This document shows positions 1-64,000 of a stretch of DNA of 64,000 nt, piece after piece. Numbering within the stretch: the stretch's first letter is position 1; each line of letters starts with the position of its first letter. The notes beneath the pieces were generated by a model that was given only the letters and a program-made list of their open reading frames with translations, searched no databases and was not told the origin of the DNA. The stretch lies in the NCBI RefSeq assembly GCF_037975245.1, contig NC_092568.1:19053001-19117000 (forward strand). The letters run 5' to 3'. The position numbers and the translations under genes are program-made. This stretch comes from Apostichopus japonicus (Eukaryota > Echinodermata > Holothuroidea > Aspidochirotida > Stichopodidae).

Positions 1-270
1 TATATCAAATGTGCATACAGTACAACCTAAACAGTCGAATATTCTTCAAAATTGTCTAAAAAGTTGCATAAGATGGCACCTACTTGCTTCTAAGCACTCT
101 CTTTTTTACCAAGATTTCTCAAACCTGTCCCCTGGATAACTTAAAATCTTATCACCCATACACCCCCCCCTACAAAATGTTATTGGGAGGGGCCATCAAT
201 TCCATTGAATACCTCAGGTACTGTAACATTTTGCAGTAATAATGTAAGTTTTCTACTTTTTTGTTTAAAG
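1..270 (+). other. MEN1 intron (window edge)
   Basis: Non-coding AT-rich sequence that ends in a pyrimidine-rich stretch and an AG acceptor at 269-270, immediately before the first menin exon of the window. Apart from a short C-run near 165 it holds nothing recognisable. It is read as the 3' part of a MEN1 intron whose 5' side lies outside the window. Confidence 0.7.
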
Positions 271-3200
271 GAGCTCCTGTGGATGATGTATGACCTCAAA
301 CTACTCAAAAGGTAAATCAGAGTATTTACTTTACTCCTCTCTTAACTGGCTCCTACAACACTAACGCACCTTTCCTAGTCTACCTAGACACCACTGGTAT
401 AAATTATAGCACTGCGCCCCCCGGTGACCTCTCCTACGGGTCACCGCACACTGTCTATTCCTCCCGTATTTACCATTCTGAAGAAAACGTGTGTTTAACG
501 AACTCCGTTTTCACTTACGCCATACTGACGTTTCCTTGCACGAAATCTGCTGCTTACCACCGACAAAGGTTCTAGACATAGTTTGCAATAAAAATTGGGT
601 GATCAAACATTATTTCTTGTTAGCTACTCAAAATCTCTGAGCATAAATCTCCTTTAGTATCAGTCAATGCTGCTGCGAGACCATTGTTATTAAAGGCTGA
701 TTTTTTATCTTGTCATCTTATCTTATCAGATCAAATCCTTTGTGTGAGCATTCCTGTCAAATTAAGCTAAGCTGCCTGTGTGCTTTCACTATCTAGGTGA
801 AGAATGAATTCATGTAATCATTGAGTATTTCTGGCAAGTTAATCTGCCAAGTGTTTAACACTAGGTCAGGATCGAATCCAACTCAACTGTTTAGAATTTC
901 TACGAGTCTGCTGTAAAAGCATGCAGAGTAAAGTAAAGAGATGATTGTTCGATTTACTTGTTCTCTATTAGGTCACAAGATATTTTTGCAAGAATGCCAT
1001 TTACTGGGGAATTTTTGTAGAGGATTAATTTATGCTGAAGGTTTCTTTTCCATTAATGACCAATTGCAATAGCGTTAAACTGTACACGTACTGGCACCAT
1101 CCATTTACTTTGTGTCTCTCACATGTAAGAGAAACAAGAAACTGGCCAATTAAAGCAAGAAATTTGAGCATGCAGAATCTTTTCCTGTTCACGTCACAGT
1201 TTTTTTTCCATATCTTCCTCAGATACCCCTTGGCCCTGGGAAATCTAGCTGACCTGGAGAGCGTTGAGTCAACCCCTGGTAGACCCACGACCCAAGATCT
1301 CTTCAAGGAGGCCATAAAGGTGTCCGTAGAGGAGTACGATGATTGTCATGTGTACCCTTACACCTATCTGGGGGGTCACCTGCATCGGGCCAAGGACTAT
1401 GAAGGTGCAATGGCAAATTGGATGGCAGCTGCCAACGTTGTCAGCAAGTAAGACATTCTATTCTCTCTTGGTCGTAGCATTAAAAAGAAAAAAGGCTGGA
1501 TTATATATCTGGAAAAAATCAAATATATTTTATCCAAGTTTCATGATGTAATTTATTGCTAATGTAATGGCTATTGGGTAAGGTTTATTCAGTATTGCTC
1601 TAAAAGCAGCCGTCTGCAAACTTTTAGACTCATGACCCAGGATATGCTGTAAGTACTGATGCCAGGACTTACTAGAAACCCATGCTCGGAGTGCATTTTA
1701 TCTATAGATCTCGGCTACGGACTGCGAAAATGATCAATTTCCGCCGGCAAGCACAGAAAACTGTACATTAATTTTCTTACCTCTGGATAATGCCCTATAG
1801 TTTTCCGACCATCGCTGGTCCTTGTCTTTGTGCAATGTTTTTGCTGTGACGGTATTTGAACATATGTAAATCCTACAGTATAATAATACGTGCCTTGTTG
1901 CAATGTTATACTCATATGAACGGTGGAATACCGTTCCCGCTTCTAAATCATATTGTATCGGGATAAATGAGTATCAGATATTCCAGGTGTTACTGTATTT
2001 GAGGGTTGTCTTGTCTTAGTGCGCTTGCGTTTCCTGAATGGGCACATCACTACGTTGCATGCGGTTTACCAACTCTTTGCTAATAGCTACAATACTTCCA
2101 AACAGATGTACAGGTCTCATTATATCCAAACTTGTACGTGAAACTCCAACATCCCCAGTGCTGTAAAGCATTATCAAGTATATGCTTCATTAAGATAATA
2201 GATTGGTCGGACATTCATAAAATAAGAAAAATCAATATGACAGATATGACAGAAGAAAAATCAAAGATGACAGATATATTGCCAAACTTAAACTGGGATC
2301 CATTGGTCGCTCCATCTTACATTCCCTGTGTTTTTCATAGAATATAATTTGTTCATGGAATAACTTTTAAGTTTAAATAGAGCTTAAAGTTAAGACCAGG
2401 CATTGCTAACCTTTTTAAAAACACCTCCATAATTGAGCGTTTTTGTTTCTTTTCCTTTTTCTTTCGTGAAGGTATAACTATAACAGAGAAGATGAAGAAG
2501 TTTACAAGGAGTTCATGCAGATAGCTAACGACCTAATTCCATCCATTATGAAGGCTGGCTCCACCGTCTTATGTCCGCAAGCCGTAGGCTTCACAAAGTC
2601 CTCCGAGTCCTTCGCCAATTTCCTGAAATTCTACGATGGCATCTGTAAGTGGGAAGAGGAGAGCCAGACTCCGGTCCTGCATATCACGTGGGCCAAAAAC
2701 TTCATCGCCTCGGTCACAAAGTTTCCGGCCAAGGTCAGGGGTCAGGTAAAGGTCGAGGACCCGGAAGGTGACAACGGTTCGACGGAAGACTCGGAGGAGG
2801 GCGAGAGGGCAGAGGCGAAGATCTCAGAGGAGGACGTCGATTCAGGTGTGGAGGACGTCAATAAAAACATAATAAACAAAACAGGAGACGAGAAAGGCGC
2901 CAAGAGAAAGACGGACGGGGCTCGCAGCGAGGGAGACAAACCGAGGTCAAAGGTCAGTACGTGCGTCTCCGAAGAAGAGAGTTTACTCCAGTCCGAGCTA
3001 GGACTGAGCGGCTCGGAAGCCCAAAATACCGTTCTCGACATGAAATCAGACTTTAACGACTTCCTGAGCTCGGTCTCGAATGGAGGCCCATTTCCGGGGA
3101 TGACCATCGAATCGGTCATGAAAGCGGAGAGCCCAGCTGAGATGGCATTTCAGAGGCGGCTGAAGACGCAGCTGTCCCAAGATGATGAAGAGCAGGAGTT

Positions 3201-3456
3201 TGTCATGCCAGATGGGTTGTTTAGAGAGGAGGAGACAGTCTGCGAAAGCCCCCCACCCCCCAAGGTTGAGATTGCATTCAAAAGTTTCAAGATGCGCGGC
3301 ATAAGGGGTATAGTGACCTCGAAGGAAAAGTTGAACACTGCGGCTATTCACCTACAGTTAACCGCCCAATCACAAGTGCAATTTAGCAAGAGAGCCCGTG
3401 CCACGAACGACTACGAAGATTACGGCAGCTTGCGTAGACGGCCGCGCAGACTGTAA
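271..3456 (+). CDS. MEN1: Menin, C-terminal 416 residues (three exons, 5' incomplete)
   Basis: Coding exons are 271-311, 1223-1447 and 2472-3456; each junction has GT/AG and the codons join in phase (AG|A gives Arg, AA|G gives Lys). Menin is a nuclear scaffold that links MLL/KMT2 histone methyltransferases and transcription factors. The translation carries menin hallmarks: ELLWMMYDL, then RYPLALGNLADLE, a PGRP loop, YPYTYLGGH helices, YNYNREDEEVYKEF, FYDGICKWEE, and the near-terminal block IHLQLTAQSQVQ. Between the folded part and that block lies an acidic, Ser/Glu-rich, probably disordered insert (about 2745-3000) that is poorly conserved in the family. The protein ends in a basic RRRPRRL tail, consistent with a nuclear localisation signal. 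Vertebrate menin is about 610 aa, so roughly the first 200 residues lie upstream. The stop codon is TAA at 3454-3456. Confidence 0.94.
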
Positions 3457-6400
3457 CCCACCCACCCCCCCACTAATCACGTTAACATGATTCAATTTAA
3501 AAGAGATTTCCGAATGATTCCGAGAGCTACTCTTCCTCTGCCATAAATGTTGCTTTCGTGATTTGTCGTCCAAGCTATTCTGTGTGCTCCGTCGTATTCT
3601 CCGCACTTTACACTCTTGTTTTCAACTTTTCACTTCATGCCACCCATCTGCAAAACACTTAGCACCTTCTTAAAACGAGCTTGCCACAAACTGATAGCAC
3701 GGTTAGCACCCTCTGTAATACACTCAATTGCTTGCCCGTAGTGAGTATATGATCACTATGACGAATCATTAACAGCCACTCATACATGGGTACTAGCTGG
3801 GGCTTTGGATAAAGTTTTGAAAAAGTTGTCTGTAATGACCTGTAAACACAACTGTAGCAGAGGTTCACTAGGTCACATGCAGTAATATCCTAATACCAGA
3901 CCACCTGTCCTCTTCAATAGCCCTCAACTTGTAACATTATTTTTTTTTATCCCCTTCATATTTAAGATTATTGAAGAAGAAGAAAGATTAAATCACATAT
4001 GATAATTTGAAACTAACATTGATAAATCATGTATTCCATTATCCTACAACAGCTTTTGTAGGTCGGTGGCTTTGCTGGTTTTGATGATAGAAGTTTTAAG
4101 CTTTCCCAATTTCTAACTTCTTGAATTGGAGTAAGTCAATACTTTTGACGAACATAATTATTACCTGTTAAAGCTATGACGCGTTTCCCTTTTGTAATAA
4201 TTATCTACTTTCTGGAGAGAAGTTAGTTATAAATGCAAAATTGTTTGAAGGGCTATAAAATTAGTGAAAACTTTTCTACAGTTTGCAAAGCATTATAATA
4301 CATTAGAGAAAAGTTGTTTTAGTGCAAACAGCACTTAACAGTAGTAGTTCCATCTCAGCGAAAGATTGTCATACCGAAGAACAGTGTGTAGTGTGTTTTT
4401 GGATCAGTGCTTCTGGTCACATCAAAGAATTTTTGTTGTCCTAGTCTAATAATCTATGGAAGTAACTTTCAAGTATTATTGACAATTATAGTGAAAATTG
4501 ATACAGTTTTGCTGCCATCATGTTATCAGGGCAAAATATTTTGTCTGATACCAGATAAATTTGATTCCCTGCCCTTCAAACCCAAGAAATTTGGATAATT
4601 TCTATAATTTATGATCCGGCACTATGTTGAGCTCGTCTTTGGTGTAGCAGTATAACGAAAAGTAGAAAAGAATATTCAACGGTGGTCTGTGAAAGCTTAA
4701 TTTTAAATCCTACATCAACGGATAGTAAATATCTTAAACTTGCAGTGGTTAGGCTTCATTGTAGTCAGACTTTTCACTATACTTTCTTTAAAAAAAAAAC
4801 AGGAAAAAACTAAAAACCTTAATCAAACACTTTATCAAGAAAGAAGAAATAAAACCATTGCCAATAATGATCCCAATTAGTAGAAGTTAGATAAAGTATC
4901 CAGATTTGTTTGTGTGAATATCAGATATTGTGCCTTACAACACTATTTTCTTGGTGGGGGGAGGGGGGCAGGGGTTAGGTGGAGAATTACGGGGAGGGGA
5001 AGAGCAATTCAAACACCTGCCATGAAGAAAGTTTAAAGGGAAAAGATAAATAGCTTTATATGTGGAAAGGAATTTCATATTTATATTAATTACAACTTGA
5101 CATAAATTTTAACATTTTGTGTGTAATTCAAACTGAGTGTAAAAGCAACCTCTATATAGTTTCATTAAATGTGGAAAAAAATAGAAAAGCAAAGAAAAAA
5201 TAAAAAAGAATAGAAGATAGGATGCTTAGAATACTTGAAACTTTAACGGAATTATAACCCATAGATCATTTGACAATGTTTACTCTTTATCTGTAATATG
5301 CAGCCTGTTTGAACAGGTTTTCTCCTTTCTTTATCCACAACACCATGTCCTGTAATAGTCAAAGTACTTCCTCCCCTCCACCACCCCTCCTCCACCCCTC
5401 CTCCACTCCTCCGCTTCTTTCGACCTCCCCCATTCCACACTCTACACTCACAGATTCCTATGAATGCTCTGTACAGAATGCCTTTTGATAATCATAGCTA
5501 CAGAAAATGGTGAGTTAATTGGTTTATGATGATTAACAGATAACACTGAAAACGACCCTGGGGGTTAAGTGGATATTCCGGTGGTGGTTGAAGTCGGTTG
5601 CCCCTTAAAAATGTTTGTAATTTTCTGCATGTTTAGGTCGAAGCAGCATCCACATAGCACTTTTGATATGATGAAGATATTAATGTTTCAAATTTGGTGG
5701 TATTTTGTGATGGCATGTGGCAACAGCAAGATGAATTATATCATCACTGCATATGCAGCTGACTTTTTTTTTCTTTCTTTATAATATGTAACTCACTTAT
5801 ACTCAGTGGAAAATAAACATTTCTATCAAAAATGATGCATTTTTGATTGAAAATTTTAAATACATTCAATGAACCATATCTCCCGTTAAAAACAAGATAT
5901 GTAGTTACGGTTTTTCAACTAGCTGTGGAATATTTGTTGTGTTTTCCCATTTTTCATGTAAGTTTCAAATTATCTGCCACTGGAATATCCCTTTTAATGT
6001 AAGTTTAGCCAATAAAAAAATGCATGTCAACCAAGTTATGCAGGTTAACCAAGTCATGCAGGTCAACCAAGTTATGCAGGTCAACCAAGTTGTGTAAGCA
6101 CCTCTTTCCTTTTTCCAAGTGTGTTTTTTTTTTCATTTTTTCACACTGCTTACTGTTTTGCTACAGTAATTATATCGGTGATCTTTACGTACCTGGTTTG
6201 GCATTAATAATGATCAGACTTTGAGAGCTGCTCCATTCTCTGTTTATGTAGCTGTACCACCTTGATAATGTCGAGTGTTCAGACCATCAGAAGAACAAAG
6301 CTTTTTGTTTTCTTTTGTCATGACAGTCTGCTGCTTGTCTTTGTTTCTATTCATTAATACGCCATTTCAAGATAATCCTAAGATCCAAGCGACTGTGCTA

Positions 6401-8423
6401 TACTCAGGTTTTTGCACTTAGGTTATAAATTCAAGTTTCTTTTGGTCATTTGTTGTATCCCTTTGTGACAATCAAATATCAAATTGTACCCTGATTTTAC
6501 CTTTCAGATATATGTCCTTGTCATCTGTCCTTTTCTTTAATCTTGAAACACAAAACAAACAAATAAGGACATGGTAGAATGGTTCCATATTTTATGGGTT
6601 GATCTGACTCAGGTCGCACACTTAGGTTAATTTCTTGTCCTTTTGCAATTCCAGGTACCCTTTTTGGGATACATTTATTAGATGTCTTTTTTTTCTCTTT
6701 TTTTTAAAGTTTGAAACCTCCGTCAGTCTTGTAAATTTGGTACAAGTCTTGGTATTAAAGAATCTCTAAGAGAAGCGACCAACATCGCTGTACTTCGGTC
6801 AGATTTTGTTGGTTTGAAATTGTGCTGTGGTAACATATCATATGAGGGCTGCCATACACCTTACTTTTGCCATAGGTCAAGCTTTTGTTGTCAAAGAAAA
6901 GTGAAACAGTATATTCTGATTTCTGCTGAAAGATGGCACCATTCAATAAGAAACTTACTTTTTATGAAAGAGATTGTTTCCAATATATTGATGGCAGGTT
7001 ATTTATATTTTCTCTTGTTTTTTAGGTTTATTTTACCGAGAGTCCAAAATCTTGAAAAGTCCATAATTTTTTGTTTTGTATGTCCAATTTATGAATTGAC
7101 CAAAGTTTTTTTTTTCATTTTCAAGCTCACAAAAATTGAGAGTTGAAGGTTAATCCTGAATGGGACAGCTTGCATGGTTGGAATACTGACCATGAAATAA
7201 CATATTGTGCTTATGCATTCTGTACATTTTTGCACTTTAATTGTATAGCAATTTGACCATTTTGCATAACTCTCTTGGGATGAGAAAAATTATTAAATTA
7301 AATTATTCCCTACAAAATATTTAAAAATCCTGCACACAGTTGTTACCAAAATGTTATCAGTGTTGGATATATGTCTCAGAGTTAGCACTATAGGTGGACA
7401 GAGATTTAAAATTAATAATACTTAACTGTATACAAGTCATATCACCAAACCACCACCACCCCCCCCCCCTTTACAAAAAAATTAAGTAGATAAATAAGGG
7501 TTTATAAATGAATAATTAGGATTGTATGTTTTAAGTACTTGGACATCATCAAAGGACCATTTCTTTTATTACACCATCTTTTTTCAAAAAGTTGTTTCTA
7601 AAAACTGCTTATTTCTTGCCATACTGTTCAACCTTAGAAATATTATCAGCATTCATGTTAGAGTAACATTGTATTTTGAAACTGTGAATACAAATTTGTA
7701 TAATTTCCAATGTTTTTACCCTTTTTATTGTCTTCACCATAGGTTTTCCCATCTTACTTTTATATTCTTTTTGTTCTTCACTTTCTTTGTCCAAAATTCT
7801 CATTCAAATGTGCAGCTTTTCATTGTGTTCTTTTGTGTATTTCTTTTTAACATGACAGTAGTTTTGAAACAATAGAATTCAGTACTATTTTCTTTTTACA
7901 TTGCCTTTTAGTATTTTGTAGAAATTAGCAACAAACTTTGCTTTGCCAGAAATAATTGCAGCTAACTAGTCTGATTTGTTTTGTAAGGATTATTTCAAAT
8001 GTTTTGCAAATGAAACACAACCAAAAACGATTATAAAAGAACAATAGAACTGTTTTATCTTGGGTTTTATTGTTTTGTTTTAGTGTCCTAAGAATGTGGA
8101 CAAAATTTGTCAAATTCTATCATTTTTGTGATTCCAGACTAGATTTGCCTTGAAAATTGTAAATAACAGTAAAGAGTGGCACTTTGGACCACTGCAAGAT
8201 TTTGAACGCCCTTTGTTTTTGGGCTTTCATCAGCAGGATTGCATGTAAAGGATCTTTTTGTGTTTAATATCAATTCTCTACTGCTAAATTAATTTGTGTA
8301 ATAGCAAAGCATATTGTCTGAAATCTCTAGAAGAAGTCTTACATGTTAAGAGCTGTGCACAGTGGTGGATAATATTCTATAAGTAAACTGATTGCTATAA
8401 GCCTAATCTATTGACAAAGAACT
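3457..8423. other. MEN1 3' flank / 3' UTR and intergenic DNA
   Basis: There is no credible coding exon here; all open frames are short and AT-driven. The proximal part is presumably the MEN1 3' UTR. AATAAA hexamers on the + strand at 4848-4853 and 5812-5817 are candidate polyadenylation signals, but neither can be proven. Other content is a G-rich block near 4953-5000, a C/T-rich block near 5370-5430, the minisatellite at 6020-6091, and a (CCA)n/poly-C stretch near 7445-7470. Confidence 0.5.
6020..6091 (+). repeat. 18-bp minisatellite, four units
   Basis: Four head-to-tail copies of an 18-base unit (consensus ATGCAGGTCAACCAAGTT) begin at 6020, 6038, 6056 and 6074. Each copy differs from the consensus by 0-2 bases. 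The array is followed directly by unrelated T-rich sequence. Confidence 0.9.
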
Positions 8424-8456
8424 TTATATAAGTATATGTATATATATATATATGCA

Positions 8457-8516
<60 letters not shown>

Positions 8517-8518
8517 TA
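8424..8518. repeat. (TA)n microsatellite, left of Penelope-like element
   Basis: About 95 bases of alternating TA with a few G/C interruptions. It abuts the 3' end of the Penelope-like fragment directly. Confidence 0.95.
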
Positions 8519-9466
8519 AAGCGGGAGGCCCGGGTTCAAATCCTGGTGGAGGCTGGAAGTGTTTTCACCGTTCTGGATATTCGTCAGACAATCGTCAGAC
8601 AATCGTCGATCGTCAGACAACTGAACAAATACTCTCTGCGCGGATATATTCTATGGGGAACACGAACCCTATTTCTTACGTGCACGGTTCATTGGTTTGA
8701 GCCTATTGTGGCGACACTTGGAGATGAATTCAGATCTCTTATTGAGTAAATGCGGGTTTTTGGACAGGAGGATACAAAGCTTTTCATCAATACAGAGGTT
8801 ACATTGACCGGATCTACGCATGCTGGTATTGGAATGCTTAAGTACGCTCCACTCAATAACGAAGGGGGCACCTTTACGCTTCAGGTCCCATATATGTTTG
8901 GAAAGCTCTGTTTCTTTCTCGTAACGCTCATGTCGGAATGACTTACTGTGGTTACTGTACCTTTGCTTAAAGGGGCCACTCGATAGCCCTATGTATGATT
9001 TGGTGTCATCACCAGTAGTAACATCGGCCCTATATATTACACTGCTCACCAAGCAATTCCCGTTGAGGGGGCAATTAAGTTTTACTCTACAATTGCATAT
9101 GCGTTGAGCCAGCTGCGGTCTAAGCTTATTTTGTGATAGAAGCCGGTTATTATGGCTGTTGATGATTGATCGCATATTGCCCATACAACTGTAACTCAAT
9201 TTCACGTTGTTTTTGTTGAAAATTTTGTGGAGCTTGTTTCCTTTCGGGAAGTGCTTGGCGAGTAGTCTGAAAAACAATTTCCCCACATTAGATTTGACAT
9301 TACGGCTATAAGGTGGGTTAAACCATATTATGTTCCTGGTACGGGGTTTCTTTCTGGGTTGCTTCTTGCTGCTCAGTAACAGCTGTACTTACCAAGGCAT
9401 TTACTTATATGTTTAGGCTCTGCTTTTATAGCATAGAGCACTCTTCTTGCAGTCCTGACCCTTCCT

Positions 9467-9470
<4 letters not shown>
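8519..9470 (-). mobile_element. 5'-truncated Penelope-like retroelement
   Basis: The interval sits between two (TA)n tracts and encodes, on the minus strand, the C-terminal region of a Penelope-like element with a GIY-YIG endonuclease. The reverse transcriptase part is missing, so this is a dead 5'-truncated copy. Its non-coding 3' tail (8519-8668, minus reading) contains a repeated TTGTCTGACGA motif. It then ends against the TA tract in a sequence that, read on the plus strand, has a perfect polymerase III B-box-like string, GGTTCAAATCC (8533-8543). Confidence 0.82.
8669..9388 (-). pseudogene. Penelope-like element ORF remnant: linker plus GIY-YIG endonuclease
   Basis: The minus-strand frame is open from just after an in-frame TAA (9389-9391) to its own stop at 8669-8671, about 239 codons. 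The N-terminal part reads WFNPPYSRNVKSNVGKLFF, then KHFPKGNKLHKIFNKN and SYSCMGNM. This is the typical region between reverse transcriptase and endonuclease in Penelope-like elements. A GIY-YIG-type domain follows: YRADV, SYIGLSS, FKQRYSNHSKSFRHE, ELSKHIWDLK, and the Cys-rich CNLCIDEKLCIL with LNKRSEFISKCRH. The reverse transcriptase motifs are absent. There is no in-frame ATG at the left limit, so no intact protein is expected. Confidence 0.85.

Positions 9471-9520
<50 letters not shown>
9471..9520. repeat. (TA)n microsatellite, right of Penelope-like element
   Basis: About 50 bases of TA alternation flank the 5'-truncated side of the Penelope-like fragment. Together with the tract at 8424-8518 this suggests insertion into, or expansion beside, a TA microsatellite. 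Confidence 0.93.
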
Positions 9521-9528
<8 letters not shown>

Positions 9529-11375
9529 TCACACATACATGTTGCAGTGTTGCTCATGTATCAATATAACAAAATATTGTGCTCGAAAGTAATATTTTAT
9601 TGTTATTCAAAGCTATCAACCATTGTGCATATTTATCATTTAAGCTCACTAACAGACAGAATTATTTAAAAGTGAAAAAAAAGAAGGGGAAAAAAAGGTG
9701 GAGTGATGAAAATATTGCAACTTACTTTTTAGTGGATCCATTAAGATTTATATTACATTTTCTTGTATCTTGATTTGATGATAGCAGCATAGAAATATGC
9801 CAAATCAAATTAACATCAACGAGAGATATAAGTAAGTTTTTCATATGTTTGAAGGATGCCAAATCTTATGAAATTATAAATTTCTTAGCTTATCCCCCAG
9901 TGAAGGGTAGTAAATTGCTTATGTTTGGCAAAGCTCCAGGGGGATCCTTATAGGGGGGGGGGGCATACAGCCATTCTTTTTAGCTCATTTTGGTTTGCTT
10001 GTACCACTTTGGGAGACATATTCATATGAGGGGAAAACAAGGATTACGCTTGGATGAAAGTCTCCAAACGTACTATTACCTTGCCAGTCAGAACTTGAAC
10101 CGATGGCTTCTTTATTATACTGTAGCTAGATGCTTCACTGTTTTAAATGCTGCCACCATTGTACCAGCTGGAACAATAGCTCATTGTTTGTGATAGTATA
10201 ATGCACTTCCCTGCAGTATATTAAAACGGCTCAAAGTATGTCCTGTGAGCAGTTGATACAAAAGGTCCTTTTTTTTTACCTTGAGATTTATTCTTATTTT
10301 ATTGACAAATTTCTACAAGGAAAGCTAAACAGGCTTTGCTTTTGCTATAAATAGTAATTTATACTACTTCTTTTGCTATTGCAGATATAGCAATCAACAA
10401 CGTTTATAAAAGCTATGATCGTGTTAAATGTATAGTAGAAGCCTAATATAGTTTTGCCCAGGTCTTTTAGCAATTTGTGTATCAAAACATTCCGATTTGA
10501 GTGAATACAAGTGACCAAGATGGGGTTGTTTTTACACTAAGGCATGGCTTTTCATAAGGGGGGCTCAATATCTCTGTGTGCGGGTATATATTTAACTTTG
10601 TCATTCAATCTGAAAAAAAAGTTGCACACAACCAGACTTGTGAGGTAGAAGGGAGTTATTTTAGGGGGAAGGAGACAGGGGTAGATCAGAGAGAGGGGGG
10701 GAGGGGGGTTAGAGGTGCTAGTATGAGAGCATATCAATCAAGTGATCTTTTCCTGTAATGCTGTAGTTTTTATTTGCAAATTAAAATATTTGTAGATATG
10801 TCAATGACTACATATTACTATAGATGACCTTTGAAGCCATCATTCATTCTAAATGTAAGAATGCTTGACATATAACCTTCTGGCTTCAAGCAGCTGGTTG
10901 GGTCTCTTGTTAATAAAAAGTTTAATTGGCTATAGAATATACACTACTTACTGTTTGCATTGTTTCAGTATGGTTGCTGGCTATATAGTGCACTCTTTTG
11001 ACTGTGCAATTTAAGACTGTGGAATTGGGGATGGGAATTCAACATGTAATAGACCAACCGTTCCATCATGCTCTCCAAATGTCGTCGTGCACATTAATTG
11101 AACTATTGTAGACTGTGTAAGCAGGTGTTTACGTAATGTACAATACCATTATATTCCAACCTTGCAATGGTGTAGAGTCAATAGATAAAGAGTTATGAAT
11201 ATCAGTAACTCTCCAAGTCTTATATTTGTTGTGTTTAGTTTATACTTCCCCTCCCTTCTCCCACCCCCCCCCCTTCCTCATCTCACCACTTTGCTTTAGT
11301 CATAAGCTGGGTTCTTCTCCTAGCAAAGGTGTGTAGAGTCAATAGAAAGAGACAAAGAATATCATTAGCTATCGC
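9521..11375. other. Intergenic DNA
   Basis: No supported exon. It is AT-rich, with G-runs near 9950-9962 and 10690-10710 and a C-run near 11260. Nothing else is recognised. Confidence 0.5.
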
Positions 11376-11740
11376 CATAGGCGTAGGATGCTGGGGGGGG
11401 GGGGCTGCAGCCCCCCAACCAAATTTTTTTGTGAAAATTTGGGCAATATGCTGAGAATTTTTCGGGCACCTATTGAAAGGAAAAATAATTTGCAATGTGT
11501 TTTTCAATGGTTAAACTTATATTATTATGATCATGATTATTGTAACGACTTCCCCAATAATTATAACCAATATGGAAGGGTAATAATACGGAAAATGATT
11601 GTATGTCATTGGCATGTGATGTAATAACCGATGAATGCCTATATGATTTGCACATTAACATGTTGAACGAAAAATTTTGGTTGTATTTTTCAGGCAAGTC
11701 GTTACAGCCACCCCAAATCAAACTAGGCTCCTACGCCTAT
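11376..11740. mobile_element. MITE with AGGCGTAGGA inverted ends
   Basis: The left end reads CATAGGCGTAGGA and the right end reads TCCTACGCCTAT, giving short terminal inverted repeats. TATCGC occurs at both borders (11370-11375 and 11738-11743), a possible target duplication that overlaps the right terminus. A G-run followed by the perfect palindrome GGGGGGCTGCAGCCCCCC lies near the left end. A related element with the same ends and palindrome is at 50564-50986. It has no coding capacity. Confidence 0.72.
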
Positions 11741-14224
11741 CGCATATACTTCATGTTTAATTTTAGCAAACAGGTGGGCATCGTAGAACTGATGCAATCT
11801 GCAGCCAATGATGTTGTTAATGATGTAGAAAGAATTCTATAGCCAACATTAACATCAATCCTTAGTTATTGGGGTGAGTAAAATGATCCCCATATTAAGG
11901 TCATTAGAATGAGCAGGAATGTACACAAAATTTAGAGATTAAGAACATGGTGGAAATGCACAACTTGTTTAATGCAAAAGTGCTGATCTTGTGCTGGTGT
12001 ATATTGACTCATGTATAAATTGTATATATGAAGTAAACTGGATAGCATTCGTTATGCCAACTAAAAGCAGCTGTCTTGATTAATTTGGTTAATTAAGATA
12101 GTTGTGTGATGCTAAACGAACTGCCGGGCTGAAAGGACATTTTAAACAAAATTGATGGATGAATAAGGGAAAAGCAACACTGACAAGCTAACCTAAGCAC
12201 TGATTTACATCCACTCGGTATCAAATTTACTTATTTCTTTAATGCCATCTTTCGGATATTTTTCATGTATTCATGTAATATAAAAGCTCCTCTTAAAACA
12301 AACGAACAAACAATCATAACAAAACAAGAAATGCTGGTCATCTCAGTTTTCAACTCTTATTTTATTCACCTGTATCATCATCTCAAAGTTACCCTAAACT
12401 TGATATTAAAATTAATATCATATAAATATATATTTGTACAAATACTGTTAATTACATTACAATGATCCTGTATGATTGCAACAGCTAACGCAAGATCGAT
12501 TGAAGCATGACAAACTAACTAGTATTACCTTACTTTGCAATGCAAATTTTATCATCATCATCATCATCATCGAAAGGTGTCAAAAGGAAACTTGCAAAAA
12601 TCCATGAAAAATGACTTTCAAAAGTTTCAATCTCTACACACATGATCCATGAAAACACCAGTGGTGTCCTTAACCTTAACACTTTCGTTTACCAAATAAA
12701 GATAACAATATTATACATATAACAATTTGTGAAAACATTCTTATTGACAACAACAAAGAGATATAAACCAAAATTTAAACCAAATTACCATTTCTTCCCG
12801 GTGTTGCAACTGTTAAAACCACCAACATATAGCTGTTTTAATCAAATTTATGTTCAAACTTTTCCAAATATATTTTCAGCCAATCTATCTGAAGCACTGT
12901 AAGCTAAAAAATATGTTTATTGCTATGAAATAGTGTTATAACGATGAAAGTTTTTAGTAGAGAAATTAATTTAGCCTAATTAACCACACTGGAGTCGTTT
13001 TTGATCGTTTCTCTTTGCTGCAATGGCCATCCAACAGGTAAAGAACTGGCCACTGGAGGCCTACAAGGTCTTAGAGACATATAGTATGCCACTTTCAGTA
13101 GAATTTAGATAACAATAGGTGACACAGTAGTTTTAAACAAGCATTATTAATTACCAAAGCCTTAATTGTCATGTGGAAAATTTGAAAGCATTTTAATGCC
13201 ACTCATATCACGAAAGAGAATAAATACAGTTTAGCACACATAAAACAAAAGAGCACATTCAGTCCCTCTTCTATACTGACAAAGACAGTTCAACTAGAAT
13301 TGGACCTAAAATATGTCAAACTATAAAATACATTGAGTTCAAATTTAAGGCTCTACAAGGCTTTATTAAAATACTGCATGCTGCCTCCTTGCTTTGTATC
13401 ACCCGGCAGACAATATAAAAGTATGTATCTCACCAAAAATAATATCTTTCAAAAATTGACACATCAAGTAGACGACATTTCAATAGCACAGGATTTCTAT
13501 TACGATGATTGACTATTTTAAGCTATCTGTAAAATAAAACTCATCCAAATCATTTACCTAGCGGTTAGTAAGAAATCTTTGGTTGGCATGGAAAAAGTAA
13601 TGACTTATTAATGCTATATCTGTGAATTCCTGAAACTTGAGAAACATTGGCATGGGTGTGATAGAGGTGGAGGAGGGAGTGTTCTCAACATTCAAAAATG
13701 GTTAGGTTCTTTCTCAAAGTACTTCCACAGGGGTGAGTATTTCATAATCGCCTTTGAGTTCTTTTACACTTAAGCACATGAACAGCCCGAATCTTGACGA
13801 AAGAATATGTCTTCAAATTTATAAATGAGGATAATGTGGTTAAAATCCCCAGACTTTGCTTTACATCATCACTTACATAGTTTGCAGAGTATGAAATAAT
13901 AGGACTATTTATACCCAATTATTCTTGTTTAGAGTATGCTTTTTTCTTTAGATAAAACACAGAGTAACAATAATTACATGGGAACAACTTTGAACCATTT
14001 TCTTTCGGAATCCGTTCCCAATCTGGGCCAGCACTGCAGATAGCCGACCGTTGTGCATTGGCAGAATCACAACTGTTGTTGTTTTCCAACCATGCGACAA
14101 CTTGGAGTTTGATTCTCTTCAGAGATATCTTCCTAAAGTTCTAACGTCCCTGGGAGAATGATAAATAAATAAAATTAATCTAAATATCTTAAATTAAATA
14201 ATTTCGTCACAATTTTTCATTTCT
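11741..14224. other. Region between MITE and ANKEF1 stop, including probable ANKEF1 3' UTR
   Basis: No coding exon is supported. It contains an (ATC)7 microsatellite at 12551-12571. On the minus strand, AATAAA (plus-strand TTTATT at 13362-13367) is a candidate polyadenylation signal about 860 bases downstream of the ANKEF1 stop. The rest is AT-rich and featureless. Confidence 0.45.
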
Positions 14225-17200
14225 TTAGTCATCGTCACCTGATTCTATTCCACCCAACTCTGCAGATCGTTTCATGAAGTGATCTTTGAAAGGAAGATTG
14301 AAATCCGGAAAATCGATACCGTCTCCAAATCTTTGTCTCCTCTGTTCTTTCTTCACGATGAGTTCTTTTGTCGACGGGAGCTTGCTCCAGGCTTTCAGAG
14401 GGATGTAGGTGATATCTTCTTTCATCTCTATGCCTCCGGCCATAGCCGATGCCGCCCGTAGGACCGAGCCCTTCCGTTCTCTGGGACTGTTCGTGGGAGA
14501 ATCTTTACCCTGCATGTAGGAAAACCACATTCATACATTTGATATCCTGAAGTTTGCAAAGGACAATGTGACCATTGGTTTTGTTTTTTCTCAATGGTTG
14601 GTTCAGATAATTAATTATGGTTGAATTTGCAACAGCTTCATATTTAACGACAGAAATATTTGGGACGGCGAACATTTTTAATACCTGATTAGCAAATAAT
14701 TCGTGATCGACACAGGCCTGACTTATTATATTTGGAGCAGTTGTTTTTAACGTTCCGACCAAACAAATACTGACAAAATTCAATTTTGTTAACTTTGAAT
14801 AATGTAAATTTTATGGCAGCTGTGTTTGATTTTTCTGTGCCTGAATCACTTACCACAGTAGCCGGTTGTGATGTCATACCCCCTTGAGGTATCGGAGGTA
14901 CCGACTGGGCCCTCTGTGTGGATGACTTCTTTTCTCCCTTTTTATCTTTCTTCTTCTTGTCCTTGCTTGGAGGCGGTAGAGATGCAAATTTAGCTTGGAT
15001 AATCTGCAACACTCTTGGATCAGCCCACCATTTGGCCACATCTAAGGCAGTGTCACCTGCAAAGAAGATGACAAAACATAAAAACATAATAAAGGAAGCT
15101 ACAAAACAAAGAAACAATAAGAAATTAATAGCGAACCGTTCAAGAAATTTAGCTAATTTAAAATTGCCATCAAATTAATGTGAATTGAGGACTACTTCAA
15201 ATTGAATAAGTATCCAATCGTGGTAGCAAAAATGGTAAAGTAGGCCCTTTCTGAACCCTGGCATCCTCAGCTAGAGGATTAATTTGTTATGTCCCTGCAT
15301 CATAAAAAAAACTTGTTGGTAACTATACCAGGACCTTGGACAGGCAGATCAAGGGCCAGTATGTAAGTGCAAGACTCGATATAGAAAGAAAGTGAACTAA
15401 TTACAAAAAAAAATAATAAGAAAAAAAAAGAAGGATGACACAATAAAGGAAAAAGATGTGTTTACCTTTTCTATTTTCCAGAGTACAGTCGCAACCTTTT
15501 TCGATCAAGTATTGCACTATTTCTGGGGAGGATGTTTGAACTGCTCTTATGAGTGGGGTGGCGCCATTCAGAGACTGTGAATTGATGTCTGCTCCACGTC
15601 TTAACAGCAACTGAACTAAATCTAGTTGACCAGAAAGGCAGGCGTGGTGGAGTGGTGTCCATCTGAAATTATCTCTAATAGTTATGTCAGCCCTTTTGCA
15701 CCAAAAAGAGAAAAAGAAAAAAAGCTATTAAGATATTTCCTCCCAAGAAATCAGTTTTTGGAATTATTTAAAAAATTTCCTTATAGGGTCATAATTTTTT
15801 TTAAGTAGTATTTGTTAAATTTGTATTGAATTTGAGGCAGTGAGCAGGGTTGCAAACAGGGTGTTCTCCTCGAGTCGCGATTTAGTTTTGGTCTTGGCAC
15901 ATTTCACACAATAACAGACAAGAAAATAAATTAGCATTTCATCCATTCATTTAAGCAGTAGTAGAATGTTATTGTGTCATTTATTTTTAACAGCCAGTGA
16001 ATAAAAAAAATAGAAATAAAAACATAGACTTTATTTCCTCAAGTTAGTCAAAATTTAGACATTTGAAGATAACAGAGAAATTCCAATGATATTAAACCTA
16101 GCAAATATCAAATCCTTGATCTAAGTTTGAAAGTACAACCCCCCCCCCCCAAAACAAAAAAAAACCCAACAACTGCTCTTTTCTAGAATGGTACCATCTT
16201 CTTATTATTGTAGGAGGAAAACAATTGCTAGCAGTGGTCTTTTTTCTGCCAATGACATTTTATTTGATTGCATTTAAAATTCCTATCTTGTACCAAAATC
16301 AGTTTATACAGATGACAAATTTCTTACCCGTTCGCTAGCAGAAACTCCACCACATCCGTGTTACCCTTAGCACATGCAACCATGAGGGCGGTCTTGAAAT
16401 ATTTGTCCGATGTATCGACTTTGCCTCCGTAATGAAAGCATTGCTGGAGTGAATCCAGGTCGCCCATTGAGGCGGCGTCGTTCATCTTAACGTAAGTGAC
16501 TTCTTGATGATGGAGATACCAGGCGGAGTCGTCCTGTATCGGATGTCTGGGGGGTCTGTCTCGGTCAAATCTACCCGTGTCTGTGAAGGGTACGTGTCGC
16601 TCTATCAGGTACTCGGGTGGTCCACCGAAATCTGTCCTGTCCCCTTCGGGACCCAGACATATCGGCATGGGTACCTTTGTCTTACCCTTCTTACCCTTTT
16701 TGCCCTTTTTACCCTTTTTCCCCTTCTTGTCCTTCTTCTCATACGCCGAGAGTAAATAGGTCTTGTGGACATACTTCTTGGAAGTCATAAAATCACTGTA
16801 GTTGATCACTCCCTCTTTCGTCTTATCGTGAAGTTGGAATAGATTCTTAAAGTCGTCCTCGTCAATCGGAGCGTCCAACGTCATGAGAATATCATAGAAA
16901 TCGTCTCTCGCGATCACTTCATTCTTGTCTGAGTCTAACGTCTCAAAGCGTTCTTTCAGCTTCTCGGTGTTTTCGAGAGTCCAATCGTACAGCCTCACTG
17001 CCCAAGGCTCTGTCGGAGCTTTAGCACCCGACTGAAGTTTCTTGGAGAGCTTCTCAGCTTTCTTGCATTCCTTCAGTGCATCTTTGAAACCGTTATTTTT
17101 GGCGATAGCTTTCGGCAGTAGGCCTTCTTCATTTTTCACATTCGCTTTGCAGCCTGTTTGGATAAATAAATAGCGAAGATGGTATAAGCTCCTGTTTATA

Positions 17201-20200
17201 ATAGTCATACCCAAATTTCATAAACACGTTTGTCATGTGACGAGAAACTGAAAGCATCTCGACTAGCAAAATTAACCAAACTTAGGCAAGATGCTCAAAT
17301 TGTTACACATTGACTACAACTATGCATATAACAGATCTGGTATGTATACCATTTAGTCCTATCAACATGAATGTCATAACTGGTCGACAAACTTAACTAC
17401 AACCTCTGAACAGCTAGAAGTAAAATGTTAGCAGTTCCTATATACACTATTAACTATTCCCTGATATAGATGGTTCACTGTCTATAAACTTTTGAGATGA
17501 GACTATTATCAATTATACCGCTCAAAACCAGCATAAAAACACACTGTCATTTTAGTTTAATTGGTAGACTACAATATGGGGAGATATTTTGTATGCAGCA
17601 AAAGCAGAAGGATAGAAGAAATGCCTCCCTCCCTTCCTTCCATACTCCTGTAAATTTGTTTTTGAGCATGCCTTTCTCATTAATATATTGGTTATGACTT
17701 TTATTCCACTAGTGGCCCAGATCCTAGGAAAAGTACATTGCCACACAGTATGGAATATTTGCTTTATAGTGATACAGTTAACACTGAATTTCAGGATTTT
17801 ATAGGTTGTAGATATTTCGAAAGGACATGATTGTTCCTCTCTGGACAAGATTTATAAATGTACACAAAAACAAAAAACACCAACCAAAAAGAAAAACAAC
17901 AACAAACAACAAAACAATTTTATCTTACTGGTAACATCGCTCAAAAATTCTGATGTTACTAGATACATTTATAAAGTTGACAGGTTTAAAAGCGACCCAC
18001 AAAAACAACATAAATTTGCACATAAATTGCAATTTATATGCAAACTTTAAAACTGTTGAATTGAAAGGAACTTTTTAAAGAAAAAACTATCCTTTGTGTT
18101 TGATAAAATATGGTTTGGTATAGATGACTAACAGACAGACAGACAGACAGACAGACAGAAACATACCTCTCTGTCCGAGATATCGACAAGATTCTGCGAA
18201 CCCTCCCTCTGCAGCGTAATGCAGGGGTGTGTTGAGGATGACGTCAGTGATGCCCAAGTCAGCCCCGAAGCCAGCTAAAATTCGCAGAACTTCAAAATGA
18301 CCTTTCATGGCAGCTCGATGTGCAGGACTCATACCATTCTTGTCGCAAATGTTGACATCTGCACCTTTCTTGACGATGGTTCTTACAATACTAGCACTAC
18401 CACTGCTAGCTGCTGCTGCGAGAGCAGTCTGGCCTGTGGACTGTAGCAAACATTGAGAGGTTAAATGGAAGAAAAAACCCTTTTCATCTTAAGAGGAACT
18501 GACAAATTTGTGAATATTTTAATGTTGCAGTATTTATGAACAGTTGATATTATAGTACACACCAAACTCACCAAGAAAGGTTGGCTCTTCTACTGTATAT
18601 ATTTGCATTAGGGTTTAGTTATCGTTGATTAAAAAATTATGTTGATCAGAGAATAAACCTGGATGTCTAATTCAAGTTGGGAATTTTGTTTTGCTGTAAG
18701 TTTTGTAAAAGATACATGATTACTTATGAACTTGCGTTTTATTTAAATCATGTGTAAAAGTAAGTTGGCCTGACGTTTCAATCCTAGCAGGATCTTCATT
18801 TAGCATTTGAAGAAGGTCCTGCTAGGATCCAAATGTCAGGCCAACTTACTTTTACACATTCTCCTACACAGGCTCTCTAGTGGATAAGCAGTTTGCTAAC
18901 AGTTTTATTTTATTTTTATATTTATTTAAATCATGAAACATTGATTCTCCTGCTAAACTTCAGTTTCTAGGAGAAGAAGTATGATTTTGCTGAGCAAGCA
19001 AATGTAATATTGACATATTATTATTGATCCACATGTCACTATGTAATACATGAGGCTTAGACCATTTACCAATTATTCCAATACAGAAACATTTGTGTCC
19101 CACAATTGATAATGTAGTGAACATTGATTGAATGGCACACATGTGAAATTTATGTCTATCTTGATTGTTTTAGTGTGTGAATCTGGTGGACGTATGTTAT
19201 AGACCTTTTTTGAGGTAACTCATCTTGTTTACTTGGTCAAGTCAAGTACTTAGTCTTAGACAAAGTAAATGCAAAATGCAGCTTTAAAATAACAACACTC
19301 TTCTATTGCAAACACAATATTGATAAAGACAATGCCCCAATTATCAAATATTAACCATTTTCCACTACAGATACTTTCATTAACGATATTTACGATACAA
19401 TCATTAATGTACTGAACATTTTTTAAATGCCTAACTTCATAATTTTGAGTGTGAATTTGGTGGAATAAGGTAAAAGATTGTTTACATTGATCGATTGTTT
19501 CAAGACAACTTATCTTTACTTTCTTGGTCAAGCTACAGTAGCTAAGATGACTTTGACAATAGTAAATGCAAAATACAGTTTTAAAATAACAAAATTTGTC
19601 ATATTATAATTACAGCATTGGAAAAGACAAAGCTCCAATTGTCTCTGTAGTTAATTAAATAAATAAGTGAAATAAAAAATCTTTGTTTTTGTTTAGAGAT
19701 TAGAAAAAGTTCACTCACTGGATGAACACTGTTAGGATCAGCTGCATGATCGAGCAGGAGTTGACAGATCTTCTCGTTTTCATTTGCCTCAAAACAGGCC
19801 AGGACCAATAGCGGCATGCCATCGTTACCTACGTTATTGCAATCGGCGTTGTTTTCGATGACCATCTCTGCGCATCTTGTGTGTCGGCTGGTAGGCAGAA
19901 TGCAGTAAAAGAGAATTCCTGTAACATATGAAAAGGAAAAAGAAACCATAACAATTAACAACAAAATGTAGAATTATTGAGAATACTTACAGCTCAAAAA
20001 TTACTTTTCAAATATTAGAGATCAGCATCTTTGACTGTAATTTCTTGCATTTTTAAATTTGCCAATTGGGCCTCAATGTACTTGCCTTAAAAGCTTAAGG
20101 TTTGTCTCCAATCAAATTTGTTTTCTGCATTGTAGATGTTACGGAGTTTTCCAGGCATTTTCCAAAGGCAGCCCTACAACTGACTGAATATGATTTTTGC

Positions 20201-20962
20201 AGACCTTTATTGTAACTATTTACAAATGTTTTGTTCTGGGCTTTAACATATACCTCTAGTTAATTGTTTCTGGAAGGAATAAAACTTGTTTTCTGAAGTG
20301 AATTTAAAATACAAAAGTACTTAAAATGTAGTTTGCCTCTTAACCTCTAAACCTGTGACATTTTTTTGCAAAGCAAAGTCATTTATTTTAACATTTTCTC
20401 TTTTCATTATTATTAAATTGTCTTTCAATGAAAATAAAATTGTAAAGTAAAAACAGACACCTATGAAATAAGCACAGAGTGCCATTTTATATAGCTAAAG
20501 AACCTTTGGAAGCTACTGATGAATTTGGTTGTGATAGCATAGTCATGGGATCCATACAACATCTACTGTATTCAAAGAACTTTACCTTTTCCATCTATAT
20601 CTGTGGTTGTCATATCCGCGTCAGCAGTTGCTAGAACCTCCAGTGTCTGAACATGTCCAAACTCTGCCGCCCTCATTGCCGCAGTTCTACCTTTCAGATC
20701 GACAACATTAGGATGTGCACCCAGTTCCAGAATAAACTTAACCATTTCTTCATCGTTTACCCTGGATGCCAGATGTAAGCCTGTCTCTCCATTTTCTGGC
20801 TCACTGTAGTTGATGAGATGAGGAATACCGCTGGAGCAAAGTTTCTCAATCTGAGGCTTGTCTCTCTTACGTACACACTGCAGCAACTTGTGTGTTTGTA
20901 GAATCTCTAATCTGGTCTGTGCAACAGGCATCTTGAATGCTTCCAACTGCTTCAGATGAATT
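14225..20962 (-). CDS. ANKEF1: Ankyrin repeat and EF-hand domain-containing protein 1, complete CDS, 786 aa
   Basis: Minus-strand coding exons are 20586-20931 (ATG at 20931), 19719-19918, 18167-18440, 16328-17153, 15466-15692, 14854-15056 and 14225-14509 (stop TAA). All have GT/AG borders and the phases join without error to 787 codons; human ANKEF1 is about 776 aa. The first coding exon extends upstream to an acceptor at 20963-20964, so a 5' UTR exon is expected. N-terminal ankyrin repeats (LHLASRVNDEEMVKFILELG, HRAAMKGHFEVLRILAGFG) are followed near residue 345 by an EF-hand loop DSDKNEVIARDD, a second degenerate loop, a Lys/Gly-rich KKGKKGKKGKKGK stretch and the family block RHPIQDDSAWYL. 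C-terminal ankyrin repeats follow (DNFRWTPLHHACLSG). In mammals the gene is testis- and axoneme-linked. Calcium binding by the first loop is inferred only. Confidence 0.95.
18130..18159. repeat. (GACA)n microsatellite beside an ANKEF1 splice donor
   Basis: About 7 GACA units on the plus strand. In the ANKEF1 transcript this is a (CUGU)n tract that begins roughly 8 nt into the intron, after the donor GTATGT of exon 18167-18440. Confidence 0.9.
18751..18858. repeat. Large near-perfect palindrome with hammerhead-like sequence
   Basis: The arms 18751-18798 and 18808-18858 are inverted copies with a few mismatches around a 9-base loop. Each arm contains the string TGAAGA, a short hairpin around CCTGCTAGG, and GAAACGTC or a decayed version of it. 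This resembles the hammerhead-ribozyme-like modules of invertebrate retroelements. It lies in an ANKEF1 intron. Confidence 0.8.
19010..19650. repeat. About 297-bp diverged tandem duplication in an ANKEF1 intron
   Basis: Two successive units share landmarks in the same order, for example GTAAATGCAAAATGCAG at 19265 and its near copy at 19562. Both units also contain TTGGTCAAG, a TGAACATT block and an AAAGACAA block. Neither unit is coding. Confidence 0.75.
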
Positions 20963-22615
20963 CTGTTGATAAAAATGATAAGCAAAGCACATGCAGGTTT
21001 ATGTTCCATAGTAGTGCATTCTATGTCATTCAAGAATTTTGGTTAGCACTGAAGTGAAAGCTAACGTAACGTCATCATTGCGGTAAGTTCCTGACCTAGT
21101 ACAATCAGTTTAAAGTTTCACAGTTTTGAGGTTTCTTTTGTTAGCTTAATTTGTTTTCTCATGGTTATTCATCAGTTCATGTCCTGTGGGTTCCACTGTT
21201 TTAAGGTAAAACTTTGTACAGTTAAACTAGCCAGACGGAAGTTGCTTCTGATGAAGGCCTATAGTTAGCCAGCTAACAGTTTCTGTCAGCAGGCTAAATA
21301 AATGTTAGTAAAACTTACACAGTTAGAGTAACACAACGTTACTTTAACTAAAGACTTAGCCTTTTAAATACGATAATACAGGCTAGTAAAAGTAGTTGTA
21401 AATGGGATTATCCTGATGACTGGTCACAACTCACATGCTTGGCTTAAAACACAAACTTAATATGTATGGCTATGTTACTTGTTAGTAACAGTAACTTATA
21501 AGTTACTACGTTATTCAATTGGTTCTGGGTTACTGTTACAGTTAGTGTTACTTACTGAGTTACTCTAGACTTTACTTATAGTCTACACGTCCGAATCCAC
21601 GCATGTTAAAGTTGTCGGAATCACTCAAGTTTGCCAATGTTTCACGTTAACGTTACAACATCATGTCTTCGTAGTGGGCGAAATTTGTAAGAAGGGATAC
21701 TGAGTAACGTTATTCTCTTCGCGATGAAAGGTATCGTTAGGTTAGTTGTGCTTGTAAGTTGCAACATAGGCTACTGGGTCCTTACACTTGACGGGAATAG
21801 AATGTGTACTAAATCAGCCTGTATATACAGTGTTCTTCCGGTATCATTCATTGATCGCATTGCCCTACATACGTGCACATATAACTGCTTCAACCGTTTT
21901 CACGTTACAACTGTATATACAATGTTGCTGTAGCAACGCGCAAGGCTTTAGGTTGTACAGTACTAAATGACGGACCATTGCTATTAGCAGAGACAATCGA
22001 TTAGCGATTATTCTCGGCTGATGAGCGGCAGCGCAGTATATGACATTTTATCCTAGACTGTTTGGCAATGCTTCGGTGTATTTTACACTATATCATATTT
22101 TTAAACACATCATCATATAGCTCCCAACTTCTGTAACCAATGATACCTACAATCTTGGCCCAGGATTGCCAAATAAACTGACAAATCTTTTTCTATATGA
22201 CGGGGAATCATGGAGGGACAACACATTTGTATTTAACTGAAATTAAATAAATCCAGGGTTTCTTTAATTCGCAAGAAAGTTTCTTTAATAAAGAAGAACA
22301 GAAGAAGGAACTTTCCTATACTCGCGAAAACTGCCTACCTTCAAAGTTTTCGCAACTAAATTTGGTTTTGTCTGGTGAATTCAGGGTCGTTGATGCCACG
22401 GTTGCCCAAATAGGATATTGGAAATATATTTTATGTTTGTTTCGCCGAATCATGTTACAATTTTCCATAAAATTCAACCGTACGATTTGAAATTGTTTGC
22501 TTTTCATTTCGAAATTAGATTTGTTAAGTTCCTCGCAATGTTGACGTTTTGTCTATATATGTTCGTTTGAAGTTTGAAGTATCAACTCTATGAGTCGAAT
22601 TTAGACGATTTGGCA
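20963..22615. other. ANKEF1 upstream region
   Basis: No coding exon is supported. The part 21060-21680 is rich in GTTAC/GTAAC strings. An X-box-like site lies at 21924-21937. The ANKEF1 transcription start is presumably here, because the first coding exon opens at a splice acceptor. Confidence 0.45.
21924..21937. promoter_or_regulatory. X-box (RFX-type) motif upstream of ANKEF1
   Basis: The 14-base sequence GTTGCTGTAGCAAC is a perfect inverted pair of RFX half-sites with a 2-base spacer and fits the consensus RYYNYY(N1-3)RRNRAC. It is about 1 kb upstream of the ANKEF1 ATG, where an upstream non-coding exon and promoter are expected. RFX factors control cilium and flagellum genes, which fits the known biology of ANKEF1. 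Binding here is inference. Confidence 0.55.
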
Positions 22616-22624
22616 TCCAAATTT

Positions 22625-23280
22625 GGGACAAACTAAAACGAATGACAGCGAATGACCGAATGACAATTGACTTTGTACAGGGTTAATTATCATTTGCGAA
22701 TGACAGCGAATGACAGCGAATGACAACGAAGGACAACGAAGGACAACGAAGGACAACGAAGGACAACGAAGGACAGTGTTGAGTGGAGATAGAATAATTA
22801 ACGGAGTGGAGTAAATGCGGTTATTGGTTTTCTGCGCAAAAATGATTTGAGGAAAATCGCATGTTACGTGGTTGCAGGGTTTTGATGTAATTTACGGATA
22901 GAAACCACAGGGAAAGTTTTGTGTGAGAATGCGCTCGAGTGCTGTGCTTTTTACATCTGTAGATTTATATAGAAAGCCTAACTGAAGCCGTTTCAAGATT
23001 ATAGTATTGTTAGTTTCTAACAATTAATATCGGAAAAATGACGTTAAATTTACTTTTTAAAATCAGACTTACAATTTCGCTTACTATAAGGTGCGTTTTT
23101 ATCTTGTCCGTACTTTATTAGATCTAGATACCCACGAAGTCTGAACTGTGATACCCGGTTGAAGCAAATGTCTGTGCTGTCATTACTGTCATTCGTTTTA
23201 GTCAACGCAATTTTTTAGTGTGTACAACATATTGTCATTCGTTATGTGTAACGCAATTGTCATTCGTTTTAGTAACACCC
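22625..23280. mobile_element. Mutator-like MITE with 9-bp target duplication
   Basis: The nonamer TCCAAATTT occurs directly at both borders (22616-22624 and 23281-23289). The element starts GGGACAAACTAAAACGAATG and ends in the partial inverted complement CATTCGTTTTAGTAACACCC. A 9-bp duplication with GGG...CCC ends is typical of Mutator-like elements. There is no transposase, so the copy is non-autonomous. An internal 10-bp repeat array is built from the same GAATGACA word as the termini. Confidence 0.8.
22694..22777 (+). repeat. 10-bp minisatellite inside the MITE
   Basis: Consecutive units grade from GCGAATGACA to ACGAAGGACA, about eight copies with no spacers. The repeated word also forms the MITE terminal inverted repeat. 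Confidence 0.9.
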
Positions 23281-23430
23281 TCCAAATTTCAATTCCAAGT
23301 TTCAAGTATGTTTCGCCTTAAAATGTTGGCTATTTTATCTTAGAAATTCCGTCACTATATTTTCAAAAAATTATGAGCTATAAAATCTTTCATTCCCGAG
23401 GCTTTACCATTTCGAAATGATCAAGAGTAC

Positions 23431-25845
23431 CAGGGGCGGATCCAGGATTTTGAGAAAGGGGGGGCCGACATCCCGATGGTAGCACTTTAGTGATCTGCGT
23501 CCTGGGGGAGGGGTTTAGGGGGAGGGGCCCCCTCCCCCTTGGAAATTTTTGGTTAATTGTGAGTGCTTAGATGCAAAATGGTGAAACATTTCGCCAAAAA
23601 CTAGAAAAACCAGAAACTTTGCAGACACGCTTTTTTGTGCACATATTTTTGCTCGATAGACACATATTTAAGAACGCTCAACAGTGCATGTACAATGGAT
23701 ACACTATTATTGCGTCGATTCGTTTTTTCTTTTGCGCGAAAATTATGACGCCAGATTCACCCTAAGAAAAAACATAAAACAAGATATGTTCAATGAGATA
23801 ATTATGATATACTTATTAATGAAATGGGGGTGTAGGCGGTTTTACACTATCTAACGCAACGTAGTCGCCAAGAACCTGAAGTATTTTTAAGGGAGGGCCT
23901 GATAATAAGCGGAAACGGATCACCGACCGAAAATATATCGGAATTTGTGGATTATTTCTTGCTTCCTATTCAGGGGCGTAGCGAAGTTTTTTTGTTGGGG
24001 GGTGTGGAGAATTTGATTTGCCGACGGATCTGGAAGTGGTGACTGAAATGGGGGAGGGGTCTAAGGGGAGGGGGTGTCCCCTCCCCTTTGGAAAATTTTT
24101 AGTTTTGAAACGTCCTTAGATGCAATCTGGTGCATATTGTAAGTCAAATTTGATTTGCCGACGGATCTGGAAGTGGTGACTGAAATGGGGGAGGGGTCTA
24201 AGGGGAGGGGGTTTCCCCTCCCCTTTGGAAAATTTTTAGTTTTGAAACGTCCTTAGATGCAATCTGGTGTATATTTTAAGTCAAATTTGATTTGCAGACG
24301 GATCTGGAAGTGGTGACTGAAATGGGGAGGGGTCTAAGGGGAGGGGGTGTCCCCCTCCCCTTTGGAAAATTTTTAGTTTTGAAACGTCCTTAGATGCAAT
24401 CTGGTGCATATTTTAAGTCAAATTTGGCACCGTAGAATTTCCATTTCGATATTATTTTTATGGCAGTCGGCAGAAGAAGAATTAATTGGGACCAATTATC
24501 GAACTGTGTTTTCTCTTTCACCGATCGTTGAAATAGTGAAACTTCGTGATGAAAATGTTCAGAAAACTTTCCGGTAATGAGAAATAACAACATTCATTGA
24601 TATACAAGCGAGAAACGTTAAAAATTGTGTACAATTCGTGAGCCGTGTCCTTAAGTTTTCCACGGAGAACGAATGACATCTGCGATGACGTCATTCTGAA
24701 CAGAGGATAATAACAACACGTTGTCACACGATAGCACGACTCATGGGCTACGGCCTATACGGAAGCCTTTAATTCCATTTCTTTCACTGAGTTGCCGGCG
24801 ATTCTGGCACTCGTCTAGCTGAGCCTGGCTACAGTAGCTATACTGACGGCCGTGACATTATCAGTTATTTGCCGAGAGGTTTTTAACTTGCAGGCGTCGG
24901 GTGATTGGATTGGTGAATGAGTTTATCAGATGAAGAACTGGAAAATCGAAATAACCGATAAAGAAGCTCCCGTTCTCCTTTTCTCTATTCAGCTTTCCTT
25001 CTTTCTTCCCCTTCCGCTCTCTTCACCTTTTCTCCTTTTGCCGACAGACCCAAAATTTGCCGACAGCGACCAAATTATTATATATAATATAATAAATCAA
25101 AAAATAAAACCAAAATCTCAAAGGTTTACTTGTTAACTCAAGGTTTCATACTAACGAAGAATCAGCTGACTCTCAAGGTTCACACGAAGCTCTTTTAGAT
25201 GCTCTTATAGCTGCATTATGAGCCCATAAAAACTCGTGCACAGAAAATAGATGCATTTTGAGAACGAGACGCCCAGGCCGAATATAAAATATTCAAAGGC
25301 TACTACTGATGAAGCTCCTATAAAGTTTGAGAGCAGAAACCGGTCTAGTTGGTCATAAGAACCTACACTAGTCTCTCCTACTATTAACAGTACACTCAAT
25401 TCACCTAATAGGTGCAATTATGCTTCACCACGAGGAGCATGCTATAAGTTCATGTTCCTTGGGCCCTCCCTTAAAAATACTTCAGGTTCTTGGCGACTAC
25501 GTTGCGTTAGATAGTGTAAAACCGCCTACACCCCGTTTCATTCAGATAATTATGATATACTTGCTAACTGTGCATTGATTTTCCCTGACAGTAATAGTCA
25601 GCACTATAGTACTGAGCCGTATCTAATTAATACGTGATGTCGCGTAGGCCTGGTAATTGCCTTACTTTCAAATTTGGAATAAAAACGATCGCGTTTCAGG
25701 GAAGAACAGCTGGATATATATTAGGCTTTTCTTTCACCAAGTTATGCCTATTAGGAATTTAAAGTACTCCCACATAAAAAAACGCAACTGATTTCCAAAA
25801 AGGGGGGGCCGGGGCCGGGTCGGCCCCCCCCTGGATCCGCCCCTG
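23431..25845. mobile_element. 2.4-kb non-autonomous DNA transposon, CAGGGGCGGATCCAGG ends, 5-bp TSD
   Basis: The left end CAGGGGCGGATCCAGG (23431) is the perfect reverse complement of the right end CCTGGATCCGCCCCTG (to 25845). AGTAC flanks both sides (23426-23430, 25846-25850). Inside are an inverted repeat of about 78 bp (23821-23899 and 25462-25539) and three 137-bp tandem units (24011-24422). A second terminus-like string, CAGGGGCGTAGCGAAG, lies near 23972, and a hammerhead-like motif near 25296-25352. No transposase is visible. CAGG-type ends with 5-bp duplications recall hAT5-type elements; that family assignment is inference. Confidence 0.83.
24011..24422 (+). repeat. Three tandem 137-bp repeats
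   Basis: The string GACGGATCTGGAAGTGGTGA recurs at about 24022, 24159 and 24297, giving a 137-bp period. Units are nearly identical and each carries a G-rich/C-rich foldback and TTAGATGCAATCTGGTG. A diverged fourth unit is seen near 23495-23585. Confidence 0.9.
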
Positions 25846-25850
25846 AGTAC

Positions 25851-28434
25851 CGTACTTATTAGCACAATCTTTTGGGTTAGATCTCACTAACTACCTACTG
25901 TGTAGCCAGTGATTTCTAAGATTCCCTTCCTTGGGACGGACCCCAGACGTCAAGAGAAACATGATTCAACAGTTACAAGGTCACACCGTTCTAAAATCCT
26001 CCATCCGCCTCTGCTAAATTCTATCACATCACATCGTTGAAGGTCCCTTTTTGGAATTGTCTCTCCGTCTACCCGTCTCATCCCCACCCTAGTGAATACT
26101 TCCACAACAAAAAAACCTAGAATATGATCATATCGATTTTTAAACGTCAATAATTTCTTCATCGTGAAAATAAAAGTTGTCAATATATTCGATCACTGGT
26201 AAATGGAATGAATTTGATAACATGACATAAAAAAGAACAGACCATTCTGTCAAAATGTAAATTTGTTAGCAATTATTAAAAATTGAATGATGAATTGCCA
26301 GTGAAAACTAAATATGGTTTTATTAACTCGTTCTATAGGCTACTGCCACGAAGACTCTCCGGCTCTGTTTTGTATTGTTAGACGATGGACAGATGCATGG
26401 CTTCGTGAAATATCGGTATAATAACGCTATCTTCAAACAAAAGAAAATTCGCAATGTTTTTTATTCTAAGTTGTAGATGTCATTTATGTTCCACAAAATC
26501 AGGTCATGGTAAACCACACAATCGTTAATGGTCGGCTGTTGGCAGAAAAGGGTATTTTTTGTGATATTATGAAGCTATTCGCAGAGTTCCTTTCTTGTAT
26601 TTTAAAATGTCAGATGTTGTGTTTAGTTTTCCCACAAATGGGTGGTTTTCAATACTTAATACTTTTATGCTGGAACTTTTGGCCCTCCAAGTTATTCCCA
26701 GACTCTGAGGTGAGTTATATATTCGTCATTTACTTTTTTTGATATTGCAGTTAAAACTACGTGTTGAAATTTTAAGCTGAGTGACCATTAATAGACTGTC
26801 TAGCATATTTGGGGACAATACTGATGACTGAATCTTGGTTGTGACAAGAGGTGTCAAGGACAATTGCTCTTGGACCCATTTGTGCACTCTTAATATATCC
26901 CATGCATTCCTGGCCTATTCATATTTTCTCAGGCCCTCATATTGAACCAGGGACCTAGGGGTGTGGTCCTCCCCGTCCCATCTTGTCAGGCTTGGCTGTG
27001 ACATAATTTTTTAATCAATTGTGTGGTTCCTTCAGAGAAACCGAAAGTTAGCGTGATTTTCAGCTTATCTGGTTTATAAGGTAATTGCACCTTTTCGAGG
27101 CTGGAAAGAGATACTTCACAGCATAGGGACCAAATGTAATAGATCCTAAAATGAATCAAGTAGAAAGAGGACAATGAGATGTTGTAAAGTTTATAAATGT
27201 AAAGTTGGAAGTTACTGTCTTTGTCTCAGAATTGCTGTAGGTTGACTCAAACATTTCCACTGCAACAAAGTGAGATGGCATTAGACATGCTCTGTTGCAA
27301 AACATAAAGGGAATCTAAAACTTAAAGGTCATCAATACTGCCATAAAACCTCAACAGTCTACAAAATGTGAAAAATTGTAATCAAAATGTTTAAACTCAA
27401 TAAAGAATAGTGTTTAGAGAGACAATGAAATGTCCCAGTGAGGACAAATGTCAAGATGGGTTTTCAGAAATAAATGAATTGTTGAGGTGCTATTGATGCT
27501 CCTAAACTTTGCTAGGGAAGGTTGATAAGACTTGTTGTGCAAATTGTATTACAGGCAAGTAGGCCACCACCAGCTAAGTCCTGCCCGAAAGAGATTTCGT
27601 TACAGTCCGTGAAAAACTGGACCTTCAATCTTACACTCATGGATATGTAGACCATTAAGGCCTACGGTTTGAGCACTTTTTCTGTCATACTGTGCATATT
27701 GCTTTAAATAGTTGTTGTGAGGTTGTGGTTGACTTTGGCCCTATAGCTTGCACCAATGCTTTTCCCTGGCCCATGTAGAAAATTAATAAAAAACCTCCTG
27801 GTAAAAAAACTTCATTCCTCAACAGAAACAAACTATTTAAAAATTTACAAATAATCAATATCTCACTAAGACAAAAGTGAAATGAAAGTGAAATGAAGTA
27901 CCCCTTCAGATAGTAACCTAATCTGCTTATTAATGGAATAGAAGAAAAGAAAAGTGACAAAGCTACATAAAGTATTTTCTTAACAATCTGTATTTTTAAT
28001 TCATCATCTTTCTTTTCACAGGTTGACAGAATAACAAAGTGATAGGTCTGTACCCATACAGTTACAGGGATAGTTCTTTAACTCCATATTTCATACAATA
28101 TACCAAGTATATTGCTTTACAAAAGCTCACTTTCCCCCCTAAGAACCCTAGACAAGAAAAAAAGACGAAAAGAAAACATCTCAAAAGAGAAATAGTTATA
28201 CCTAGGTGACCTAGAGCAATCAAAATTTCATCTCTAATAGCTTTCTTTCCTTCTTTTCTTTTTGGACATTGCTGCAGGCCGTGGTCTTCAAACAAGCTCA
28301 TTGGATCATTGTTGGATCATCTTCAAACGGCACAGATCATCACTTGCAAAAACTGAAAACAATTCTTTCTTTCTTTCTTCTGGTTTCGAATGTTCATTGT
28401 ACAACAACCCTTAATTGGAGCAAGGTCCTAATTT
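25851..28434. other. Intergenic DNA with one weak gene candidate
   Basis: Apart from the two-exon candidate at 26638-27650, no supported exon is visible. ATTAAA on the minus strand (plus-strand TTTAAT, 27995-28000) is a possible variant polyadenylation signal for the COX7A gene that ends at 28435. Confidence 0.4.
26638..27650 (+). CDS. Possible two-exon small protein, 55 aa, unrecognised
   Basis: Exon 26638-26709 starts with ATG and ends at a strong donor GAG|GTGAGT. Exon 27555-27650 follows a plausible acceptor (TATTACAG) and stays in phase to a TAG stop. The product begins MGGFQYLILLCWNFWPSK, a hydrophobic N-terminus, and continues with a Pro-rich RPPPAK segment. No family is recognised. 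The upstream frame is open as well, so the start is uncertain. This could be chance: the support is only splice signals and phase. Confidence 0.2.
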
Positions 28435-30206
28435 CTACTTCTTGATGGACATATTCAATAGATCCGCGCATGCCCACAATGTGCCGGCACCTGTTATCAG
28501 CACAACTCCGAGGTATATCATGCGGTCCTTCCCACCACCTTTTAGGTGAACAGGTTGGCCATCACTTTCCTGCATTTGGGAGGGAGAGAGAGAGAAGGCA
28601 AAGTGAGGAAGGGCTCAGGATCTATAACAAAGTTACTGTTATATTTTCAGTATGAAAACATACCAAGTTTTCTGTACGATAACTGTTCAAACGACATTTG
28701 CACTTTTCTGCTAACCGTAAATGACATTTGAGCTTCAATTTGTGAAGACTTCATGTGGTAAATGAAAGCTACCGTTCACATTTATCAACTTGTCTTAGGT
28801 GAACTTCTTGTGACAGATTGTGCTTTTGCTAACCTTGACTGAGAAAGACGATAGGGTACCCATTAACAGTGAAGCCACATGTCAGCTAAGTAAAGTGTGA
28901 GGTCGTATTTCATGATGAGAGCCAAACACACAATACAACATACATATTGAATTCAGGTGACGTGACTTGACAACAGTTGCCTGTCCTTCTAAATAAAAGA
29001 AGATGAGCAGGAAACCATTACAACCTACTAATTTGCTAAATTCAAGCTACTTTTCGACACTCAATCAATTTAAAAATTGCAAAAAGACATACCATCAATC
29101 ATTGATAATGCTGAGAACAGTCCTGTGTGGCCAAAATAACTACAAATTATACATACAGTGTCACTATTGGAATAAATTTACCTGAAATCTCAGTTGCTGA
29201 TTTTTCACTTTGTTTTCCACCTGAGACCGTATGGAGGTCGAAAATGTCCTTGAGGCTCTAGGGACCAAGCAACGTATAACCTGTAACAAGAGACGGCAAA
29301 TAACAGAAAAAAAAATTGAAATGAGGTTTAAGGGAAAGAAAATATATATGTAACAGAAATACATCAGGTTAAATTTAGTACTAGTGTAATAAATCAAATA
29401 ATGGAGATCAAAGCCTTTAATCGGGACATAAACCTAACCATCATCAACAATGTAGCCTATTGTTAGGCCGTATCTATGTAAATCCCGCTTCTTTTTTAAA
29501 CTTCCCTATTTTGATAACGGCTGTTCAAAGTTGCTTCCTACAGTAATATTATTGCATACTTAACATGACTGAATTTAAATAAAAGTATATTCATTTTCTT
29601 GTCAAAATGTCAACAACAGATAGTGATATAGTGTTGAACTGTAGAGTGGAGTTGCAGGTTGGTCGAGGCAGGTTGGCTGTAACTGAAACTCTTTACTTAT
29701 ACATGAGACAAATAAACAACTTAACAGGAAGGAGGTCTGTGTGCAACTGAATATATTAACAGTAACTCTCTTGAGGCTGTATTATGTCCCTGTTAAATAA
29801 TAGTTTTGAGCACCTGGAAAGGGAATGCACTCAGGCATGCCTCATTACAATAATACACTTATATACAAGTAGTCACAGTAGTAGTGTTCATAAATTACAA
29901 ATTGGTAGGTCTACAATATCTGACCTGATCTGCCAGAATTGGAGTATCTCCTTGCAATCAAAGATACCCAGTCATAGTTTATGACAGTATGTCATATATA
30001 TTTACTAGCTCTTCATCAAGCAGTGGGAAATGTAGCTTTTAGCATAAAACTTTTTGGGTGATTCAAAAGGACAAAGTGTACCCAAAAATGCCTGTGTAAA
30101 AATAGCCATTGATGAGCTTACAGTATTGTTGCCAAATACAATAGGCGTGGCTTCTTGTACTTATTAGTGCAGCAGTTCTGGGAATAGTATACATTATTAC
30201 CGCCAT
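28435..30206 (-). CDS. COX7A: Cytochrome c oxidase subunit 7A (canonical mitochondrial form), about 79 aa
   Basis: Minus-strand exons are 29182-29280 and 28435-28569 (stop TAG), both phase 0 with GT/AG borders. A probable first exon is 30201-30206, ATGGCG followed by GT. Joined, the protein starts MAVIRCLVPRASRTFSTSIR, an Arg/Ser-rich mitochondrial presequence. It continues NKVKNQQLRFQ, then ESDGQPVHLKGGGKDRMIY and one hydrophobic membrane helix ending in NMSIKK. This matches COX7A1/COX7A2 in order and length (vertebrate forms are about 80 aa). The product is a single-pass subunit of respiratory complex IV in the inner mitochondrial membrane. The first exon is the weak point: its donor GTAATA is unremarkable, and it rests on length and start context. 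Confidence 0.88.
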
Positions 30207-30211
30207 GTTGT
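30201..30211 (-). promoter_or_regulatory. YY1-like site overlapping the proposed COX7A start codon
   Basis: The minus strand reads ACAACATGGCG followed by G, matching the YY1-type consensus AANATGGCGG. Such sites overlap transcription or translation starts of many nuclear-encoded mitochondrial genes in animals. This supports, but does not prove, the first-exon placement. Confidence 0.4.
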
Positions 30212-31401
30212 GCAATACGAATATTGTACACAAAAATCTGATCCATACAGGAAAAATGACTTACAAAATTGATAAATTGGTATTAAACTTGCTGTCACTT
30301 TCGAGATACTGAAAGTGGGCCTATGATCCACCTGACGGGGAGTTTTTCTGGCCCATTGCCGATGGTCTATTTATGAAACTTACACATCTCTCCTGCAGTG
30401 TACATATTCTGTTATTTTGCTGTTTTCTCGGAAAACAAATTTACTGTTTGGACAACCAACAAGAACGACCTGGCTGTCCAAACAAAACAACTAAGAACTA
30501 AAATTAGGCCTGCAGCAGGAATGGAGTCTACCAGTATCAAAACTACCCTAGGACTAAGGATTGGCATATTTGATGGTATACAGTAAATTCATAATGATAC
30601 TAGGCCTATGGGCATAAATGTTGTTTTAATTTAAATGATAGCTGTGATGTCGATCTCGCTGATTTTATTCAGTGATTTAGTTCTATCCTTCAGCAATGTG
30701 ATTTCATCGATGCTTTGACAATATTATGCCAAAAATAGAAAGAATTATACTTGTACAGGTAAGAAGTCAAACTGCTTGAACAAGTTATTAAAGTAAAAAT
30801 TCCCAAACTTTGTGCATGCATGCATTAAGGTTTGCTGTATAATTAATTCCGCTAAAGGGGTGGAATCATCCACAAAAACGTTCCTTTGTTTAATTTTTTA
30901 TACAAGTGTGAACCAACCCAGCAACTTTACAACATAATCAAACTTTAGGGCTAAGTTAGTAATAGAGTTAGTAGTTCAGTGCAACTAAACTACACATACA
31001 GTAGCCTAGGATAGTGCGAAATGTGTCGAATAAGTTAGATTAGGCCTAGGCTCAGTGAGGCTAATGTTAGGCTAGGTTTGTGTATGTGTATGTATAAACA
31101 ACTCTGAGTCTGGCAGTACAATTGTCCAAGGAATCGTCTTACCGATACACTATTCATTTCGCCTGTTTTCAGTGCAATTGTTCAAACAAGCTGATGGTTA
31201 AGAACACACTGGTTCTTCTCTCTTCTTTGGTCAAATCGTTCACGGGCGCCTACGTGACTGAATTAGTGCAGGATCGGGTAGACAGATTTATCAGGCTGAG
31301 TATACATTCTATACTTTTTAAATAGCGCCAGCATTTTCAGCTTCACTCGAACCTAATGTAGCAAAGTAACTACTGTATTGCTTCAAGATCAAGTTCAAAA
31401 G
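30207..31401. promoter_or_regulatory. Shared head-to-head promoter region of two COX7A genes
   Basis: About 1.2 kb separates the proposed start codons of the minus-strand COX7A gene and the plus-strand COX7A2L-like gene. No other gene is supported in it. No TATA box stands out. Co-regulation from a bidirectional promoter is inference from arrangement. Confidence 0.4.
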
Positions 31402-34071
31402 ATGTCTTCTGATGTAAAGTTCGATTCTTTCAAGGGCAGACTTGCAAGCCATGGAGGTTCTGCAGTTCCCTCTGTGAGTTGCAGTCTTTTCCTCCTCTTT
31501 TCTGATAGATTCCACCTTCAGGTTAACCAGTTAAACTTAAAGCCTAACCATTAACATGGTGTATAGGCTACTGTATGCAGGCACAACTTAGTTTACAGTA
31601 GCCTATGATGGGGTACCGTTATTTTCCGCACACGTTACTTTCCGCTGAAACAAAACGGTGTTTTCCGCTGACAAATTTGTCAGCGGAAAGCAACTTTTTT
31701 TTCAGCGGAAAGTACCGTTTTTTGGGAGGAACAGAATGACTTACTGAAATGATTAGGCACATGGAAGGATTTAGGAGGATGGAGAGATAGGCAGATAGAT
31801 GTAACAGGATAAAATGTAGCTTCGAGACTAGATTATTATTAGGATAGCTAAGGTTGTAGCTTAGGCTGTAAGCACTAGCTTAGGCTGTAGGCCCTAATCC
31901 CAAGTTTAATTTTTTAAATCGGCCATGATTTTAGATGTAACTCGTAAGAAAGGTGTTGCAAAATGCACGTTCGGGTCTTAAAACAGCCCTTACTTATACA
32001 GCCATTTCCAGCGAAAATCAAAAAAGATACCGCCTTTTACATTTTTTTTCAAACCATGATTACGCGGACCGCAGTTTAAATACTTTATTAGATACTCAAT
32101 CCTTCATAACGCGGGCGTCCCTTTGCCCTTTTATCCGCCGACCGCCTCATACTTCTTTAATAATCCCTAATTACAAACACCCCAAGCCTCCTGTAAATTA
32201 TAAGCAGCTTAACTTTTCTGACATGAACTCAGTCTAACCATCCTTTAGCAACGTTCTTTGATACTTTCTCATGTTATTTTAATCATCCTGCCTGAATTTG
32301 GTATCCTTAAATTGAGGAAAAATATAGTGTACAGGTAAGTGAAAAAAAATGTTTTCCGCACAAGAATTTTTCAGCGGAAAGTAATCTGCGGAAAGTAACG
32401 TATGCGGAAAACAACTGAAACCCTGTCCGTCACTATCGGGTAGGTTAGGTTAGGTCTAACTTTTGTAAGCCTAGTAAAAATAGTAATACATAAGGCCTAC
32501 TCTCAATGGGAAGAATGCTGTCTCCTTTAATCAGGACTGAAAGTATCCCCCACCCCAAATATTAAAGAGGGTGCTGATGTTCACATGCACATGAGTGTGT
32601 TCTCGCGATAGTATTACTCTGATTCAGAAATCTGTGAATAGAACAGATTATGCCTGTTACAACTGATTTGGCATTGCCCTCTGCAAAACTGCTGTTGAGC
32701 CCCATTGGAAGGTTAACCATTCAACCTAGACCTGCCACAGTACTTTCTGTTGTTATAATTTATTAAGTCATAATGTTACAACAAATTTATGGTGTAGCAA
32801 AATCACCTGGCAGTCTTATCTCCTCCTCCCCCTTCCCTTTTGGAATTAAACTAATCACATGGCCTTTATTTCAATAAAGACCCCCTATAATTTATTGTGA
32901 ATGCTAACTTGTAATCCTGACATTGTCAAACTTGTTTGAATGGCCTATGGTCATGTCACGATTATTAAGGGTATGTGTAACTTACATGGCGATATATTTA
33001 AAAAATCGCAGCTCTGCAGCTTTGAACATAAATAATTCAGCTCTAAGAGCATTATGGTTATCATTGATCTTAAACATACTTGACTTTTTTTATTTCCCAG
33101 ATGAAATATTCCCACTAGAAATTCTGAGTATTTAATTTTTTAACTCGCAATTTTCTGCCAAATTATGTTATTGTAACTTTAATAGTACATATCTTTTCTT
33201 GCAGGGATTAAGTGCAACTACTGTAAAGGAATCACCAAAGCTGATCTGGGCTCAGAATCCCCATCCACCAGCTCCTGGTTTTTGGGATGATTATCCTCGA
33301 AATCTAGTGAAAAAGTATCAGACATATTTTCAGGTACTGTACACATTATGAGAACAATGCCACATAGGCTAGTAAACTTGAAAAACTTGGAAATTTGCAA
33401 GGGACAGAGTTAAGGCAAGCTACAGTATCCAAACTTTGGTTATTATCTTTCATACACAAAGTTTTCTTCCATGGTGTGTTAATAATGAATCTTGATAGAT
33501 AATAGATGGTACTATTCTCATTGCAAAAGTCAATTGAGCTACAGTATGACATCACTTTTATATTCAGGTAGTAGATTCCAGAAAGATGCAGCTAATTACA
33601 TCCTCGAAAATCCAATAGATCTTTGCATCCCTGGTTTTTTTTGTATGTGTTATGTGAATCTGATGAAGTATGAGGGCTTTTACCAAAGTTGCCTAGAAGT
33701 TCTTTATCCTGTAACCAACACATAGAAAATGCATTGTTAACTTGGGTGACAAGAATCCCAAGATGGCAAGAGCTTTTCACTAGAAAATTCTTTTAGGATG
33801 TGAAACACCTTTATACTGTATGTCGTCATGCAGGGAGGTATTTGAGGCACGGAAATTATGTACTATTCTAGTTTAAAAAAATTGGCTTTTTTTCTGCAAA
33901 TGATCAATTTTTCTTCTTCTTTTCATCATATGACAGAAAAGTGATGGCTTACCAGTACATTTGAAGAAAGGAATGAAAGACAGGCTTATATACTCAAGCA
34001 CAATGGGTATCACAATCTTTGGAACAATATTTGCCTGTTATACTCTTTATAAAATGACTAAAAAGGATTAA
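31402..34071 (+). CDS. COX7A2L: COX7A2L / SCAF1-like protein, 111 aa
   Basis: Exons are 31402-31473 (ATG in good context, donor TCT|GTGAGT), 33205-33333 and 33937-34071 (stop TAA), all phase 0. The N-terminus reads VKFDSFKGRLAS, close to the start of vertebrate COX7A2L (KFSGFTQKLAG). A Pro-rich linker follows (NPHPPAPGFWDDYP), then the COX7A core RNLVKKYQTYFQ joined to KSDGLPVHLKKGMKDRLIY and one membrane helix. Vertebrate COX7A2L is 114 aa, so length agrees. In mammals this protein joins complex III to complex IV in respiratory supercomplexes; the same role here is inferred. The intron after YFQ is at the same place and phase as the intron after RFQ in the opposite-strand COX7A gene. Intron 1 holds a MITE (31611-32423). 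Confidence 0.88.
31611..32423. mobile_element. MITE with repeated TTTCCGC inverted ends
   Basis: The left end (GGGTACC then GTTATTTTCCGCACACG and TTACTTTCCGC) matches the reverse complement of the right end (GTTGTTTTCCGCATACG, TTACTTTCCGC), giving TIRs of about 31-40 bp with an indel. Further subterminal copies of TTTCCGCTGA lie in both orientations, including the palindrome around TGACAAATTTGTCA. There is no transposase and the target duplication is unresolved. It lies in intron 1 of the COX7A2L-like gene. Confidence 0.75.
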
Positions 34072-34197
34072 TTCAACCCAGCATTAATATTAGGAACAAG
34101 AGAATGGACAATGAAATATTCCATGTTTCATCGACAAAGGTGTCGTCTCTGAAACGGAGAAGTACTTAGAAGATGATGCTCAAAAGGTGCTGCCCTC

Positions 34198-34203
34198 AAT
34201 AAA
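34198..34203 (+). terminator. Candidate polyadenylation signal of the COX7A2L-like gene
   Basis: AATAAA lies 127 bases after the stop codon, the first such hexamer downstream. Spacing is normal for a short 3' UTR. Confidence 0.5.
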
Positions 34204-34688
34204 AACTAAAGCATGATTCGCTGGAAAGGAATAGAAAGAACCTGTGAAGAAAGAAGTTTATCCTTGTCTGTAGGAATGTAGGGAGATCAGTTTTCAAGGG
34301 AAATACATGAATGTTTATTTCAGACATCTTGGAAATGAATAAGAAGATGAGGAAGTAAAAACAACAAGAAAACCAAAACACCAAGAAGAAGAAGATTCAA
34401 CACCTGTAGGTTAAATCATAGTTCATTAGTAGATGGTCTAATCTTGCCTAATACCTACCATAACTGCTATATCAGTCAACACTTGCATATGAGGAAAAGC
34501 AGTTTGAAGTTGGTTACCATTTCCAAGCCAGTCAAATTAATATTATATAAAATATGTGTTCTGAGGCCATGACTGGTCCTCAAGGGTTGTCCTGCGGTCT
34601 AAATTTGTTGCCAAAAAAAAAAGTAAGCATTTGTACACCTCCATCATACATAAGTCTTGTTAGTAGTAAGTAGAAAGTTGAGTCTCGT

Positions 34689-35033
34689 CTATGCGACATG
34701 CTCAGTGATTAACCTCCGCCATGTATCACGATCTTGTGCAAGGTTTATTGCTTCCTCGAAATTGTTAATGTTAACGTCCTTAAATTGCGACTTTATTTTT
34801 CCAAGCAAGGTAGTCACGGGCCTTCCTACTGGTTTAGCAGTATGTCTCAATGCTTCTCTTAAAGCAACCTTTGCTGGAGCGTCCTCCTGGAGTCTTGCTA
34901 CATGATCGGAAAATCTCAATCTTCTATGTGCGACTATGTTGGACAAAATAAATTTGTGGTTCAGCTGATCGGAGGCTGGGAAAACCAGTTTTATTTCATC
35001 TGTTTGGACACCAAATTTGCTGTTTGAAAACAA
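34689..35033 (-). pseudogene. LINE-type retrotransposon fragment (region C-terminal to reverse transcriptase)
   Basis: A 114-codon minus-strand frame contains RRLRFSDHVARLQEDAPAKV, followed by REALRHTAKPVGRPVTTLLG and LAQDRDTWRRLI. This pattern (R-[IL]-R-[WF]-x-x-H-V-x-R, then GRP-[RV]-x-[ST], then a DR-x-x-W-R-R block) is typical of the segment just after the reverse transcriptase in non-LTR retrotransposons. The reverse transcriptase itself is missing, so it is a 5'-truncated remnant. The clade is not determined. Confidence 0.72.
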
Positions 35034-35569
35034 ATTTAATTAGAAAGGAATGTAAAGGCTACTGTAACTGATGAGCAGTTCTTGCAATTCTTATTTTTTT
35101 TTTTTTGACACTCATTGTTTTCACAAGTTTACAAAATGGTACAAATGGAGTAAGGTAGTACTAATGGGCAGTGCTGCTGTTCATGTCACTTTCTAATCCA
35201 TTCAAGTGAGGCTTGAACAATTATTAATATTCAAAGGAAATTTCCTTTGACTGATGGATAGGAATCTTGTTGAGCATGCATTTATATATGTCATGGTACA
35301 TGTAATATTTCATTGGTGTCGATATCTTAATATGGGATGAAGCCATAACTGTATGTTATTAAAGAGTTTATATTACAACATAACTTGAAAGTATTTGTAT
35401 TTCTTTTCTTTGTCATTATTGGTTCTTGTGGTTTGCCATGAATTTGCATATCTACCCCTCCCTTCCTTTGCCTTCCCCCACCAAATTAGCTATTGGTCAT
35501 CAGTGTTGTTCCCAATATGCTAAAGCTTGAATAGTGGTCACTCATGCACTCACATGTTATCTAGCATGA

Positions 35570-35909
35570 AGGCATTGAAGACTCGCCCCAAACCGCGTGC
35601 GGCCTTCTGAAAAAGTTAACTTTCTGTTGCTTGCAAGTGAAGTTTTGTTCGTGTCGCTACAAAATGCAGACAGTAATGAAACGTGATACCTTAATTGTTA
35701 TCTTTAGCTGGACCTGAGATGTCCATCGCTGTATCGTTTGTATACTGTGCTTTGGGTATAGACCACAGCTGTTTGTACTGACTGAACACTAGTGTCTAAT
35801 TACCGACGGTAGCAAGCTGTGTGTGTATTTTCTTTCTGTTACACCTCATTCGAAACTAGGTCAAATGACCGGCATTAGACGTTTCTTTTTGCGCGAGTCT
35901 TCACACCCT
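35570..35909 (+). mobile_element. TTAA-type MITE, copy 1
   Basis: This 340-bp segment is a close relative, in opposite orientation, of 57083-57432. Ends are AGGCATTGAAGACTCGCC and the inverted complement GCGAGTCTTCACACCCT. Flanking tetranucleotides are ATGA and TTAG, apparently mutated from TTAA, which is intact in the other copy. Confidence 0.78.
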
Positions 35910-36685
35910 TTAGAGATGTAGAAATTGAACGGCATTTTTTATAAGCAATCGACTTCAGCCACTTGGATATCCCTGTAAGAGTCGAACCGGCGAGCTCTCC
36001 ACAATTACTGGGGTTAAGTTGGGGCCTAGGTCAGAAACTTGAAAATAACTTTTGAAGAAAATTGGCAAATTCTACGAAACCAAATCGAGAAGCTTCGTGT
36101 ACTGACGACAGTGGGAAAAAGTCATTTACAGCGATATTTACTATCTTAAAGTCATGGAGCATCGCGGTTTTACTATGATTTTTGGCAATATCAATTTCTA
36201 TGCATACCTTTTACATGCCTCTAGTCCAATTGAACCTTTTGATGATTATTTTTTTTTGAAAGAAAAGAAGAATAATGTAAAATAAGGACAGAGTGTATCA
36301 TTAATATTGTCAAAATATGCCCCCCCCCCCAAAAAAAAAAAAATAAAATAAAATAAAGAGATTTATTAGGTATAAAAAGAATTCGAATGAAAAAAAAACG
36401 AGATCATAAGTTAAAAAGCCAATATTTCTGATCGTCAAGTCACAATTTTTACTTCTGAAAGTTCGAGCAGACAATGGGTCCTATCCATCCTGGCTTAGTT
36501 TGGGCGCTATTGGTTTCTTTTCTGCTCTGTATGTGCAAATCATTACGATGAATTTCATATTTTGTGTTTTTTGGAGCAAATACAGAGTTTTGTTTGTAAC
36601 CATCTATCAAATACAATCGATCCGCCTACTAAAACTCATTGAGCTAACACGAGGCATCTGCGCAGAGAACGGCAAATTCTATGGG

Positions 36686-36693
36686 TGACGTCA
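36686..36693. promoter_or_regulatory. CRE (TGACGTCA) upstream of the CCDC170-like gene
   Basis: A perfect palindromic cAMP-response element lies 158 bases before the start codon. A degenerate X-box half (GTTGCTATAGTA, 36719-36730) follows it. The cluster is a reasonable proximal promoter; factor binding is not shown. Confidence 0.5.
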
Positions 36694-36850
36694 TCACATT
36701 ATGAGTGTTGTTTTGCTCGTTGCTATAGTATGTATAAATTGTACACAAAACATTCCACACATCGTAAATTTTATTAATTTGAAAACGCACGGTACATAGG
36801 CCTATTGCAGAATAAATTTAATTGTGAATATATATCCAAAACACAGGAAA

Positions 36851-39800
36851 ATGTCCTTCTATTCAAGAGGAAGACAAGAACCTGGTTTTCCAAGACTCTC
36901 TGGATCACCAAAACATGTTGACCGAAGCCTGACCAATTTAGAAGATGAAATCGAACGACTCGTGAATAACAGGTCGGCACCACCTGCTGCAGGTGAAGGC
37001 TCTCCATACAGAAACGCCTATGGAAAGGGCATGCCCAGCAAGAAGATAATGCAAGATGTAAGTCACTAGCCTAAGTTGTGTCTTTAAAGTAATGATCAGC
37101 TTTATGCTAAATCTAAACGTTTGCTTGACAGAATCCGGCATAACGATTATTATTTCAATATTAACCATTGGCTTCTCGTTGTGTTTGTCAGTTGTGATGA
37201 CCTAATCATAACAAATTAAGTTAGACTTAAACTAGGCAAAAGATTAGTCCAAAGGCCTAGGCTAGGCCCTCTAGAGGCTGGGCATAGTATAAGCCAAACT
37301 AGCTTTGGTTGAGCCACACGCGCACCCAATGTTGGTAACACATTATTATAAAGAGTTAAATATTGTTACTAATGTGAGGGTGCCTCTTTGTAGGAACCAT
37401 TGCCGTTACGCCTATGCCTACCCTTCATTTACATGAATACGTCAATTGTCATATGACCGTACTCCACCTAAACCCTGGTGTAAATAATTCATGTTACACT
37501 GAAACAAGTTACAACTTACAGTGATCTTGGCCATTGCATACTCTAGAAATAGGCCAGTGATTACAAGGGTATCCTCTTTTAACATGTGTGTCACATGAAG
37601 GTGTCATTGGTTTGTAACTATCCCATATTTTGTATTTTTTTCCAGCTTCATGATCAAGTAAAACTATATCAGAAAGAAGTTGAGAAGAAAGATAAATTGA
37701 TTCAAGAACTATCAAGGTAAGTTGAGCTATGTACTTTCTATATAGTGCAAATGTCCTCTTCTCACTTTCTGCCACATACTAGAAAAGCTAGGGAGCTTGG
37801 ATATGGTGTCTAGCTGTTTGGCCGTCTGTTTCAGGTCAAAGGTCACCTTGGACCATTGTTTGACATGCGGTAATGCTTCTCTTTCCGCAGATATGAACGG
37901 TTAATTTAGCAAAGTTACTATTAAGTAATTGCTGAGCAGTGGCTGATATGAGATTTTCAGGGTCCCCAGGGTCCACATGCAGCAAGAGGTCCCTGGCTAA
38001 AGCAGTTACTGTTGTTTTCATGTTTTACAATGTGCAATACTAATTATGTTCTTTCCGTGCTAAATTATAAGATGTTTTCTAACCTTTTTGGCTTGAATAA
38101 TATTGAGTTTGTTTGGTAGTTGTCTTCAAAATTCCTGACCAAGAACAAACAGGTGCTTTAAAGTTTTGGTCAGTATTTTGATGCTATATCGCCTAACTGT
38201 CTAGATGCTTACTACTGTACCCAGTCTGACTGGAAAGTTTCTTGTATCAAAGTTTTAATTTATTAACTATTCCCACTAACAACCCCACCCATTCCAACCT
38301 CAAAAGCTTTTCAATCGAATGAATGAATGGATATACTGTATATACATGTATCACACTGTGTAAAAAAGTGGCAAGTTCCTGCCAAGATTAATGTCTGCCA
38401 ATAAATTGTGCTCAGGCCTAGTAAACAATCATGGGATAATATATATCTCCAGTATAGTGTATCAAAATGCTACAAATGGAGGCCAAGATTTTGTACTGAA
38501 AGGAATAAAGTGCATAACAGTTTTGGAGTATGCACACAAGTGTGCAGCAATTTTTTTATAGTATGATAAAACAAAATCCACAATCTTGCAGTTGCTATCC
38601 AAAATCTAAATGCTGCTTTGAATTATTTTCCCTGAAACTGATTGAATTATAGTCCGGTTATAGTACAGTATTTGTCGAGCAGTCATTTCAGTGAAAATGA
38701 AAACGCAAATTTAACCGAATTAATTTCATGCTTTGCTATGGAGTGCCAATAAACATTTTATACCAATATGAGAATTCAACTGCTTACTCTACTTTATGGA
38801 GCAGTTTGAACACTGCTTGACAAATGTTTCCAACTCCTTCACTTCTCACAGATCCGATCCAGAGAAGAGACATGTCACAATTGCACCACCTGGCTACTCA
38901 CACGAGTCCTTTTACAGGAACGCCAAATCTGTTGACTACAACAGAAACGAACTATCTCTGCTGCAACATCGTAATGAACAGCTTGAAACAGAGGTTAGTT
39001 TTTCTTGCTCTATGATTTTCCTTGTTCTGTGAATCTGCACGATATTTGACACATTTTGTCAGTTTGAGACTGTATGCAAACATGTGCATGGAATGTTCTT
39101 TTTGTGAACCTGTAGTTATGACAGGAAAGATGTTAAATAAAAAACAAATTAATAGGAAATCATTTGTCTGATTTTGTTATCCACTATATTGCTACACAAA
39201 TTAAAAAAGAACTGGGTTTTGAATATCGTCTTATTTTTTCACTACTTTACAAAAACATGACAGTGTCACCAAAGATCTAAAATGAGACAATCTCTTATTT
39301 CCTGATACCAAAGGACGACTTTAAATGCAATGCCATACTAATGAGTCAGTAGGATGTGTAGCATGTAGATGTGTAACTATTACATCTGATGTATCATGAG
39401 GGGCTTGTTTAACATGTTGTTAAAGCTCTCTTTATAAACCAGTGTTGATCTTTAATGTTAAATGAACTCAGATACATCTTAAAACACAGTCCTTTGCAAT
39501 TCGTCCATTCTCCCCGAACTGCAGCTTAAGGAACTGAAAGGAAAATTTGTGTCGTGTGAAGTCCAACTTCGGGAGGCGGAGGCCGACAACGATAGATTTA
39601 AAGACGATAATCACCGTCAGAATGCGCTGATACATACTCTGAAGCAACGAGTGGAGGAGCTTCAGACCGTATCCGTCTCCAACGGAGAACACGCTCTCAA
39701 CTCCCTCCAACAAGATGCCAGACAGCAACAAGAGAGGATATTTGAACTGGAGTCGAGGATCAGGAATCTCACAGACGAGAGGGAAGAGGCCGAGCAGAAG

Positions 39801-42800
39801 ACGCAGTCATGGCAACGCAAATTTGGAGAAATAACGCTGCACTTACAACGAACCATGTCCGTGGAGGAAGAGGAACCGGAGACACTGGTAGAAAAGGTAT
39901 GGCAAAGTTACCATGGTTACATCACTGTATACCATGTTAACATTGATACGCCTGCACGCTTAGTTTGTCTCTCATCACAGGAGCTCTGCATGTGTGCAGA
40001 TTATTATACCATGCTAGTGAATGATTACAAACATTTGATGCTATTAGGCCAGCTGCAGCATTGTCACAATGGCTGTTAAAGCTCCATCGAAAGCAACATT
40101 TCATCAAGTAGCCGCCTAGGCCTACAACACCTTCACAACAGAGATATCTCAACCTAGCAACACTGTGTGTATACTGTACATGAAGCTTTGGACTGATATT
40201 AATTTATCGTCATCAAGTAAATAAACTAGTTTACAGTTGATAACACTTTTATAAGATTGAGTGACAAATGATAAAGGTTATTTAAATTTAATGAATATTC
40301 AATCGTCTGCTTTGTAGAGTTTTCTATTGTCAGCTGTGTCTTAAATACTCTATGCTGTGTCAGTAGCAAATAACAAGAGGAGCTGTAAGATAACTGGTAC
40401 TGTTAACTCAACACATGATATGATTAAGACAAAGCCAAAATTTAAATAATTGTGTTCTTTCTTCATTTTCTTTGGTGGAATTGAGGGTTCATACAGTAGT
40501 TTATTCTTAGCAAAATAATTTATGTCATATGCATTCCCAGCTCCAAATTGTCAGTACCCTCCTCAGCAATATTACAGTACACCTTAATAATGCTTTGACC
40601 CTTATGTACACAAAGGATCTATTTTTAACTGTCAGCGTTTATGACTTACAACCTACTGTAATTTTTGTTTCTCTTTCTTGCTAACAGATCAAAATGATCC
40701 TAAGCGAAAATCTGACTCTGAAAGGTAAACTTGCCACCTTGGAGGAATCCTTATCCAGCACTGAGCTGGAATCAAAGGCTAGTAGGGAGACCATCCAACG
40801 GTTGGTCAATGAACTGGACAGAGAGCAGAAGACATATTTATCTAATGCTACCCTTGTAGAAAAGATGAAACTGGTGAGTTTTTTATTGTTTTGAAATGCA
40901 ACTTTTTTGATGTGAATATTGGCTCTTATATTTTCTTCATTTTTTTGTTGGGGGGGTGGGGGGGCTGCTTTAAAATATATGCATGTGTGGGAAGGAAGGG
41001 GAAGGGATTTTGTGATGTAAATGATATGTCACCTACCATCTATAACCATCCAAAGAATGTTGTTGCCCTTTGTGTTTAATATTTGTGGTGCATTTTGTTT
41101 ACTTGTTATCATAATTGTATTTGAGAAAGGATTTTGTCCTTCAGACAGATTTTGTGACCAAATTTTTTCTTTTAAAACAAGATTGGCAAAGGAAAGGATT
41201 TTGTTCAAAAGAGGCACAGCATACAGTCATCAGTTTGCTAGGAATATCAAATATACAGTAGAAGTTAATTTAGTTATAGAAGTAGCCTTCCTCCACCACA
41301 AGCTCAACATATTAACCCAAGCCCATCTTCCCTCCCCTCCTTGTCCAATGAAGAAGAATAAAATATAGTTTGACAATGAGTGTCAATTTAGGTATACATG
41401 TTTTCGCAACAAAACAGAAAAGCAACGAACACCAGCGAGAGAAAGAGAGACTCGCAGATGAGATTAAGCTACTGAGGGACCGACTGGATTCTAACGAGAA
41501 CGCCTGGCTCTCCAAGAAACACGAGTTGGACTCTCATCATTCCACCGTGTCATCTCTGAACCAAGACATCAAAACAGCTCAGTTTGAGGCACAGGTCGCC
41601 AACTCAGAATTGAAGGCCCTGAAGGAATCCCTCGCCGGCATTCTGGGCGACAGGGATTTGGCGTCCGAACCGCACGGTGACGTCATTAAGGAGAGAGTGA
41701 AGCAACTGAGGATTGAACACCAGGAGCAAGAAGGGGTAAGAAAATGAGATGGTGTTATCCCTTTACTATATGTTTAACATCTTGTAATATATGTGTCAAA
41801 AAGCTACTGCATTGGTACTAGTGAAGAATGGGAAACAAGATATGGAGCCCTATGAAAGTGGAAAGTTGGTTAAAACTGAAATATATATTTTCATTGCCAC
41901 AGATATAAGTTCCTCCTCATCATGGAAGTGAAATTGAACCAAAAACCAATCATACAGTAAGAGATTAGGCCTAGTGCACATGGATGCAAAATACAGACAT
42001 ACATTAAAGTGAAATGAAAAGGTAGCCGGGGCTCCAAGTCATAAAGGTCAGAAAGATAATAGATGTGAGTACTCAATAAATAGTTATTGATAGGAAAGGC
42101 TGGTCAAATGGCAAGAAGTGATTCCACGTTGAATGAATGGGCTATTTGTTTTGGAATTAAAATTTAGAAGTGGAGAAGAAAAGGTTTTCCACATGAATTT
42201 CCACATGGAATTTAGAATTGTAATATTCATAGTATTCCTAGGCATATTATTTGGTTAAAAAGAAACATATTATGCTCCTGGTGCTTACAATGTTCAGTGA
42301 AGTAATCATAATGTGTATATATGCAACATCCAGGTGGTACCAACCAGGAGGTAACTTAACTATGTGTGTGTCTGCGTGTGGGTGTGTGTGTATAATCCAT
42401 CCCTGCTTTCTAGGCAGTGACACTGTATTTGTCCCAGGTAGGAAAATTTCTCGTTCGAAATAGCCAGAGAATTTTCTGGGCGGTCCCGTCTTAAATATTA
42501 CATAATACATACTGCATTCTCCCTTGGTGACTGTGAATTTTGATTTTCTTTTTTCCTTTTATGAACCTCTTTAGCATGTTGATGGGCTGAGATCACAGAT
42601 AAAGCTTCTCACAGAGCAGGTGGAGAACCAATCCACTTTACATCAAGCAGCTTTGCAAAGGGCCAAAAATGCTGAACTTCAGTCTAGTGACTTTAAGAGC
42701 AGAATGAGATTGTTAGAAGATGGGCTGTCCTCGAGTGATGCCCTGAGAGATGGCATGAAAGTGGAACGACAGAAGGTGAGGAAAGTTTCAAAAGGCCTCT

Positions 42801-44640
42801 TTGAGAGAGTTGTGTGTAAAGATGAAGTGGAGATCAGTTTTTTTTTTAGATTTTAGCTCCATTTCTATGGATCAATGGAGCAACAAAAATTGTTAACAAC
42901 ATTTTACACATGGCATAATTATGTCATATTCTTTAGCTAGTGTGGAGTATTTTAATGGGATCTTTTTTTTATTTTGGACATTAGTTCAAGTAATAGTCAA
43001 TAAGTAAAATTATAAGTTTTTAAATGAACAAATATGCATAACACAGTGTTTGACTGGGAGGAAACTCAAATGATTTCATCGTTAATAATGAAGTAAGATG
43101 GTTGGAAAAAAAGGATTATGTAAGACATTTATACTTATGTGAAAATTGTCTTGGAGATAAATTGTTAATATTATAATGGATTCATTACTTTATAGCTGAT
43201 TAGCCTTTATATGTTGTAAAATAATATATACAAAGATAATTAGTATGATCATTTGCAATTTTTAGTTTTGAGTAATACTCGTTAGGATAGTAAAATTGCT
43301 GACCAAAAAAGCCCCCCAAAAATATCCATTGAGAAGTTGGACAACTCTGCTAGCAATGAAATAATTTTGATGACAGCTTTTTATTGATTTGTCATGTGCA
43401 ACTTATAAATTGGAGAAAGATTCCCATGAGACTTGATCTTTTGTTATTCCCTCTTTTTGAACAGTACATGGCCTTCCTACAGAAGATGGCTAACATTATG
43501 GGCATGGATGAGATTTGTCACGACTTGGGCTTTGATATGAACGGAGACACCCTATTGGCCAGAGCCGAACAGTTGATGAGGCGGGAAGGAGACACCATCG
43601 TGGACAAAAGTTCGCACGTCTACACTCTCCAGCGGAAGCTGAAGACGTTGAAGCAGCAGCTGGAGAGCAAAGACTTGCATCTCGACTTGATGAGGAAGAA
43701 GATAGCGGCGCTGGAAGAAGGAATGGCAGGTCGAACCAACATCCAACGAGAGAAAGAAGATTACGAATTCAGCTACAAGAAGTTGATCAAAGAGAACGAT
43801 CGTCTGCGTGGGGACCTCGGCGACGCTAAGAAAATCATCCTAGAGTTAAAGTCAGGCATGTTGAATGTCAGCAACCTCAAGGTTAGTAATTTTTCGTGAC
43901 TAGCTGCTTTGTTTGGGGAGGGGGAAGGGGGTTAAGTCTACTTTAAAAGAGGTGAATCCCCTGCCAATGTGGGCTTCTCAAAAGTTGCACAGGTATGGAA
44001 GGGTCTCCCTGCAAAAACAGTCCTTGTTTGCAGCAAATAGTTGAAGAGAAGCACAATTTTTTAAATGAATCACAATCATGGGCTAGTCATCAAAATTTTT
44101 GGTTTGATCCTACAATTACAGCTTTCGAGTTACTCCCAGAAAAGCGAGATTGAGGAATTAATCAAGAAAGTGGAACAGCTCGAGAAGGCAAAGGAGAAGC
44201 AAGCTCGTAAACTAGCCGGTATGAAGCACGAACTGGAGTACTCAGAGGAAGAAGCTAATCAGAGCTTTCAGAAGGCGGAGCAAACAGTCATGACCCTGTC
44301 GGCTGAACTGAAGACCACCAAGGCGCTGCTCGCCGAGATACAGCACCGGGAACACCAGCTCCAGGACTTCCGGCAAGTCATCGCTCGTATGCTCGGACTC
44401 GATGTCTCCGTCTTGGCCATTCCAGACTACGAAATCATCTCAAAGCTGGAGAAGCTCATCCAAGCCCACCATTCCAACACAATTACCACTTTAGGCTTAG
44501 AGCATAGCTTAGGTAATATGGAGAGGGGCTTTAGGCAAGGTTATACAGAAGCATCCTCACTCCTGGGCAGTATGCCCAAGACCAAGATACGGTCCCCCTC
44601 CCCTGCCAGAAAGAAGGTCCACCACCCCCAGGTGTACTAA
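36851..44640 (+). CDS. CCDC170: Coiled-coil protein, probable CCDC170 orthologue, 810 aa
   Basis: Nine exons: 36851-37057, 37646-37716, 38852-38993, 39525-39896, 40688-40873, 41418-41735, 42575-42775, 43465-43881 and 44122-44640 (stop TAA). Borders are GT/AG and phases are continuous over 811 codons. Nearly the whole protein after residue 70 is predicted heptad-rich coiled coil with long Glu/Lys/Gln/Leu runs (QREKERLADEIKLLRDRLDS). The most diagnostic block is YMAFLQKMANIMGMDEICHD, followed by LGFDMNGDTLLARAEQL and LESKDLHLDLMRKKIAALEE, remembered from CCDC170. The C-terminus has a basic SPSPARKKVHHP tail. Human CCDC170 (about 715 aa) associates with microtubules and the Golgi region. The name is less certain than the gene itself, because coiled coils attract spurious similarity. 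Confidence 0.85.
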
Positions 44641-45006
44641 GTACAGACTTGAGTACTAACATACGGTGAGAGTGAAGGTTTGATACTGATGGACACAGCT
44701 CAGTAGAACAAGTCATATATTACCCATGAATCTTAAAAGATGTCGAAATTCATCCTCTGCGGTAAATCTGACAGTTTTATGTGGTTTCAATACAGAGATC
44801 TTGAGGCCTCTCTCTAAAAGTTCAAGGTTGACTGGTTGGGCCTTTTGTAAATCGTTTTGGAACCTCTCTTAAATTTTGACTTGAATTTGAAGGAATTCTT
44901 TTAGGGTTGCTTAAAGTTTGGAAGAGAAATTGGTAATTTTTGTTTTCAACTCAGGAGTTTCACAGAGAAGGAAGGGACAAGATTGTTTTCAAGGCAAACC
45001 CTTTAT

Positions 45007-45012
45007 AATAAA
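45007..45012 (+). terminator. Candidate polyadenylation signal of the CCDC170-like gene
   Basis: The first AATAAA downstream of the stop codon. Use is not proven, and later signals would give a much longer 3' UTR. Confidence 0.35.
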
Positions 45013-46077
45013 GTATTGTTTGGTCTGTCTATTGGTCTGCTATATTCTGTTGCCGAGAGGTCTTGTATGGTATTGCTTCTTCTGGTTAATGATACCACCA
45101 AAGAAAGCAAACTGGTGTTTCTGGAAAATTAAATATTCAACTAGGACAGTCAGAAGCTTTTGTTCGTAAAAGTAACTTGATGGGAAGATTTTTAGTGATG
45201 GCTGTTATGATAAGAGGCTAAATAGGAAAGATCATCGATTAAAGTTTCAAAATTTATGAAGGACAAAAATTGACTGAGAAATGGAAAATTAACACACAAA
45301 AAGAACCATCCTCTATTCAATTCATTATTGTCATGAAAGTTGTAAATCTCTAAATGTACATTCTATTTTCTAGAGAATTGGGCAAGAAGTGTTTCTGCAT
45401 AAATTGGCAAGAAACTCTTTCCTTAAAATTTCTCTTTTGTAGGGGGAAAGGGAGGGGGGGATGTGGTACAGCATTTTTTTTGTGATTAATGAAAGGTATA
45501 AAGATATCTAAGTTGATGTTTCAAATGACTGTATTTAAACAGTTTTATGGGAATGTAAACTTGGAAGTTTGTTGTCAAGAAATATCTCTTTGACTGTGAA
45601 TGATCAGGCAGCTGTTAAAAATCAGCCCTTGTAAAGAGAAGTCCAAATTAACTTCAGGGAGATTTAAATTTTTTAGTATGAAACGTGTTTGTAGTCTACC
45701 ATATTTTATATCAACCGGTTTGTAAATATTTTTACATAGTTTGCAAATAGTTTTCTAGAACAATTTAGTGACAAAATTTATATATTTGTGTTTTTCTTAT
45801 GATTTATAATTTCATATGACTTTCGGAACTTAGATACTCATCACAGACAATGCATAATATTCTGCTGTATGTACAATTGCAAAGAGTTCCTGTTAGCCTA
45901 GTCTCCTTGCGTGAAATTTTGATAAGAAATGATCTATATTGAGACACAATATATTGTTTTCGTTTGGTTTAGCAGTGTCAGGGTTTGTACGTGCTTCAAT
46001 GCCCTTAAATCACTAAGTACTGAAAATACTTACGTTCAGTGTACAAACCACTGCATTTATTTTGCATAGCATATGAG

Positions 46078-46770
46078 GTTTGCATAGCAGTTTTGTACGA
46101 TATCAGACAAATTATATATGGACAGTGAATGTAAAAGCTGCATTTATTGCTAAAGATGGTTTAATGTCACCTTGTTTAATGTTGTACATCCATGTATCTT
46201 CAGCACCTTGATTGTATGAAAACCTTGAATACTACATCCTCCCAAATAATTCCAATACAAACGTTTATTACATGAGTCAATATATTAAAGATATCGACGC
46301 CAAGCTGAAATAAGTATTGACTGCAATGGTACGTATTCAGAAGTTATTTTCCTCGAATATTGCAACTTTTAGTACTTCTAGTTGTAGTGAATTGTTTAAG
46401 CAGTTCATTGCCTGTCAGGTTTGCATAGCAGTTTGTAGTGCCATATCAGATCAATTATTCATAGATAGTGCATATACAGCTGCATTTATTCCTAATGTTG
46501 GTTTTAACTTCACCTTTGAAGTTTGTCAATCTATGTTGTCATTTAATTTATAATCAGCACCTTGATTGTATGAAAAACCTTGAATACTCCATACGCACAG
46601 ATTATTCCAAGACAAAAGTTTATTGCTTGAGAATAATATTTTAAGTTATTGATGCCAAGCTGAAATAAATATTTACCACCATGGTAAATATTCAAAAATC
46701 ATCTTCCTCGAATGTTGCAACTTGTGGTACTGCTAGTTATAGCATGGAGGTTTTGCCTCCATGGTTGTAG
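46078..46770 (+). repeat. About 350-bp diverged tandem duplication
   Basis: Two head-to-tail units share, in order, GGTTTGCATAGCAG (46078 and 46419), CAGCACCTTGATTGTATGAA (46201 and 46555), GCCAAGCTGAAATAA, and TCCTCGAAT-TTGCAACTT. The offset drifts from 341 to 354 bases because of indels. Confidence 0.85.
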
Positions 46771-48567
46771 TGAATTGTTAAAGCGACTCAATGCTGTGTG
46801 TCTTTTTGCTGATGCTGGCTTCAAAACATTCGTTATTGTGACAGTATAAATCATCTAGTACATGTATGTGTTGTCCATATGTATTGTGTGGATAATTAAG
46901 TTTTCTTGAATTGTAAATAATTACTCCAGGAGACATGTAGATGCTTTCTTTCACTCATATTTGTGTAAATATTTTATATTTGATTCCAAGCAAACAAGAA
47001 TGGTAAAATCAGATTGTGGGCATTTTATTGTGGGTGGACTACATTAGGTCAAGAATCATGCTTTGGTACCTAATAGCAAAAATAGTGCAGATTTTTATGA
47101 GCAGTTTACAACTTTTCAACAACTATTTGAGACAGCAGAAATGAAACGTTCAAAATCAAAACCAGTAAATTATCAAATTTTAGTACAGCCTTTAATAACA
47201 TAATTTTGTTTTTGTTCAAATGAAATTATTTTGTTTATTTTCATTACCTTGATCATATATAGATCCTGAATGCTTTCACCTTGAAATAATGTAGAAATTC
47301 ATGGTATGAACTTGTATAATGTACTGTAGGTATTGAAGGTCTACAGTATAATATATTGTACGCATCTTCTTACTGTTTGAATATAATATGTATATGTGGT
47401 TTGCTATGTTTTTTTCGGTGACATTTGATGCATATTGAATTGGTTTCTCTTCCATATTATAGAGAATGCTGCAGACATCTTATTTAGGTCTATTGATATC
47501 ATCTTCGTGTCTCTTATGACTGTAGGAAGTAAGCTCTTTCATTGGATGAGCTCTTTTGTAAGCTTTGTGCAATACCCTTTTAGATGATTAATTTTCAATG
47601 TCAATGTATCAAGATAATCAGGATATACATAGAATGCTTTTGTCTTCTTCTTCTTTCTTGTATTCATTTCGACCAATTAGCCTGGTTTCTTCGTTTACAG
47701 ATTTCTAGTTTTCATGCTGGTTTGTAGCACAGGTTCAAAGTGGTTGGGGGTTGAGGAGGGAGGGAGCCAACGTAACGTCAATGTGGTACAGCAAATACCG
47801 ATTTTTAGTACAAATTGGCAGACAGAATCAATTTGAAAAGTTTTCTAGACCAGGATATCACTGCTTTGTTCTCGATCCCCTTTCCTTAATTACAATTTTG
47901 TATGCGTACTTTTACATCAAAGGGTTGGATCAGTAACCTATCTTTAGATAAGTAAATAACCTCTCCCAGGTGGCTAACACTCACAACAGTAACATGAGTT
48001 GTCTTAGTGTTTTACTACTATTTACTGAAACTATGCGATGGTGATGGCATGCTTATGTGACGCCTCGGCTCTCAAATATGATCACTCGTTATGTGTAGCT
48101 TGTAGCTACTTAATACATATATAAAAAGGCCCTTCATTGGATTATCTGCTGCCTTTGTTATTGGTGGAGGTCAAAGGTCATTTAAGGCAGGCCCGTCGCA
48201 CCCGCTACGGTAGGTACGGTATTTACCGTACCACTTTTCAGCTAAAAAAAAAAGAGAGAGGGGGAGAAGAAAATAGGTGAGGGAGTTAGAAAATACAGTT
48301 CGAATCAATAAAATGCACGAGTCTTCATGACCAAAGCCGACCCTCTGTACCATCATTGTGTCCTATGATGCGATGAGCCCCGGATGAGCCGGCACGAATT
48401 ATTCAACGAATCTCAAGTTGTAACTGGGGCGATAGGGGCCTACGATTCGAGTCGCACCGAATTTCCCCAAACCCCCGAATTCCCCCCATTTCCCTAAGAA
48501 GGTGTCAAACCCGGAGATGTTTTACTTAGTTGAGCAGTGTAACAGTAAATACCGTCCGGATAATTAG

Positions 48568-49263
48568 GGCAACGTACAATGTATAGGGCGTGTCCCCGCG
48601 CTGCGCTACACCGGCAACTCAACGCAAAGGAAAGTGCCAGCCAGATTAGTTTCTGGTTCGGCCGCGGATATCATGCCTCCAGAATCAGTGGAGGACTACT
48701 TCAGGCGAATATACCTGGAGGCAGTTGACACCATTGTCAACTGCATCCGCGATAGATTTGATCAGGAGGGTTACAAAATCTACTCAAAACTACAGCAGCT
48801 GCTTCTCAAAACGTGTAACCAACAACATGTTGACGAAGAACTGTTAAAATTCGTATGTGACTTTTACGGCGAGGATCTCCGTAAGGGCGAGCTCGGAGTC
48901 CAACTAGAAACCCTTGGGGAAACCATGGAAGCTACGGCCAAACAATCAGAGTGGACTTTGCCAGAGGTTGTTGACCACATGCGAGGGTTGAGTTTCGGTA
49001 ATCGTGAGCTCCTCTCACAAGTGTGCACGCTTGTCAAACTAATTTTAGTGATGCCTGCGACAAATGCAGTAAGTGAACGCTCATTTAGTGCTATGAGTGT
49101 AAAGAGTTACTTAAGGTCTACAATGACCCAGCAGCGACTCAACCACCTTATGATCTTACATGTACACAAAGATTATGCGGATCGATTGAATCTAGTTGAT
49201 GCAGCCAACGAATTTACCAGTGCCAAAGACCATCGACGCTCGGTGTTTGGTACTTTCCATTGA
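48568..49263 (+). pseudogene. hAT transposase C-terminal fragment with dimerisation domain
   Basis: The frame is open from just after a TAG (48565-48567) to TGA (49261-49263), about 231 codons, without an ATG near the left limit. It reads KVPARLVSGSAAD, then YFRRIYLEAVDTIVNCIRDR and the hAT C-terminal dimerisation block LVMPATNAVSERSFSAM, with YLRSTMTQQRLNHLMILHVH after it. These are the features of ZMYM/TTF-type hAT transposases. Only the C-terminal third is present; the N-terminal zinc finger and upstream catalytic residues are missing. The remaining open frame is uninterrupted, so the copy is not very old. Confidence 0.88.
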
Positions 49264-49898
49264 TTTGAGTTCGCAGTAGAACGCTGCACACTAACCGATA
49301 GCCGGTGCTCCTTTTAACAGCGCCCATGCCCAGGAGCCCATGCTCTTCAGTATAGTAGTCGTTGTGATACCGGGAGCTTATAGGAGCATTAATTCCAGGA
49401 AGAAAGAGGGCTAAATTATACGAAAAATGCTCACATTTGCTGACCCTACAACTCTAATCCTCAACCCTAACAAAGGATACAGTAGATCATCCTATACAAC
49501 TGAATTGCTACAGGCAATCGGGTAATATCCTATATTCTGCGCCCCAACTGCAGAAAGAACAATGCTTGGAATTTGGAAATTGGAAAAAGTACTGCAGTAT
49601 GGAGAGGATTCCACCCAGGTGTTGGTTGTCACCAACGCCGTAACGAAATAATCATTGTTAACGTTTATTGCATAATTTCAAAAGCCTCACAGAGACTAAC
49701 CGCACTCGGCGAAATCTTTGCTCACCCACAAAACATTTTTGAGGCCCTAACCTCAAAGGAAGGTAGACAAATTGAGGAATCATTTTAGATAATCGTAACA
49801 CTCATAAGAACTAGCAAAATTATCAAATTCGGATAAACTGTAACTATTCAGGTGCGTATCCAGGGGGGGGGGGCGTTGGGGGCGCGCGCCCCCCAGGT

Positions 49899-50022
49899 AA
49901 GGAAAAGAGGAGAGAAAAAAAAGAGAAGAAAAAAGGGAAAAGGAGGGGAAAAAAGAAAAGGAGGAGAGGAAGGAAGGGAAAAGAAAAAGAAAAAAGAGAG
50001 AAAAGGGAGAAAAAGGAGGGAG
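49899..50022 (+). repeat. 124-base uninterrupted polypurine tract
   Basis: Only A and G occur on the plus strand across the interval, in irregular GA-rich runs. It sits just inside the left end of the nested element. The long open frames across it, which code for Lys/Arg/Glu or Phe/Leu/Ser only, are composition artefacts. Confidence 0.93.
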
Positions 50023-50563
50023 CAGAAGATAGCCAAGACCTCGGGAAGAGAAAGATCCCTATTATATACACAGGGTAGCCAGTGACAGATCAAGGATTAC
50101 GGAGGGGGTGTGCGCCTCACCCTACCCCTTACCCCGACAACTCCATTTTTGACGTTCCGTTTTTCCTCTCTCACTAATGTACTTGAACTCGACCGAGTCG
50201 TCGGGGAACATAACGCATTTCGGGAAGGGGGCGACCGCCCCCCCGAGCAAATTTTCTTTATGACATCGCTAGTAATTTCAAAATAGACAATGCTTAGATG
50301 CAACTTACAAGGCCTGGGAAGTGTCATTTCCAGCGATCTGGGAGGCATTTTCGGCCAAAATTTTTCTTGTACGCTTCGCGCCAACTCATGGTGGCGCTTC
50401 GCTTAGATAGTTTGCCTACAGGCTTCGCCCTCCCTTGGCAATTACTCGCTACACGCCTGTTCGAATTTGTAAAGCAAAGAGCAGATATAACATCATATCA
50501 ATGAGCATTGAAATGCATGTTCCACGATGAACAGCCTCAAAAACTGTCAATGTGTGTAGTTAA

Positions 50564-50986
50564 AGGCGTAGGAGCCAGATTGGAGTTGGGGGCTGTAATG
50601 ACTTGCCCGAAAAAAAAAATTTTCGCGCGCAAAGCGCGCATTAGACATGTCGATGCCAATATCATATAGGCAAGATCGGTCATTACATTGTATGGCATCG
50701 TGTACCGCACGGTCCGTCAAAGTTGCACAGTATACCGCCGGATGCTAATGTAAACAACCAAATGTCTTATGTAGATGGAGAAAAAGCATACAGATCCATT
50801 TATGTCAAAACTCTCTTTTACAGTAGTAATGTCGGCCAAGCTTACAACTTTATTTCAATTACCAAGGAGATCATTTTAAGCTATTTATTGCTATTTATTT
50901 TTCTTTCAGTTGGTGCCCGAAAAAAATGGGAAAACAACTGGGGGGGGGGGCTGCAGCCCCCGCCTCCTACGGGACCTACGCCTATG
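50564..50986. mobile_element. MITE of the GGCGTAGG family, third nesting level
   Basis: The left end AGGCGTAGGAGCC and right end GGGACCTACGCCT are inverted over AGGCGTAGG. Near the right end a G-run leads into GGGGGGCTGCAGCCCCC, as in the copy at 11376-11740, and both copies share TGCCCGAAAA-type words. The target duplication is not clear. It lies inside the element at 49849-51661. Confidence 0.7.
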
Positions 50987-52154
50987 AGTGAAGTGTTCGG
51001 TTTCGATATACCTGATATCGGAAATATCTGCTATTTTTCTGTTCCTTCAACCAAGTTTTGTAAAAGCCATTATAAGAGGTTGCAATATTTCTACACCAAT
51101 AAATTAACTGTGTCGGAATTTTCCAGAATTTCCTCACCAACATTCTTCATCATACTTTCCTCTACTCGTTCAATTTTCACCTGTCTGTTAGGGGTTCAAG
51201 GAGGTTTTTCTATATTGGTTGTCTATAGATTGAATTTTGTGCAACATTATGGGTATGTTTTCAAGTGATTTTATTCACGAGAAAAGGGAATTTTCAAATT
51301 CTCAACAAGTAATGGGCTTAAAACCTTCAAAAGTGGGGCTTTCGGATATTGTGGGCCGTGACGTAGAATAACCTACAAAAGCAATGATCCATAGGACATG
51401 CAATCAGGTCGAACATGATGTGTGACTGGTGACAATCTTCAAAAAGGTTATGGATGGAAAAAAACTTTTGGGAAATACTTGGTTCTCAGGCAAAAGTGTA
51501 CATCTGGTTGCTCATTTTCAAGCCCGAGAAGTGCCATTTCCGGTGATCTGGGGGTATCAAAACCAGAAATTTTCTTGTACGCTCCGCGCCAACCGATGGT
51601 GGTGCTCCGCTTAGATAGTAATTCGCGCCCCCCGGGTTAGAAAATCCTGGATACGCGCCTGCTATTACAGTACAGGCAGTTCTGAACCTTTCATTTATTT
51701 TTACTGGCGTAACGACGGTGCGGCCGTCCCGCCACTAAGTTGGAAAAGACCTCCAGCCCGTCGGAATTTCTACCATTCATACCCCTACTATAAGACCCTA
51801 GCTAGTAGCTATACCGCCCTGCATACACTTTGTAAGTTTAAAGTGCTATATGCTCTTCCGGTGCAGCTGTGAAGGACATGGGCGCGAGAAGGTAGAACAT
51901 CCATGACTAAAGATGGGATTCTTCAGTTCATGTAGTTATAAATGAAAAAATACTGAGTTCGCAGGAGGAAAGTGTACAACATCGTGGCCAAATTTTGCCC
52001 CGCAAGTGCCATTTCCAGCCATCTGGGCGGTTAGAAGATTCAAAAATTTTCTTGTACGCTCCGCGCCAACCGATGGTGGCGCTCCGCTTAGATAGTAAAT
52101 CGAACCCGTCAACAAAAATACCGTACCACTTTCAAATACCTTCCGACGGGCCTG

Positions 52155-54051
52155 ATTTAAGGTCACCAGTGGCCAAAATATTAAAAGCGTACTCAACAAC
52201 TAAAGCTTTGGCGAATCTGATAGAAGAGTCATAGGTATCCCTCCATTTAGTTTTTGGTAGTTATGACTGAGATCAAAGGTCATATGTGGCCTTCATTCAA
52301 AAAACTTAAACCTTTTAAATACAAAAACTCAATAAGTCTAGCTTTGATTAATCTCATACTTGGTGTGTAGGTACCTATGGAATTTCTGTTGGTAGAGGTC
52401 AACAGAGGTCAAAGTAGTGAAATGTTGTAAATATGGTAACTCAATTTATCTATCTTTGATTACTATCATGTTTGATGTTGCTGCCTCTTGCTGAATTCTT
52501 GGTTGGCAGTGTTTATAGTGGATGTAAAAGATCTTTAGAGTTCAGTGGGTGTCAAAACATGAAAATCTTGTAAAACTTCAAACTGATTAAATTCACCTTA
52601 GGTGTATCTGGTACTTGATAAGTACATGCCACTCAAGTAGGTCTTGACTGATTTTGTTTTAGTGGAGGTCAAAGGTCGTGCGAGGAAAGCAGTGGTCAAA
52701 ATCTGAAAACTGTTGAACAGGCTTTATCGGGTGGTCAAGCTTTGATAAATCTAATACTTGGTAAATAGATGCCCATTACAGAAGTCTGTAGTTGGTACAG
52801 TTTTTCAGTAGACAGATTTTGTTCAATTTCAGTTCATGAAGGCAAACATGTTTATCATGCTGTAGAAAAGGCCAAACATTTAATCTTGAGTAGTGAATAC
52901 CAAGTAGACCATGAAATCTGTTTAACACTGCAAATTACTACAGTATTTGTTATCAGTGCAGTTTGAAGTGAAAAGGTCAAAGGTTATTCTTTTACAGCAC
53001 TGGTCTGAGAGAGTTGTCAGAGGTAGTCAATTTGTCTGAGATGTTTTCAGAGAAAGTTGATTTTTAGCTCAATTTGGTAAGGAAAATGTTGATGGCTTCA
53101 CAGTGCATCTATATGAAATCTCCACACATGATAGACTTGATATGCTGGATATTGGAAAAACTTTGGCATAGGATGGACATTTGAAGAACCTATCAGCTAT
53201 ATACTTGGTTTATGTGGTGTGTGTTAAAAATTTTCAGGCTTGGAATCACAAATCCTCCAGGCTTTCTGGTTAGTTCTTGTGAGTTGTGACAGCCAGCAGG
53301 GCTTTGTTTACAATGTGCTCTCTTGTGTTCAATAACAATTTAAACATTGACAGTTGTTGTAAAGAATGGTCATGAGTAGGCTGTAAACTGCTGTTCTCTT
53401 TGCCCCAGTTACAAAAGTTATTGAGCATATGTTACAAAATGACACAATAGAAGACGAAAGAAAAACTTAAGACAAGATTTAATTTGATATTTTATCAATT
53501 ATAATTTTTGCTTTCCAACATGTTTTGAGTTACAAATGAGACCCTAAATGAATATCATAGATATTTATGTATCAGGTTTAAACATGCCTCTGAAAAAAAT
53601 GATTTTAAATATAATTATTTAGTTTACAATGGCATAGTAAATAATGTAAAGGACCATGTGTACTTCAATAGCCTCTCTATGGAAGATCAATTACTTGTCC
53701 ACACAATATGTTTAATAGTTGTGCCTCTATCAGTGTATACAGCAAGTCCATTTACACAGAGATCAAATCTCTGCACTTCATCAAACGAAAGTGTCCCGGT
53801 GAGACCTCTACAACACTTCCACATCTACTATGATAATAACCAAGCACTTTCAATAAAGAAAACGTCCACTAAGAACTCGACAACAGTCCCATATACACAA
53901 TGATGTTATCTCAGCACTTTATCTGATGAAAGTGGTTGATGAATGTGCCCATTGAGCACTCTACTATCAGCAGTACGCATAGATACAACATGCATGTAAG
54001 CACTTACATCGATGAAAGTGGCCCCTAAAGACAGAGCATTGACTTAGTCCT
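52155..54051. other. Diverged tandem repeats and POLA2 3' flank
   Basis: From 52155 to about 52990 runs a degenerate array in which GAGGTCAAAGGTC-type words recur roughly every 100-170 bases, each followed by a TTTGAT-AATCT-ATACTTGGT-like block. It is the continuation of the host sequence interrupted by the hAT at 48188. The rest, up to the POLA2 stop at 54052, is non-coding and includes a 70-bp hairpin repeat array. Confidence 0.55.
53773..54025. repeat. Four degenerate 70-86-bp units, each headed by a CACTT...AAAGTG hairpin
   Basis: GCACTT starts units at 53773, 53844, 53914 and 54000. Three of the four have an inverted AAAGTG about 14 bases later, so each could form a short stem-loop. The array ends about 25 bases before the POLA2 stop and so lies in its 3' UTR. 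Confidence 0.6.
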
Positions 54052-57000
54052 TCAGATGCGCACAATTCTAGCAGCAGCTCTGTTTGTAATACTGGTGTCT
54101 GCCTTTTGTCCAGGCTGAATGACAAGCTCAGCAAAAGTACCCCCTCCTTGTCCTTTCGATAGCCTGCCTGGGTTTATGCACAGGGTGCCATCTATGTCCT
54201 AGAAGAAGAAGAAAAGGATCAATAGATCAAGTTAGTGTGATTCATGATATGATAAACCATAAAATATTACAACAATTGTAGCACCACAGTAACAAAAATG
54301 TACTTCATATCACAGTTTTGATTAATATAACATATGTAGCCCAGGTATATGTCTTTCACACAGAGTAGTAGTAGGATTCAGACAATAATGCCAGCTTACT
54401 TTGATAAAGTATCGCATATCCGACGGAGCTATGAAGACGTGAGGTTTGACTGTCAGACGAGCGTATTCCTCGTAGTGTGCGTAGTCTATGGGAACATCCT
54501 CGGGTGGTGGATGAACTGGGTAGAAGCTCTGTTGGGTGAAGATGTGTTTCATCAAACGACCCAGCCTGTCACCAGTCGTAGCAGTTCTGTTGAGAAAAAT
54601 ATTGCAAGGTTAAATGTCATCAGTATTGCCAACAACTTAAAGAGTTTTAAAAATATTTAAAACCTCCAAATGCGCTTTCCTAGAGGTTCTGAACAATAAA
54701 ATATTACTAACTGCAGGGAAATGCTTTCACCATGGATGTAAAATGGTAATTGAAGTTTGTACATGAGTGACCATTATTGGAGTATAGTATTGATGCCTTT
54801 TTGAAAAATTTAACATATTGAGAGTATGGACACATTTGATCAAATGTGACCACGTTTGGTCTTCATAGCATATTTTGTTGCAATCATTATCGTAAGGAAT
54901 CAAGACTAAAGTCACTCGGTTTCAAAAGCAAAATGACCCAAATAAATCTTACTTTCTGGTCTCCAAAATATAATTAAGAGATTAAAGAAACTTGTGGCAG
55001 CGAGTGGTGGATGGTAAGAAAGCATCCATAAACAAATGAGTGAGCTATGAGCACATTTTTCAACTTAGTGCATCTTTACATGATTAGACTTTACTCCCAT
55101 TGATAAGGGGGAAAAAATTGAGATTTTATTAATTACCCTGAAATTTCCTCTTTTCCAAGGTGCAAGAGAACATCTGTTGACGTTGCACCAAACACGATTC
55201 CATTAGCTGTGAAGGTAGATGGTTCCGATACAAAATGAAGTCTCTAGATAGAAACAGGGAGAGAGAGATATCATAAACCTCGTAGAAAATTTCCTTTTAA
55301 TTTCTTAAAGCATACTCCAGCAATAGTGTATAGGTCATGATTAACAGGTAAATGAAAAGTAATGAAAGAAGGTAATAATTGAACAAAAAAGAAGAAAAAA
55401 AGAAGAAAAAAGGAAGAAAAAAAAGAAGAAAAAAGAGAGAAAGCATTGAGGATCAATGTTGTTTATTTTATACACATTTCACAATGACTGCACACTCCAC
55501 CCCCCTCCCCCACCCTCCCCCACCCTCCCCCACCCTCCCCCACCCTCCCCCACATGATTCTACTGACTGGTAAAAATGACTCCTCTCCGCAATCAATTCA
55601 TTAATAAACTGACATGTGTTTACCCTTTCTACCTACCCTTGAAGTAAACTCTAACAGTGCAAACAGTGTTTAGGAAAGCTGCTGTTCTCAAAATGGACAT
55701 TGTCGGCAAAGGAGAGTTTGTGCCATAAATTATGCACTTTGTCAAAGGCTATGGCTTGGTCTGCTGATAAGATTTCTAGAATGTTTCTCCGCTATGGGGT
55801 GTTTACACATGTTTTGTGCATTAACTAGTTTCACATCATCTATCATTATGATCTAATTTTCAAACTGAAAACTTTGGAAATGCTTTTAATTAGGTACTAA
55901 TTTCCAGCTTCATCAGGAGACCGTTTGTCGTAAGATGATTGCCACATTCAGAAATTTTTGTGCCATTCATCAGGCTTGGGTTAGTAACCTGTCTCTTGGT
56001 CTGCAACCAAAAATCTTTTTTTTTCTTCATATTTTGCCTCAAGTTTTTCATACGTATTTCGTCATTGCAAGATAAATGAACTTAAAATCCACTGTTAGTC
56101 TGCTACTGTTCTTAAAACAAAGGCAATCGATTTTACCATTCAAAGTCTAAATGTTCTACATAGCAACCATCACCTACTGTACTGTTTGCCCTTCCTGTCT
56201 TCAGTGAGAATCTGAAAACTCTGTACAAAATTTATCTATGGAACAAAGACAAACATCTTTCAAAATTCCCTGAATGTGGGAAATTGGTGAAGTACCACCC
56301 ATATCATGTAGAGAATGCCTAATCTGGTTATAACCATTCATAAGAAGTATGATCGCCTAGCAACCTACTTCAGTCTTGCCACGAGGGAGATCATCAAATG
56401 GAGGTTGAGGATAGACAAAATCATGATGGACGTCCCGTAGTGAAGGTAGAACTACTAACTGTGTCCCGCTCCTGAGGATTAAAAATATTTTTACGTTGCA
56501 ATATTAGGACTAGAAAGGCAGAAACGTGTTTGCAGATTAAAGTCAATACAGTTAGTTGTATGAGTGATAGCAACGACAGGCATGCAGAGATATGTTAAAC
56601 AAGTTATGACTTTTTAAAGGAAATATTAAACTATCTTAACCTTTTGTAGCAGATGTTCCTATGGCCTGTCTAGTTTGCATTTCATCAGTTTTGTGTTTCA
56701 TCAGATTATAACAAAACGTTTACATAATAAAAGTCACAAAATACACAAATAAATAATTAAATATATTAAAGGGAATGAAAACTTGTTACTGTATAAAACA
56801 CATGAACAAACAAAGTTGTAGTATATTGTGTTGTTATCATTTAATTGTACGTATTATTGCACATTTGGCGCACCATGATACTTGGGGTCATTTCGGAGGT
56901 CAACTTATAAATGTGACATGTTGTTGTTGTTGAGTAGCTCGATTGTTTGCTTGGTTATTTCTGAATCTGGTCTCATTTGGCCCCAGAGTATCACTAAAGT

Positions 57001-60000
57001 CATGCTTCTTTTCCACTGGAACAAATTAAGTCATTCAGCAAGGTGGTAAAACCATCTTTTCAGCCTTCAAAAATATTCTTAAAGGGTGTAAAGACTCGCG
57101 CACAAAGAAACGTCTCATGCCGGTAATCTGACCTAGTTTCGAATGAGGTGTAACAGAAGTGTTAGAAACCACCATCCATCGCAGAAAATACACACACAGC
57201 TTACTACCATTGGTAATTAGATACTAGTGTACAGTCAATACATACAGCTACGGTCAATACCCACAACACAGTGTACATAGCAGTGTGGACATCTCAGGTC
57301 TAGATAAAAGATAAGGTATCACGTTTCATTACTGTCTGCATTTTGTAGCGACAAGAAGAAAACGTCATTTGCAAGCAACGGAAAGTTAACTTTTTCAGAG
57401 TGCGGAACACAGTTTGGAGTGCTTCAATGCCTTTAAGGTTTGACATTGAACATACTGTATGTACTAAAAAGGAACTACCTTTCCCAAATATGCAACACAG
57501 CCCTACAGAATACAACAGTGACTATGGATATACTCAACTATGGATGTATTCTTGCCTGGGTATGGTATCATGATTATCATTGGTTGGTTATACTTATACT
57601 TACCCTTCAGTGTTCTTGAGAATCTCTTGCATGCAACACAGGAATAGCTCTGGAAAAGTTTTATCAATGTTGCCACTCTACAGACAAGAGGAAAAGTGGA
57701 AAAGGTAATATCAATATTATTTACACATTTCACAAAAGGTAAGCTTGGTTATTTAAGTAATAAAACGAAATCAAAAATGCTAAGTTAACCATCAGGAAAC
57801 AATGGGATAATAACGAAAAATGATTTTCCATTGTATGTAACCAAACAATTGAAATGTATAGAAACTGTTTATTTTGGGGGGAACTATGAACATTTTCTAT
57901 TCTTGCTTTGTACAGGACTGTCATGAAATTACAGGCATGACATTTTCTCAGCAGGCTTAAGTAAAGTATAACGCACAGCTCTGTGACATCAGGGGAAGTA
58001 TCAAGGGTAACAGTATCATGCAATTTTGTTTTGAGGGTTCACATACTTAACAAAAATAACACTAACGCATAACACAAAGATACAGTAGAAATACAGTCCG
58101 ACAAAAGTGGACGACTTTAATTTTTTAACATTTAATGAATTTCAAATAATCCTCTTGTAAGAGCATATTCATCAACATTTTATTACTTACTGATATTTGC
58201 TCTTGATTACAGTCAACAAATGGTCCAAACTGTGTGAAAATAGATGACAAAGAGAAGAAATTTGAGCTGGATTTATTCCATAAACACATATGACTATATC
58301 ATGCAATTCTATAACTCAGTCCGAAAAATGGATCAGGAAGAAACTCCACATTCAGTACTCTTGAAAAATTGAAACCTGAAATGCTGCATTTTGAAACCCT
58401 TCGACAGATTTTGAAAGCATAGTTGAACCAAGTCAATCGATCGATCGATTCAAAACCCTCTAAAATTGAAATGAACGAACTGTTGAGCTTTTACCATAAG
58501 GAAAGCTTGATAAAATTCACAAAATGACAAAACCGTTGACAATTTGGTTCTAGAAACAATGAGGGAAGGACACATGCATGATTGTAAATCCCAGAGTAGT
58601 GAGATTGCGATGTTGTGTCCTCTCGTGATAAGTAAAATCCATCAGGGACCTGCTTGACCAGCAGCACTTATTTGGATCTTAGAATACAATTATTTCTAAC
58701 AAGAAAACTTTTATGTAAACTTTTTTTTTAAGTTTCTTCTAATCAAACTCTAATGATCTCTTCTTGTTGCCTTATGAAGAGCCAGAAAGACCGGATAATA
58801 GATACTTTTACCCTAGCCAGCGATCAGATAAGTGATTATTTGCCTAAATTACGCTTTAGTTTATTAGAAGATTCTGTTGACCCGGTTGTATTGAGAATTA
58901 AAATAAGCATACATGTGTTTAGAACCAGCAGCCATACCATTATACAGACATCTGGTGATTTGGTGTTGATTATCTGACACAGATCTTCCAGTGGTTCATA
59001 GCTCAAACTGTCTGAGGTCGTAAAAGGTCCTGCTGCCATGACAACATGGAGAGAGCCATGGTTAGATAAACTGGAGTCTATATCTTTAGGAGAAGATGGG
59101 CTCACTCCCTACAAGTATGGAAAACAAAGGAAAGTTCTTAATGGGGGTGACATTGGCTATGAGTAGAATGGTACTTGGTAATTGCTGTAATTATGGTGAA
59201 TAAGCTTTCTATCAAGGTGGGGTCTAGGGTTGGGGATGTGGAGGGGAGTGAAGGCACAACTTCAATTACACAAGGGAAATACCCTACTACAACAATCACA
59301 TAAAAAATATTTGGAAAAGTTTAACTTGTTTCAATTTGAAATCCAATCTATATTCTTGCAACAAACCTATTACCTGCTTACAACAAAAAGAACATGACTA
59401 AAAATCATATCGGTACTGTTAACCTTTTGCTACAAACATAGCCAACAAATTATCCACATGAACAGCCACTTGTTTATTTTGCAAGTATCCAGTGCTATGA
59501 TTACATTGTTGACCAACACTACAGGGAGATGTTAACTTGTGCAGCTCTTTTGTCCTGGTTTACAAGGATTATTTTAGAATCTTTTTAAATAAACTTAAGA
59601 GAATCACAGCTCTCCAGAATGTGCCGTATTTGTTCCCTTTTAAAATGTTAGTATGCTTGTCTTTAAGGGCAATAGTGATGTATGGGCATTAGTGATGGCC
59701 AAAATCTTACCTCATATATTTTTGACGCTACCATGTGACTTCCAGTACTGTTGATACCCTCAAGTGCAATTATTTGTCCCGGAAAGAGTGAATAATTGTT
59801 CACCTCGGTCAACTTCAACGGCACCCGTTTTCCGGCCGATGTCTCTACCGATCCCTCTAAGAGGACTGATTGCGGATTTAGCTTGCCAACACTATCGCAA
59901 CAAATCCTTCCCACCACAGATACTTTCTCCTGCAATAAATCAGGATATCATAGAAAACATATATATAGTTGATCCGATGTCACACAGCAAAAATGCTACT

Positions 60001-63000
60001 TACAACCCCCAAATTTCTGTGCGATCCCAATAATGTAAAGGAAAATTGACCCAAAAAGAAAATTATTTATGAAATGATACATGACAGGACAATGTAATGG
60101 AAAAGGAACTCAAGTACTGCACATGGGCAAAGCAAGATAGTTTTGCTGGTGGATGGAAGACGGACATCCATGTCACTGCGATCACCATAGCAACAGGAAA
60201 ATAAGGCATATATAGTAATGAGATTACCTGTAATGGAATAGCCACATGTGACAGCTCTTCAATGTTATACTTCTCCTGTAAATGTTGTGACATTTCTTCG
60301 ATCATATCGTTCAGAACTGGGAAAATGAAAATGGAATATCACAAAGGTGCACAACTGAAATATTCTGCATTAGTAATTACGAGAGCCAGATAGAGAGAAT
60401 GGTTGGATAAAAGGTCAGACAGAAACAAAATCCCACTATATTTATACCAACATTAAGCAATATTCAGGGTAAACTGGTAGGTTGCTCAGACCTAAGCTTT
60501 TAAAGGATCCTCATCATCCTGATTATTGGAAGAGTGTGGGCCGATTTTTAGCAGGACCTTGATTGAAATCTATCCAGTCCGTTGGCCCACCTATTGAGAA
60601 TAGGTGGGCTATGTGATTCCCTGTATACGTACACGCAAAAATATTCTTTCATGATCATATTTTCAAGATTATACAACCAAAAGGTGCTGTCAACTCTTCA
60701 AAAATGATTGTGCACGAAGTTAAAGGAAAATTCATAACTTTCATGAAAACTGAGTTCACATAGCATTTGCAGAAGTTGAAACCTGGCTGAGACTCATCCA
60801 TGACTTCATAAAGGATGATGCTAGGTACAAAACTAATTTTGATAGGTTTGCATTCTGTTAAATCACACCTATGCAAGCAGTCTAGATTGCATTGGCTATA
60901 ACACTTTTGTTTGCTGAGAAATGAATAATTAAAACCTCAGAGGAGCTTACAGTAGTCTGGTATACACACACCACTGTATCAGCTTCTCGGAAGGAATACA
61001 AAACTTATTAGACAAACAACAAATTTTTATTGCTTCAGATGTCATGTTTACAATGTACTACATATTTGCAGGTGTCAAATGCAGAGGTGGATGCCATCCA
61101 TGGGAGAGCTCCGTTGTTTGTAAAAATTTGAAAGAACATTTCTTGGGGCTTGAGTGAGTTAACTGTCCAAAAACAATGGATTGACATTTAGGCTTGAAAT
61201 CGAGGAACTTATTCCATCGTTGATTTGCTACAAATGGAGCATTCCAAATGCTGAGAATATTTTATAAAGTGAATACTATATAAAGCATAAAAAACATCTC
61301 GAGGACTCCAAATTTTCCTTAGTTTTTAAAGTATGACATATCAACAATAACATTCTTCTTAACAATCATCCTTGAATGCATCCTGACGATGAATACCGAT
61401 AGGATAAAGATTACCGTTCGTTTGTCACGGTCATGTGTTAAGGAAGGAAGTGCTTACTGTGAGCTTTCTCTGTCAGCTTCTGGTACATGTATTTATATTT
61501 GGTTTTGAGAACATTTTCAGTGTCGTACGCTGCCACCTCGCAATCCATCGTCTTAGATCCAGCCCACTGTGCAGCGCTCAGATTCCCAAACTTAGCGACG
61601 ACCTCTCCCTTGTTTCCTCTGATCCCGTACTTCTGAGAAGGTGTTGACCTATAGTATAAATATTTAGAGGTTGTTAAAGACACAAAATGTAGATAAAGTT
61701 GAATCGGTGATACAAATCAGAAACTGCTTGTCCCTTTCGTCTGAATTATCTTCAAAAGAAAAATTCACATCCGGCAATATTTTTATTCTTCACATGCTTC
61801 CCACATTTTTTAAGCAAATGAAATTCCAGAATTTGTCAAGACCTGTTCAAGATGAAAACATGGTTTGCTATGAAAAGCTTACAAATTTATGAGGACCTAA
61901 TGTTAAATTAGACTACCTAATGTATGATAGGCCTAAACATTTGTATACATACAGTATGTATTACAAAAACTATACAAACTCCTATCCTTTATAGTTTGTG
62001 GTGTGGAGGAAGTTCAACTTACCATGAAACCCACACATAGCATGCTGGAGCCTTTAACTTTTTAACCACGACTTGAGTAATACTGCTAAGTTAATCTTTT
62101 TCAAACACAATTGCTCATTTAAGTCACATCAAAGTGCACTACTAGCTCATATATCTGGAATAAAATCTAAACGTAAGGTTAGAAACCATGCTTTCGATAA
62201 ATTGCATGATGGCTAGGACGGAAATTTACAAGTCACAGGAGAGTATGCACAAGAGGAAGAAAGAAAAGGCTTTTTTTATAAAAAAGAAACTTTTCATGAG
62301 TAGTCATGATTAGCAGCAGCAGCTTTCATATGAGGGTTTTCCTTAATTTCCCAGACTAAACTTCAAGGACTTTATCATCCTAGAAAAAAAGATGTTACCT
62401 TTACTCAATTTTTCCTGATTTGAACTACTGCATGGGGAACCATATCTTTATAAAACTTACATTATAGGTGAGATCCCCCCTTGGGTATGTTTTCTCTTCT
62501 GGCTACTTTCTGGAGTTTTGAAGGTCCGGCGTTGTAGATTAGCCTGAAAAAAAAGATAGAACAGGATAAACATTGATTCACATAGGGTGAAGGAAAGAAT
62601 TAATCATCCACCATACCAAAAGTTGGTCTTCTAGAATTCCCCAAGTTGAAACTGCACAGTAAAAGAAAAGACAACCAAATATCCATTTGGCTTAGTGATG
62701 CCTTGCCTCATTTAGTATTTCGTTAACTTGATTTCACATGATCAGGAAGGTTCTTGAACTCGCTTCGATACTTTGACATTTCACATTTTGTCTTTTCTCG
62801 ACCTCAAATGACCTTTGACCTCCACAGAAATTGCCAGGATTATTTTACTTAAAAGCAAAACACATGCTCTAAGTTCACCCAAGCTTTACGCATGAAGTTA
62901 CTGTTCTTGCGACAAGTTCATACCTTGACCCCTGGTTACCTCAACTGACCTTTGAACTCTACAACAACCAAAAGGATTCCAGTAATTACTGAAAGTGGAT

Positions 63001-63590
63001 CCATGTATTAAGAGTTCACTCGTCAAAGGTTTATTTTTGGAGTTATTCTCCTTGACAAAGTTTCATAATGCAATGTTGACTTCAAATGACCCTTGACATG
63101 TACAAAGGTTGTTATACTCACTAAGATGGATCCACAAATTCATCAAAACTTTATTTTTGAAACTTAGAAGGCTCTCAGACTGACCGCTGTTGACCAAAAA
63201 TGAGCTTTGGCCTCCACAACAAACTATAAATTAGGTGAATCTACATAACAAATAGGAGGTTAATTTAAGCCTTACTTACCTGTAGAATTTATCATGGTAT
63301 TCAAGGTTGTCAGATATTGACCTCAGACGACCTTTAACCTCTACCAAACACAATAAGGTTCTTGTACTCACTGAGGTGAATCCCACATATCAAATACTAA
63401 ACTAATCCATCATGCACTGTTGGTTACAAGCCAAAGTCACACACAAGCATACCATCACCATGGTTACATCACTTCAGTGTGTCATACCCAAGACACTACC
63501 TGCTATAGAACATACATAAGAGCCCAGCTTACCTTGCCAACAGGAGTATATGCATTAAGCAATCCATCATCTTCTTCTGGAGTGTCAAAT
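54052..63590 (-). CDS. POLA2: DNA polymerase alpha subunit B, 3' twelve exons (N-terminus outside window)
   Basis: Minus-strand exons are 63533-63590, 62461-62543, 61458-61648, 60228-60316, 59711-59929, 58938-59108, 58191-58229, 57604-57677, 56369-56471, 55137-55243, 54400-54586 and 54052-54198 (stop TGA). All splice borders are GT/AG and the phases agree, giving about 489 codons; human POLA2 is 598 aa. The product is the non-catalytic B subunit of DNA polymerase alpha-primase, which tethers the primase and polymerase modules during replication initiation. Recognisable blocks are TPSQKYGIRGNKGEVVAKFG, the OB-fold segment GRICCDSVGKLN with LFPGQIIALEGIN, then the inactivated phosphoesterase domain AAGPFTTSDSLSYEPL, LPSLRDVHHDFVYPQPPF, GIVFGATSTDVLLHLG, FYPVHPP and the terminal CINPGRLSKGQGGGTFAEL. 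Roughly 110 N-terminal residues are off the right edge. A MITE lies in the 56472-57603 intron. Confidence 0.95.
55385..55443 (+). repeat. Polypurine tract in a POLA2 intron
   Basis: A 59-base A/G-only run on the plus strand, so polypyrimidine in the POLA2 transcript, about 140-200 nt upstream of the 3' splice site of exon 55137-55243. Confidence 0.85.
55499..55552. repeat. 10-bp CCCCCACCCT minisatellite with G-quadruplex potential
   Basis: About five tandem units of CCCCCACCCT on the plus strand. On the POLA2 sense strand this is (AGGGTGGGGG)n, with many G-runs of three or more separated by one base, a strong quadruplex-forming pattern. Confidence 0.9.
57083..57432 (-). mobile_element. TTAA-type MITE, copy 2, in a POLA2 intron
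   Basis: TTAA flanks both borders (57079-57082 and 57433-57436). The plus-strand left end AGGGTGTAAAGACTCGCG and right end GGAGTGCTTCAATGCCT are imperfect inverted repeats. The body is the reverse complement of 35570-35909 at high similarity (shared GCTACAAAATGCAGACAGTA and GTTACACCTCATTCGAAACT). TTAA duplication suggests piggyBac or Kolobok mobilisation. Confidence 0.82.
62780..63400. repeat. Degenerate tandem repeat with TGACCTTTGACCT words, POLA2 intron
   Basis: The strings TGACCTTTGACCTCC, TGACCTTTGAACTC, TGACCCTTGACATG and GACCTTTAACCTC recur at spacings of about 100-280 bases with similar intervening words (TACTCACTAAGATGGATCCA, TACTCACTGAGGTGAATCC). It is related to the array near 52155-52990 in inverted orientation. 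Confidence 0.65.
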
Positions 63591-64000
63591 CTGATCAAAC
63601 CAAATAGGGTCAAGGAAAAGAAAGCTGATCTGTGTAATTCTGTGGGATACATATCCTAAAACTTAGGGTGTCCAATTTAGTGTTCATGAATATTTTGTGT
63701 GGCAGTCTTTAGGTTTGTGAATAATATTTTCCCATAATACCGAAAACTAATAAAGGCTTCAGTGTGCACAAAAAGTGCAACACACCTCTCTGTCTTGTGT
63801 AGTGATTGGTTCCGTTTTTTGTATCATCTAGCCTTCAATAACTGAACCTTCTAATAAATTGATAAATTGTACCCTGATTGTGTCTGCTTGACTCACAAAT
63901 AGGACAGATCTCTTTTGACCATTCCCCTGTGGTAGAACACTTAATCTGGCCCAAGTCAGTTTAAAATGGTTGTCATGTATACTAACACCATATACAGTAC

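Follow-up and report, generated by a model that had tools for sequence, protein, structure and literature searches.

The 64,000-nucleotide stretch of Apostichopus japonicus DNA analyzed here (the window) carries, on chromosome C8 at 19.1 Mb, two divergently oriented genes of the COX7A family: a COX7A gene on the minus strand and a gene similar to COX7A2L (COX7RP, SCAF1) on the plus strand. Their coding exons and the interval between them are located as follows (positions in the window):

28435..28569, minus strand: COX7A coding exon 3, beginning with ESDG and comprising the membrane core and the stop codon
29182..29280, minus strand: COX7A coding exon 2, comprising the presequence and the start of the mature protein, last residues RFQ
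31143..31157, minus strand: predicted COX7A coding exon 1 (MNSVS), 15 nt, donor GTAAGA, phase 0
31158..31401, no strand: interval between both start codons, 244 bp, candidate bidirectional promoter
31402..31473, plus strand: COX7A2L-like coding exon 1, the KFxSF...LA arm
33205..33333, plus strand: COX7A2L-like coding exon 2, the remainder of the arm, last residues YFQ
33937..34071, plus strand: COX7A2L-like coding exon 3, beginning with KSDG and comprising the membrane core and the stop codon

The pair had originally been described as lying within 6 kb. The gene models bear out the coordinates, the strands, the three coding exons of each gene and the phase-0 intron that follows Phe-Gln in both, and the figure of 6 kb is correct as the total span, but the start codons are closer, being separated by 244 bp. 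The predicted products comprise 82 aa (COX7A) and 111 aa (COX7A2L-like); all introns in both models are of the GT-AG type and in phase 0, and the last coding exon, stop codon included, is 135 nt long in either gene. The first exon of COX7A is the best of 6 candidates combining an ATG with a donor site that scored above 3 bits in the 2.1 kb scanned (7.4, with 4.6 for the runner-up). In-frame stop codons precede the start codon at -48 in the plus-strand gene and at -27 in the minus-strand gene.

Both proteins score above the curated cut-off of the COX7A family in Pfam (PF02238; 28.1 and 23.9 bits vs. 22.1). The best match in the PDB is Cox7a2l (7o37_I, E-value 2.7e-16, aligned over 6–107) for the plus-strand protein and COX7A2 (8pw5_w, E-value 5.2e-13, presequence included) for the minus-strand protein. 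As in vertebrate COX7A2L/COX7RP/SCAF1, the COX7A core of the plus-strand protein is preceded by an N-terminal arm starting with KFxSF...LA, and the similarity of this arm to that of 7o37_I, the one vertebrate arm compared, was equaled by 3 of 2000 N-terminal shuffles (8 of 5000 in a separate run). The minus-strand protein possesses an Arg-rich presequence with R(T/S)(F/I)S, as do COX7A1 and COX7A2, and the corresponding values were 6/2000 against 7A2 (8pw5_w), 9/2000 against 7A1 (2y69_J) and 63/2000 against another 7A2 chain (9i6f_J). Four N-terminal cross-comparisons yielded no match (1361–1844 of 2000 shuffles), and the plus-strand arm matched none of three COX7A presequences. In the core, eight columns split the classes among seven chains (one vertebrate 7A2L, four 7A1/7A2 and the echinoderm pair); in two of these columns, the residue after FQ, at the intron site, is K in the 7A2L type and E in the 7A1/7A2 type (A in 8ugh_4J), while that in HLK(x)G is K/R in the former and G in the latter. 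At both positions the plus-strand gene has the COX7A2L/SCAF1 residues, as represented by a single vertebrate 7A2L chain, and the minus-strand gene exhibits E and the HLKGG core of COX7A1/COX7A2. The reference chains are few and, we assume, all mammalian. The originally predicted classes, COX7A on the minus strand and COX7A2L/SCAF1 on the plus strand, are supported; the assignment rests on the two N-terminal modules, which match their respective vertebrate classes with no cross-match. Human COX7A2L likewise has three exons, E1–E3 (figure legend in PMC9584823).

The original prediction also called for a phylogeny in which the two genes sort with COX7A1/2 and COX7A2L, respectively. For the 48-residue core (48 columns, 7 sequences) such an orthologous topology is not rejected (lnL -515.8, AU 0.24), but in the best tree the echinoderm genes are each other's closest relatives (lnL -511.6, AU 0.80); the swapped topology is rejected by the AU test (0.033), not by KH (0.09) or SH (0.10). 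The best tree is what would be expected from a duplication specific to the echinoderm or ambulacrarian line, with the SCAF1-like arm either ancestral and lost twice from COX7A or gained twice. Seven core columns common to the echinoderm pair only point the same way, as does the adjacency of the genes, which is typical of younger duplicates; moreover, the plus-strand core shares more residues with the neighboring echinoderm COX7A (27/48) than with mammalian COX7A2L (22/48), and is no nearer the latter than 7A2, its supposed paralog (23/48). The minus-strand core shares 17–22 of 48 residues with the four 7A1/7A2 chains, and its membrane part is divergent (5–6 of 21 residues identical to three mammalian 7A chains). 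A lineage-specific origin would, however, require that both N-terminal modules, which match only their own vertebrate classes, were lost or gained independently, and the duplication is not young, because no more than 15 of the 45 third codon positions in exon 3 are identical; we consider this explanation unlikely. Recent gene conversion between the last exons was ruled out by the same third positions and by the informative same-residue codons, 9 of 23 of which are identical.

Protein searches of the 671.6-Mb A. japonicus assembly, whose mitochondrial codons and gene order are those of an echinoderm, revealed no third credible gene of the family. A weak match on C23 was rejected (E-value 0.069, three internal stop codons). 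The search of the genome with PF02238 at an E-value of 0.001 returned no match although both genes are present, probably because the exons are short, and is not taken as absence. One COX7A gene was found in A. japonicus, where mammals have two, COX7A1 and COX7A2; several COX7A paralogs occur also in another invertebrate, Drosophila (COX7A, COX7AL and COX7AL2).

The chromosomal context was compared with that of the human genes. We take MTA, EHD, EML and POLR2I to represent the surroundings of human COX7A2L (at 2p21, presumably, and far from any other COX7A gene) and COX7A1 (on chromosome 19), and MYO6 and CDC50 to be neighbors of COX7A2, which we place elsewhere; HAAO was included as what we believe to be another 2p21 gene. 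The best matches of MTA, EHD, EML and POLR2I, four of the five queried markers, are on C8 together with the COX7A/COX7A2L-like pair, and the controls are elsewhere, MYO6 on C21 and CDC50 on C15. HAAO, the fifth marker, was not found in the A. japonicus genome, a search result that does not show its absence; EML gave seven matches, one of them on C4, and weaker relatives of EHD and POLR2I are on C14 and C17. In human, COX7A2L adjoins EML4, the end of which is 997 bp away (PMC9584823), whereas the echinoderm plus-strand gene starts 244 bp from COX7A. The order POLR2I-CAPNS1-COX7A1 is kept in mammals (PMC3380836), EHD is part of a paralogon represented on human chromosomes 11 and 19 (PMC6298421), and regions of human chromosomes 14, 20, 11 and 19 derive from a single ancestral chordate linkage group (PMC3560075). 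The linkage on C8 to the surroundings of both COX7A2L and COX7A1 favors an inverted duplication of old date, with dispersal of its products in vertebrates after genome duplication, and is left unexplained by the lineage-specific scenario. Alternatively, old paralogs located apart on the same ancestral chromosome could have become neighbors when this chromosome was rearranged internally in the present lineage. The gene order along C8 is indeed much shuffled (markers at 7.4, 23.7, 37.7–37.9 and 41.5 Mb, the pair at 19.1 Mb), but a chance head-to-head meeting at 244 bp would be far less likely than retention, and the genes have in common an intron in phase 0 and a last exon of 135 nt; we regard secondary adjacency as quite improbable.

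The head-to-head pair probably preserves a vestige of the ancient duplication by which the COX7A2L type arose from COX7A, as originally proposed; the orientation, the lack of a third credible member in the searches and the C8 linkage all agree with this proposal. The explanation that we favor as a whole, with reasonable though far from complete confidence, is a local head-to-head duplication before the echinoderm/vertebrate split, the products of which were kept together here. In vertebrates, two rounds of genome duplication would have copied the pair, with COX7A2L and COX7A1 surviving on different copies. An echinoderm with both genes would place the origin of SCAF1 before the echinoderm/vertebrate split, if the arm is homologous, with inverted local duplication as the likely mode of its birth. 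Of the factors that assemble supercomplexes, SCAF1 is described as the only dedicated one so far identified (PMC10626428). Among the matches listed from the open-licence PMC literature, work on SCAF1 concerns mammals and zebrafish, and none reports COX7A2L from an invertebrate or a head-to-head arrangement of COX7A and COX7A2L; D. melanogaster is stated to have no COX7A2L homolog (PMC10569793).

As in mammals, both proteins may occupy the same site of complex IV. The minus-strand protein would then yield stand-alone complex IV, and the arm of the plus-strand protein would enter complex III and tether it to complex IV. SCAF1 takes the place of COX7A and its N-terminus enters complex III (PMC9696846). 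Or perhaps the plus-strand gene encodes a COX7A variant that has the arm but no tethering role between complexes III and IV, which would be compatible with the favored origin? When the arm is aligned locally, the best match ends at residue 41 (...KLIWA), and no clear counterpart exists for NPHPPAPGFWDDYPR, which follows, but the conserved stretch is the N-terminus, the part for which an interaction with complex III is reported in mouse (PMC9696846), and we find this variant rather doubtful. A. japonicus, which apparently has a single COX7A and a single SCAF1, would allow the competition for complex IV to be tested without extra isoforms.

As in bidirectional gene pairs, the two genes are divergent with start codons well below 1 kb apart; unlike in the usual pairs, the products here would be paralogs competing for one site of one enzyme. 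One short divergent promoter region would couple the supply of both alternatives, and given the 244-bp gap such coupling is plausible. The gap has a GC content of 0.41 and 8 CpG, a number reached by 23% of 244-bp windows, and it contains a single ACGTGAC at 31252 and GGCGCC at 31245; Inr-like matches number 5 (6.5 expected), and scanning with NRF-1, ETS, YY1, CRE, E-box, Sp1, ERRE, TATA and CCAAT patterns gave no match. The lack of a recognized respiratory-gene regulatory motif in this pattern scan would suit a passive relic, with independent promoters or one gene active per tissue and no coupling, a serious possibility that is compatible with the favored origin. Against it, 244 bp would be too short to hold two independent promoters easily, and head-to-head genes with start sites less than 1 kb apart tend to be co-expressed (PMC4089025). 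More speculatively, the locus could be the undisturbed ancestral one, in which a single divergent promoter region fixes the relative amounts of the two competitors for the complex IV site and hence the ratio of free to complex III-tied complex IV. SCAF1 would then predate vertebrates, having arisen next to COX7A through an inverted duplication; joint control would have ended in vertebrates once genome duplication had left the surviving copies on separate chromosomes, and the core residues common to the pair would reflect joint adaptation to the same complex IV pocket; this extended scenario is offered tentatively, as a possibility with the odds against it.

Elsewhere in the window, parts of three other genes were identified:

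1029..3453, plus strand: menin (MEN1), part, two open frames (stop-to-stop limits)
16327..21042, minus strand: ANKEF1, part, one frame matching the ANKEF1 chain 9fqr_Ol (E-value 5.8e-62)
54325..59947, minus strand: POLA2 (DNA polymerase alpha subunit B), part, two frames

Two further frames with ankyrin repeats on the minus strand within 16327..21042 are assumed to be part of ANKEF1.

Gene models built from the window DNA bear out the head-to-head arrangement of a COX7A gene and a COX7A2L-like (SCAF1-like) gene, and make it tighter than the original prediction had claimed, with 244 bp between the start codons:

31157-31143, 29280-29182, 28569-28435, minus strand: COX7A, 3 coding exons, 82 residues
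31402-31473, 33205-33333, 33937-34071, plus strand: COX7A2L-like, 3 coding exons, 111 residues

The predicted three coding exons in each gene and the matching phase-0 intron after Phe-Gln were likewise recovered: all four introns are GT-AG and in phase 0, Phe-Gln precedes the second intron in both genes, and each last exon has 135 nt including the stop. The weakest part of the model is the tiny first exon of COX7A, sought in the 2.1 kb from the plus start to exon 2 among first exons of up to 117 nt, using a textbook donor matrix; it has the top donor (7.4 bits, the next 4.6) of the 6 ATG-plus-donor candidates exceeding 3 bits. Intron 1 of the COX7A2L-like gene harbors at 31617-32413 a segment with nearly matching inverted ends (TTTTCCGCACACGTTACTTTCCGC at the left), resembling a short DNA transposon, with approximate limits drawn by eye. 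Both proteins exceed the Pfam COX7a cut-off, and the closest PDB chains are Cox7a2l (7o37_I, E 2.7e-16, residues 6-107) for the plus protein and COX7A2 (8pw5_w, E 5.2e-13) for the minus protein; we take the source species of the matched chains to be mouse, cattle, pig and human. Searches of the own assembly with the minus protein and with COX7A2 returned the two genes of the pair only, and the plus protein retrieved the exons of its own gene, its minus-strand partner and, on sequence C23, a weak match with three stops. The searches thus yielded a single COX7A and a single COX7A2L, and we leave room for a further copy in missing stretches or overlooked by the coarse initial stage of the search.

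The class signal of the pair is carried by both N-termini. The plus N-terminus matches the N-terminal complex-III arm of COX7A2L (3 of 2000 shuffles as good) and not the three COX7A presequences (1361, 1815 and 1844), while for the minus N-terminus the counts are 6 for 8pw5_w (COX7A2), 9 for 2y69_J (COX7A1), 63 for 9i6f_J (COX7A2) and 1430 for the COX7A2L arm, again out of 2000. In the 48-residue core alignment of all seven sequences, 8 columns separate the classes, including K versus E after FQ (A in 8ugh_4J) and K/R versus G in HLK(x)G, and seven are common to the echinoderm pair only. Core identity is 27/48 between the two proteins; the plus core shares 22/48 with COX7A2L and 23/48 with COX7A2 (8pw5_w), the minus core 17–22/48 with the four COX7A chains and 20/48 with COX7A2L. 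The phylogeny proposed as a check (7 sequences, 48 columns, LG+G4) gave a divided answer: the orthologous topology, plus with COX7A2L and minus with COX7A, is not rejected (AU 0.24), but the best tree joins the two echinoderm genes (AU 0.80), as expected under the main rival explanation, an echinoderm-only duplication. For the swapped tree the tests differ: AU rejects it (0.033), whereas KH (0.09) and SH (0.10) do not. Third codon positions of the last exons agree at just 15/45, and recent gene conversion within the pair is therefore ruled out. We read the likeness of the cores as either joint adaptation of the two proteins to one binding pocket or very old conversion.

Linkage was analyzed with five markers (MTA, EHD, POLR2I, EML, HAAO) and two controls searched in the own genome. 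In human, MTA3 and HAAO lie near COX7A2L at 2p21, and MYO6 and TMEM30A near COX7A2 at 6q14. The pair resides on chromosome C8 at 19.08 Mb, as do all three MTA matches (23.73 Mb), the best EHD match (77% identity at 7.36 Mb, against 45% for a weaker relative on C14), two POLR2I matches (70% at 37.94 Mb, against 40% for a weaker match on C17) and 6 of 7 EML matches at E <= 1e-5, counted as a family and not by member (37.7–37.8 and 41.5 Mb; the seventh on C4). HAAO had no match anywhere in this genome, and the controls fell on C21 (MYO6 tail) and C15 (CDC50/TMEM30). C8 is at least 41.5 Mb long by the furthest marker match, or at least 6.2% of the assembly, and the chance of all four placed markers falling on it is about 1.5e-5, if its length is 41.5 Mb and the markers are independent. 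According to published reports, 997 bp separate the end of human EML4 from COX7A2L (PMC9584823), and mammalian COX7A1, on chromosome 19 in human, adjoins POLR2I and CAPNS1 (PMC3380836), together with TBCB in cattle and pig tables (PMC6389681, PMC8292486). Regions of human 14, 20, 11 and 19 derive from one chordate linkage group (PMC3560075), and EHD is assigned to a paralogon represented on 11 and 19 (PMC6298421).

The simplest history would be that a single ancestral chromosome bore both COX7A and COX7A2L, and that after its quadrupling in vertebrates COX7A2L and COX7A1 were retained on different copies; because the genes are adjacent in this genome, we infer that they were already neighbors on that chromosome. 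The suggestion that the pair preserves an ancestral duplication gains real support from chromosome-scale linkage within this one genome, but the core tree is not decisive. Menin, ANKEF1 and POLA2 surround the pair, and by their human positions the genes of 1029-59947 correspond to several arms of one vertebrate paralogon (11q13 with MEN1 and POLA2, 20p12 with ANKEF1, 19q13, and 2p21, 2p being presumably a member of the same paralogon). This window may aid reconstruction of the ancestral chromosome.

COX7A and COX7A2L themselves are known kinds; what is new is the arrangement, and a SCAF1-type gene lying next to COX7A in an animal other than a vertebrate. Among the matches listed, the literature describes neither an invertebrate COX7A2L nor a COX7A/COX7A2L head-to-head arrangement. 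Zebrafish possesses COX7A2L, without which III2+IV bands vanish (PMC7332985). Drosophila melanogaster is without a homologue (PMC10569793). COX7A of mammalian complex IV is replaced by SCAF1, whose N-terminus enters complex III (PMC9696846), and COX7A2 or SCAF1 defines two respiratory-chain organizations (PMC10626428). If the echinoderm proteins behave alike, both outcomes would originate at one 244-bp interval. Its GC content of 0.41 and its 8 CpG are unremarkable for the window (23% of 244-bp stretches have as many CpG). It contains a single site each for ACGTGAC and GGCGCC, five Inr-like matches against an expected 6.5, and nothing that fits the patterns applied for NRF-1, ETS, YY1, CRE, E-box, Sp1, ERRE, CCAAT or TATA; coupled expression, as originally suggested, is therefore put forward as a hypothesis.

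Elsewhere in the window, several frames at 39483-44637 (plus) apparently form one coiled-coil gene, presumably CCDC170-like; in Pfam three of five gave generic coiled-coil matches below cut-offs and two none, and the one frame queried had no PDB match. Between this gene and POLA2, 48568-49260 (plus) encodes a hAT transposase dimerization domain (Pfam E 2.7e-8), a transposon remnant. Frames 8672-9388 and 34692-35039 (both minus), without a Pfam match, resemble, we assume, retroelement fragments (a Penelope-like end and a LINE reverse transcriptase end, respectively). In the mitochondrial cox1 on sequence C35 of the assembly, AAA stands opposite Asn at 9/10 aligned sites, AGA opposite Ser at 4/6 and TGA opposite Trp at 8/8; these assignments are the echinoderm code. 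In this piece a frame at 1615-1923, presumably nad4L, lies between cox1 (1-1551) and a frame from 1910, presumably cox2, and the order cox1, nad4L, cox2 is that of echinoderms. A second cox1 copy, in pieces, occurs at C29:15137-16119, either a nuclear mtDNA copy or an assembly duplicate.
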